Below, in pieces: positions 1-64,000 of a stretch of DNA of 64,000 nucleotides. The stretch is from Manihot esculenta. Its lineage: Eukaryota > Streptophyta > Magnoliopsida > Malpighiales > Euphorbiaceae. Position 1 is the stretch's first letter; each line of letters starts with the position of its first letter. The stretch covers positions 24,152,665-24,216,664 of the forward strand of contig NC_035164.2 of NCBI RefSeq assembly GCF_001659605.2. The letters are read 5' to 3'. Under the pieces are notes generated by a model. That model did no database searches. It was not told the DNA's origin and worked only from the letters and a program-made list of their open reading frames with translations. Made by a program: the position numbers and the translations under genes.

Positions 1-2724
1 TCTCAAGGTCTGCAAAACTGTCCTCAGGTGATGGGCATGCTCCTCTGCATTTCTGGAATACACTAAGATATCATCTATGAAGACAATAACGAAGTGATCC
101 AGATACTGACTGAATACTCTGTTCATGAGGTCCATGAATGCTGCAGGGGCGTTGGTCAACCCAAACGGCATCACAAGGAACTCATAGTGCCCATACCTGG
201 TCCTGAAAGCTGTCTTCGGTACATCTTCATTCCTTATCCTCAACTGATGGTACCCTGATCTCAGATCTATTTTGGAGAAACAACCTGCTCCTGCTAGCTG
301 GTCGAATAGATCGTCGATCCTCGGCAAAGGGTACTTGTTCTTGGTAGTGACCTTGTTCAACTGTCTGTAGTCGATACAAAGTCTGAGGGATCCATCCTTC
401 TTCCTCACAAACAAAACCGGAGCACCCCAAGGTGAAGTACTCGGTCGGATGAAACCCTTATCTACCAGCTCTTGCAACTGTTCCTTCAGTTCTTTCAATT
501 CAGCTGGTGCCATCCTGTAGGGAGGAATAGAGATCGGTCTAGTACCAGGCATTAACTCAATCTCGAACTCTATCTCCCTAGCAGGTGGTAACCCTGGCAG
601 CTCGTCTGGGAAAACATCTAAGAACTCACTCACCACAGGCACTGAGGCGGGCTCTCTGACATGACTATCTAACTCCCTCACATGAGCTAGAAACCCCTGA
701 CATCCCCTCCTAAGCAACCTACGAGCCTGAAGAGCTGAGATCAGACCTCTAGGTGTACCCCTCTTGTCTCCTCTGAAGACGACCTCTGACCCATCCTGAT
801 CTCTGAATCTGACTACCTTGTCTCTACAGTCCAAGGTAGCACCATGGGTCGATAACCAATCCATCCCTAGAATGACGTCAAAATCTGTCAAATCTAGAAC
901 CACGAGGTCGGCGGAAAGGCATCTTCCCTCTATGAAAACTGGACTACATTGGCAGACTGCCTCTGCCACTGACGGGTCACACTTGGGTCCACTGACCCAT
1001 AGGGGACACTCTAACCCAGAGACCATCAATCCTACCCTCTCCACGACTCTCGGAGCAATAAAAGAATGAGATGCACCCGGGTCCATTAAGGCATACACAT
1101 CAGAACAACCAATGATGAGATTACCTGCCACCACGGTGTTGGATGTGTTGGCCTCCTGCTGAGTCATAGTGAAGATCCGTGCCGGAGCTGATGGACCTTC
1201 ACCTCTGTATCCTGCTGATGAAAAGGCTGACCCTCTCCCTCTGCCTCTGCCACTGGCCTGTGTTGCGGCTGGAGCTACTGGCTGCACCACACTGCCGGAG
1301 GCTGTCTGCTGAGACGGTGCTGCAAAGGCTGCTCTAGGACAATCTCGAGCCAAATGACCCGCCTGTCCGCACCTGAAACATGTATTTGTCCCTGCCAGAC
1401 ATACTCCCTTGTGTGGTCTCCCACATCTCATACATGCTGTAACCTCTGCGCCAGAGCTTGAGCCACTGCCTAAACCCAGACCTGACTTGATCTTGTTCCA
1501 GAACTTATTCTTCTTAGATTTTCTGTGGCCTCTGTCCCACTTCTTACTGCCTGCAACTGCTGCACTCAGAGAAGAAGAGTCTAACCTTTCCCCACCTGGG
1601 GTCTTGGAACCAGAAGACTGTGCCACTGACTGTTTTACCTTCCCCTCAACGATAGCACTAGCCTCCATTCTCCTAGCCATATCCACTATGGCATGGAAAC
1701 TCTCCCTCTCTGCTGACTGTATCAAAGAGGAATACCTGGAGTGCAGCCTCATAATATATCTCCTTGACTTCTTTTGATCTGTGTCCAAATTCTGCCCAGC
1801 ATATGGCAACAACTCCAGGAACCTGTCTGTGTACTCGTCTATGCTCATCTCCTCGGTCTGCCTCAACTGTTCAAATTCTATCATTTTCTGTTCCCTTGAG
1901 CTATCAGGGAAAGCCCATCCTGCAAATTCATTGGCAAACTCCTCCCATGAAAGACTGTCCACCCTTGGCTTCACATAGCTTTTAAACCACTCATGGGCCT
2001 TCTTGCATTTTAGAGTGAACCCTGCCATCTGAATGGCTCTACTGTCATCTGCTCCTATTTCATCTGTTATGGTTTTGACTTTCTCCAGATATACAAATGG
2101 GTCATCACCTGACTCAAACTGGGGAGCACCCAACTTCATGTAATCGGTCATCTTGACCTTGCTCCCTCCAGATGAGGTAGGTTTGGGTACTTGTGTTTCC
2201 GGGACAGTAGATACTGGTGGTGGTGGAGGTGCAACATCCCCTGGGGTAGGGTTTGCTGTACTGGTATAGGGAGGTGGAGGTGGGTACATGGGGTACTGAG
2301 AGTATGGTGGGTAGTAAGGTGGGTATGGCGTATGTGGAGGATAAGGGCTAAAACTGGGGTAATCCGATGTACCTCCCATCGAATACCCTGGATGGTGTGA
2401 ATAGGGTGGGTAGTGATGTGGCTGGACATAACTCGAGGCCTGAGTGCCTCCTTCTGATTCTCCCATGCCCTCTTCCGGCATACTCACACCAAGACTGCCA
2501 TCCCTCCTCTGATCTACCTCCATATCCTCAGACATTCCTCCCTGCACTGTTCCCCTTACTGATCTGCTTCTACCCAGATCCAAAGACCTTCTAGGGTCTC
2601 TAGCTACTCTGTCTCTGCTGGACCTACTGGACATTGCCCTAGGCAATGTTGGAGGACGGGCATCAGTGCCCTCGTCCTGAGGTGGCACTCCAGTCAATCG
2701 TGCAGATCGACGAGTTCCTCTCAT
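1..2724 (-). CDS. gag-pol polyprotein, N-terminal 908 codons (gag, protease, RT start); partial at window edge
   Basis: The ATG at 2722-2724 opens the same [10 protein letters not shown] start as the complete copies elsewhere in the window. I read every codon to base 1 and found no stop. In order the product has a proline/tyrosine-rich gag N-terminus, the retrotransposon gag domain (motif [20 protein letters not shown]), a CCHC zinc knuckle at about 1330-1385, and a GRGRGRG stretch. The aspartic protease motif is DPGASHSF at about 1060-1085. RT follows, with [33 protein letters not shown] and FIDDILVYS near 75-100. The protein packages element RNA and reverse transcribes it. The frame would continue into RNase H, integrase and chromodomain outside the window. 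The motif DPGA replaces the more common D-S/T-G-A, but all intact copies here share it. Confidence 0.93.
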
Positions 2725-2979
2725 TCTATCTTCTGAAAAAACAGCACATAGCATAAGCAGTCATTAGCATCATATGGTTCATGTGGAAACACATGAACCC
2801 TCATCACATACATAGCATCACATCATAGCATTTATGCACATGCATATCAACATGGCATATCATATCATCATATAGACAGGACTCTACATCCTATCCTAGT
2901 GGACATGATTTTCCTAGTGTGCTTGACCTTCTAGAACATCTATGAGCCCGACACTCTAGGTCCGACCATATGAACCTAG

Positions 2980-2992
2980 GGCTCTGATACCA
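2980..2992 (-). promoter_or_regulatory. Primer-binding site, initiator tRNA-Met type
   Basis: On the minus strand the sequence TGGTATCAGAGCC begins three bases inside the LTR edge. It is complementary to the 3' end of plant initiator tRNA-Met and would prime minus-strand DNA synthesis. It fixes this LTR as the 5' one. Confidence 0.9.
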
Positions 2993-2995
2993 CTC

Positions 2996-5288
2996 TGTAA
3001 CGACCCGGAAATCCGACCCGTTACCGGCGCTAGGATCCAGATCGGCTTAAGGCCGCCGGGACCCGTAGCAAGCCTACATACCTCCTGTAAACCTGTGGAA
3101 TCCCATACATAACAACATATACATGATCTGTAAAAAATTTTCTTTTCTCTTATCCAAGCAAAACCTGTGCATGCACAAAATCATACATAAACCCCACACT
3201 GGAGTCCTCATCAAATACTCCAATGGGGTATCATCATCATACATATCAGCTTGGATAATCATGTTCATTAACATCATTACTCATTAAACACTCTGTACGT
3301 AATGGGGATTCACACACCTCTAGGTCAAGCACTACTATAATCCTCAATACATCATCAAATCATTCATTACATTACATGGTCATAAATATTCATTACATCA
3401 AGTTCATGTCCACTACTATCTATTACAACATACAGGACTTGACTTCACTCTAGCCGACTTCTTGATCTACCCTGTACCTGCAACTCTGGGGATAAAGGGA
3501 GTGGGGTGAGCTACTAGAGCCCAGTGAGCAGAAACTAAAAACATTTGTTTTAATTCCTCCATTTTTAGGTACATTATTATTCATTTTATTATTATTATTA
3601 TCATTTAACTTTTTCTTTCTTTTTCTTATTCATGCTTTCATGTATGCGCCATAACACAAACATTTCACAACAAGGATGAACTTGTCACCATTTAGCCCCA
3701 ATCTTTCTTACTTATACATGCCGGGGGCGTAGAGCCGTAGCAGGCACACCCGGACTTCCATAATCTGTCATGGTGCCAGGGGCGTAGAGCCGTAGCAGGC
3801 ACACCTGGACTCACATAGGCTATCATGACATACAAGGGCTAATGGATCATTCAACATTCATCCACATCAACAACAAAGTATGCAATGCAACATATTCGTG
3901 AATTCTAATGCAAACAACCTAATATTGCATAGCATAATGATGCATGGGCAATGCTTTATGATTCATTCATTTATTCATTTACTTTAAAGCTTAAGGGGTT
4001 GTTCCACTCACCTGGTAACTGAAGCTTTAACAACGAACTCTGAACGACTATCTCACAACCGGGGGTCTCGGTTCCTCGGGTCCGAACCTACATAGGTGGA
4101 CTCAAATGAGGCACCATACATACATGAACATGACTCCAAAATACTCCCCAAAGACCCCCTAAAACATCCTGAAAACATCACATGAAATCATGCAAGAAAC
4201 GGCTAAACAGGGCACTTTCGGCGGCAGGTTCGGCGGCCGAAAGTCCCTCTGCAGCCGAAGGTCATGCAGGTTCGGCGGCACTTTCGGCGGCCGAACCTCC
4301 CAGACAGAGACGAAACTTGAGTTTCGGGGGCAGGCTTCGGCAGCCGAAACTGCCTCCACAAGGGGGTTCGGCGGCCGAAAGTCACTTCGGCGGCCGAACC
4401 TGAGTTTCTGCCGAAGGGCAGAAACTTGGCTCCCTTGTGTCCACAGCCTCCAAAACGCCTCAAAACCTGCATAAACTTGTCTCTACACATGCATACACAT
4501 CATACCTCACACCTAGGGGTCTCAAACTATAATATACCCCAACTACAACACTTCAAACAACACATTTTCAACATACATTGTTCAAATCACAAAATAACCC
4601 ATAAACCTAACAACAAGCCTAATCATGCATTCTACCCCATCAACTTGCATAAAACCTTCATGAAACATAAAAGAAGCATAGATCGAAGCTTACCTCTTGA
4701 AGATCTAGAGGAAGAACGATCCTAGCTCGGAAAATGGAGGGATTTAGCTCCAAGACTTCCAAGCTCCAAACTTGCTTAAAAACACTCAAAGACTTTTGTG
4801 GAACCTTAAAACTCGTAGAAAATGGTGGGGATTGAAGGAAAAACACAAGATTTGGGAGAGGGAGGTCGGAAGCTTGCTGTGGCTGAAAATGGGAGAAAAC
4901 TCTCCCATTTCGGCTAAATGCCCCTTTTATAGGTGGCTGGCCAGGCCACGTTCGGGGGCCGAAGGTGCCTCCGCATGCATGCAAGGTTCGGCGGCCGAAC
5001 TTGGAGTTCGGCGGCCGAACCTGCATTTCCCTCACTCAAAATTTTCGGGCGCCTAAAGTCCCTCCGAAAGCATGCATGTTCGGCGGCCGAACCTCAAAGT
5101 TCGGCTGCCGAACCTGGGTTTTCCTCCAAAGATTGTTCGTGCAAAAACTCATTTAATTCTTACTTAAAAACATGAAATACATGAAAACATTTCATAAAAT
5201 CATAGTTTTACCCTTCTAGAGGTTTCCGACATCCGAGGTCCCACCGGACGGTAGGGATTCCGATACCGGAGTCTAGCCGGGTATTACA
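2996..5288 (-). repeat. 5' LTR of Tekay-1 (2293 bp)
   Basis: In element sense the LTR begins TGTAATACCCGG at 5288 and ends GGGTCGTTACA at 2996. U3 holds a cluster of TTCGGCGGCCGAA-like palindromes (4950-5115) just upstream of the TATA box at 4923-4933. A second cluster lies downstream of it (4206-4420). Two copies of the CCGGG/CCAGG hairpin cassette lie at about 3720-3810. Apparent reading frames in the GC-rich palindrome clusters are artefacts of the repeat. Confidence 0.93.
4923..4933 (-). promoter_or_regulatory. LTR TATA box
   Basis: The element-sense sequence CCTATAAAAGG lies in U3 about 360 bp from the LTR start. It is conserved at the same place in the LTRs of B, A and F. It is the best core-promoter candidate for the element RNA. 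Confidence 0.65.
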
Positions 5289-7869
5289 GCATCTTTGACA
5301 CTTCTAGACAAGTTGCTTCGTATCTTGCATTATCATCGGCCAGTAGTACCTTTGTCTGAATGCTTTTCGGGTGATAGTCTGAGCTCCTTCATGGCTCCCT
5401 CAATCACTTTCATGGATATCCTTTAGGATTTCCTGGCCTTCCTCCTTTATAACATACCGTAGCCATGACTGGGTCGAAGACCTCCTGTATAACCAACCAT
5501 CAATTAGTATATATTTAGAAGACTTCTTTATTACCTGTTTGGCTGATAACTCATCGGCTGGAAGATCATCTTGTATCAAAAATTTATATACGGGCGCCAT
5601 CCATGATTCTCTATCTTCTATGGGAAAGGACTCTTCCACTTCCATTGCTGGAGTGTGCAATTCCTCGAACTGAAATGGTTGAGTCAAGTGTTGTTCACTC
5701 GCCCCCGCCATTTTGGCCAGAGAATCCGCCTCTTCATTGTTGCCACTGGCTACCTGGCAAAGTTCACAGCTGCCCTGTCCTTCTTTGATCCTCTCCATTA
5801 GGGATTGAGCTTTTTCCTTGTATTTGACAAGATTCAGTTCTCGGACTTTGAATTCTCCATGACACTAATTAACAACCAATTGTGAGTTGCTAAAATAATG
5901 AATTTTTGTATACCTAATTCCTTGATGATTCTAAAGGCCATTACTACAGTTCTGTACTCGACTACATTTTTGGTGGCATTGAAGGCGAGTTTTGCTGCAT
6001 ACCAAAACTTTCTACCGGTTTGAGACTGTAATAGGATCTCGATTCCAGAACTCTTGGCCCTGCAAGCTCCATTTGCCCAAACTTTCCTCTCCTCTATGGT
6101 TGATTCAAGGGACTTCGAAGGTTCTAATGATAGAGTCATTTCTGCAACAAAATTGGCTAGCACCTGGGCTTTCATTGCTTTCTTGGAATATACCTGATAT
6201 TATAGGCTGATAATATGGATAATTGCCTTGACAACTCCGGCCTGTGTAGAACTTTCCGCAAAGAATAATATGTTCTGACTTCTATGGTGTTCGACTTGAA
6301 GTATGGTCGTAGATTTGCAGCTGACATTAGAATTGCAAATGCCAACTTTTTGATAGGAGGATAATTTAGCTCTGCCCCCTTCAAAACTTGGCTTGCATAA
6401 TATACTAGACTTTGCTCCCTATTATTTTCATGAACGAGTACTGAGCAAACTATTTCTTGTGTCATAAATAAGTATAGAAATAAAACTTTACCTTTAACAG
6501 GCGGGGCTTAGCAATGTAGGAGATGATAAAAAGGTTTTTAGACTTTCAAATGTCTCTACACACTCTTCCCCCCACTCAAACTTACTTTTGCCTTTTAAGG
6601 CTTTGAGGAACAAGAGACACCTTCTAGCCAATTAATCCAAATGGCATCACCTTGTAGCAATAAACTTCTTCATCTATTATGAACGCGGTCTTCTTTGCAT
6701 CCTTGTTGTCTATCATGATTTGGTGGTATCCTGAAATGGCATTAAGGAAGAAAACCACTGCACGATCCGAGATTGAGTCTACTAACCTGTCGATGGATGG
6801 TAATGGGTAATGATCTTTTGGACATGCTTTATTTAGGTCAGTAAAAATCTACACACCTCTTCTATTTCTCATTAGCTTTCTTTAACAAGACCGTATTGAC
6901 CAACCATGTGGGATACTGGATTTCCTTTATCAACCCTGCACTCGAAAGCTTACCAACCTCTGCTTTGATCACCTGCTACCTCTCTGGTACAAACTTTCTT
7001 TTCTTTTGTTGGACTGGTTTGACGATCTTGTCAATAGATAGCTTATGGGTAATGAGAGTCAGGTTCACACTTGTTATATCTTTCGGAGACCAACAAAAAG
7101 TGGTTACTCGGCTCTTTAGCAATTCTATTAGATGAGTCTTTGTTTCACCTGTTAATATAGTATCAAATTATACCTTTTGATCCTTATCTAGCTGGACCTC
7201 TTCTACCGGGTGTACTGACTTTGGCTTTACGTGAGATTCTGATTTCTCCAACAAGTCGATGGACATTGTTACTTTTTCGAGGCTTTTTATTGGGTGTCTT
7301 TAAACTTCTTTGCCTAATCTCGGATTTCTTCGAACCACGGCTATTCCTCCTAGAGCTGGTAGCTTATGACACATAGCACTCATGCTAATAATAATACTAT
7401 GGCAGTTTAAGACGGGGTGGCTAAGTATCACATTGTACGCAAATGGAATGTTTACCACCGCAAACTCCGCATACAACTCTCGCTTATATTTTTCGTCACC
7501 CAGTACTAGAGGGAGGTTGATTATGCCCAGTACTGCTATGGTCTGATCTCCTAATTCTACTAACAGATAGGAGACTCTAGCAAGACTATTTTTGTCCAAG
7601 GCTAACTTGTTAAAAATATTTATGATAAGAAGTTTAACAAAACTACGTGCATCCATTAGTACTTGCCTTACCTCGTACCTGTTCAGGAGGACCTTAATAA
7701 CGAGCGGGTCATTTTGAAAGAATTCAATTGCTTTATCTGTAGGGTCGAACCTTACTTCTTGCTTGGCCCATGGTTTTTGTTTAACTGACAGGACGTCCTC
7801 TGCTACACGTTTATTTTTTTCCTTTGCTCTTATCAGGTCCCCTGTAATGACGTGTATGATTCCGTCCAT
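5289..7869 (-). pseudogene. Decayed Tat/Ogre-type Ty3/gypsy pol (protease, RT, RNase H, start of integrase)
   Basis: Reading leftwards on the minus strand: a protease-like segment (7869-7300) contains VRQVLMDARSFVKLLI, where the family normally has a DGGSS-type active site. The Asp is kept but the following Gly is lost. A badly decayed RT (7295-6480) retains NTVLLKKANEK, VDF, YHQIMIDNKDAKKTAF and VMPFGL, with several stops and an apparent deletion after VMPFGL. The RT-RNase H connection is at 6465-6172. An RNase H-like domain (6175-5834) and linker (5798-5400) with DGWLYRRSS follow. The final segment reads YYWP...CQRC, the integrase HHCC zinc finger, and is interrupted at 5288 by Tekay-1. It cannot encode a working protein. 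Assignment to Tat/Ogre rather than Athila rests on the RNase H and linker motifs. Confidence 0.8.
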
Positions 7870-9690
7870 TCCAAGAGATAGAGAGAAGAGATTTCTTTTT
7901 CAGAGAGAAAAGGAATAAGAGCCTAGTATTAATCCAAATGAACATAGAGAATTTAATAAATTTCCTGAGAATGGAACCAAATGATGTTATAGAAATTAGA
8001 TTGATGACGTAGCCGGAAGAGAGCTACGGTGTAATTGGCAAGACTTGCAAAGAAGAGAACGTGAAGTGGTGGGTGCCCACGACAGCCACTCTGATACTTA
8101 AATCAGTATACTGAAAAAGAGAGAGTGAATGCAATGAATTGCTTAGAGTTTTTGTGTGGGAGAATAACATACCTTTACTTATGTGATTATTTTCCTTTTA
8201 TATTGTAAAAAGGTAGAGATAAATATAATATTTTTCTATAATCCGGTGATGATGTGACCAGCTACTTGATAAAGAATATTGTCAACTAATATGTTGGTAA
8301 TCCTGTGATTATAGGTGTTATAAGGATATGTTGAACTATCCCTATTTAACGGTAATTTTATACTGAGGTTTGTCTCATCTTAGAAAAGACGAGTCTTGAT
8401 GTCGAACTGAGTGATTGAGATATCCGAATTTTCCTTTTCTCGGATGAAACCGCGTTAATCACTTATTAAATTCTTGCACATGGTCCTGTTTTGTGGTGAC
8501 GGTTCATGACTTATTTTGGACAATTGTTATGTAGCATCACAAATTAACTTAGACTTATCACTTTTCTTTTACTTGATTGAGTGAGGCATCTACTATGAAA
8601 TTGATTTTCTTTGCGGCGATTCTATCTTATCAAAGAAATTCACTTCCATTCCATCTTTTAGGCTACTTATTTAAGCGTAAATGAACACCAAAATTATATT
8701 TGCTGACTGAAAATCACCCTAACCGAATTTAGCTGAAATCTTGGCATAGACCAAGTTACAAAGCACATTAAAAAGTGCCTTTCAACTATTTAATTATTTA
8801 ATATTCCTTATTTCTCCGTATGGCATATCAGTAGTTGGAAGAGCTAAGCTTCCCATTTATGAATTTAAATATTTATGTAAGTTGGATGAGTTTCACTCTC
8901 CGTTGAGAATTTCAATTTATAGCCTTTTGACTATTTTTTTTTCTTGAAATTGAGCATGATTCAAGTTATGTTGGGCTTATTTTTAGCTTTGAAAAAAATA
9001 TCAAAATGATTATGAGATTTTAAAAAATTTATTAATTAGTTTCTCTATTAATTTTATCTATTAAATATTATAAAAAAAATTAAATACTCTAACATAGAAA
9101 AATTAATTAGTAGATATTTTTTACAAAATTGAGAAATTAACTAATAAGTTTTTTTATATTATATAAACTAAATAATAAAATATTTAATGGTTAAAACTAA
9201 TAGAATAATTAATTTAGTAAATTTTTTAAATTTTAAAAATATTTTAATATATTTTTAAAATTAAAAATTTAATTAAAATTAGGTCGTTTTTAGCCTTTCC
9301 TCCCTGTGACATTTATTTATACTTTTTTATTTTACTTTATTTCAAAGAATATTTTAGTGGGTTTAACATAATTTCTTCACTTTAATATTGAAGTTTATAC
9401 CCAGAAAATCAAAATAAAAATAAAAATAATGTTATATTAATTTAAAATCCATACATAAAGTTTGTATAATTAAATTCATTATTTTTCTAAATGATAATTT
9501 TCGTGTATATATTGCCAACTTGTTTCTATTTAAAAAAACATTAAAATTTCAAATGTGATTTACTTTTTTAAAGAAAAATTACAGCTCAATCAGCTGGTCT
9601 CCTACTGCTAGAGCCATATAAAAATCCAAATTTAAATTTCAGTCAAAAAGTAAATTTTACAGTTGCCGGAGCCACTGCATCGTCTATTAA
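7870..9690. other. AT-rich spacer with probable Tat LTR end; no gene seen
   Basis: Just upstream (in minus sense) of the Tat protease, the bases near 7965-7984 read ATTTGGTTCCATTCTCAGG. This resembles the primer-binding region of Tat elements, and the edge TATAACA at 7985 would be the LTR end. If so, gag was lost and the LTR runs rightwards from 7985 to an end I cannot place. A GGGTGCCCACGACAGCC stretch at about 8070-8090 fits such an LTR. From about 8700 to 9560 the sequence is AT-rich, low in complexity and without a convincing coding frame. Confidence 0.4.
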
Positions 9691-10542
9691 AACCCTCTAC
9701 TATAGATACAACTATAGACGGCCCATGTTGAGGCCAAGGGGCCATGGCTCGCCTGAAATTTTGAAATTTTTTTAGAAATATTAGTATAATTTCATACTAA
9801 TAACCCAAAAATCTAAATTTTTTTCTCTTATTTTTTTCTCACTTCTATTCTTTCATAGCAGCCTCTCACCTCCCATTTTCTTTTATCTCTCAATTTCTAT
9901 CCAACAATTTCATTTTAATTCACAAATTTTATTTCTTCAAATCCACTATCCATCTTCCTCTCTTTTTCACGGTGAATTATTTTCTCATTTTCTCATTTTA
10001 TTTTTTTATATTATTCTTTATTGTTAAAAATTAATTTATATTTTTTATTTATTTTATTATATTGTTAATTATTATTATTTATTTCACTTGATTATCAATA
10101 ATATTGTTATGGATAGTAGTTTAATTTACTTTAAATTAAAAAAATTGTGTAAATTTTAAATATTATTTTTATGGATAATAATTTAATCTAATCAAGATTA
10201 GTAAAATAGTATAAATTTTAAATAATATTTTTATGGGTAATAATTTAATCTAATCAAAATTAAAATTTTTTTATAAATATTAAATATTATTTTTTATGGA
10301 TAATAATTTAGTGTAATAAAAATTAAAAAAAATATGTAAATATTAAATATAGTTTTTGTGGGTAATAGTTTATGTCTAACTAAAATTGAAAAAATTAAAT
10401 AAATTTTAAATATTTTTAATGGGTAATAGTTTAAAATTTGATCAAATATGATTTATGGGTGAATTAATAAAATATCATTTTTAAAAAAAATAAATAAATT
10501 TTAACAATAAATGTTGAATTAAATTATTAATGTATTTAAATT
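9691..10542 (+). other. Probable 5' non-coding part of the hAT element
   Basis: The bases at about 9710-9760 (ACTATAGACGGCCCATGTTG then AAGGGGCCATGG) resemble the terminal region of plant TTF-type hAT elements as I remember them. The rest, to the transposase frame at 10543, is AT-rich and contains a minisatellite. I could not identify a terminal inverted repeat pair, because the right end of the hAT is displaced by the Athila insertion. Confidence 0.35.
10109..10450. repeat. AT-rich minisatellite, about six imperfect copies of a ~62-bp unit
   Basis: The landmark ATGG(A/G)TAATA recurs at about 10109, 10171, 10232, 10296, 10358 and 10419, a period of 61-64 bp. Each landmark is followed by a T/A-rich tract containing AATTTTAAATATTA. 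Copies are diverged, so the array is old. It lies immediately upstream of the hAT transposase frame. Confidence 0.75.
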
Positions 10543-11696
10543 GTGTGTATTATTATAAAGATTGAGCGATTCTTTAAAAGAATGTCAAACTTTATTGAAT
10601 TGTTGAAGGTGTTAGCTTCATGCAATGAGGAAATTAATAATGTGGTGTTGAAAAATGCTCTTGAGAATTTGAAACTCATAGCTCCTTTTATTCAAAAAGA
10701 TATCATTAATGCATGTGCAGTTGAAACACCAAATGCTATAATTAGAGATTTGGGGGACGATTTATTTTTCATTTTAGTTGATGAATGTCAGGATGTATCA
10801 GTGAAAGAGCAAATGGGAGTTGCCATTCGATATGTTAATAAATTTGGATGTGTTGTTGAAATATTTTTGGGTATTGTGCATGTCAATGATACTAGTGCAT
10901 CATCACTTAAAAAAGCTATAGAGTCTTTATTCTCTACCCATGGTTTGAGTGCATCAAGTTTGAGAGGCCAAAGATATAATGGAGCTAGTAATATGCGAGG
11001 GGAATTTAATGGGTTTAAGAGTTTGATTTTAAGGAAGAATTCTAGTGTTTATTATATTCATTGTTTTGCTCATCAACTCCAACTCACACTTGTTGCTATT
11101 GCTAAAAAACATTCAAGCATAAGCTTTTTTTTTTTTTAATACCATTGCACGTTCGTGCAATGTAGTTGGAGGTTCTTATAAAAGAAGAGACATGCTTCGG
11201 GAAAAGCAAAAAGAGAAAGTAGTTGAAGGGATTGGAATTAAAGAAATAGCAATTAGACAAGGTTTAAACCAAGATATGACAATAAAGAGACCGGAATATG
11301 CTCGTTAGAGTTCTCATTATAGTACATTAATTAATTTGATACATTTATTTTCATCTGTGATTGATGTTCTTGAGTATATCGGTGAAAATGGTAATGATGA
11401 TCCACAAAAGGGTGAAGCAATTGAGTTGCTAGATATTATGAGTCGTTTTGAATTTGTTTTTCTGTTGCTTCTCATGAGAAAAACTTTAGGAATCACTCAT
11501 GACTTATTACAAGCTTTGCAAAGAAGGGATCAAGATATTGTAAATGCTATGCAACTAGTTAAAGTTTTCAAATGTCATTTGCAAGTTATAAGAGATGATG
11601 GTTGGGAACCTTTACTATTTGAAGTAGTGCAATTTTGTGGTAAACATGATATAGTTGTGTTAGAGATGGATGATTTGTATACAATGAGAGGGAGAT
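10543..11696 (+). pseudogene. hAT-family transposase remnant (TTF-type/ZMYM1-like, DUF4371 region)
   Basis: The translated product matches the plant TTF-type zinc-finger/ZMYM1-like hAT proteins in its middle portion. Motifs include FIQKDIINACAVET, DDLFFILVDECQDVS, VKEQMGVAIRYVNK, GIVHVNDTSASSLKKAIES, RGQRYNGASNMRGEFNGFKS and YYIHCFAHQLQLTLVA. The Asp in LVDE would be the first catalytic acidic residue of the DDE fold. At a poly-T run (11128-11140) the frame shifts. The next frame continues ARSCNVVGGSYKRRDMLR..., then has an in-frame TAG at about 11307 where relatives have Trp of TRWGSHY. It ends with MDDLYTMRGR where the Athila LTR is inserted. The N-terminal zinc finger and C-terminal dimerisation domain are missing, so it cannot move itself. 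Confidence 0.85.
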
Positions 11697-13090
11697 TGAC
11701 TGTGCGATTGTCGAAGCCAGTAAAAAATAACCTTTTTGGTTATCCATAATTTTACAATTGCAGATAGTGGTAAAAGGATCGAATCCACAGGGAATTGATA
11801 CTTACCTATTTTTCTTATCAAGACCAAGTAAATAAACTGAAAGTAAAGTAAAAAAGGGGGGGTTTTGAGATTGATGAATTGAACTAGAATTAAAAACAAC
11901 AAAGTAAAGCAAATAATTAAAGTAAAGAAGATTCAAATATGAGAAAAGCTCTAGCTGAATAGTTGGATCCACTTCAGTTGTTGGTATTGATCATTGACAC
12001 AAAGATTCCTTTTTTTGATTCAATAAATTAGTTATGGAGGTGGAAGATGCTTCTCACCACCATATCCCTCCTTAAGCATAAATTAGTTAGGGAACGTCCT
12101 CTAACTAATCACTAATCAACAAGTTGCCAAGGAATGTCCTTGGGCCTTTGGCATCTAACAACTGTCAATTGCATTAAGAAATAGAGAGACCTAATTCTAG
12201 CTACCCAAACATATGGTGATATTGCTAGATCATGCAATTTCCTTAGTTTTTACACCAAGAGTTACTTATGTTTGAATAATCCAAGCAATTACGAACTTAA
12301 AACTATCCAAACTAACAAATTATTACTTTGCAATCAAGAATCAATGGGTCCTATTGATCTAAACAACAAAGTAGTAATGGAATTAAGCATGAAATTGCAT
12401 AAATATTGATAAACAAAAGATAAACAATATATGTTCAGATCTCTCAATCCATAAAACAACCAAAGTTTCACCTAATCTTCAACTAGAAAAAGAGACTTTA
12501 GCTACTCAATGCTGAAACAAAATAAAAAAAAAAAAAGAAAGAGAAGAAGAAGAGGAAGTGGCCGGCGGCTTGGAGAAGTGGGGCGTGCGGCTTGCAATCC
12601 GAATGGGAGAGAAGAGAGGTGACGTGCTGCTCCTTATGATCTTTTATAGTTGAAAGTATTACCCTAGGTTTCCTTGAGATGGCTTTTGAATTTTGAATTT
12701 TGAATGTCCTCTTTTGAATTTTGAATTTTGAATTCTTGGGAGGCAAGTGCATCTTCTTGAGATTTGACTTCCTAAATAAGCTGAATTGAATACTGAGGTG
12801 TCTTCATATTTTTATAAGGGAAAGACTTTTTGAAGATTTGAAATTTGAATTTCAAATTACTCTGCTATCTTCACTTTCCTTATTTATCTTCACTTCAGTT
12901 GCAACTTGGCTTGGGCATACCATACTTGTTCTCTTTTATCCTCTTTTAAGCAGTTTTAAGAGCATTTTCATCAAATTATCTCTTTACACCGTTTTCTGCA
13001 AAATAAGATCAAAACCACAAAATTAGGCAGAAAATGTGTAAATTAACATTAATAACAACATGATAAATGGGTCTAAATTTGGTCTGATCA
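11697..13090 (-). repeat. Athila-type 3' LTR (1394 bp)
   Basis: In element sense it begins TGATCAGACC at 13090 and ends in a relative of TTGTCGAAGCC...GAGTCA at 11697. Homologous LTRs occur at 41585-42828 + 58490-58964 (E2) and 54345-56194 (E1). All share a block reading GATAGTGGT(A/G)AA(A)GGATCGAATCCACAG on the plus strand. The LTR cuts the hAT transposase after MRGR. The candidate left target-site copy is GAGAT at 11692-11696, with its partner outside the window. A GAATTTT microsatellite lies at about 12690-12735. Confidence 0.8.
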
Positions 13091-14280
13091 AATACCCCCA
13101 CACCTAGCCTTTTGCTTGTCCTCAAACAAATAAACTTAGTCAAACAAGCTCTCTTTGCTACTTGATCCTTTATTTCCACTTAAGCTCTTACCCTAGACCC
13201 CTACTTTGAAGCATTGCAGTGAAGAGTGTATGCACCAAGGTTACTCTCCTTCTTTCCTTATCTCCCTTTACCTACCATGGCTAGTATTTGTTTTCCTTAA
13301 GAGAGAGATTATACATGCACATATTCTTGTTTAGTTTAGACTGTTTCTAGCTTTTGGAGTAACTTGCCCTTGACTTGAAGCACTTTATTCAGCTTTTTGC
13401 ACTTTATTCTTACTTGAAAAAGTCACCACCCTTTTGACGTGAAGGTACATATTTGTGATACCCACCCCCAGTTACTCAGTTGGTCACCTGTCCAAGTGGC
13501 TACTAGCTCTGTTCATAGTCTTTTGACCATTGGAACAATTTTTATTTGTGCTTTTGAAGTCTTTGCCTTTGCTGAATTTCTTTTTCTCAATAAATTGGGC
13601 AAATCAACACCAATTGCTAAAATAAGCCATATTTCATTATTCACACATCTTTCAATTTATTATTCTCTCTAACGAGTAATGTCATATATTTTTCACCATA
13701 GCAAGCTCAAAGATTCAATTCAAAAGGAAATTCCCAATAATGAATACAACTCACTGCAATTGATTCAACTTAGGTTTAAAGAGTCATCATGTATGGGGTC
13801 ATGGAAAGAAAGCTCATTCAACATAGCCTATGTGTTTGAGTAAAGCATACCAAAAAAGAAAAAAAGAAAAAATTGTGGCTACATGTGTGTGCATTAAAGG
13901 CAAAAATAACAAAAATAAAAAAAATTCACCTAATGTATGCTAAATAAAAATTAAAGCTAAAATGGACTTAAAAATTCAGAGATATGCACCCCCACACCTA
14001 ATTCATGCATTGTCCTCAATGTATTGGAAATATTAAAGTTAAAAGGAAATTGAATACTCCCTTGGTGTAGTTGGTTGGTGTGAAACACTAGGCAAGCTGA
14101 GATGGATGATTCAATGGAACTTCTTCCACTACTTGCACCGCAAACCCTTCATAGTATGGTTTCAGGCGATGCCCATTCACCTTGAAGATCTTCTCTGTCT
14201 CTATGCTGCAAATATCTACGGCTCCATGGGGATAAGTGTTAGTGTATTTGTCCTAGGCCATTATCTTGGACCTTTTTATA
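13091..14280 (-). pseudogene. Athila-type internal 3' remnant: integrase C-terminus and 3' untranslated region
   Basis: Reading leftwards, about 14270-14105 encodes [20 protein letters not shown] and [14 protein letters not shown], the conserved integrase C-terminal tail of Athila/Tat pol. It has a stop just before this motif and ends at a natural-looking stop near 14076. Then about 1 kb of untranslated sequence leads to a purine-rich tract (AGGTGTGGGGGTATT in element sense) immediately beside the LTR at 13090, the likely polypurine tract. The remainder of the element was displaced to the right by the copia insertion at about 14281 and is not in the window. Confidence 0.72.
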
Positions 14281-14553
14281 TGTCGTTTTGGTTATTAATA
14301 TTAGAGGTTTTTATTATCATTATTTGTTTGCATGTTACATAATAATGATTATCATACCTGATTACTTATTATTATGTTGATAATAATAAAATATAGCTAG
14401 TATGATTATTGATTGATAATCATGAGATGATTATGTATATGTTGATATAATTCAATAATCATAGATACTTGTTAGAAAACAAAGTATTGGATGGACCCAC
14501 ATTGAGATCACTACATGGGTTATTATCATAAGTGAATCTCAAAGTAGTTATGT
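14281..14553 (+). repeat. Ty1/copia 5' LTR, first fragment
   Basis: Athila homology stops at about 14280, and an AT-rich sequence beginning TGTCG starts. Its last part (GGACCCACATTGAGATCACT, then GTGAATCTCAAAG) is typical of copia LTRs. It ends in TATGT, the target site of element A. The LTR continues, on the opposite strand because of the inversion, at 52432-52250 and 49858-48893. The 14281 start is an estimate, as the second copia LTR is outside the window. Confidence 0.6.
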
Positions 14554-14894
14554 TGTAACGACTCAGAAATCGGACCGCTACCGGCGCTAGGATCCAGATC
14601 GACTTAAGGTCGCCGGGACCCGTAGCAAGCCTACTATACATCCTGTACATTTGATAAAATCTCATACATGATCATACATTTCCATAAAAACTTTAAACTT
14701 TTCATATACCAAGCTTGACCTGTGTATGCACCATAACTTTATTCATACAAACCCCATACTAGAGCCCTCATCAAAAGCTCTAGTTGGGTCAACATTACAT
14801 ACATCAAGTTTGGTTCAACATATAACATCATTAAAACATTAACATAAGATCATGTACAAAAAGGGATTTACCATACATTAGGGCCAAGCACAAT
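14554..14894 (-). repeat. Element A 3' LTR, part 1 (inner/U5 end)
   Basis: It starts TGTAACGACTC after TATGT (14549-14553), which is A's left target-site copy. It ends with ACAAT (14890-14894), the target duplicated when B inserted. The LTR resumes at 34145. The joined sequence across the B insertion matches A's other LTR (plus strand, 54301-54344 and 56195-56240). Confidence 0.92.
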
Positions 14895-17131
14895 TGTAAC
14901 GACCCGAAAATCGGACCGTTACCGGCGCTAGGATTCGGGTCGACTTAAGGCCGCCGGGACCCGTAGCAAGCCTGACATAAAACCTGTGAACCTGTATAAT
15001 CCCATACATGATCAACAACATGCATAAAAATTAAAACTTTTCTTTTCATAAACATCAACCAAACTCAACCTGTGTATAATTATGAACATAACTTTGATCC
15101 CTCTGTGGGATCTCATCTGTGCCCTCAAGGGGTAACATAACCTGTGTTGAGCTGGTTTACATAAACATCATCAAAATCTCTAAGATCATGTATAAAAAGG
15201 GATACAACATTCTATAGTCAAGCACACACTAATCATCCATAAACTTCATCACATAACTATACTGTACTTTTACATTACAACTTGATCATGTCCATTGCTA
15301 ACTATTACATAAACATGACTTCTTTACTCTATCCGGACTCCCGTATTATATCCTGTACCTGTAAGCCTGGGGGAAAAGGGAGAGGGGTGAGCTAAAAGCC
15401 CAGTGAGTAGAGCTAGTAAAACACATTAATACTATGCTCTATGAAATGCATCATAACACAAACAATTCACATAAGGGTTGGGTGAACTTGTCACCAAATA
15501 GTCCAAGTTAACTCTGTGCCAGGCCGTAGCATGGGGTCCTGGTCTTCCTGTCATACATACATTACTTACCATTTTCCAGGGCCTCCTCTGGGCTCCTGGT
15601 CTTCGAGTCCCATAACTGTGTTTTACTCTGTGCCAGGCCTGTAGACTGGGGCCTGGTCTTTCTTACTCTGTGCCAGGCCGTAGCATGGGGTCCTGGTCTT
15701 CCTGTCTTGGACTAATTGGGTCATCCAACATTCACCCACATCAACAACAATTTATGCAATGCGGCATATTCGTGAAAACTAATGCAATCATCCTATTGCA
15801 TAATCGTGATGCATGAAACATGATAAAGCATTTAATTTAAAAGATTTAGTTTTAGTTCCACTCACCTCTGGCTGACTCTGACAACACCGCAGCTGAACTC
15901 ACTGCTGGGGTCCTCGGTTCCTCGGGTCCGAACCTACACAGGTGGACTCAAATGAGGGACCAAACATGCTAGAACATAACTCTAAAATACTCCCCAAAAA
16001 CCCCCTAAAACATCCTGAAAATATCACATAGAGATATGCATGGAGTGGCTGAACAGGGCACTTTCGGCGGCACCTTCGGCGGCCGAAAGTCCTGGACAGA
16101 GACGAAACTCAGGTAGGTTCGGCGGCACCTTCGGCGGCCGAAAGTCCCAGACAGAGACGAAAGTCTCTTTTCGGGGGCAACTTCGGCAGCCGAAAGGCCT
16201 GCCTCCCCAGCCATGTTCGGCGGCCGAAAGTACCTTCGGCTGCCGAACCTGGTTTCTGCCAAAGGGCAGAAACTTGGCTCCCTTAGCACATTTCGCCTCC
16301 AAACCTTCCAATCATGCATATTTTTCAACCAAAGCATGCATACAAGTTCCTAGGGGCCTCAAACATACATATACCCCATCTACAACACTTCAATCACACA
16401 CAAACAAGCTACATTGTTCAAAAAGTCATCAAAACCCATAGGTTCAACATATACCCTAACATGCATTCTACCCCTTAAAAACTTCATAAAACTTGTTTAA
16501 ATCATACATTGAGCTTAAGATCGGCTCTTACCTCTTGAAGATCGAGGGTTGAGGAGATCTAAACTTGGAGATGGGAGAAGTTCCAACTTTTGGTCTCCAA
16601 GCTCCAAAACTCGTTCTAAGCTCAAAGATCTTCAAAAACAAAGATATAAACTTGTAAAGATCATGGAAAAAGGAAGGAAAAACTCAAGATTGGGGGAAGG
16701 ATGGCGGAATGCTCACCTTGGCCGAAATGGGGAGAAAAAGCTCGCCCATTTTCGGCTAAGGGACCCTTTTATAGGTGGCTGGCCAGGCCACGTTCGGGGG
16801 CCGAATGTGCCTCCGCATCCATGCAATGTTCGGCGGCCGAACTTGACTTTCGGCGGCCGAACCTGAACTTCCCTAACTCATGCTTTCGGGGGCCTAACGT
16901 GCCTCCAAAACGCATGCACGTTCGGCGGCCGAACTTGACTTTCGGCGGCCGAACCTGGGTTTTCCTCCAAGGGCTTTTCATGCCAAAAACTCATTTAATT
17001 TCATACTTAAAACCATTAATACATGAAAACATTTTTTATAAAACATGATTCTACCCTTCTAGAGGTCTCCGACATCCGAGATTCCATCGGACGGTAGGAA
17101 TTCCGATACCGGAGTCTAGCCGGGTATTACA
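14895..17131 (-). repeat. Element B 3' LTR (2237 bp)
   Basis: It runs from TGTAACGACCC on the plus strand to GGGTATTACA. It contains three GCCAGG...TCCTGG hairpin cassettes (15518-15700), a GGCGGCCGAA cluster (16058-16255), a TATA box (16765-16775) and a second GGCGGCCGAA cluster upstream of it in element sense (16792-16960). Confidence 0.96.
16765..16775 (-). promoter_or_regulatory. TATA box in element B 3' LTR
   Basis: Element-sense CCTATAAAAGG, at the same place as in Tekay-1, A and F. The copy in B's 5' LTR is at 33778-33788. Confidence 0.65.
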
Positions 17132-17168
17132 TTCTCCCCCCCTTAAGAACATTCGTCCCCGAATGTTC
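17132..17168 (-). promoter_or_regulatory. Polypurine tract and upstream hairpin of element B
   Basis: In element sense a 9-bp inverted repeat GAACATTCG/CGAATGTTC with a 4-nt loop (17147-17168) is followed directly by TTAAGGGGGGGAGAA touching the 3' LTR. The purine run would prime plus-strand DNA. The hairpin recurs in A, C and F. Confidence 0.85.
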
Positions 17169-17229
17169 CTCAACTAGTACATGCATATCATAAAACGTAG
17201 CATACATACTAAACACATAGAAACTAACC

Positions 17230-20200
17230 TTAAAAGAGATGAGGATATTGCCGGAGCATAGACTCCCGTGTCTCCCAAGTACACTCCTCAATATTGTGGT
17301 GGTTCCAAAGGACTTTCACCATCGGGATTTCCTTGTTCCTTAGCTTTCTGATCTGGGTGTCTAAGATCCGTACTGGTTGCTCAACATAGGTGAGATCCTC
17401 TTGGATCTCCACATCAGGCTCACTAAGAACCTTGCCCGGATCTGACACGAACTTTCTCAACATAGAAACATGGAAAACCGGATGGATTCTCTCCATCGAA
17501 GCAGGTAAATCCAGCTTGTACGATACATTCCCAATCTTCTGCAAGACTTCGAAGGGTCCGATGTACCGCGGAGCCAGCTTACCTTTGTTCCCGAACCGAA
17601 CCACTCCTTTCATAGGAGACACCTTGAGCAATACCAGATCCCCCTCCTGGAACTCTACTAGTCTTCTGCGGACGTCTGCATAGCTCTTCTGTCTGCTGGC
17701 AGCAGTCTTGATTCTTTCTCTGATTAAGGGTACTACCCTGCTGGTGATCTCTACTAGTTCAGGCCCTGCCAAGGCCTTTTCTCCAACTTCCTCCCAGCAA
17801 ACAGGTGACCTGCACTTCCTTCCATATAAAGCTTCATATGGAGCCATCCCAATGCTAGCATGATGGCTGTTATTGTAGGCGAACTCCACCAAAGGTAGAT
17901 GCTGCCTCCAAGAACCGCCAAAGTCCAGCACACACATTCTCAGCATATCTTCTATGGTCTGGATGGTCCTCTCTGACTGTCCGTCTGTCTGTGGATGGAA
18001 GGCAGTGCTGAAATCCAACCTAGTACCCATAGCATTCTGCAGACTTCGCCAAAATCTGGAGGTGAACTGGGGTCCTCTATCTGACACTATAGAAATAGGA
18101 ACCCCATGCAGTCTGACTATCTCATCAACGTACACCTGCGCCAACTTGTCCACAGAATAGCCACTCCTGACAGGGATGAAGTGAGCAGATTTGGTGAGTC
18201 TGTCCACAATCACCCATATGGAGTCCAATCTGTTGGACGTCGCCGGTAACCCCACTACGAAGTCCATAGCTATATTTTCCCATTTCCACTCTGGAATAGG
18301 TAGCGGGTTAAGCATTCCAGCCGGCTTCTGATGTTCCAGCTTCACCCTCTGACATACTTCGCAGGCTGACACAAACTGTGCCACTTCTCTCTTCATAGCT
18401 GGCCACCAATAAACCTTTTTCAGATCTTGATACATCTTGGTGGCTCCGGGGTGAATGCTGTATCTTGCATTATGAGCCTCTCTCATAATGTCTCCTTTTA
18501 GCTCTATGTCATCTGGTACACACAATCGCCTCCCGTAGCGGAGAATCCCCTTATTGTCGAATCTGAACTCACTGTCCTTGCCTGACTGAACAGTCCTGGC
18601 AATCTTCACTAACTCTGGGTCCTCATGCTGTTTCTGAGCCACCTGCTCCAGAAACACGGGTGTCACTTTCATCTGAGCGACCAAGGCACCTGTACCAGAC
18701 AACTCCAACTGTAGACCTTCCTCAATGAGCTTGTAAAACTCCTTCACCACTGGCCTCCTCTCTGCCGTGATGTGGGATAGACTGCCTAGTGACTTCCGGC
18801 TTAGAGCGTCTGCCACGACATTCGCCTTACCCGGATGATACTGAATCTTACAATCATAGTCACTCAGCAGCTCCACCCATCTCCTCTGTCTCAAATTCAA
18901 ATCTCTTTGACTCAGGATGTACTGTAGGCTTTTATGATCTGTAAAGATCTCACATTTCACCCTATAGAGGTAATGCCTCCACATCTTGAGTGCAAAGATT
19001 ACTGCTGCCATCTCAAGGTCATGTGTGGGGTAATTCAACTCATGCTTCTTCAGCTGTCTAGAAGCATAAGCAATCACCCTCTCATTCTGCATCAGTACAC
19101 AACCCAGTCCCACACGGGACGCATCACAAAAGACTGTAAAGTCCTCTCCACTAGATGGCAGAGCTAAAACTGGTGCTGAAGTCAACCTCTTCTTAAGCTC
19201 TTCAAAACTCTCTTCGCACTGGTCGGTCCACAGAAACTTCTGATTCTTCCTGGTTAGTCTGGTCAGAGGAGCTGCTATCTTTGAGAAGTCCTGAACGAAC
19301 CTCCTGTAGTAACCTGCCAAACCCAAGAAACTCCTGATTTCTGTCACTGAAGTGGGTCTAGGCCAGTTAGCCACAGTCTCTGTCTTCTTGGGGTCTACCT
19401 CTATTCCATTCTCTGACACTACATGCCCCAAGAATGAAATGCTCCTCAGCCAGAACTCACACTTGGAGAACTTGGCATACAAGCCATGTTCCCTCAAGGT
19501 CTGTAGAACCAACCTCAGATGATGGGCATGCACCTCTGCATTCCTGGAATACACTAAGATATCGTCTATGAAGACAATAACAAAGTGATCCAGGTACTGG
19601 CTAAACACTCTGTTCATGAGATCCATGAATGCTGCAGGGGCGTTAGTTAACCCGAACGGCATCACAAGGAACTCAAAATGCCCATATCTGGTCCTGAAAG
19701 CTGTCTTTGGTACGTCCTCTTCTCTGATCCTCAACTGATGGTACCCGGACCTCAGATCTATTTTGGAGAAACAACCCGCTCCTGCTAGCTGGTCGAATAG
19801 ATCGTCGATCCTTGGTAATGGGTACTTGTTCTTGGTAGTGACTTTGTTCAACTGTCTGTAGTCGATACAAAGTCTAAGGGATCCATCCTTCTTTCTCACA
19901 AACAAAACCGGAGCACCCCAGGGTGAAGTACTCGGTCGGATGAAACCCTTATCTACCAGCTCTTGCAACTGTTCCTTCAGTTCTTTCAATTCTGCTGGCG
20001 CCATCCTGTAGGGAGGGATAGAGATCGGTCTGGTTCCAGGCATCAGTTCAATCTCGAACTCTATCTCCCTAGCAGGTGGTAAACCTGGCAGCTTGTCTGG
20101 GAACACATCTAAGAACTCCCTAACCACTGGCACCGAGGCGGGTTCTCTAACCTGACTATTAAGCTCTCTCACATGAGCCAAATACCCCTGACATCCCCTC

Positions 20201-22212
20201 CTAAGCAACCTACGAGCCTGAAGAGCCGAGATCATACCTCTAGGTGTACCCCTCCTGTCTCCTCTGAAGACGACCTCTGATCCATCCTGACCTCTGAACC
20301 TGACTACCTTGTCCCTGCAGTCCAAGGTAGCACCATGGGTAGATAACCAGTCCATCCCTAGAATGACGTCAAAATCTGTCAAATCTAGAACCACTAGGTC
20401 GGCGGACATGCATCTCCCCTCAACAAAAACTGGACTACACTGACAGACTGACTCTGCCACTGATGGATCACACTTGGGTCCACTGACCCAGAGAGGACAC
20501 TCTAACCCAGAGATCATCAATCCCAACCTCGCTACGGCCCTCGGAGCAATAAAAGAATGAGATGCACCAGGGTCCATCAAAGCATATACATCCGAACATC
20601 CAATGACGAGATTACCTGCCACCACGGTGTTGGATGCGTCTGCCTCCTGCTGTGTCATTGTGAAGATCCGTGCTGGGGCTGATGGACCTTCACCTCTGAA
20701 ACCCGCTGAAGAAGAGGCTGCTCCCCTCCCTCTGCCTCTGCCACTGGCCTGAGTCATGGCTGGAGCTGCTGGCTGCGCTACACTGCCTGAAGCTGTCTGC
20801 TGGGACTGAGCCATCGGGGCCGCTCTTGGACAATCTCGAGCTATATGCCCCTCCTGACCACATCTGAAGCAGGTGTTTGTCCCAAACCGACATACTCCCT
20901 TGTGTGGCCTACCACACCTCGCACATACTATATTATCCGCACCAGAGCTTGAGCCACTCCCAAATCCCAGACTAGACTTGACCTTGTTCCAGAACTTATT
21001 CTTCTTACCCTTGGGTTTACTCCATCTCTTACTGCCTGGAGCTGCTGCACTCAAGGTAGAGGGATCTACCCTTCCCCCTCCCGGAGTTTTAGAACTAGAA
21101 GCTTGTGCCACTGTCTGCTTAACTGTCCCCTGAATGATGGCACTAGCCTCCATTCTCCTAGCCATGTCTACTATGGCATGAAAACTCTCTCTATCTGCTG
21201 ACTGTACCAAGGAGGAATACCTGGGATGGAGCTTCATGATATACCTCCTCGACTTCTTCTGGTCTGTGCTAAGGTCTTGCCCTGCAAATGGCAGCAACTC
21301 CATAAACCTGTCGGTATATTCGTCTACACTCATGTCATCAGTTTGCCTCAACTGTTCGAATTCTATCATCTTCAATTCCCTTGAACTATCAGGGAAAGCC
21401 CATCCTGCAAACTCGTTTGCAAACTCTTCCCAAGTCATGCTGTCCACTCTCGGGTTCACATAATTCTTGAACCACTCCCGTGCCTTTTTGCACTTAAGCG
21501 TGAACCCAGCCATCTGAATGGCTCTACTGTCATCCGCCCCTATCTCGTCTGTAATTGCCTTGACCCGCTCCAAATACACGAACGGATCATCACCGGTTTC
21601 AAACTGGGGAGCACCCAGCTTCATATAGTCTGTCATCTTAACCTTGCTCCCACTGGCTGAGCTAGGTCTAGGTGGTTGGGCAACTGGGGCTGCTGGTTCT
21701 GCAGGTGGTGGAGGTGGTGCAACATTTTCTGAGGTAGGGTTTGCTGGATTTGGATAGTAGGGTGGAGGTGGATACATTGGGTACTGAGAGTATGGTGGGT
21801 ATGGCATCTGTGTGGGATAAGGGGTGAAACTAGGGTAATCCGATGTACCTCCCATCGAATACCCGGGATGTTGTGAGAAATGTGGGTAGTGAGGTGGCTG
21901 AACAAATCCCGAGGCCTGAGTGCCTCCTTGGGACTCTCCCACTCCTTCTTCTGACATACTGATTCCCAAACTGCCATCCCTCCTCTGTTCTACGTCCATA
22001 TCATCCCCCATATCCTCTGACGCTCCTCCCTGAACAGTTCCTCTGACTGATCTGCTTCTACCCAGATCCAACGACCTTCTAGGGTCTCTTACTGCTCTGT
22101 CCCTGTTGGACCTGCTTGACATTGCCCTAGGCAACGTAGGAGGACGGGCGCTCATGCCCTCATCCTCAGGTGGTACTCCAGTCAATCTTGCTGATCGACG
22201 AGTTCCTCTCAT
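17230..22212 (-). CDS. Complete gag-pol-chromodomain polyprotein of element B (1660 aa)
   Basis: A single uninterrupted frame starts at [10 protein letters not shown]. An in-frame ATG 33 bases upstream exists, but the MRGT start is shared by all relatives. Approximate residues: proline/tyrosine-rich gag N-terminus 100-190; gag domain 200-350 with [13 protein letters not shown] knuckle [14 protein letters not shown] 447-461; GRGRGRG; protease DPGASHSF 545; RT from 740 with FIDDILVYS near 880. RNase H starts near 1020 with FCDAS and includes TDHKSLQYI. Integrase HHCC spans 1245-1290, and the DDE core has [15 protein letters not shown] and the [20 protein letters not shown] segment. A C-terminal chromodomain ([16 protein letters not shown]) is near 1620-1650. 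It would make virus-like particles, copy the RNA and integrate the DNA, with the chromodomain steering insertion to modified chromatin. No catalytic residue looks lost. Confidence 0.96.
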
Positions 22213-22460
22213 CCTGTTTTCTGAAAAACAGTACACATCAAGCAAGCATTAGCATCATATGGTTCATGTGGGCACACATGAACCCTCATCACATATCATA
22301 GCATATCATTAATGCACATGCATATTATCATGGCATTTCACATCATCATGCAAGACAGGACTCCACATCCTATCCTAGTGGACATGATCTCTTCCTATGG
22401 TGCCTGACCTTCTATAACCTCTATGAGCCCAACACTCTAGGTCCGACCATATGAACCTAG

Positions 22461-22473
22461 GGCTCTGATACCA
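22461..22473 (-). promoter_or_regulatory. Primer-binding site of element B
   Basis: Element-sense TGGTATCAGAGCC lies three bases inside the 5' LTR edge at 22477 and matches the 3' end of initiator tRNA-Met. Between it and the gag ATG at 22212 is a leader of about 250 bp with no convincing frame. Confidence 0.9.
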
Positions 22474-22476
22474 TTC

Positions 22477-23464
22477 TGTAACGACCCGAAAATCGGACCG
22501 TTACCGGCGCTAGGATCCGGGTCGACTTAAGGCCGCCGGGACCCGTAGCAAGCCTGACATAAAACCTGTGAACCTGTATAATCCCATACATGATCAACAA
22601 CATGCATAAAAATTAAAACTTTTCTTTTCATAAACATCAACCAAACTCAACCTGTGTATAATTATGAACATAACTTTGATCCCTCTGTGGGATCTCATCT
22701 GTGCCCTCAAGGGGTAACATAACCTGTGTTGAGCTGGTTTACATAAACATCATCAAAATCTCTAAGATCATGTATAAAAAGGGATACAACATTCTATAGT
22801 CAAGCACACACTAATCATCCATAAACTTCATCACATAACTATACTGTACTTTTACATTACAACTTGATCATGTCCATTGCTAACTATTACATAAACATGA
22901 CTTCTTTACTCTATCCGGACTCCCGTATTATATCCTGTACCTGTAAGCCTGGGGGAAAAGGGAGAGGGGTGAGCTAAAAGCCTAGTGAGTAGAGCTAGTA
23001 AAACACATTAACACTATGCTCTATGAAATGCATCATAACACAAACAATTCACATAAGGGTTGGGTGAACTTGTCACCAAATAGTCCAAGTTAACTCTGTG
23101 CCAGGCCGTAGCATGGGGTCCTGGTCTTCCTGTCATACATACATTACTTACCATTTTCCAGGGCCTCCTCTGGGCTCCTGGTCTTCGAGTCCCATAACTG
23201 TGTTTTACTCTGTGCCAGGCCTGTAGACTGGGGCCTGGTCTTTCTTACTCTGTGCCAGGCCGTAGCATGGGGTCCTGGTCTTCCTGTCTTGGACTAATTG
23301 GGTCATCCAACATTCACCCACATCAACAACAATTTATGCAATGCGGCATATTCGTGAAAACTAATGCAATCATCCTATTGCATAATCGTGATGCATGAAA
23401 CATGATAAAGCATTTAATTTAAAAGATTTAGTTTTAGTTCCACTCACCTCTGGCTGACTCTGAC
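22477..23464 (-). repeat. Element B 5' LTR, part 1
   Basis: The first 988 bp match 14895-15882 at a constant offset of 7582, with three substitutions seen. It ends in CTGAC (23460-23464), the left target-site copy of element C. Confidence 0.96.
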
Positions 23465-25564
23465 TGTAACGACCCCAAAATGGACCGTCACCGGCGCTAG
23501 GATTCAGGTCGGCTTAAGGCCGCCAGAACCCGTAGCAAGCCTGCTATACTCGCTGTGTACCTGTAAACCTCATACATGATCATACATTTTCTGTGAAAAT
23601 AAAACTCTTTTCTGAACCAAGGCTTAACCTGTGCATGCACTATCTCTGTACTCTGTACTCATGTACTCTGTACTCTGTATCCCTGACTAGAGCTTGCTCT
23701 AGATGGGTTCACTCATACCTGTTAAGCCTGGTTTTCACATACAGGAAAACACATATACATATACAGATCATGTACAAAACATACATCACTAGGTCTAGGT
23801 CAAGCAACAACTATTACATCTCTTTAATATTACATGTCCACTCTAAGCTATTACAGATCTCTTTACTCTTCCTGTACTCTGCTGGACTGTCCCTGTACAC
23901 TGTACACTGAACCTGCAAAACTGGGGTTAAGGGAGTGGGATGAGCTCTATAGCCCAGTGAGTAGAACAGTAAAACATCTCAGTAAAATATGATCTCATGG
24001 AATGCACCATATCACAGACAAGCCACATCAAGAGTAAACCTGTCACCACATAGTCCCAGTAACTCTGTGCCAGGGCGTAGAATCGAGCACCTGGTCTTCC
24101 TGTCATATATGTATATGTGTATATAACACCTGTGAACTTACCATTGCCAGGGCGTAGTCAAAGGCTCCTGGACTTTGCTATATACCTGCCAGGGCGTAGT
24201 CAAAGGCTCCTGGTCTTTGCTATACGTGCCAGGGCGTAGTCAAAGGCTCCTGGACTTCCTGTCTGTGACTATGGGATCATTCAGCATTTACCCACATCAA
24301 CAAATAACAATGCAATGCAACATATTCGTGTATACTAATGCAATCAACCTATGGCATAATCATGATGCATGAGATATGCTAAAAGCAGTTTGTAGTTCAA
24401 TTAAAAATCATCAGTCTTAAGTTTAGTTCCACTCACCTCTGGCTATCTGGACTGACTGACTCTGCAGGCTCTGAAAACTCTGGAGCAGTACTCACTGCTG
24501 CTCTCTCTGGTTCCTCTGCTCTGTGCCTACACAGATAGACTCAAATGAGGGACCAAACATACTCGGACATACCGCTAAACATCTCCCCTTAAAACCCCTT
24601 AAAACACCTTAGACCAAACATAGGAAACATGCAAAGGAAGGCTGGACAGGGCACTTTCGGGGGCACCTTCGGCGGCCGAACGAAAGTCAGGCATGTTCGG
24701 CGGCCTAACTTGGACTTTCGGGGGCCGAACCTGAGTTCATCCAGAACTCAGTTTCGTGCACAAGGACGCCTGCCAATCCCTCCATCACCTGCTCAGACCT
24801 CAACACATGCATTTAACCCTTCTAAAACATACATAAACACTTCAATAAGCATAAAGGAGCTTCAAATAAATTAAACTCCAACAAACAACACACAACAACC
24901 ATACACAAAGCATAGGATCCATACACCCTAATATGGACAACTTATGCATACTCAAGCACAACTCCCCTTTCCCATCATCAAACTCATTTAAAACATGATA
25001 AAAACAAAGGATTCACTCTTACCCTTTGAAGAACAAAGGCTGGCGTGACCCCAAACTTGAAGAAATGAAGATTCAAGCTTCACAAGTTCTCAAACTCCAC
25101 AACTTCTCAAAACTAGTTAAAACTCACCAAACTTATTTTTCTTTGAAAGATTTGCTTAGAAACTCAAGAAAATCACCAAGGGGAAACATGTGCTTGTTCC
25201 TGACCCAAAGGAGAGCTTAAGCACCTCCATAGTTAGTCATATCCACTTAAAAAAAGTGAACCACCGCTTCACGTTCGGTGGCCAAAGCTACATGTAACAC
25301 CTCATCACGTTCGGGGGCCGAACATTGAGTTTAGGGGGCCGAACATGAGCTACTTTAGGCGGCCGAACTTACACTTTAGGGGGCCGAAAGTGGCAAAACT
25401 TTCCTTAGCCTTTTTTTCTTCAAACTTATTCCTTTGCTAAAACAAAAGCTTAAATCATCTAAAAACATTTTAGAAAACCTCCACTCTCCCTTCAGGGATG
25501 CTCTGACATCCTCGATTCCACCGAACGATAGGAATTCTGATGTCTGAACATGCCGGGTATTACA
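23465..25564 (-). repeat. Element C 3' LTR (2100 bp)
   Basis: It begins TGTAACGACCCCA and ends GGGTATTACA on the plus strand. It contains a hairpin cassette near 24070 and three tandem copies of GCCAGGGCGTAGTCAAAGGC-TCCTGG at about 24150-24262. GGGGGCCGAA variants at 24650-24740 and 25270-25390 stand where relatives have GGCGGCCGAA. Confidence 0.96.
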
Positions 25565-25601
25565 TTCTCCCCCCCTCAAGAACATTCGTCCTCGGATGTT
25601 C
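25565..25601 (-). promoter_or_regulatory. Polypurine tract and upstream hairpin of element C
   Basis: Element-sense GGGGGGGAGAA touches the LTR, preceded by GAACATCCG/CGAATGTTC (25580-25601). One stem pair has become a possible G-U wobble compared with B, A and F. Confidence 0.82.
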
Positions 25602-25642
25602 CTAAAACAAATTAGAAACATACAAAAAGGAGGAAACGAACC

Positions 25643-28600
25643 TCAAAACAGATATGGATACTGCTGGAGCATAGACTCCCGCGTCTCCCACGTGCACTCT
25701 TCTACATTATGGTGGTTCCATAGGACTTTCACCATCGGAATCTCCTTGTTCCTTAGCTGTCTGAGCTGTGTGTCCACAATCCGCACTGGCTGCTCTACAT
25801 AGGTGAGATCTGTGTGAATCTCCACCTCAGGCTCACTCAGAATCTGAGTCGGATCTGACACAAACTGCCGTAGCATAGAAACATGAAAGACCGGGTGAAT
25901 CCTCTCCATCGAAGCAGGTAAATCTAGCTTATATGATACATTTCCGATCCGCTGCACAATCTCAAAAGGTCCAATGTACCGTGGAGCTAATTTACCCTTC
26001 TTCCCAAAACGAACCACACCTTTCATCGGAGACACTTTCAGCAATACCCAATTACCCTCCTGAAATTCTAACTGCTTTCTGCGAACGTCTGCATAACTTT
26101 TCTGTCTACTTTGAGCTGTTCTGATTCTATCTCTGATCATGGGCACCACTCTACTAGTAATCTCGACTAACTCTGGCCCTGCCAGAGCCTTCTCTCCTAT
26201 CTCTTCCCAACAAACAGGGGATCTGCATTTCCTCCCATACAACGCTTCATACGGAGCCATCCCTATGCTAGCATGATGGCTGTTATTGTAGGCAAATTCC
26301 ACCAAAGGTAGATGCTGCCTCCAAGAACCGCCAAAGTCTAACACACACAATCGAAGCATATCCTCTATGGTCTGGATGGTCCTCTCTGACTGTCCATCAG
26401 TTTGTGGGTGGAAAGCAGTGCTAAACTCTAATCTTGTGCCCATCGCACTCTGCAGACTTCGCCAAAATCTAGAGGTAAACTGAGGTCCTCTATCTGAGAT
26501 TATTGATACTGGAACACCATGTAATCTCACTATCTCATCTAGATAGACCTGAGCCAACTTATCCACAGAATAGGTACTCCGAACTGGAAGAAAATGAGCA
26601 GATTTCGTGAGTCTGTCCACAATCACCCATATCGAGTCTATTCTGTTGGACGCTGCTGGTAAACCCACTACAAAATCCATAGCTATGTTTTCCCATTTCC
26701 ATTCGGGAATCGGTAATGGGTTAAGCATTCCTGCTGGTTTCTGATGCTCTAGTTTCACCCTCTGACAAACCTCACAGGTTGTCACAAACTGCGCTACTTC
26801 TTTCTTCATAGCTGGCCACCAATAGACCTTTTTTAGATCCTGGTACATCTTGGTGGCTCCTGGGTGAACACTATATCTCGCATTATGAGCTTCCCTCATA
26901 ATGTCTTCCTTCACACTGCCACGATCGGGTACACAAAGTCGACTCCCATAACGAAGGATCCCTTTACTGTCAAATCTGAACTCTGCACTGTTGCCTGACT
27001 GAACAGTCCTGGCAATTTTCATTAATTCAGGGTCCTCGTGCTGTCTCTGAGCTATCTGCTCCAGAAACACAGGTGTCACTCTCATCTGTGCTATCAATGC
27101 ACCTGTACCAGACAACTCAAGCTGTAGTCCCTCTTCTAAGAGCTTGTAAAGCTCCATCACAACTGGTCTTCGCTCTGCAGATATATGGGATAAACTGCCT
27201 AGTGATTTCCGGCTGAGGGCGTCTGCCACCACATTCGCCTTACCCGGATGATACTGGATCTTACAATCATAATCACTGAGCAATTCGACCCATCGTCTTT
27301 GCCTCAAATTCAGCTCTCTCTGACTCAAGATGTACTGTAAACTCTTGTGATCAGTAAAGATCTCGCATTTAACCCCGTAGAGGTAATGCCGCCACATCTT
27401 AAGTGCAAAGATAACTGCTGCCATCTCTAGGTCATGGGTGGGGTAATTCAACTCATGTTTCTTCAACTGTCTAGAAGCATAAGCTATTACCCGATCACTC
27501 TGCATCAATACACAGCCCAATCCCACTCGGGATGCATCACAGAACACTGTGAAATCCTCATGACTTACAGGCAGAGCTAAGACTGGTGCTGTAGTCAATC
27601 TCTTCTTGAGCTCCTCAAAGCTCTCTTCACACTGATCTGACCAGATAAACTTCTGGTTCTTCTGAGTCAATTTGGTCATAGGAGCTGCTATCTTTGAGAA
27701 GTTCTGAACGAACCTCCTGTAGTAACCTGCCAGTCCCAGAAAGCTTTTAATCTCAGTCACTGTCGTGGGTCTGGGCCAGTTAGCTACAGCTTCTATCTTC
27801 TTGGGATCTACCTCAATACCCTCTGCTGATACCACATGTCCCAAGAAGGCAATGCTCCGTAACCAAAACTCACACTTCGAGAACTTGGCATATAAACCAT
27901 GCTCTCTCAGTGTCTGCAAAACAATCCTCAGATGCTGGGCATGCTCCTCTGCATCTCTGGAATACACTAAGATATCATCGATAAACACAATGACAAAGTG
28001 ATCCAGAAACTCACTGAATACTCTGTTCATGAGATCCATAAATGCTGCAGGGGCGTTAGTCAACCCGAACGGCATCACTAAGAACTCATAATGCCCATAT
28101 CTGGTCCGGAAAGCTGTCTTAGGCACATCTGCCTCTCTGACTCTCAACTGATGATACCCAGATCTCAGATCTATTTTCGAGAAACAACCTGCTCCAGCTA
28201 GCTGGTCAAACAGATCATCAATCCTAGGTAGAGGATACCTATTCTTGGTAGTGACCTTGTTCAACTGTCTGTAGTCGCTACAAAGTCTGAGGGATCCATC
28301 CTTCTTTCTGACGAAGAGCACTGGAGCACCCCAAGGTGAGGTACTAGGGCGGATGAACCCTTTATCTACCAAGTCCTGCAACTGTTCTTTCAACTCTTTT
28401 AACTCAGCTGGCGCCATCCTGTAGGGAGGTATAGAGATAGGTCTGGTACCTGGCAATAATTCAATGTCAAACCCTATCTCCCTATCAGGCGGTAGTCCTG
28501 GCAAATCGTCTGGGAACACATCGAGAAATTCTCGGACTACTGGTACTGTGGCTGGTTCCCTAACCTGACTATCTAGCTCTCTCACATGAGCTAGAAACCC

Positions 28601-30571
28601 CTGACAACCCCTCCTAAGCAAACGACGAGCCTGAAGGGCTGAAATCATACCTCTGGGTGTACCTCTCCTGTCTCCTCTGAAGACACACTCTGACCCATCC
28701 TGGTCTCTGAGACTCACTAGCTTCTCTCGACAGTCCAACGTAGCACTATATGCAGATAGCCAATCCATCCCTAGAATGACATCAAAATCTGTCAAATCTA
28801 GAACCACAAGGTCAGCTGGAAGGCATCTACCCTCTATAAACACTGGACTGAAACGACAGACTGACACTGCCACTGATGGGTCACATCTAGGTCCACTGAC
28901 CCAGAGAGGATACTCTAACTCAGACCTGATCAAACCCAACCTCTCTATGGCTCTCGAAGCAATAAAGGAATGAGAAGCACCGGGGTCCATCAAAGCATAC
29001 ACATCTGAACACCCAATGATGAGATTACCTGACACCACTGTGTTCGACGTGTTAGCCTCCTCCTGTGTCACTGTGAAAATCCGTGCTGGGGCTACCGGAT
29101 TTCCACCTCGGGAACCTGCTGCTGAAGTAGAGGCTACCCCTCTCCCTCTACCTCTGCCACTAGTCTGAGGCATGACTGGAGCTACTGGCCGTACAACTGG
29201 CTGTACCACACTGCCTGAACTCATCTGCTGGGATGGTGCAAAAGTCATCTGCGGACAATCCCGAGCAATATGCCCTTCCTGTCCACATCGAAAACAAGCT
29301 GTAGATCCCAACCGACAAACTCCTCCATGTGGTTTTCCGCATCGTCTGCAGACTGGAGCTGTGCCAGAGCTTGAGCCACTACCTATTCCCAGACCTGACT
29401 TGACTTTATTCCAGAACTTACTCTTTGTTCCTCTTGCTCTATCCCATCTCTTACCGCCTGTTGAACCTGAACTGGGGACCTTAGCACCCGAAGCCTGTGC
29501 CTGTGACTGTTTCTGAATATTGGCACTAGCTTCCATTTTCCTGGCTGCGTCTACTATCGTATGGAAACTCTCCTTTTCTGCTGGAAGAATCAAGGAAGCA
29601 TACCTGGGATGCAGTCTCATAGTATATCTCCTTGCTTTCTTCTGATCAGTATCATAGGCTTGACCCACGTACTGAAGCAGATCCAGGAACTTATCTGTGA
29701 CTTCATCAACACTCATCTCATCTGTCTGTCGCAACTGTTCAAATTCAATTACTTTCATCTCCCTCGAACTGTCAGGAAAAGCCCACCCTGCAAACTCATT
29801 GGCGAACTCTCCCCACGACATGCTGTCCATTCTAGGCTCCCCATAATTCTTAAACCATTCTCTGGCTTTCTTGCATTTTAACGTGAAACCTGCCATCTCA
29901 ATGGCTCTCCTATCATCTGCTCCCAATTCACTGGTTATCATCCTAACTGCTCTGAGGTAATCAAATGGATCATCTCCCGTATTGTATTTAGGAGCATCCA
30001 ATTTCAAGTACTCCGTCATGTGGACTTTACCTCCAGATGAGCTAGGTTCATGTCTGTCAACAACAGGGGCTACTGGTTCTGGTGGTAATACTGGTTCATT
30101 TGGCTCTAGGTGTGCTGCACTTGGACGGGTAGGGGAAGATGGATACATAGGATATGGTGGATAGTAGTGAGGATATGGCATATATGGCATGTATGTAGGA
30201 TATGGGTCAAAACGAGAGTATTCCGACATACCCTCCATCGGATACTCTGGCTCCTGAAACAAGGATGGATAGCCATAACCTGAGGCCTGACCGCCTCCCT
30301 GCGACTCTCCCATACCTTCCTCAAAACTGCCTATACCCATGCTGTCATCTCTAGACTGCTCAATCTCCATAGCTTCCCTCCTTTCCTCTGATCTTCCTCC
30401 CCTAACTGTTCCTCTTCTGCTCTCGTCGACAGACCTTCTAGGGTCTATTGACGTACCTTCCCTGCTAGATCTCTGAGACCTTGCCCTTGGCAATGCAGGA
30501 GGACGAGCAGCTGGTCTCTCATTCTCTGGTGGGACTCCAGTCAATCGAGCTGATCGACGAGTTCCTCGCAT
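25643..30571 (-). CDS. Complete gag-pol-chromodomain polyprotein of element C (1642 aa)
   Basis: The single open frame has the family start [10 protein letters not shown]; an in-frame ATG 36 bases upstream is ignored by comparison with B. Approximate residues: gag domain 190-330; CCHC knuckle [14 protein letters not shown] 426-440; GRGRGRG; protease DPGASHSF near 526; RT from 720 with FIDDILVYS near 862. RNase H FCDAS and TDHKSLQYI follow. Integrase [10 protein letters not shown] to CEVCQRVK is at 1227-1270, with a DDE core, and the chromodomain [16 protein letters not shown] is near the C-terminus. Its role is to package, reverse transcribe and integrate the element. One oddity: the RT motif [11 protein letters not shown] of all other copies reads [11 protein letters not shown] here (Ile to Ser, codon at 28277-28279, residue about 765). 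Everything else looks functional. Confidence 0.96.
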
Positions 30572-30774
30572 CTTTCCTCTCTGGAAACACAACATATAAC
30601 ATATCACTTAGCACATAAACATCACATATCATACACATACAATACTCATGGCATATCATAGCAGATAGGACTCAAGACCCTATCCTAGTGGACATGATTT
30701 TCCTATTGTGCTTGACCACTTCTAACCTGTCTGAGCCCAACACTGTCTCTATAGGTCCGATCATGTGAACCTAG

Positions 30775-30787
30775 GGCTCTGATACCA
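30775..30787 (-). promoter_or_regulatory. Primer-binding site of element C
   Basis: Element-sense TGGTATCAGAGCC, three bases from the 5' LTR edge at 30791; initiator tRNA-Met type. A leader of about 200 bp separates it from the gag ATG. Confidence 0.9.
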
Positions 30788-30790
30788 ATC

Positions 30791-32890
30791 TGTAACGACC
30801 CCAAAATGGACCGTCACCGGCGCTAGGATTCAGGTCGGCTTAAGGCCGCCAGAACCCGTAGCAAGCCTGCTATACTCGCTGTGTACCTGTAAACCTCATA
30901 CATGATCATACATTTTCTGTGAAAATAAAACTCTTTTCTGAACCAAGGCTTAACCTGTGCATGCACTATCTCTGTACTCTGTACTCATGTACTCTGTACT
31001 CTGTATCCCTGACTAGAGCTTGCTCTAGATGGGTTCACTCATACCTGTTAAGCCTGGTTTTCACATACAGGAAAACACATATACATATACAGATCATGTA
31101 CAAAACATACATCACTAGGTCTAGGTCAAGCAACAACTATTACATCTCTTTAATATTACATGTCCACTCTAAGCTATTACAGATCTCTTTACTCTTCCTG
31201 TACTCTGCTGGACTGTCCCTGTACACTGTACACTGAACCTGCAAAACTGGGGTTAAGGGAGTGGGATGAGCTCTATAGCCCAGTGAGTAGAACAGTAAAA
31301 CATCTCAGTAAAATATGATCTCATGGAATGCACCATATCACAGACAAGCCACATCAAGAGTAAACCTGTCACCACATAGTCCCAGTAACTCTGTGCCAGG
31401 GCGTAGAATCGAGCACCTGGTCTTCCTGTCATATATGTATATGTGTATATAACACCTGTGAACTTACCATTGCCAGGGCGTAGTCAAAGGCTCCTGGACT
31501 TTGCTATATACCTGCCAGGGCGTAGTCAAAGGCTCCTGGTCTTTGCTATACGTGCCAGGGCGTAGTCAAAGGCTCCTGGACTTCCTGTCTGTGACTATGG
31601 GATCATTCAGCATTTACCCACATCAACAAATAACAATGCAATGCAACATATTCGTGTATACTAATGCAATCAACCTATGGCATAATCATGATGCATGAGA
31701 TATGCTAAAAGCAGTTTGTAGTTCAATTAAAAATCATCAGTCTTAAGTTTAGTTCCACTCACCTCTGGCTATCTGGACTGACTGACTCTGCAGGCTCTGA
31801 AAACTCTGGAGCAGTACTCACTGCTGCTCTCTCTGGTTCCTCTGCTCTGTGCCTACACAGATAGACTCAAATGAGGGACCAAACATACTCGGACATACCG
31901 CTAAACATCTCCCCTTAAAACCCCTTAAAACACCTTAGACCAAACATAGGAAACATGCAAAGGAAGGCTGGACAGGGCACTTTCGGGGGCACCTTCGGCG
32001 GCCGAACGAAAGTCAGGCATGTTCGGCGGCCTAACTTGGACTTTCGGGGGCCGAACCTGAGTTCATCCAGAACTCAGTTTCGTGCACAAGGACGCCTGCC
32101 AATCCCTCCATCACCTGCTCAGACCTCAACACATGCATTTAACCCTTCTAAAACATACATAAACACTTCAATAAGCATAAAGGAGCTTCAAATAAATTAA
32201 ACTCCAACAAACAACACACAACAACCATACACAAAGCATAGGATCCATACACCCTAATATGGACAACTTATGCATACTCAAGCACAACTCCCCTTTCCCA
32301 TCATCAAACTCATTTAAAACATGATAAAAACAAAGGATTCACTCTTACCCTTTGAAGAACAAAGGCTGGCGTGACCCCAAACTTGAAGAAATGAAGATTC
32401 AAGCTTCACAAGTTCTCAAACTCCACAACTTCTCAAAACTAGTTAAAACTCACCAAACTTATTTTTCTTTGAAAGATTTGCTTAGAAACTCAAGAAAATC
32501 ACCAAGGGGAAACATGTGCTTGTTCCTGACCCAAAGGAGAGCTTAAGCACCTCCATAGTCAGTCATATCCACTTAAAAAAAGTGAACCACCGCTTCACGT
32601 TCGGTGGCCAAAGCTACATGTAACACCTCATCACGTTCGGGGGCCGAACATTGAGTTTAGGGGGCCGAACATGAGCTACTTTAGGCGGCCGAACTTACAC
32701 TTTAGGGGGCCGAAAGTGGCAAAACTTTCCTTAGCCTTTTTTTCTTCAAACTTATTCCTTTGCTAAAACAAAAGCTTAAATCATCTAAAAACATTTTAGA
32801 AAACCTCCACTCTCCCTTCAGGGATGCTCTGACATCCTCGATTCCACCGAACGATAGGAATTCTGATGTCTGAACATGCCGGGTATTACA
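30791..32890 (-). repeat. Element C 5' LTR (2100 bp)
   Basis: It is identical by eye to 23465-25564 except at 32560. In element sense it begins TGTAATACCCGGC at 32890. It should carry C's promoter, but no TATAAAAGG is present at the family position. The corresponding stretch (32540-32590) reads ATATGACTAACTATGG in sense, with one base differing between the two LTRs. Confidence 0.96.
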
Positions 32891-34144
32891 CTGACAACAC
32901 CGCAGCTGAACTCACTGCTGGGGTCCTCGGTTCCTCGGGTCCGAACCTACACAGGTGGACTCAAATGAGGGACCAAACATGCTAGAACATAACTCTAAAA
33001 TACTCCCCAAAAACCCCCTAAAACATCCTGAAAATATCACATAGAGATATGCATGGAGTGGCTGAACAGGGCACTTTCGGCGGCACCTTCGGCGGCCGAA
33101 AGTCCTGGACAGAGACGAAACTCAGGTAGGTTCGGCGGCACCTTCGGCGGCCGAAAGTCCCAGACAGAGACGAAAGTCTCTTTTCGGGGGCAACTTCGGC
33201 AGCCGAAAGGCCTGCCTCCCCAGCCATGTTCGGCGGCCGAAAGTACCTTCGGCTGCCGAACCTGGTTTCTGCCAAAGGGCAGAAACTTGGCTCCCTTAGC
33301 ACATTTCGCCTCCAAACCTTCCAATCATGCATATTTTTCAACCAAAGCATGCATACAAGTTCCTAGGGGCCTCAAACATACATATACCCCATCTACAACA
33401 CTTCAATCACACACAAACAAGCTACATTGTTCAAAAAGTCATCAAAACCCATAGGTTCAACATATACCCTAACATGCATTCTACCCCTTAAAAACTTCAT
33501 AAAACTTGTTTAAATCATACATTGAGCTTAAGATCGGCTCTTACCTCTTGAAGATCGAGGGTTGAGGAGATCTAAACTTGGAGATGGGAGAAGTTCCAAC
33601 TTTTGGTCTCCAAGCTCCAAAACTCGTTCTAAGCTCAAAGATCTTCAAAAACAAAGATATAAACTTGTAAAGATCATGGAAAAAGGAAGGAAAAACTCAA
33701 GATTGGGGGAAGGATGGCGGAATGCTCACCTTGGCCGAAATGGGGAGAAAAAGCTCGCCCATTTTCGGCTAAGGGACCCTTTTATAGGTGGCTGGCCAGG
33801 CCACGTTAGGGGGCCGAATGTGCCTCCGCATCCATGCAATGTTCGGCGGCCGAACTTGACTTTCGGCGGCCGAACCTGAACTTCCCTAACTCATGCTTTC
33901 GGGGGCCTAACGTGCCTCCAAAACGCATGCACGTTCGGCGGCCGAACTTGACTTTCGGCGGCCGAACCTGGGTTTTCCTCCAAGGGCTTTTCATGCCAAA
34001 AACTCATTTAATTTCATACTTAAAACCATTAATACATGAAAACATTTTTTATAAAACATGATTCTACCCTTCTAGAGGTCTCCGACATCCGAGATTCCAT
34101 CGGACGGTAGGAATTCCGATACCGGAGTCTAGCCGGGTATTACA
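32891..34144 (-). repeat. Element B 5' LTR, part 2
   Basis: It starts with the second CTGAC copy (32891-32895) and continues to GGGTATTACA at 34144. It matches 15878-17131 at offset 17013 with one substitution seen (33808). It carries B's TATA box at 33778-33788, so C separates that promoter from the B coding frame. Confidence 0.96.
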
Positions 34145-35958
34145 ACAATACTAATCCTCATTACATTACTGTATTATACCTTACATTACATTACATTATT
34201 TTACATATCATTACATGTCCACTAGTAATCTATTACATATACATAGCCTTTACCCTTGGTGACTTCCTGAGCTATCTCTGGCCCTGCAACCTGGGGGTTA
34301 GGAGAAAGGGGTGAGCTACTAAAGCCCAGTGAGCAGAACCATAAAATAGTTTATAAACATATGCCATCATGAAATGCATCACATCACAAATAATTCACAT
34401 CACGGATGGACTTGTCACCAATAACCCTCTACATAGTCCAATTGTGCCAGGGGCGTAGAATGGGCCTCATTGGACTTTCTCTTAACATAACATAACATAA
34501 CATATCCAATGTGCCAGGGGCATAGAATGGACCTCACTGGACTTCCATACCGCATCATAACATATCATATCGAGGGCTAGTGAGTCATCCAACATCCATC
34601 CACATCAACATCATATTATGCAATGCATCATATTCGTGAATTCTAATGCAAAACAACCTAGTACATATCATGGCATTCGTGATGCATGAACATGCTAAAA
34701 ATTTCATTTACTTTAAAACATAGTTCAGTTCTACTCACCTCTGGCTAACTCTGAAACAGCCAACATCGCTGGCCTCCTCGGTTCCTCGGGTCCGATCCTA
34801 CACAGGTGGACTCAAATGAGGGACCAAACATACTCTAACATGACTTTAAATATCTCCCCAAAAGCCCCCTAAAACATCACAAAACATGCATTGAAAACAG
34901 GCAAAGGAAGGCTGCACAGGGGACTTTCGGCGGCAGGTTCAGTGGCCGAAGGTCCCTCCAGAGCCGAAAGTCAGGCACTTTCGGGGGCAGGGTTCGGTGG
35001 TCGAAAGTCCTTCCAGAGCCGAAAGTCACCAACCTTCGGGGGCCGGTTCGACGGCCGAAACTCCCCTCCAAAGCCAAAAGTCCTTACTTTCGGGGGCAGT
35101 TTAGGCGGCCAAAGGCGGCCGAACATGGCTTCGGCAGCCGAACTTGGGTTCTCCAGAATGGCAGAATCCGATTCCGCCTCATGCATTCAGCCATCCAAAA
35201 ACCTCACAACATGCATTCAACTATTCTAAAACATGCATAAACACTTATTCAAGCATATAGGGGCATAAAAATAGCCTAAACCCCAACAAACATCAACATA
35301 GCATCATATTAAGCATAAAGGGTACATAAACCCTAACATTTTACATCTACTCTAAACATGCATCAAAACCTCTTAACCCTTCATAAAACTTACTTAAAAA
35401 CATAAGAGAAGATAAGGATCTACACTTACCTCTTGAAGATCGAGAGGAGATGCGATCCCAAACTTGGAGATATGGAGGAACGAGCTCCGAGGGTCTCCAA
35501 GCTTCAAAACTTTAATCTTAGCTTAAAATCTTCAAAACATGGTAAAACCTCATAAAAATCTTGAAGGATTTGAGGAGGAAACACAAAATCAACAAGGGGG
35601 TGGCGGAGACTCACCTTGCCCGGAAATGGAGAGAGAAAAGTCGCCCATTTTCGGACAGGGGGCCTTTTATAGGTGGCTGGCCAGACCACCTTCGGAGGCC
35701 AAAAGTGCCTCCGCAACTCCACCATGTTCAGCGGCCGAACATGAGGTTCGGCGGCCGAACCTGGGTTTCTCCTCCAAAACATTTTCTTTCAAAACTCAAT
35801 TTTCTTTCTATATTAAAACCATAAAAACATATAAAACATTTTAGAAAACCTTTATTTTACCCCTCTAGAAGGCTCCGACATCCGAGAAATTCCAGATTCC
35901 AACGGAGATTCCGCCGAAAGGTAGGAATTCCGATGCCGGGGTCTAGCCGGGTATTACA
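34145..35958 (-). repeat. Element A 3' LTR, part 2 (U3/R side)
   Basis: It starts with the second ACAAT copy and runs to GGGTATTACA at 35958. Joined with 14554-14894, and counting the target site once, it is 2150 bp. It contains hairpin cassettes (34440-34545), GGCGGCC/GGGGGC clusters (34920-35145), a TATA box (35663-35673) and a GGCGGCCGAA pair (35730-35760). Its partner is the plus-strand LTR at 52433-56479. Confidence 0.93.
35663..35673 (-). promoter_or_regulatory. TATA box in element A 3' LTR
   Basis: Element-sense CCTATAAAAGG, conserved with A's 5' LTR copy at 52728-52738 on the plus strand. Confidence 0.62.
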
Positions 35959-35995
35959 TTCTTCCCCCCTTAAGAACATTCGTCCCCGAATGTTC
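35959..35995 (-). promoter_or_regulatory. Polypurine tract and upstream hairpin of element A
   Basis: Element-sense TTAAGGGGGGAAGAA touches the LTR, preceded by GAACATTCG/CGAATGTTC with a four-base loop (35974-35995). Confidence 0.82.
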
Positions 35996-36070
35996 AACAA
36001 CAAACACATGCATAGCATAAACATAAGCACACATATCACAAGGAAGCACATAACAACAAAAACACTAACC

Positions 36071-38101
36071 TTAAAAGAGATAGGGGTATTGCTGGAGCAT
36101 AGACTCCCGTGTCTCCCAGGTACATTCTTCTATGTTGTGGTGATTCCAAAGGACTTTCACCATCGAGATTTCCTTATTCCTCAGCTTTCTGATCTGCACG
36201 TCTATGATTCGCACTGGCTGCTCAACATAGGTGAGATCTCCTAGGATCTCCACATCAGGCTCATTAAGAACCTTGCCCGGATCTGACACGAACCTTCGTA
36301 ACATGGAAACATGGAAAACTGGATGGATTTTCTCCATGGAAGTAGGTAGGTCCAGCTTGTACGATACATTCCCAATCTTCTGCAAGATTTCAAAGGGTCC
36401 GATGTACCGTGGAGCTAGCTTACCTTTCTTCCCAAAACGAATCACCCCTTTCATAGGAGACACTTTGAGCAACCCCATATCTCCCTTCAGAAACTCTACA
36501 TGCTTTCTGCGGACATCTGCATAGCTTTTCTGCCGACTCACAGCAGTTATGATTCTTTCTCTGATAATGGGCACTACTCTGCTGGTGATCTCTACTAGCT
36601 CAGGCCCTGCTAAGGCCCTTTCTCCAACTTCTTCCCAGTAGACAGGTGACCTGCACTTCCTTCCATACAAAGCTTCATATGGAGCCATCCAGATGCTAGT
36701 ATGATAGCTGTTATTGTAGGCAAACTCCACCAAGGGTAGATGTTGCCTCCAAGAACCGCCAAAATCTAGCACGCACATTCTGAGCATATCTTCTATGGTC
36801 TGGATGGTCCTCTTTGACTGTCCATCAGTCTGTGGATGGAAAGCAGTGCTAAAATCCAACCTGGTACCCATAGCATTCTGCAGACTCCGCCAAAAACTGG
36901 GAGGTGAACTGGGGTCCCTATCTAACACTATTGAAACGGGAGCCCTATGCAACTTGACGACTTCTTCAACATACACCTGCGCCAATTTGTCCACATAATA
37001 GCCACTCCTAACAGGGATGAAGTGAGCAGATTTGGTCAGTCTGTCCACAATCACCCATATGGAGTCCAATCTGTTGGACGGTGCCGGTAACCCCACCACG
37101 AAATCCATAGCTATATTCTCCCATTTCCACTCTAGAATCGGTAGTGGGTTAAGCATTCCAGCCGGCTTCTGATGTTCCAGCTTCACCCTCTGACATACTT
37201 CGCAGGCGGACACGAACTGTGCCACTTCTCTTTTCATAGCTGGCCACCAATAGACTCTTTTTAGATCCTGGTAAATTTTGGTGGCTCCAGGGTGAACACT
37301 GTATCTGGCATTATGAGCTTCTCTCATAATGTCTCCCTTCAGACTCACGTCATCTGGTACACATAACCTGTTCCCGTAACGGAGGATCCCCTTATCATCG
37401 AATTTGAACTCCTCATTCTTTCCTGCTTGAACTGCTCTTACTATCTTCACCAACTCGGGGTCCTCATGCTGTTTCTAAGCTACCTACTCCAGAAACATGG
37501 GTGTCACTCTCATCTGGGCTATCAAAGTACCTGTACCAGATAACTCCAACTGCAGCCCTTCATCAAAGAGCTTATAGAATTCCCTCACCACCGGTCTTCT
37601 CTCTGCTATAACATGGGATAGACTACCAAGTGATTTTCGGCTTAAGGCATCTGCCACAACATTTGCCTTACCCGGATGGTATTGAATCTTGCAATCATAG
37701 TCACTAAGCAGTTCCATCCATCTTCTTTGCCTTAGGTTCAACTCTCTTTGACTTAAGATGTACTGCAAGCTTTTATGATCTGTGAAAATCTCACATTTAA
37801 CCCCATACAGATAATGTCTCCACATCTTGAGTGCAAAGATTACAGCTGCTATCTCTAGGTCATGTGTAGGATAATTCAACTCATGCTTCTTTAGCTGCCT
37901 AGAAGTATAAGCAATTACCCTCTCATTTTGCATCAACACACAACCTAGTCCCACACGGGACGCATCACAAAACACTTTGAAGTCTTCATTACTGGTAGGC
38001 AAAGCTAACACCGGTGCTGACGTTAACCTTTTCTTCAGCTCTTCAAAGCTTTCCTTAAACTGTTCAGACCACATAAACCTCTGGTTCTTCTTGGTCAATC
38101 T
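36071..38101 (-). pseudogene. Element A pol, 3' part: RNase H, integrase, chromodomain
   Basis: Leftwards from 38101: TKKNQRF, RNase H ([20 protein letters not shown]), the linker, two stops where relatives have Gln (37484-37486 and 37475-37477), then integrase. Integrase has [26 protein letters not shown] and [20 protein letters not shown]. The usual [12 protein letters not shown] segment reads LDRDPSSPPSFW. The chromodomain [16 protein letters not shown] ends at the stop 36071-36073. The frame is interrupted upstream by solo LTR D at 38102. The protein cannot be made whole, so A is dead but may once have been autonomous. Confidence 0.92.
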
Positions 38102-40368
38102 TGTAACGACCCGAAAATCGGACCGCTACCGGCGCTAGGATCCAGATCGGCTTAAGGCCGTCGGGACCCGTAGCAAGCCTAACATACAACCTGCACACCT
38201 GTTTAATCCCATACATGATCAACAATACATAAAAATTTTGAACTTTCTCATTCATTTACCAAACTCAACCTGTGCATGCACACCTCATAATCATAAACAT
38301 CAACCCCACCTTGGAGTCCTCATCAATGCTCCAATGGGATAACATAACATGTATTAAGTTTGGTTTACATAAACATCATAAACATTTCATTAAAAGATCA
38401 TGTAACCAAAAAGGGATTAACAACATACTAGGGTCAAGCACAATTCTATCCTCAATAACACCATTACATTACATAACTATACTAAACATTACATTCCAAT
38501 AATTATCATGTCCACCACTAGCTATTACATGACTGTGACTTTACTCTAGCTGACCTCCTGGTCTATCCCGTACCTGCAAACCTGGGGGATTAAGAGAGTG
38601 GGGTGAGCTACTAGAGCCCAGTGAGCAGAATAATAAAACATTATATTAAAAGTTCATGCTTTCATGAAATGCATCACATCACAAACAAATCACATTAAGG
38701 ATGAACTTGTCACCCATAGCCCTCTACATAATCTAATAGTGCCAGCACGTAGAATGGGTCCTGGTCTTTCTCTTACATAACATGTCATAACATTCCAATA
38801 TGCCAGGGACGTAGAATGGGTCTTCCTGGACTTCCATACCGTATCATTATCATATCATACCATATCATTTCATACGAGGGCTAAGGGATCATTCAACATT
38901 CATCCACATCAACAACATAATATGCAATGCAACATATTCGTGAATTCTAATGCAAACAACCTAATATATCTCATGGCATTCATGATGCGTGAATCATGCT
39001 AAGAACTGATTTATTTTCTTTAAAGCATAAAGAGTTATTCCACTCACCTCAGGCTAGCTCAGACAAGACTCTGAAGCAGCTATCTCACTGCTGGGGTCCT
39101 CGGTTCCTCGGGTCCGAACCTACACAGGTGGACTCAAATAAGGGACCAAACATACATGAACATAACTCTAAAATACTCCCCAAAAACTCCCTTAAAACAC
39201 CTTAAAACAATCATAGAAATCATGTAAAGGAGGGCTGAACAGGGCACTTTCGGCGGCAGGTTCGGCGGCCGAAAGTCCTTCCAGAGCTGAAAGTCATGCA
39301 CCTTCGGCGGCACTTTCGACGGCCGAAGGTTCCCTCCAGAGACAAAACTCATGCATGTTCGGCGGCACCTTCTGCGGCCGAAACTCCCTTCCAAAGCCGA
39401 AAGTCTACTTTCGGGGGCAGGGTTCGGCAGCCAAAGGCTGGCCTCCCCAGACAGGTTCGGCGGCCGAAAGTCTCTTCGGCTGCCGAACCTGAGTTCTTCC
39501 AAAGGGCAGAACTCAGCCTCCAACATGCACATTTGCCTCCCAAACCATTCAATCATGCATTTACCTATTCTACAACAAGCAAACTCAAGCCAACAAGCAT
39601 ATAGGGGTCTCAAACTATCCTAAACCCCAACTACAAGACATCAAACATACATAAACAACCCACAATGCTCAAAAACTCAACTTAAACCCATAAACTCAAA
39701 ATAACCTAAACATGCATTTCTACCCCATAAACCTTTATAAAACTTGTTGAAAGCATAAAATGAGCTAAGGATCTACTCTTACCTCTTGGAGAACGAGAGG
39801 AAAGACGATCCAACTCAGAGATGGGAGAGATCTAGCTCTTTGAACCTCCAAGCTCCAAAACTTCACTCTTTTTGCTCAAATATCTTCAAACCAAGATAAA
39901 ACTCGTTAAAACTCGAAAGATTAGAGGAAAAACATAAAAAACGACCATGGGAGAGCATGGACTCACTGTTGGCCGAAAATGGAGAGAAAGCTCGCCCATT
40001 TCGGCCATGGAGCCCTTATATAGGGGTTGGCCAGACCACCCTTCGGCAGCCTAAAGTGCCTTCAAAACTCATGCAAGTTCGGCGGCCGAACATGAGGTTC
40101 GGCGGCTGAACCTTTGCTACCTTCGGAAGCCTAACTTGCCCCCTTAAACTATCCAATGTTCGGCGGCCGAACTTGAGGTTCGGCGGCCGAACCTGGGAAT
40201 GCCTCCATAGTCTTTTTTATTCAAAACTCAATTTCTTTCTTGCTTAAAACCATAAAATACATTAAAACATTTTATAAAAACATGGTTTTGCCCTTCTAGA
40301 GGTTTCCGACATCCGAGATTCCACCGGACGGTAGGAATTCCGATACCGGAGTCTAGCCGGGTATTACA
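38102..40368 (-). repeat. Solo LTR D, Tekay type (2267 bp)
   Basis: It runs from TGTAACGACCC to GGGTATTACA with no internal region and is flanked by the exact duplication AATCT (38097-38101 and 40369-40373). It lies inside A's pol between RT and RNase H. Two cassette-like CCAG...CTGG repeats (38740-38850), a GGCGGCCGAA cluster (39250-39490), a variant TATA (element-sense CCTATATAAGGG, 40013-40024) and a second cluster (40040-40200) are present. It is the product of LTR-LTR recombination that deleted a full element. Confidence 0.95.
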
Positions 40369-41584
40369 AATCTGGTCATAGGAGCGGCAATTTTGGAGAA
40401 GTCCTGAACGAACCTCCTATAGTAACCTGCCAAACCCAAAAAGCTCTTAATCTCTGTAACTGTAGTGGGTCTAGGCCAGTTAGCTACAGCCTCCACCTTC
40501 TTGGGGTCCACTTCAATTCCTTTTTCTGGCACAACATGTCCCAAGAAGGAAATGCTCCTCAACCAGAACTCACATTTGAAGAACTTGGCATACATGCCAT
40601 ACTCCCTCAGGGTCTGCAAAACTATCCTCAGATGATGGGCTTGCTCCTCTGCGTTTCTGGAATATACTAATATATCGTCAATGAAAATGATAACAAAGTG
40701 ATCCAGATACTGGCTAAAAACTCTGTTCATGAGATCCATGAATGCTGCAGGGGTATTGGTTAGCCCAAACGGCATTACTAGGAACTTATAATGCCCATAT
40801 TTGGTCCTGAACGCCGTCTTCGGCACATCTTCTTCTCTGATTCTCAGCTGGTGGTACCCGGATCTCAGATCTATCTTGGAAAAACAACCTGCTCCTGCTA
40901 GCTGGTCAAATAGATCGTCAATCCTAGGTAACAGATACTTATTCTTGGTAGTGACTTTGTTCAACTGCCTGTAGTCGATACAAAGTCTCAAGGATCCATC
41001 ATTCTTCTTTACAAATAGCACTGGAGCACCCTAAGGTGAGGTACTCGGTCGGATGAAACCCTTGTCTACCAACTCTTACAACTGCTCCTTTAGCTCCTTT
41101 AACTCTGCTGGTGCCATCCTGTAGGGAGGGATAGAGATTGGTCTAGTTCCAGGCACCACTCCTATTTCGAACTCTATCTCCCTAGCAGGTGGTAGTCCTG
41201 GAAGCTCGTCTGGGAAGACATTTGGAAACTCTCTGACTACGGGCACTGAGGCGGGCTCCCTAACCTGACTATCAAGCTCTCTCACATGAGCTAGAAACCC
41301 CTGACAACCCCTCCTGAGCAACCTACGAGCCTGTAGGGCTGATATCAGACCTCTAGGCATACCCCTCCTATCTCCCTTGAAGACAACCTCTGACCCATCC
41401 TGATCTCTGAACCTGACTACCTTGTCTCTGCAGTCCAAGGTAGCACCATGAGCAGATAGCCAATCCATCCCTAGAATGACATCAAAATCCGTCAAGTCTA
41501 GAACCACAAGGTCGGCTAGAAGGCATCTACCCTCAACAAACACTGGACTAAACCGGCAGACTGACTCTGCCACTGATGGATCAC
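40369..41584 (-). pseudogene. Element A pol, middle part: protease C-terminus and RT
   Basis: Leftwards from 41584 the product resumes at [20 protein letters not shown], the second half of protease. It passes [19 protein letters not shown] and enters RT with [33 protein letters not shown] and FIDDILVYS. Two stops break it: 41076-41078 (Gln codon in relatives) and 41031-41033 (Trp of SPWGAP in relatives). It stops at D's target site. Its upstream half (gag to protease, ending SGPKCD) is on the other strand at 56739-58489, separated by the split solo LTR E2 and the inversion. Confidence 0.92.
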
Positions 41585-42828
41585 TGACTCGCGGTTGTCG
41601 AAGTCGGTAAAAAATAACCTTTCCGGTTATCAACAATCTTACAACTGCAGATAGTGGTAAAGGATCGAATCCACAGAGAATTGAAAACTTATCTATTTTT
41701 TCTCAACAAGACCAAGAGATTAAACTGAATGAGAAACTGAAAGCAAGTAGCTGAAAGCGGAACAAAAGTAAAGTGCAATAAAAGTAAAAGGGGGAGGTTT
41801 TGAGATTGATTTGATTAGCAAACTACTGAAAGCAATTAAATGAGCAAGTAATAATTAAATAAAAGAGAAATCTAATATGAGAAAGGTCTAGTTGAAGATA
41901 TGGATCCACTTTGGTTGTTTGGATTGATCATTGAAACTCATGTTCTCTTTATTGATTCAATAGATTAGTTATGGAGATGGAAAACGCTTCTCACCACCAT
42001 GTCTCTCCTTATGATTAAATAATTAGGGAACGTCCTCTAATCAATTACTAATTAACAAATTGCCAAGGAACATCCTTGGGCCTTAGGCATCAAAACAATT
42101 GTCAATTGCATGAAGAAAGAGAGAGATCCAACCCTAACTACTCAAACGCATGAGATGTTGCTAGATCATACAATTCCCTAGTTATTACACCAAGTGTTCT
42201 TATATTAGAATAATTCCAGCAATTACGGACTAAAAATTATCCCAACTAACAATCAATTACCTTGCAATCAAGAATCAAGTGGCCAATTTGATCAAAACAA
42301 CAAAGTAATCATAGATTCAAGCACCAAATTGTATGAATATTGAACAAATCAAAGACAAATAGTTTATGTTCAGATCTCACAATCCATAAAACAAACTTAG
42401 TTTCAACCAATCTTCAACTAGAATAAAAGGTTTCAGCCACTCATGGTTGAAACAAAATAGAAAATAAAAGGAGAACACAAAGGAAGATGAACCGAATTGG
42501 AGATGGAGATGGTGCGCCTTGCTTGGCCAGATGGGGGAGAAGGAGTTGCTGTCCAATCTGCCTTGGATGGCCTCTTTGAGATCTTTAAATATGTTCTAAG
42601 GTGCTGTCTTAGGGTTTCAAGAGGCTGCCCAAAATGCCCTTAGTCCAAGATGTGCCATCCATGCACATGTGTGAAGGGAAAAACGTGGGGCATGTGTGGC
42701 TTGTGCAAGAGTGGGTCTTTTGGTCTTTGTTTGCTGCCCAAATGTCTTCAAGATGCTGCCCAAGGTGCCCAAGACTTGCCTTCACACTCTCCTTGCCGCC
42801 CATGCACTAATAAGGAAGGTGGAGCCTT
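41585..42828 (-). repeat. Solo LTR E2 (Athila type), 3' portion, cut by inversion breakpoint
   Basis: On the plus strand it begins TGACTCGCGGTTGTCGAAG directly after ATCAC (41580-41584; GTGAT in element sense) and is homologous to 11697-13090 and 54345-56194. It ends abruptly at GGAGCCTT (42828), where F's RT begins. E1 shows which sequence should follow: a stretch ending ATTCAAA, which is found at 58964 on the other strand. Confidence 0.9.
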
Positions 42829-45488
42829 GTCTGCAGAACTATCCTCAGATGCTGGGCATGCTCCTCTGCATCTCTGGAATACACTAAGATGTCATCGATA
42901 AAAACAATAACAAAGTGATCCAGATACTCACTGAACACTCTGTTCATGAGATCCATGAATGCTGCAGGGGCGTTAGTCAACCCGAACGGCATCACTAAGA
43001 ACTCATAATGCCCATATCTGGTCCTAAAAGCTGTCTTTGGCACATCTGCCTCTCTGACTCTCAACTGATGATACCCGGATCTCAGATCTATTTTAGAGAA
43101 ACAACCTGCTCCAGCTAGCTGGTCGAATAGATCATCAATCCTCGGTAACGGATACCTATTCTTGGTAGTGACCTTGTTCAACTGTCTATAGTCGATACAA
43201 AGTCTAAGGGATCCATCCTTCTTTCTGACAAAAAGCACTGGAGCACCCCAAGGTGAGGTACTAGGGCGGATGAAACCCTTATCTACCAAATCCTGCAACT
43301 GTTCTTTCAACTCCTTTAACTCTGCTGGTGCCATCCTGTAGGGAGGAATAGAGATAGGTATGGTATTAGGCAGCAATTCTATTTCAAACTCTATCTCCCT
43401 ATCAGGTGGTAGTCCTCGTAAGTCGTCTGGGAACACATCTGGAAATTCTCGAACTACTGGTACTGCGGCTGGTTCCCGAACCTGTCTATCTAGCTCTCTC
43501 ACATGAGCTAGAAACCCATGACAACCCCTCCGAAGCAAACGACGAGCCTGAAGGGCTGAAATCAAACCTCTGGGTGTACCTCTCCTGTCTCCTCTGAAGA
43601 CACACTCTGACCCATCCTGGTCTCTGAGACTAACTATCTTCTCTCTACAGTCCAAGGTCGCACCATATGCAGATAACCAATCCATCCCTAGAATGACATC
43701 AAAATCTGTCAAGTCTAGAACCACAAGGTCAGCTGGAAGGCATCTACCCTCTATGAACAGTGAACTGAAATGACAGATTGACACTGCCACTGATGGGTCA
43801 CACTTGGGTCCACTGACCCAGAGAGGATACTCTAACTCAGACATGATCAAACCCAATCTCTCTATGGCTCTCGAAGCAATAAAGGAATGAGAAGCACCGG
43901 GGTCCATCAAAGCATACACATCTGAACACCCAATGATGAGATTACCTGACACCACTGTGTTCGACGTGTTAGCCTCCTCCTGTGTCACAGTGAAAATCCG
44001 TGCTGGGGCTACCGAATTTCCACCGCGGGAACCTGCTGCTGACGGAGAGGCTGTCCCTCTACCTCTACCTCTGCCACTACTCTGCGGCATGACTGGTGCT
44101 ACTGGCTGTACCACACTGCCTGAACTCATCTGCTGGGATGGTGCAAAAGTCACCTGAGGACAATCCCGAGCAAAATGCCCTTCCTGTCCACACCTATAAC
44201 AGGCTGAAGATCCCAGCTGACAAGCTCCCTTGTGTGGTCTCCCCCAGCTCCTACATACTGAACTGCTTGCGCTAGAGCTTGAGTCACTACCTATTCCCAG
44301 ACCAGACTTGACTTTACTCCAGAACTTATTCTTTGTTCCTTTTGCCTTTTCCCATCTTTTGCTGCCTGAAGTTCCTGAACTGGGGGCCTTAGAACCCGAA
44401 GACTGTGCTTTTGACTGTCTCTGAATATTGGCACTTGCTTCCATTTTCCTGGCTGCATCCACTATAGTGTGGAAACTCTCCTTTTCTACTGGAAGAATCA
44501 AGGAAGAATACCTGGGATGCAATCTCATAGTATATCTCCTTGCCTCCTTCTGATCAGTATCATAGGCCTGACCCACATACTGAAGCAAATCCAGAAACTT
44601 ATCTGTAAACTCATCAACACTCATCTCGTCTGTCTGTCTCAACTGCTCAAATTCTATTACTTTCATCTCCCTGGAGCTGTCAGGAAAAGCCCACCCTGCA
44701 AACTCATTGGCGAACTCTCCCCATGACATACTGTCCATCCTGGGCTCCATATAGTTCTTGAACCATTCTCGAGCTTCTTACACTTCAGTGTAAACCCCCG
44801 CCATTTCTATGGCTCTGCTATCATCTGCTCCCAACTCACTGGTTATCATCCTAACTGATCTGAGGTATTCAAATGGATCATCTCCTGGATTGAACTTAGG
44901 AGCATCCAATTTCAAGTACTCTGTCATTTTCACCTTACCTCCAGATGAGCTAGGCTGCTGTGCTGCAACAACAGGGGCTACTGGTTCTGGTTGTGGTGGT
45001 GGAGGTACTGGTTCATTTAGCTCTGGGTGTGCTGCACTTGGATGACTAGGTGAAGGTGGATACATAGGATATGGTGGGTAATAATGAGGATAAGGCATAT
45101 ATGGCATGTAAGTAGGATATGGGACAAAACTAGAGTACTCCGACATACCTCCCATCGGATACCCTGAGTCCTGAGGAAAGGCTGGATAACCAAACCCTGA
45201 GGTCTGAGCGCCTCCCTGAGACTCTCCCATACCTTCTTCAGATCTGCCTATACCCATGCTTTCATCTATAGACTGGTCAATTTCCATAGCCTCCCTCTCT
45301 TCCTCTGCTCTTCCTCCTTTAATTGTACCTCTTCTGCTCTCGTCTACAGACCTTCTAGGGTCTATTGACGTACCTTTCCTGCTAGATCTTTGTGACCTTG
45401 CCCTTGGCAATGCAGGAGGACGAGCATCTGTTCTCTCACTCTCTGGTGGGACTCCAGTCAATCGATTTGATCGACGAGTTCCTCGCAT
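42829..45488 (-). pseudogene. Element F gag-protease-RT (5' part), cut by inversion
   Basis: It starts [16 protein letters not shown] at 45488 and carries the gag domain. A pair of compensating frameshifts lies at about 44770-44805: one extra base in the MAGFTLKC region and one missing base in KKAREW. The zinc knuckle [14 protein letters not shown] is intact, while the preceding Cys box is altered. Protease DPGASHSF and RT with LCIDYRQLN and FIDDILVYS follow. The frame breaks off at LRIVLQT (42829). Its continuation, [15 protein letters not shown], is at 58966 on the plus strand. The leader and primer-binding site follow at 45489-45712. F encodes nothing complete in its present arrangement. 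Confidence 0.92.
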
Positions 45489-45699
45489 TTTAACTCTGGA
45501 AAACAACACACAACATAGCATATCAGCATATATATCTCAAATATGCACATGCATAACATGGCATTTCATAGCATCAAACAGATAGAACAGATAGGACTCA
45601 ACACCCTATCCTAGTGGACATGATTTCCTATTGTGCTTGACTTCCTCTAACCTCTATCAGCCTGACACTCTCTCTATAGGTCCGATCATGTGAACCTAG

Positions 45700-45712
45700 G
45701 GCTCTGATACCA
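45700..45712 (-). promoter_or_regulatory. Primer-binding site of element F
   Basis: Element-sense TGGTATCAGAGCC, three bases from the LTR edge at 45716; initiator tRNA-Met type. It identifies 45716-47753 as F's 5' LTR. Confidence 0.9.
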
Positions 45713-45715
45713 ATC

Positions 45716-47753
45716 TGTAACGACCCCAAAATGGACCGTCACCGGCGCTAGGATTCAGGTCGGCTTAAAGCTGCCAGAACCCGTAGCAAGCCTGCTATAC
45801 TCTCTGTGTACCTGTAAATCTCATACATGATCATACATTTTCTGTGAAAATAAAAACTTTTCTCTGGACCAAGGCTTAACCTGTGCATGCACTATCTCTG
45901 TACTCTGTACTATGTACCCCTGACTAGAGCTTACTCTAGATGGGTTAACTCATACCTGTTAAGCCCGGTTTTTCACATACTCTGTAAAACATATACATAT
46001 ACAGATCATGTACATAACAAAAGATTTACAACACAAAATAACTAAGTCAAGCACAACTTTAACTGTATACACAACTAGTACATCTCTTTAATAGTACATG
46101 TCCACTCTAAGCTATTACAAATCTTTTCTCTCTTTCTGTACTCTGCTGGCCTTCCCCTGTACACTGTACACTGAACCTGCAAGACTGGGGTTAAGGGAGT
46201 GGGATGAGCTCTATAGCCCAGTGAGTAGAATAGTAAAACAAGTCATTAACGCATGTTCTTATGGAATGCATCATATCACAGACAATCCACATCAAGGGTA
46301 AACTTGTCACCACATAGTCCCAGTAACTGTTCTGTGCCAGGCCGTAGACTGGGGTCCTGGTCTTCCTGTACTGTATATGTATATGTGTATATAACACCTG
46401 TACTTACCATTTGCTAGGGCGTAGACTGGGCACCTGGTCTTTACTATACCTGCCAGGCCGTAGAATGGGGTCCTAGACTTCCTGTCTGGAACTATTGGAT
46501 CATTCAGCATTCACCCACATCAACAAATAACTATGCAATGCAACATATTTGTGAATGCTAGTGCAAACAACCTACTGTATACTCATGATGCATGACTGAT
46601 GCTAAAAGCATTTCATTTCTTAATTAAAAGAATTAAGTTTAGGTCCACTCACCTCTGGCTATCTGGACTGACTCTGCAGGCTCTGTAAACTCTGGAGCAG
46701 TACTCACTGCTGCTCTCTCTGGTTCCTCTGGTCTGTGTAGGCACAGATAAACTCAAATGAGGGACCAAACTAGCTGATAAACATCTCTACTAAACTCCCC
46801 AAGGCTCCCCTGAAACTCACTCAAACATCCATGCAAAGCATGCTAAGAAAGGCTGGACAGGACACTTTCGGCGGCAGGTTCGGCGGCCGAAAGTCCAAAT
46901 GCTCGGGGGCAAGCTTAGGCAACCGAAGCCACCTCCTCAGCACATTCGGCGGCCGAAGCTGGGTTCATCAGCAAAGCAGAACCTTGCTCTGCCTCACGCC
47001 AAAATGCACCAATCTTCTTCCAACTCAAACACCTCAACTCCTCAACATGCATACACCCAAGTATATGCTCAAAGGGGACAGAAACTACCTTAAAACCCCA
47101 ACAACACAAAACATATAACACATATACAAGCTTTTCTCACAAAAATATCAAAAAAACCTCTCTTTTACCCTAATCATGCAACTCTCCCCAAAACCTCAAA
47201 AAATCAGCCATAAAACATGAAAACAAGCTCAGGATCTTCACTTACCTCTTGAAACCAAGAAGATGAACGATCCTAACGTGGAGTTTTGGAGCAACTCTCC
47301 TTCAAACTCTCCAAACTTCACAATTTTGTGTTTTTAGCTCAAAACCTTAAAAAAAGCATCAAAATCATTCAAATCTTTGCAAGATTAGATGAAAACATGA
47401 AGAATACTCAAGAAGGACAGGGTCTCACCTCAGAAAGAGAAAGAAAAGGCAATCCTTATCCTTTCAACCGACTGAGGGCCTTTTATAGGTGGCTGGCCAG
47501 ACCACCTTCGGCGGCCTATCGTGAAACCGTAAGCCATGCATGTTCGGCGGCCGAATTTTCACCTTCGGCGGCCGAACCTGGCTTTTCTGCCTTGATTCTT
47601 TTCTTTCAAAAACACATTTCCTTATACTTTAAAACTATGAAATATAGCAAAACCTTGTAGCAAAACATAAATTTGACCCTTTTAGAGGCTTCTGACATTC
47701 CGGATTCCACCGGAAAGTAGAACTCCGATGCCGAACTCCAGCCGGGTATTACA
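45716..47753 (-). repeat. Element F 5' LTR (2038 bp)
   Basis: In element sense it starts TGTAATACCCGGCTGGAGTT at 47753 and is preceded by AGTTA (47754-47758 reversed). It is close to 61313-63516 but about 166 bp shorter, because a block of the GGCGGCC palindrome cluster is missing near 46885. TATA box at 47479-47489. Confidence 0.94.
47479..47489 (-). promoter_or_regulatory. TATA box in element F 5' LTR
   Basis: Element-sense CCTATAAAAGG, matched in F's 3' LTR at 61577-61587 (plus strand). Confidence 0.62.
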
Positions 47754-48878
47754 TAACTCCTTATCAATTACATCTAATGTAACTCTTAGATTATGAGGTG
47801 TTGACATTATATGTCAAATGCATGTTATACCCCATCTAATGCCTTAGGCTCAAAACTGTTTTGATAGCCTAATTAAGCCCAACCAAAATTAAATAGATGA
47901 GTAACTATTACTCATCCTATCTTACTAAGATAACCTAAGCACTTTGCTTTGGCAAAACCTGCATTTTGGTGATCTCAGTCTTAATAGGTATTTAATATAT
48001 GGGTGGCATTAAAACTTAAAATTTAGAGTGAGGGTTCAACTTTTAATTTTAATTATTTTGTCTTGCATATATATATATTATAGCATCCTATATGCATACA
48101 TATATATATAGACTATCATGCATAGTATCTCATACTAATATATGAAAAAATAATAAAACTATTTTACATAGTCATTTAAATAAGATTTAAAGACTAAAAG
48201 AAGATAATATTATTTTTTTTATTTTATTTTATTGTATTTTTTTATTTTAAATTTTCAGGGGCAGAATTGTAATTAGGGCATCATCTTCTTCCTCAGGAAG
48301 AAGCCCTAGCTGCCACCAAGAAACCAGTAGCCCGTCGGATGCTCCACGAGCCTGTGCATGGTAGCCACACCATGCGAGGCTTCGTCCGCCATCACGCAGC
48401 AAGTGCGCAAGGCGGCAACGTGCCTCGACAATGGCCGTCGACTCGCGAGGGGATCTTGAACCAAGACTTTCTCTGCCTTCTCATCGCCGCTCGCCGCCAA
48501 GCTTCAGCCATCGGCGGTTCCTGCAATGGACAACGATAAGATCGTCGAGCAGATCGAGATGCCCGATGACAATCTCAACAGCCATAGATGTTGTAGCTGC
48601 GCACGGCATGCGTGCTTCGTTGGCCATAGGGACACGAAGCCTATCGTCGGACGTCATCAGGCTGTCGCCAGATGTTCCAAGAGTTGTTAATCATCTTCCA
48701 CGATTTTCAAGAAAATCCTTTTTATTTAATTAATTATATTTTTTAATTTAATTTTTCTAACAAAAATTACCTAAATGATCTCATCATTCATCCATAATTA
48801 TCATGCCATTCTAATAAACATATATCGCATATATAATATTAATCATGGCATAATTAACTTAAACGAAAAGCACAGGTT
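47754..48878 (-). other. Ty1/copia leader (inverted part)
   Basis: It lies between the copia primer-binding site and F's target site AGTTA, and continues at 63517 after un-inverting. A GC-richer block at about 48250-48720 has short open frames on both strands but no recognisable protein. A perfect 9-bp inverted repeat CTTCTTCCT/AGGAAGAAG is at 48285-48303. The remainder is AT-rich. I see no host gene. Confidence 0.65.
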
Positions 48879-48891
48879 GGCTCTGATACCA
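48879..48891 (-). promoter_or_regulatory. Primer-binding site of the copia element
   Basis: On the minus strand CCCAACA (LTR end, 48893) is followed by TGGTATCAGAGCC, complementary to initiator tRNA-Met. Its direction shows that the copia 5' LTR lies to the right of it in present coordinates and that the element reads leftwards here, opposite to its gag at 63711. Confidence 0.85.
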
Positions 48892-48892
48892 C

Positions 48893-49858
48893 TGTTGGGA
48901 AATCTAGAGATTATTGCAACTCAAATTGCATAGCGGAAAAATAAAATCTCTTTGATTTCCTTTCCCAGAATTCAAGTGCTTCGTTTATTTCAAAGGAAGG
49001 ATATGAGACTAACCTGTTAATCTCATCGAGAAGATACAATGCCAGACTGATGGTGCTGCTTTTTCAAACGAACACCCTCAATGGTATCCACACGAACGCC
49101 TTCTATCCTTCTAAAGTGCTAGCTCTCTCAAGGTTGGATAGATTATGTGCTCCACAATCTGCAACTGTTAGACAGAATTTCAAAAATGTTTCTTCACTCC
49201 TAAATTTGTAGGAGTATTTATATGTTTCAGTCTTTTGTTTTCCCACAACTCTTTTCCCAAAAGAGTTGTGTTCAAAACCCACTATCATAATCTCGCAGAT
49301 ACTCAAATATCTTATGTGATAGAATCCTTTATCTATAACAGTTACAGATAGATTGCAGATCTTTTAAATATTATTATCTTATAATAATAAATAATTAATA
49401 ATAATAACACTTTATTATTATTAATTAATATTAATAATAATAACACTTTATTATTATTAATTATATTAATGGGCTTTAGGTCATTAATATGTCATAGCAC
49501 ATCAACAACATTCTTTTGTGTGTGACCCAATAGGCTCATATTAACTGACAATAAGCCCAATCCCATAAGGCCCGTAAGTCATAAGTGGCCTCTAGCAAGA
49601 CATTATGACTATCCAACTAATATGAGGATTAATAGTCCAATAAAGCTTAACAAATAGAACATATATTAATCCCTTTGTCACATGATATCTAGTTTGAATA
49701 TAAGTCTTGGTCAATGTCAAACTTATAATGTTCAAACTTATGATTTCTCGATCTCTAAGTAGACTGATAAATTCAAATAATATTGATCACACTATCAATT
49801 CATTTAAGCACGGCCATGCATTTCTCAGTCTCACTTATCGAAGGGCCCATAAGATATT
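48893..49858 (-). repeat. Ty1/copia 5' LTR, 3' portion
   Basis: It starts TGTTGGGAAATC on the plus strand. In copia sense it starts from the G insertion site (ATATT, 49854-49858) with CTTATGGGCCCTTCGATAAG and GAATGCATGGC nearby, typical of copia LTRs. It ends CCCAACA next to the primer-binding site. Confidence 0.8.
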
Positions 49859-52249
49859 TGTAACGACCCCAAAATGGACCGTCACCGGCGCTAGGATTCA
49901 GGTCGGCTTAAGGCCGCCAGAACACGTAGCAAGCCTGCTATACTCTCTGTGTACCTGTAGAACTCATACATGATCATACATTTTCTGTGAAAAATAAAAA
50001 CTCTTTTCTCTGTACCAAGGCTTAACCTGTGCATGCACTATCTCTGTACTCTGTACTCTGTACTCTGTACTCTGTACTCTGTACTCTGTACTCTGTACCC
50101 CTGACTAGAGCTTGCTCTAGATGGGTTATCTCATACCTGTTAAGCCTGGTTTTTCACATACAGTAAAACATATATAAATATCCAGATCATGTACAAAACA
50201 TACATCACTAAGTCAAGCACATTTCTAACTTTATACACAACTATTACAGCTCTTTAAGATTACATGTCCACTCTAAGCTACTACAAATCTCTTTACTCTT
50301 TCTGTACTCTGCTGGACTGTCCCTCTACACTGTACACTGAACCTGCAAAACTGGGGTTAAGGGAGTGGGATGAGCTCTATAGCCTAGTGAGTATTCTGTA
50401 CTCTGCTGGACTATCCCTGTACACTGTACACTGAACCTGCAAAACTGGGGTTAAGGGAGTGGGATGAGCTCTATAGCCCAGTGAGTAGAACAGTAAAACA
50501 TCTCAGTAAAACATGATCTCATGGAATGCGTCATAACACAGACAAACCACATCAAGAGTAAACCTGTCACCACATAGTCCCAGTAACTCTGTGCCAGGGC
50601 GTAGAATCGAGCACCTGGTCTTCCTGTCATATATGTATATGTGTATATAACACCTTTGTACTTACCATTGCCAGGGCGTAGTCAAAGGCTCCTGGACTTT
50701 ACTATATACCTGCCAGGGCGTAGTCAAAGGCTCCTGGTCTTTACTATACCTGCCAGAGCGTAGTCAAAGGCTCCTGGACTTCCTGTCTGAGACTATTGGA
50801 TCATTCAGCATTTACCCACATCAACAACTAACTATGCAATGCAACATATTCGTGGATACTAATGCAATCACCCTACTGCATAATCATGATGCATGAGATA
50901 TGCTAAAACAGTCCATTGTGCAAGTTAAACAAAGTTAAGTTTAGTTCCACTCACCTCTGGCTATCTGGACTGACTGACTCTGCAGGCTCTGTAACCTCTA
51001 GAGCAGAACTCACTGCTGCTCTCTCTGGTTCCTCTGGTCTATACCTATACAGATGGACTCAAATGAGGGACCAAACTAGCTTATGAATAACTCTATTAAA
51101 CTCCCCAAGAATCCCCTTAAACTCACTCAACTAGCCATGCAAAGCATGCAAAAGAAGGCTGGACAGAACACTTTCGGCGGCAGGTTCGGCGGCCAAAAGT
51201 CCTCTCCAGAGACGAAACTCAAGCACCTTCGGCGGCCGAACTTCCACTTTTGGCTGCCGAACCCTTTCAGGGGCAAGTTTCGGGGGCCAAAAGGCACTCC
51301 AGAGATGAAAGTCTCTACCCTTCAGCGGCACCTTCGGTGGCCGAACTTCCCTCCAGAGCCGAAAGTCCAAAAGCTCGGGGGCAAGCTTAGGCAGCCGAAG
51401 CCACCTCCTCTCTCCTCCTCAGGGGTTCGGCGGCCGAATGTACCTTCGGCTGCCGAACCTGAGTTCATCAGCAGGGCAGAAACTTGCCCTGCCTCTCACC
51501 AAATGCACAAAACCCTCTCCAACTCAAACACCTCACTTCCTCCACTTGCATACACTCATGTATATGCTCAAAGGGGTCAAAAACTAGCTAACAACCCCAA
51601 ACACACAACACAAACAACACAAAAACAAGCTGTACACATAAATCATCAAAAACTCTCAAATAACCCTATTCATGCAACTCTCTCCATCAAACCCCATAAA
51701 ACCTTCAGAAAACATAAAAACAAGCTCAGGATCTTCACTTACCTCGTGAAAACAAGTAGATGAAGGATCCTAACGTGGAGTTTTGGAGCAACTTGCCTTC
51801 AAACTCTCCAAACTTCAAAACTTTGAGTGTTTAGCTTAAAACCTTCAAATAATCATGAAAACTAATAAAATCTTTGCATGATTTAATGAAAACATGAAAG
51901 AAAACTCACAAAGGACAGGGTTTCACCTCAGAAGACAAAAGAAACGGTGCTCTGACCGCTTCAACCGACTGAGGGCCATTTATAGGTGGCTGGCCAGACC
52001 ACCTTCGGCGGCCACACGTGAAACCGAAAGCCATGCATGTTCGGCGGCCGAACCTCAACTTCGGCGGCCGAACCTGGCTTTTCTGCCTTGGTTCATTTCA
52101 CTCAAAAACTCATTTCCTTATGCATAACACTTAATGAACATATCACAAACATTATAGAAAACATCACTCTATCCCTTCTAGAGACTTTCGACATCCCGGA
52201 CTCCACCGGAAAGTAGAATTCCGATGCCGGACTCCAGCCGGGTATTACA
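49859..52249 (-). repeat. Solo LTR G, Tekay type (2391 bp)
   Basis: It runs TGTAACGACCCC to GGGTATTACA and is flanked by the exact duplication ATATT (49854-49858 and 52250-52254). It lies in the copia 5' LTR. It is longest because of a 94-bp tandem duplication (50301-50394 and 50395-50488) and an expanded CTGTACT microsatellite (about 50043-50098). Hairpin cassettes are at 50590-50780. A variant TATA (element-sense TATAAATGG) is near 51970. GGCGGCC clusters lie at 51170-51460 and 52000-52070. Confidence 0.95.
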
Positions 52250-52432
52250 ATATTTCTCTCAGAGAGAGGGACAAATCCTATCTTGATTGTTCAATATCCT
52301 CTATATAATTTCTATTATGCTCAATCATAACCTTTATGATTGTCCGATTAAAGACAATGTTTGGTTATGTCAAAACATAACAGTCCTTATGTTGGAAACT
52401 ATGACAATCTCAAGTCAAAGGATTAAGACATA
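52250..52432 (-). repeat. Ty1/copia 5' LTR, middle fragment
   Basis: It lies between solo LTR G's right target copy and A's right target copy (ACATA, 52428-52432; TATGT reversed). In copia sense it reads TTGACTTGAGATTGTCATAG, and AATATTTCTC-like sequence joins the next fragment. It continues 14281-14553 once A and the inversion are removed. Confidence 0.78.
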
Positions 52433-54344
52433 TGTAATACCCAGCTAGACCCCAGCATCGGAATTCCTACCTTCCGGCGGAATCTCTGTTGGAATTTAGA
52501 ATTTCTCGGATGTCGGAGCCTTCTAGAGGGGTAAAATAAGGGTTTTGTAAAAAATTTTATATGGTTTTATGGTTTTAATGAAGAAAGAAAATTGAGTTTT
52601 GAAAGAAAATGTTTTGGAGGAGAAACCCAGGTTCGGCCGTTGAACCTCATGTTCGGCCGCCGAACATGGTGGAGTTGCGGAGGCACTTTTGGCCTCCGAA
52701 AGTGGTCTGGCCAGCCACCTATAAAAGGCCCCCTGTCTAAAAATGGGCGAGTTTTCTCTCTCCATTTCCGAGCAAGGTGAGTCTCCGCCACCCCCTTGTT
52801 GATCTTGTGTTTCCTCCTCAAATCCTTCAAGATTTTTATGAGTTTTTACCATGTTTTGAATATTTTAAGCTAAGATCAATGTTTTGAAACTTGGAGACCC
52901 CAGGAGCTCATTCCTCCATATCTTCAAGTTTGGGATCGCATCTCCTCTCGATCTTCAAGAGGTAAGTGTAGATCCTCATCTTCTCTTATGTTTTTAAGTA
53001 AGTTTTATGAAGGGTTAAGGGGTTTTGATGCATGTTTAGAGTAGATGTAAAATGTTAGGGTTTATGTACCCTTTATGCTTAATATGATGCTATGTTGATG
53101 TTTGTTGGGTTTAGGCTAGTTTTATGCCCCTATATGCTTGAATAAGTGTTTATGCATGTTTTAGAATAGTTGAATGCATGTTGTTAGGTTTTTGGATGGC
53201 TGAATGCATGAGGCGGAATCGGGTTTTGCCATTCTGGAGAACCCAGGTTCGGCTGCCGAAGCCATGTTTGGCCGCCGAACCTACCTGGGGAGGCAGCCTT
53301 TGGCCGCCTAAACTGCCCCCAAAAGTAAGGACTTTCGACTCTAGAGGGGAGTTTCGTCCGCCGAACCTGCCCTCGAAGGTTGGTGACTTTCAGCTCTGGA
53401 AGGACTTTCGGCCGCCGAACCCTGCCCCTGAAAGTGCCTAACTTTCGGCTCTAGAGGGAACTTTGGCCGCCGAACCTGCCACCAAACCTGCCACTAAAAG
53501 TCCCCTGTCCAGCCTTTCTTTGCCTGTTTTCAATGCATGTTTTGTGATGTTTTAGGGGGTTTTTGGGGAGATGTTTAGAGTCATGTTAGAGTATGTTTAG
53601 TCCCTCATTTGAGTCCACCTGTGTAGGATCGGACCCGAGGAACCGAGGAGGACAGCAGTGTTAGCTGTTTTAGAGTCAGCCAGAGGTGAGTAGAACTGAA
53701 CTATGTTTTAAAGTAAATGAAATTTTTAGCATGTTCATGCATCAGGAATGCCATGATATGTACTAGGTTGTTTTGCATTAGAATTCACGAATATGATGCA
53801 TTGCATAATATGATGTTGATGTGGATGGATGTTGGATGACCCACTAGCCCTCGATATGATATGTTATGATACAGTATGGAAGTCCAGTGAGGCCCATTCT
53901 ATGCCCCTGGCACGATGTGAGAGAAAGACCAGTGAGGCCCATTCTACGCCCCTGGCACATTGGATATGTTATGTTATATCATGTTAAGAGAAAGTCCAAT
54001 GAGGCCCATTCTACGCCCCTGGCACAATTGGACTATGTAGAAGGTTATTGGTGACAAGTCCATCCGTGATGTGAATTGTTTGTGATGTGATGCATTTCAT
54101 GATGGCATATGTTTATAAACTGTTTTATGGTTCTGCTCACTGGGCTTTAGTAGCTCACCCCTTTCCCCTAACCCCCAGGTTGCAGGGCCAGAGATAGCTC
54201 AGGAAGTCACCAAGGGTAAAGGTTATGTATATGTAATAGATTACTAGTAGACATGTAATGATATGTAAAATAATGTAATGTAATGTAAGGTATAATACAG
54301 TGATGTAATGAGGATTAGTATTGTGCTTGGCCCTAATGTATGGT
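52433..54344 (+). repeat. Element A 5' LTR, part 1 (inverted half)
   Basis: It starts TGTAATACCCAGC and matches A's 3' LTR (reverse of 34145-35958), including a TATA box CCTATAAAAGG at 52728-52738 and hairpin cassettes at 53870-54030. It ends in ATGGT (54340-54344), the target copy of E1. Without E1 and one target copy the whole LTR is 2192 bp. Confidence 0.94.
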
Positions 54345-56194
54345 TGACTCGCGGTTGTCGAAGCCGGTTAAAAATAACCTTTCTGGTTATCAACAATTTA
54401 CAACTGTAGATAGTGGTGAAAGGATCGAATCCACAGGGAATTGAGGACTTACCTATTTTCCTTATCAAGACCAATAAAATAAACTGAAACAAAAATAAAC
54501 TGAAAAAGAAGAAAACTGAAAATGAGATAAACTGAAACGAGATAAAACTGAAAACGAGATAAACTGAAAGCGGAATAAAAATAAATTGCAGTAAAAGTAA
54601 AATGGGGGGTTTGAGATTGATTTGATTAAAAAACTACTGAAAGCAATTAAAATAAGCGAATAATAAAATAAAAGAGAAATAAATAATAAGAAAGCTCTAG
54701 TTGAAGAATTGGATGCACTTCAATTGTTAGGATTGATCATTGACACTCAATTTCTTTTGATTGATTCAATAGATTAGTTATGGAGACGGAAGACGCTTCT
54801 CACCACCATGTCTCTCCTTATGATTAAACCAATTAGGGAACGTCCTCTAATTAATTACTAATTAACAAATTGCCAAGGAATGTCCTTGGGCTTTAGGCAT
54901 CAAAAAAATGTTAATTGCATGAAGAAAGAGAGAGATCCAATCCTAACTACTTAAACGCATGAGATGTTGCTAGATCATACAATTTCCTTGGTTTTTACAC
55001 CAAGTGTTCTTATGTTTGAATAATCCAAGCAATTACGGACTTAAATCACCCAAACTAACATATTATTACCTTGCAATCAAGAATCAATTGGCCATATTGA
55101 TCAAAACAACAAAGCAACAATGAAATTAAGCATGAGATTGTATGAATATTGAATAACAAGAGATAAACAATGTTTGATCAATTCTCCCAATCCATAAAAC
55201 AACTAAAGTATCACCTAATCTTCAACTAGAATAAAAGGTTTCAGCCTCTCATGGCTGAAACAAAACCAAAAATAAAAGAAAAGAAGAAAGGTAGAAGAAG
55301 AGATGTGAATCCCGTAGGTGTCTCCAAGGTGGTGTAAAAGCTGTGTGGAGGCTCCTTATGTGTCTTTTTATAGTTGAAAGTGCTGCCCTAGGTCATACTT
55401 GCTTCCTAATTAGTGAAGAAGCTGCCCAAAGTACTGAAAAGGAAAGAATCGCGTTGCAAATTCTCTGGAAGGAAGGAGGGGCGCGGATCAGGCTTCAGAA
55501 GAGGAAGGATGCGCACGGATTGCAGAAGAGGAAGTGGAGCGCAGTCATTGAATGCAGAAGGAAAAGTGAATCTGTCCAGTCTTTCCTTTTTAGGTGGAGC
55601 CTTCGTTTGAATTTTGAATGTTGAACGTAGAAGAGGCAAGTGGGTCGTCATGAGATCTTGCTGCCTAAATAGGAAGATATGACTGCTGCAGTGTGTGCAT
55701 ATCTTTGAATAAGGAAAGAAAGATCTGTGATTTGAATTTCAAATAATCTTCTGACTGAGCTTTCCTTATTTGCTTTTGCTTCTGCACTTCCCTTATTTGA
55801 GGACTTTCCTTTTCTAAAAACTTTCCTTATTTAACACTTTCCATAATTGGCTTCACCTTCTGAATAAGGAAAGAAGAATCTGCAATTTGAATTTCAAAGA
55901 ATCTGTTGATTACGCTTTCCTTTTCTGGCACTTTTCTTATCAGAAAACCTTCCTTATTTAGCACTTTTCATATTTGAAAACTTTCCTTTTTTAGCACTTT
56001 TCATATTTGAAAACTTTTCTTTTTTGGCACTTTCCATATTTGGCACTTTTTGGCAGTTTTAAGAGCAGTTTCTCCAGATTGTCTCTTTACACCTAATATC
56101 TGCAAAATATGATTAAAACCACAAAATTAGGTAGAAAAGGTGTAAATAAACATCAATAAGATCATGATAATATGGACTAAAATATGCTCTATCA
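54345..56194 (-). repeat. Solo LTR E1, Athila type (1850 bp)
   Basis: It runs TGACTCGCGG to CTCTATCA on the plus strand, with the exact duplication ATGGT (54340-54344 and 56195-56199) and no internal region. It interrupts A's 5' LTR within CTAATGTATGGTAAATCCC; the uninterrupted sequence is present at 14862-14892. It serves as the reference for joining the halves of E2. Confidence 0.93.
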
Positions 56195-56479
56195 ATGGTA
56201 AATCCCTTTTTGTACATGATCTTATGTTAATGTTTTAATGATGTTATATGTTGAACCAAGCTTGATGTATGTAATGTTAACCCAATATGAATAAAGTTAT
56301 GGTGCATGCACATGTCAAGCTTGGTATATGAAAAGTTTAAAGTTTTTATGGAAATGTATGATCATGTATGGGATTTTATCAGATGTACAAGATGTATAGT
56401 AGGCTTGCTACGGATCCCGGCGACCTTAAGTCGATCTGGATCCTAGCGCCGATAGCGGTCCGGTTTCTGGGTCGTTACA
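56195..56479 (+). repeat. Element A 5' LTR, part 2
   Basis: It resumes with the second ATGGT copy and ends GGGTCGTTACA at 56479. It matches the reverse of 14554-14875. Confidence 0.94.
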
Positions 56480-56482
56480 GAG

Positions 56483-56495
56483 TGGTATCAGAGCC
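56483..56495 (+). promoter_or_regulatory. Primer-binding site of element A
   Basis: TGGTATCAGAGCC three bases after the LTR end; initiator tRNA-Met type. It proves that 52433-56479 is a 5' LTR and that A's gag reads rightwards here, whereas its pol reads leftwards at 36-41 kb. Confidence 0.9.
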
Positions 56496-56738
56496 CTGGG
56501 TTCATATGGTCGGACCTAGAGTGTGTCGGGCTCATAGATGTTATAGAAGGGCAAGCACAATGGGAAAAATCATGTGCACTAGGATAGGATGTAGAGTCCT
56601 GTCTTGATGATGATGTGTAATGCCATGACTATATGCATGTGCATTAATGATATCCTATGTGTGATGCGAGTTCATGTGTTTCCACATGAACCATATGATG
56701 TTAATGTTATGTGTTTTATGTCATTTTTCAGAAGCAGG

Positions 56739-58489
56739 ATGAGAGGCTCACGTCGATCCGCTAGATTGACAGGAGCTCCACCAGAAAATGAGGGCATGGA
56801 TGCCCGTCTCCCTGCTTTGCCAAGGGCTATTTCTTGTAGATCAAGTAGAGAGGGTACGTCAAGGGACCCTAAAAGGTCTTTTGACGTAAGCAGGAGGGGA
56901 ACAGTCCAGGGTGGTACGTCAGCTGATGTGAGGGTTCAGAGGAGGATGAACAGAGAAGAGATGGTAGCTTGGGCATGAGCATGTCAGAAGAGGGCATGGG
57001 AGAGTGGCAAGGAGGTGCTCAGGCCTCGGGGTTTGGTTATCCACCCCAATATCAACCCTTTCCATAGGGCCCAGGGTATCCGATGGGGGGTACATCGGAT
57101 TACTCCAGCTTTAACCCATATCCCTCTTACATGCCTTACCCTCCTTTTTACCCACCATATCCCCAGTACCCTATGTATCCACCCTCACCCTTCTATCCAA
57201 ATACAGCAAACCCTAACCCAGGGAATGCTGCACCTCCTCCACCACCAGTAAAACCTATGGTCCCTGATATCCAAACACCTAAACCTAGCTCATCTGTGGG
57301 GAGCAAGGTAAAGATGACGGATTACCTGAAGCTGGATGCTCCCAAGTTCAAAACAGGTGATGATCCGTTTGAGTACCTCAAAACGGTAAAAATGATAACA
57401 GATGAGTTAGGGGCAAATGATAGTAGAGCCATTCAGATGGCAGGGTTCACACTGAAATGCAAGAAGGCACGAGAATGGTTCAAAAACTATATGGACCCGA
57501 GGTTGGAGAGCTTATCCTGGGAGGACTTTGCAAATGAGTTTGCTGGATGGGTGTTTCCAGACAGTTCCAGAGAGCTGAAAGTTGTTGAGTTTGAGCAGCT
57601 AAGGCAGACAGAGGATGTGAGTGTCGACGAGTATACCGACAGGTTTTTGGAGTTGCTGCAGTATGTGGGTCAGGCATATGACACAGATCAGAAGAAAGCT
57701 AGGAGGTATACCATGAAACATCACCCTAAGTATTCCTCCCTGATCCTTGCAGCAGAGAGGGAGAGTTTTCACACCATTGTGGATGCAGCACGGAAGATAG
57801 AGGCTAGTGCCATCATAGAGGGGTCAGTTAAGCAAACAGTGGCACAGTCTTCGGGTTTCATGACCCCAGGCAGGGGAAAGTTAGATCCCTCTTCTCTGAG
57901 TGCAGCAGCTTCAGGCAGTAAAAAGTGGGACAAAGGCCTCAGAAAGCCCAAGAAGAATAAGTTCTGGAACAGGTTAAAGTCAGGTCTGGGTTTTGGTGGT
58001 GGCTTAAGCTCAGGTTCAGATGGTTCAGAATGCTTGAGATGTGGTAAGCCACACAAGAGAGTATGTCGGTTTGGGACGACAGCCTGCTTCAGGTGTGGGC
58101 AGGAGGGACACATGGCACGGGAGTGTCCTAGAGCAGCTTTTATGGCACCGTCCCAGCAGACGGCTTCAGGTAGTGTGGCTCAGCCAGTAGCTCCAGCCAT
58201 GACTCAGGGCAGTGGCAGAGGCAGAGGGAAAGGGGCAACCTCTTCTTCAGCAGGTTCCCGGGGTGAAGGTCCATCAGCTCCAGCTCGGATCTTCACTATG
58301 ACACAGCAGGAGGCAAACACGTTAAACACCGTGGTGTTAGGTAATCTCATCATTGGTTGTTCAGATGTGTATGCTTTAATGGACCCTGGTGCTTCTCATT
58401 CTTTTGTTGCTCCGAGAGCCGTAGAGAGGTTGGGTTTGATAGTCTCTGGGTTAGAGTGTCCCCTCTGGGTCAGTGGACCCAAGTGTGAT
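56739..58489 (+). pseudogene. Element A gag and protease N-terminus, cut by E2
   Basis: It starts [20 protein letters not shown] frameshift at about 56940-56970 moves the frame to SLGMSMSEEGMGE. A TAG at 57065-57067 precedes GPGYPMGGTSDY, after which a long frame holds the gag domain ([15 protein letters not shown]), the CCHC knuckle [24 protein letters not shown] and protease DPGASHSFV. It stops at VSGPKCD with the GTGAT target site of E2 (58485-58489). The next codons of the family, DPSVAES, are at 41584 on the other strand. A non-functional gag. Confidence 0.92.
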
Positions 58490-58964
58490 TGATAGAACAC
58501 ATTTTAGTCCATTTTATCTTGATATTATTGATGATTATTTACATGATTTCTGCTTAATTTAGTGCTCTTTACATTATTTTGCAGAAAATAGTGTAAAAGG
58601 ACATTTTGGAGAAAATCCCCCTAAAACTGCCTTAATTGGAGCAAAGGAGTGCAAGCCTGCCAAATTGAATTCAAGTGAAGCTAAATAAGGAAAGTTCTAA
58701 ATAAGGAAAGTGGCAAAGAAGGAAAGAACATTCAGCCAAAGCAATTTGAAATTCAAATTTCAAATCTCCAAGTAGCCTCTTCCTTATTCAAGAAGCCAAG
58801 TCTCAAGTTGCCATATATGAAGAGCCAAATAAGGAAAGTATTTTGAAATTCAAATCTTCAAGATTCCTATTCAAATTTTGAATTTCAAAATCCAGCTTAT
58901 TAAGGAAGCCAAATCCAAATATCACATGCTTGCCACCACATGCCTTGCACATTCAAAATTCAAA
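58490..58964 (+). repeat. Solo LTR E2 (Athila type), 5' portion, cut by inversion breakpoint
   Basis: It starts TGATAGAACACATTTTAGTCC, matching the reverse of E1's right end, and continues through the same low-complexity GAAATTCAAA repeats. It ends at ATTCAAA (58964), followed at once by F's RT. Added to 41585-42828 it makes about 1.72 kb, comparable to E1. Confidence 0.88.
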
Positions 58965-61232
58965 TTGAGAGAGCATGGTTTGTATGCCAAGTTCTCTAAG
59001 TGTGAGTTTTGGTTGAGGAGCATTTCCTTCTTGGGACACGTGGTATCAGCAGAGAGGATTGAGGTAGACCCCAAGAAGATAGAGGCTGTAGCTAACTGGC
59101 CCAGACCCACTACAGTGACTGAGATTAAAAGCTTTTTGGGACTGGCAGGTTACTACAGGAGGTTCGTTCAGGACTTCTCGAAGATAGCTGCTCCTATGAC
59201 CAAACTGACTCAGAAGAACCAGAAGTTTGTCTGGTCAGACCAGTGTGAAGAGAGCTTTGAGGAGCTCAAGAGGAGATTGACATCAGCACCAGTGTTAGCT
59301 CTGCCTGTTAGTAACGAGGATTTCACAGTGTTCTGTGATGCATCTCGAGTGGGATTGGGCTGTGTTTTGATGCAGAGTGATAGGGTGATTGCTTATGCTT
59401 CTAGACAGTTGAAGAAGCACGAGTTGAATTACCCCACCCATGACCTAGAGATGGCAGCAGTTATCTTTGCACTCAAGATGTGGAGGCATTACCTTTACGG
59501 GGTTAAATGCGAGATCTTCACTGATCACAAGAGTTTACAGTACATCTTGAGTCAGAGAGAGCTGAATTTGAGGCAGAAAAGATGGGTGGAATTGCTCAGT
59601 GATTATGATTGTAAGATCCAGTATCATCCGGGTAAGGCGAATGTTGTGGCAGACGCCCTAAGCCGGAAGTCACTAGGCAGTTTATCCCATATAGCAGCAG
59701 AGCGGAGACCAGTAGTGATGGAGCTGTACAAGTTCATCGAGGAGGGGTTACAGCTAGAATTGTTTGGTACAGGTGCATTGATAGCACAGATGAGAGTGAC
59801 ACCTGTGTTTCTGGAGCAGATAGCTCAGAAATAGCATAAGGACCCAGAGTTGATGAAAATTGCCAGGACTGTTCAGTCAGGCAACAGTGCGGAGTTCAGA
59901 TTTGACAGCAAAGGGATCCTTCGCTATGGGAGTCGACTTTGTGTACCAGATAGTAGCAGTCTGAAGGAAGACATTATGAGGGAAGCTCATAATGCGAGGT
60001 ATAGTGTTCACCCAGGAGCCACCAAAATGTATCAGGATCTGAAGAGGGTATATTGGTGGCCAGCCATGAAGAAAGAAGTGGCGCAGTTCGTGACAGCCTG
60101 TGAGGTTTGTCAGAGGGTGAAATTAGAACATCAGAAGTCGGCTGGAATGCTTAACCCACTGCCGATTCCAGAGTGGAAATGGGAGAACATAGCTATGGAT
60201 TTTGTAGTGGGCTTACCAGCAGCGTCCAACAGGATAGACTCCATATGGGTGATTGTGGACAGACTCATGAAATCTGCTCATTTCATTCCAGTGAGGAGTA
60301 ACTATTCTGTGGATAAGTTAGCACAGGTATATCTGGATGAGATAGTGAGATTACATGGAGTTCTAGTGTCAATAGTCTCAGACAGAGGACCTCAGTTCAC
60401 CTCCAGATTTTGGCGAAGTCTGCAGTGTGCGATGGGCACAAGGTTAGATTTTAGCACTGCTTTCCATCCGCAGACTGATGGACAGTCAGAGAGGACCATC
60501 CAGACCATAGAGGATATGCTCAGAATGTGTGTGTTAGACTTTGGCGGTTCTTGGAGGTAGCATCTACCTCTGGTGGAGTTTGCCTACAATAACAGTCATC
60601 ATGCTAGCATTGGGATGGCTCCTTATGAAGCGTTGTATGGGAGGAAGTGTAGATCACCTGTTTGCTGGGAAGAGGTTGGAGAGAAAGCTCTTGCAGGGCC
60701 AGAGTTGGTAGAGATTACCAGTAGAACAGTGCCTATGATCAAAGAGAGGATCAGAACAGCTCAGAGTAGACAGAAAAGCTACGTAGACGTACGCAGGAAG
60801 CAGATAGAGTTTCAGGAGGGTAGTATGGTATTGCTAAAGGTGTCTCCAATGAAAGGAGTGGTTCATTTTGGCAGAAAGGGTAAGTTAGCTCCACGATACA
60901 TTGGACCCTTTGAGATCGTACAGAGGATCGGGAATGTGTCGTATAAGCTGGATTTACTTGTTTCTATGGAGAGAATTCACCCGGTATTCCATGTTTCTAT
61001 GCTATGACAGTGTGTGTCAAATCCGGGTCAGGTTATTAGTGAGCCTGATGTGGAGATTCTTAGAGATCTCACCTATGTAGAGCAGCCAGTACGGATTCTG
61101 GACACGCAGATCAGGCAGCTAAGGAACAAGGAGATTCCAATGGTGAAAGTTCTGTGGAACTACCATAATCTAGAACAGTGCACCTGGGAGACGCGGGAGT
61201 CTATGCTTCAGCAATATCCATATCTGTTTTGA
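58965..61232 (+). pseudogene. Element F RT C-terminus, RNase H, integrase and chromodomain (3' part)
   Basis: The product starts [18 protein letters not shown] and includes RNase H ([19 protein letters not shown]), integrase [10 protein letters not shown] and [45 protein letters not shown] and the chromodomain VKVLWNYHNLEQCTWE. Three in-frame stops break it: TAG 59832-59834 (Gln in relatives), TAG 60558-60560 (Gln) and TGA 61005-61007 (Arg). The natural stop is 61230-61232. It continues the minus-strand half that ends LRIVLQT at 42829. Confidence 0.93.
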
Positions 61233-61275
61233 GGTTCATTTTCCTCCTTTTTATGTGTTTATTTGTTTGTTTGAG

Positions 61276-61312
61276 GAACATTCGAGGACGAATGTTCTTA
61301 AGGGGGGGAGAT
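61276..61312 (+). promoter_or_regulatory. Polypurine tract and upstream hairpin of element F
   Basis: GAACATTCG/CGAATGTTC with loop AGGA (61276-61297) is followed by TTAAGGGGGGGAGAT touching the 3' LTR. Confidence 0.84.
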
Positions 61313-63516
61313 TGTAATACCCGGCTGGAGTCCGGCATCAGAGTTCTACTTTCCGGTGGAATCCGGGATGTTGGAAGCCTCTAGAAGGGTCAAATTTATG
61401 TTTTGCTACAAGGTTTTGCTATATTTCATAGTTTTAAAGTATAAGGAAATGTGTTTTTGAAAGAAAAGAACCAAGGCAGAAAAGCCAGGTTCGGCTGCCG
61501 AAGGTGAAAATTCGGCCGCCGAACATGCATGGCTTGCGGTTTCACGATAGGCCGCCGAAGGTGGTCTGGCCAGCCACCTATAAAAGGCCCTCAGTCGGTT
61601 GAAAGGATAAGGATTGCCTTTTCTTTCTCTTTCTGAGGTGAGACCCTGTCCTTCTTGAGTATTCTTCATGTTTTCATCTAATCTTGCAAAGATTTGAATG
61701 ATTTTGATGCTTTTTTGAAGGTTTTGAGCTAAAAACACAAAATTGTGAAGTTTGGAGAGTTTGAAGGAGAGTTGCTCCAAAACTCCACGTTAGGATCGTT
61801 CATCTTCTTGGTTTCAAGAGGTAAGTGAAGATCCTGAGCTTGTTTTCATGGTTTATGGCTGATTTTTTGAGGTTTTTGGGAGAGTTGCATGATTAGGGTA
61901 AAAGAGAGGTTTTTTGATATTTTTGTGAGAAAAGCTTGTATATGTGTTATATGTTTTGTGTTGTTAGGGTTTTAAGATAGTTTCTGACCCCTTTGAGCAT
62001 ATACTTAGGTGTATGCATGTTGAGGAGTTGAGGTGTTTGAGTTGGAAGAAGATTGGTGCATTTTGGCGTGAGGCAGAGCAAGGTTCTGCTTTGCTGATGA
62101 AACCAGCTTCGGCCGCCGAATGTGCTGAGGAGGTGGCTTCGGTTGCCTAAGCTTGCCCCCGAGCATTTGGACTTTCGGCTCTGGAGGGGAGTTTCGGCCG
62201 CCGAAGATGCCCCCGAAGGTTAGAGACTTTCGTCTCTGGAGTGCCTTTCAGCCCCCGAAACTTGCCCCCGAAAGGGTTCGGCTGCCGAAAGTTGAGATTC
62301 GGCCGCCGAAGGTGCATGAGTTTCGGCTCTGGAGAGGACTTTCAGCCGCCGAACCTGCCGCCGAAAGTGTCCTGTCCAGCCTTTCTTAGCATGCTTTTCA
62401 TGGATGTTTGAGTGAGTTTCAGGGGAGCCTTGGGGAGTTTAGTAGAGATGTTTATCAGCTAGTTTGGTCCCTCATTTGAGTTTATCTGTGCCTACACAGA
62501 CCAGAGGAACCAGAGAGAGCAGCAGTGAGTACTGCTCCAGAGTTTACAGAGCCTGCAGAGTCAGTCCAGATAGCCAGAGGTGAGTGGACTTAAACTTAAT
62601 TCTTTTAATTAAGAAATGAAATGCTTTTAGCATCAGTCATGCATCATAAGTATACAGTAGGTTGTTTGCACTAGCATTCACGAATATGTTGCATTGCATA
62701 GTTATTTGTTGATGTGGGTGAATGCTGAATGATCCAATAGTTCCAGACAGGAAGTCTAGGACCCCATTCTACGGCCTGGCAGGTATAGTAAAGACCAGGT
62801 GCCCAGTCTATGCCCTGGCAAATGGTAAGTACAGGTGTTATATACACATATACATATACAGTACAGAAAGACCAGGACCCCAGTCTACGGCCTGGCACAG
62901 AACAGTTACTGGGACTATGTGGTGACAGGTTTACCCTTGATGTGGATTGTCTGTGATATGATGCATTCCATAAGATCATGTGTTAATGACTTGTTTTACT
63001 ATTCTACTCACTGGGCTATAGAGCTCATCCCACTCCCTTAACCCCAGTCTTGCAGGTTCAGTGTACAGTGTACAGGGGAAGGCCAGCAGAGTATAGAAAG
63101 AGAGAAAAGATTTGTAATAGCTTAGAGTGGACATGTACTATTAAAGAGATGTACTAGTTGTGTATATAGTTAAAGTTGTGCTTGACTTAGTTATTTTGTG
63201 TTGTAAATCTTTTGTTATGTACATGATCTGTATATGTATATGTTTTACAGAGTATGTGAAAAACCAGGCTTAACAAGTATGAGTTAACCCATCTAGAGCA
63301 AGCTCTAGTCAGGGGTACAGAGTACAGAGTACAGAGATAGTGCATGCACAGGTTAAGCCTTGGTCCAAAGAAAAGTTTTTATTTTCACAGAAAATGTATG
63401 ATCATGTATGAGATTTACAGGTACACAGAGAGTATAGCAGGCTTGCTACGGGTTCTGGCGGCCTTAAGCCGACCTGAATCCTAGCGCCGGTGACGGTCCA
63501 TTTTGGGGTCGTTACA
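61313..63516 (+). repeat. Element F 3' LTR (2204 bp)
   Basis: It starts TGTAATACCCGGCTGGAGTC and ends GGTCGTTACA, followed by AGTTA (63517-63521). It has a TATA box at 61577-61587, GGCCGCCGAA clusters at 61490-61560 and 62100-62370, and three hairpin cassettes at 62750-62900. It pairs with the minus-strand LTR 45716-47753. Confidence 0.95.
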
Positions 63517-63710
63517 AGTTACCTTTCTAAATAACTTAATTCTAAGCATCATGCCAAAGTTGATTTGGAATTAGGTGAAATATTGATCTTAGCCTACTAA
63601 AATATTATTATTTTAATAATTTTTTTGAGCGTTATATTTTAGTGGGAGATTATTATCACCTCAATATTAAATTGCTAAATTGATTATATTTGCATATTTT
63701 GTAGATTATT
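63517..63710 (+). other. Ty1/copia leader, continued
   Basis: It starts with F's right target copy AGTTA. The sequence is AT-rich and leads to the copia gag ATG. It continues the leader now lying inverted at 47754-48878. Confidence 0.7.
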
Positions 63711-64000
63711 ATGGCTGCTAATAACAATTCCACTTTATCACTGCGATCCATCCTTGAGAAGGATAAACTGAAAGAAAATGGGACTATATTTGTTGACTGG
63801 TTTAGAAACTTGAGAATTGTTCTCAAGTAAGAGAAAAAGTCCTATGTGCTTGATGAATCTATCCCAGAACCACCTCCTGGTGATGCTACTAATGCTGTTA
63901 AGAACAAGCATAAGAAGCATATGGATGATTCTAATGACATTGAATGTCTTATGTTGGCAACTATATGCCCAGAATTTCAGAAGGATCTGGAGCACCTTGA
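63711..64000 (+). pseudogene. Ty1/copia gag, N-terminal part, with an early stop; cut by window edge
   Basis: The frame starts MAANNNSTLSLRSILEKDKL and continues through FVDWFRNLRIVLK, then a TAA at 63828-63830 where relatives have Gln, then EKKSYVLDESIPEPP, HKKHMDDSNDIECLMLATI and CPEFQKDLEHL at the window edge. The WFRNLRIVLK and LMLATM-like motifs are those of copia gag (UBN2-type). Gag coats element RNA in virus-like particles. The stop makes this copy defective unless read through. The rest of the element, including its 3' LTR, lies to the right. Confidence 0.85.

Follow-up and report, generated by a model that had tools for sequence, protein, structure and literature searches.

Sequence comparison confirmed that a 16,136-bp segment of cassava DNA (42829..58964 in the 64-kb window, the whole stretch that was analyzed; C4:24195493-24211628 in the assembly) is flipped with respect to the insertion order of its retrotransposons. 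The segment was delimited by target-site duplications (TSDs) and by continuous family copies that map onto the window as two pieces on opposite strands. One breakpoint lies inside the solo LTR E2 and the other inside the reverse-transcriptase (RT) region of the gypsy element F, and comparison with family copies places them with a precision of ∼3 bp. A preliminary description had reported an inversion of ∼16.1 kb at 42829..58965, with elements A, F, and E2 halved on opposite strands at both joins. The positions, split elements, and TSDs were as claimed, and the size and breakpoints also held, with the end refined to 58964. One flip accounts for every split element, and copies of the families at other sites run uninterrupted through both points, supporting the earlier reading of a single inversion.

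Only E2 and F are themselves cut at a breakpoint. One part of E2 occupies 41585..42828 (+), with TSD ATCAC at 41580-41584, and the other 58490..58964 (−), with TSD GTGAT at 58485-58489; the two strand signs are relative to each other. F is a Ty3/gypsy LTR retrotransposon with LTRs, PBS, PPT, a gag-protease-RT-RNase H-integrase order, and a 5-bp TSD all present; the core of its integrase scores under its cut-off and the zinc-binding part over its cut-off. The first part of F (42829..47753, −) carries the 5′ LTR (45716-47753), PBS (45701), gag, protease, and the start of RT, with TSD TAACT at 47754-47758. The second part (58965..63516, +) carries the RT remainder, RNase H, integrase, PPT (61300), and 3′ LTR (61313-63516), with TSD AGTTA at 63517-63521.

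Two further elements, A and an outer copia, owe their split to nesting, A as the host of E2 and the copia as the host of A and F. The uninverted half of gypsy A (14554..42828, −) contains the nested elements G, D, B, and part of E2; its 3′ LTR comprises 14554-14889 and 34150-35959, followed by the PPT at 35960, with TSD TATGT at 14549-14553. The inverted half (52433..58489, +) has its 5′ LTR at 52433-54339 and 56200-56479, on either side of solo LTR E1, then the PBS at 56483 and the internal part up to E2, with TSD ACATA at 52428-52432. The outer copia begins at 14237, and its start in the window (14232..14553, +) consists of TSD ATAAG (14232-14236) and the first 317 bp of the 5′ LTR, where A interrupts. 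Its inverted part (47754..52432, −) holds the 5′ LTR remainder (52432-52250 and 49857-48893, with solo LTR X between), the PBS at 48880, and the leader, which F interrupts. The uninverted remainder (63517..64000, +) holds the leader end and gag start and runs beyond the window; the end of a candidate 3′ LTR falls at C4:24231765, which is 15 kb past the window, and ATAAG is found at both outer sides. Ty1/copia features are present in the form of an LTR pair, PBS, copia-type gag, and 5-bp TSD, with the gag match (PF14223, E 1.2e-5) falling under its curated cut-off. The remaining nested elements are the solo LTR E1 (54345..56194, inside the A 5′ LTR, TSD ATGGT), the solo gypsy LTRs X (49859..52249, inside the copia LTR, TSD ATATT) and B (38102..40368, inside A, TSD AATCT), and two gypsy elements, G (14895..34144, −, inside the A 3′ LTR, TSD ACAAT) and D (23465..32890, −, inside the G LTR, TSD CTGAC). 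G served as an uninverted comparator, and D is a continuous relative of F.

As assembled, the outer flanks of the three halved elements are mismatched (A, TATGT/ACATA; F, TAACT/AGTTA; E2, ATCAC/GTGAT), but reverse-complementing one side yields a 5/5 match in each. TSDs matched in 8/8 elements as compared to 0/224 non-partner comparisons, with the X terminus set at the TG..CA LTR end for this count, as a terminus one base off gave no match. Multiplying the 5-mer frequencies of the three target sites gives ∼1.7e-9. PBS and PPT also lie on opposite strands in A (PPT− 35960, PBS+ 56483) and F (PBS− 45701, PPT+ 61300), as opposed to the uninverted neighbors G and D, where both are on one strand.

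To compare these elements with their families, copies were fetched from elsewhere in the 640 Mb genome. Two opposite-strand pieces meeting at the breakpoints were obtained with 22 of the 23 fetched E copies (the exception, L025, maps as one piece only), with all seven F copies, and likewise with D from within the window. The preliminary description had allowed that the halves might come from unrelated copies. The alignments did not bear this out: the F LTR pair is 98% alike, every other scored copy is ≤92% (40 scored of 9,323 candidates), and the family copies are continuous. The copia is likewise continuous after re-inversion, as had been claimed. Copies lacking A join both sides in 11/11 fetched (39 others were listed), the overlap being the 5-bp TSD in 10 and 3 bp in one (L049), and copies lacking F do so in two of the three fetched, with a 5-bp overlap; the third, L057, has no match at the F site. 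Four A relatives without E2 also join both sides at the E2 site, with an overlap of 4-5 bp.

At junction 1 (42828..42835), the E2 solo LTR is fused to the F RT region across an imperfect shared TNTNTGCA, and base 42828 is compatible with both the E and F families. At junction 2 (58964..58968), the remaining part of E2 is fused to the remaining part of F; 58965 fits E and not F, and 58966-58967 (TG) fit both families. The whole of junction 1 was found once among 40 scored matches (2,297 candidates), and the scored genome matches included no further near-identical copy of the locus, the nearest E part being 97%. Bar one base, 8 bp present in all 23 listed E copies and 2 bp present in all seven F copies are absent from the window, giving a net loss at the joins of ∼9 bp, a size inferred from the family copies. 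Part of this loss could be older variation, as E1, an E relative within the window, shows just 2 bp in place of the 8 bp of the 23 copies. No clear homology was found between the 100-bp breakpoint flanks, with 7/8 comparisons at the shuffled level and the longest common words being 9 bp inverted and 8 bp direct. At junction 1, only 26/300 shuffles equaled the weak alignment, so slight microhomology may exist there; microhomology at the breakpoints is 1-2 bp.

These features bear on whether the assembler simply placed the segment reversed, with the plant retaining the uninverted order. The region consists mostly of high-copy repeats, and gypsy relatives make inverted repeats around the segment (A versus F, 72-87%; D versus F, 90-91%), which would favor such an error. 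Misplacement would, however, be expected within long near-identical inverted repeats, and the breakpoints instead fall in two different families that share no word longer than 9 bp within 100 bp of them. Bases are also apparently lost from both families at the joins, a loss not anticipated if intact sequence had merely been mis-joined, and the window is without Ns. An assembly error is thus improbable, and the flip is probably present in the plant itself.

A and F, one on each side, are related gypsy copies in opposite orientation, and recombination between them would also flip the segment. The A site equivalent to the F breakpoint, however, lies at ∼40611/40612, and the real breakpoint is 2.2 kb off, inside E2, whose flanks lack homology to those of F except for the weak junction-1 match; hybrid A/F elements would also be expected. 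Inverted-repeat recombination was rejected, as the breakpoints are not at matching positions of inverted homologous copies, and the A/F exchange is highly unlikely. An inversion by staggered breaks with flanking duplications was likewise rejected, because the junctions miss family bases and repeat none. It is scarcely credible that the halves are unrelated copies from separate insertions of opposite direction, even for families with thousands of first-look candidates, given the three exact target matches, the fit of the pieces to within 3 bp, F LTRs nearer each other than any other scored copy, and insert-free copia copies that join both sides.

The lack of clear breakpoint homology, the 1-2 bp of microhomology, and the ∼9 missing bases instead point toward end joining of two breaks, as opposed to repeat recombination. 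The locus has the features of a simple inversion, with both breakpoints of one segment, reversed order between them, no extended homology, few-bp microhomology, and small loss. In the proposed sequence of events, a retrotransposon stack would have been built at one site. The copia would have come first; its 5′ LTR would then have received A, its leader F, and its LTR X, and A in turn would have received B, E1, and E2. After the stack had grown, two double-strand breaks, one in E2 and one in the F RT region, would have freed a 16.1-kb piece. End joining that used 1-2 bp of microhomology would have put it back in reverse, at a net loss of ∼9 bp. We infer the two breaks and the repair pathway from the junctions, and the account as a whole, from nested stack to end-joined inversion, is very probably correct. 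Rather unlikely is the further idea that A and F, as oppositely oriented relatives, kept the two sites close in a folded or paired state, such that the breaks were rejoined inverted though the joins are non-homologous.

The flip is younger than F, whose LTRs give K = 0.018. The copia LTRs (K = 0.049 over all parts) and the nested A (0.050 and 0.041) are about equal; since the copia value depends on a single AT-rich part (56 differences/949 sites), and the other two parts (11/485) would make the copia seem younger than A, these ages are rough. LTR divergence is 0.0008 and 0.0030 for the two parts of G and 0.0005 for D. A lower date bound from the stack inserts was dropped, as G and D sit outside the inverted segment and are uninformative on order relative to the inversion.

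Inversions of this type are common in plants, and the present case is unusually clear. As described in the available portions of the 2011 report, an inversion in the Orp region of Oryza glaberrima splits the LTR element R16; like ours, it is a segmental flip with a breakpoint in an LTR retrotransposon, leaving two fragments (PMC3060143). That inversion was seen by species comparison and ∼4.3 kb was deleted per end, whereas here one assembly sufficed, elements are cut at both ends, and ∼9 bp was lost. According to excerpts of a rice pan-genome study, 59 of 100 inspected inversions were without clear inverted repeats >10 bp at their breakpoints (PMC10030860), as is the present one; those inversions were found by many-genome alignment and ours from element structure. 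In cassava, the parts of the reports at hand give >2,500 inversions per haploid-genome pair by one method (PMC8952263), and 110 larger inversions between the two TMEB117 haplotypes by another, and 7-9 by gene synteny (PMC8952263, PMC11987339); these parts hold no breakpoint anatomy and no word on the present locus. "Cryptic" and "detector", the terms of the preliminary description, are fair words, but it overrated the novelty, given the rice precedent (PMC3060143) and the many cassava inversions (PMC8952263).

The inversion itself is ordinary in type and sits in repeats. One assembly alone can yield its breakpoints (to ∼3 bp), its direction (which order is older), and an upper age, because the target sites and primer/polypurine strands of the nested elements serve as internal controls. 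The practical value lies in the test, which combines opposite-strand PBS and PPT, complementary 5-bp target sites, and closest LTR partners, and which is applicable to repeat-rich plant genomes where haplotype alignment fails. If proximity of A and F did bring the breaks together, nested stacks would not only record small inversions but also promote them, and a genome scan for opposite-strand PBS/PPT with complementary target sites would find many of them, already polarized, in one assembly.

The segment 42829-58964 (16,136 bp), with junctions at 42828/42829 and 58964/58965, lies within LTR elements nested as a stack, which was resolved from self-comparison of the window (42.9% G+C, zero Ns) and inspection of termini. 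Outermost is a copia element with a 5' LTR starting at 14237 and a candidate 3' LTR past the window end (C4:24230252-24231765); the 5 bp preceding the former and following the latter are both ATAAG, a target-site duplication (TSD). The copia carries gypsy element A in its 5' LTR, gypsy element F in its leader and solo LTR X in an LTR. A hosts the solo LTRs B and E2, gypsy element G and, in its other LTR, solo LTR E1; G hosts gypsy element D. Pfam matches place gag, protease and reverse transcriptase (RT) in one half of F, and parts of RNase H and integrase in the other. The RT match ends at profile position 175 of 205, approximately the end of the first half of F, and extends to position 204 in G and D. 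A copia-type gag match right of F (E 1.2e-5) falls under the curated cut-off. A TAATTA-rich, seemingly copy-variable tandem repeat at 49379-49470 and in copia LTR copies depresses LTR identity locally. Immediately right of the window, inside the outer copia span, is a further gypsy (L033:899-9936; LTR pieces 92% alike). Left of the copia are a third, diverged relative of the E LTR family (11704-12554; 77-81%) and, within the otherwise unassigned stretch 5289-14236, a 199-aa open frame (10540-11136) matching DUF4371 (E 1e-45), a domain of hAT-type transposase relatives.

The preliminary description held that the segment is inverted, splitting A, F and E2 into opposite-strand halves. Continuous copies from elsewhere in the 640.36-Mb assembly (86 contigs; matches confined to C1 to C18) test this with no in silico joining of window parts. 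Among fetched copies, 22 of 23 for the E family and 7 of 7 for the F family match the window in two opposite-strand pieces meeting at both breakpoints, confirming the flip; the remaining E copy, L025, yielded just one of these pieces. D, inside the window, also matches in two pieces (27909 against 58966, 27911 against 42828). All 11 copia LTR copies fetched, out of 39 others listed, pass at the site of A from the 14.5-kb side directly to 52432 on the other strand, overlapping by the 5-bp TSD in 10 and by 3 bp in L049; five show the site letter by letter. Of three copia copies compared at the site of F, L058 and L059 continue from 63517 to 47754 on the opposite strand, overlapping by 5 bp, and L057 has no match there. 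Four E2-site relatives (three in the window, one in L033) pass from 41584 to 58488/58489, overlapping by 4-5 bp.

The target sites of A, F and E2, said to match only after reversal, do so: their flanks mismatch as assembled and agree at 5/5 bases once one side is flipped. Across the eight elements with both ends inside the window, TSD partners agree in 8/8 cases and non-partner comparisons in 0/224, the X terminus having been moved one base before the count. The primer-binding site (PBS) and polypurine tract (PPT) lie on opposite strands in A and F, and on one strand in G and D. Nor are the halves of F unrelated copies: a 3' LTR query (988 bp) finds its window partner at 98%, no other scored copy exceeds 92% (40 scored of 9,323 candidates), and the halves are similarly diverged from common relatives (e.g. 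L002, 95.1% and 95.6%).

That the segment is reversed in the assembly only is improbable, as the breakpoints sit in two different families, small base losses seem to have occurred at the joins and the window is without a gap. Of 40 scored genome matches to junction 1, one covers the entire junction. The locus has no near-identical counterpart among the scored matches, the closest relatives being 97% (E part) and 92% (other F LTR).

The breakpoints of the inversion were compared with family copies. All 23 E copies listed have 8 bp separating the two window parts of E2; E1, a distant relative inside the window, has just 2 bp there. For F, 7 of 7 copies have 2 bp between the pieces. With 58965 remaining as a single surplus base at junction 2, the net loss would come to about 9 bp, provided that E2 and F had the sequence of their families. 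Bases 42828 and 58966-58967 fit both families, and junction 1 has an imperfect shared TNTNTGCA. In the 100-bp flanks, seven of eight comparisons were at shuffled level and the eighth, at junction 1, weakly above it (26 of 300 shuffles reach the same); the longest common words were 9 bp inverted and 8 bp direct. Such a pattern is expected of end joining, and would fit that route rather than recombination between repeats.

By K2P distance, the paired LTRs of F have diverged by 0.018, those of A by 0.050 and 0.041 in two parts, and those of the copia by 0.049, unevenly along their length. At substitution rates of 1.3e-8 and 7e-9 per site per year, the insertion of F dates to 0.7-1.3 million years ago. 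The inversion came after that insertion, the age of F being an upper bound only. G (14895-34144; 0.0008 and 0.0030 for two parts; 4/2,237 LTR sites differing) and the nested D (23465-32890; 0.0005; 1/2,100 aligned LTR sites differing) are very young, with one long open polyprotein frame apiece.

A limited literature search found no precedent for scanning a single assembly for inversions by opposite-strand PBS/PPT and complementary target sites. In rice, the LTR element R16 was left as two fragments by an inversion breakpoint inside it (PMC3060143), as here, where breakpoints also fall within LTR elements. Also in rice, 59 of 100 inspected inversions were without clear inverted repeats at their breakpoints (PMC10030860). 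For cassava, >2,500 inversions per haploid genome pair are reported by one method and only 7-9 by gene synteny (PMC8952263), and a separate study gives 110 larger inversions between two haplotypes (PMC11987339). Given these precedents, the inversion belongs to a type already known from rice and cassava; the present locus is new and well documented.
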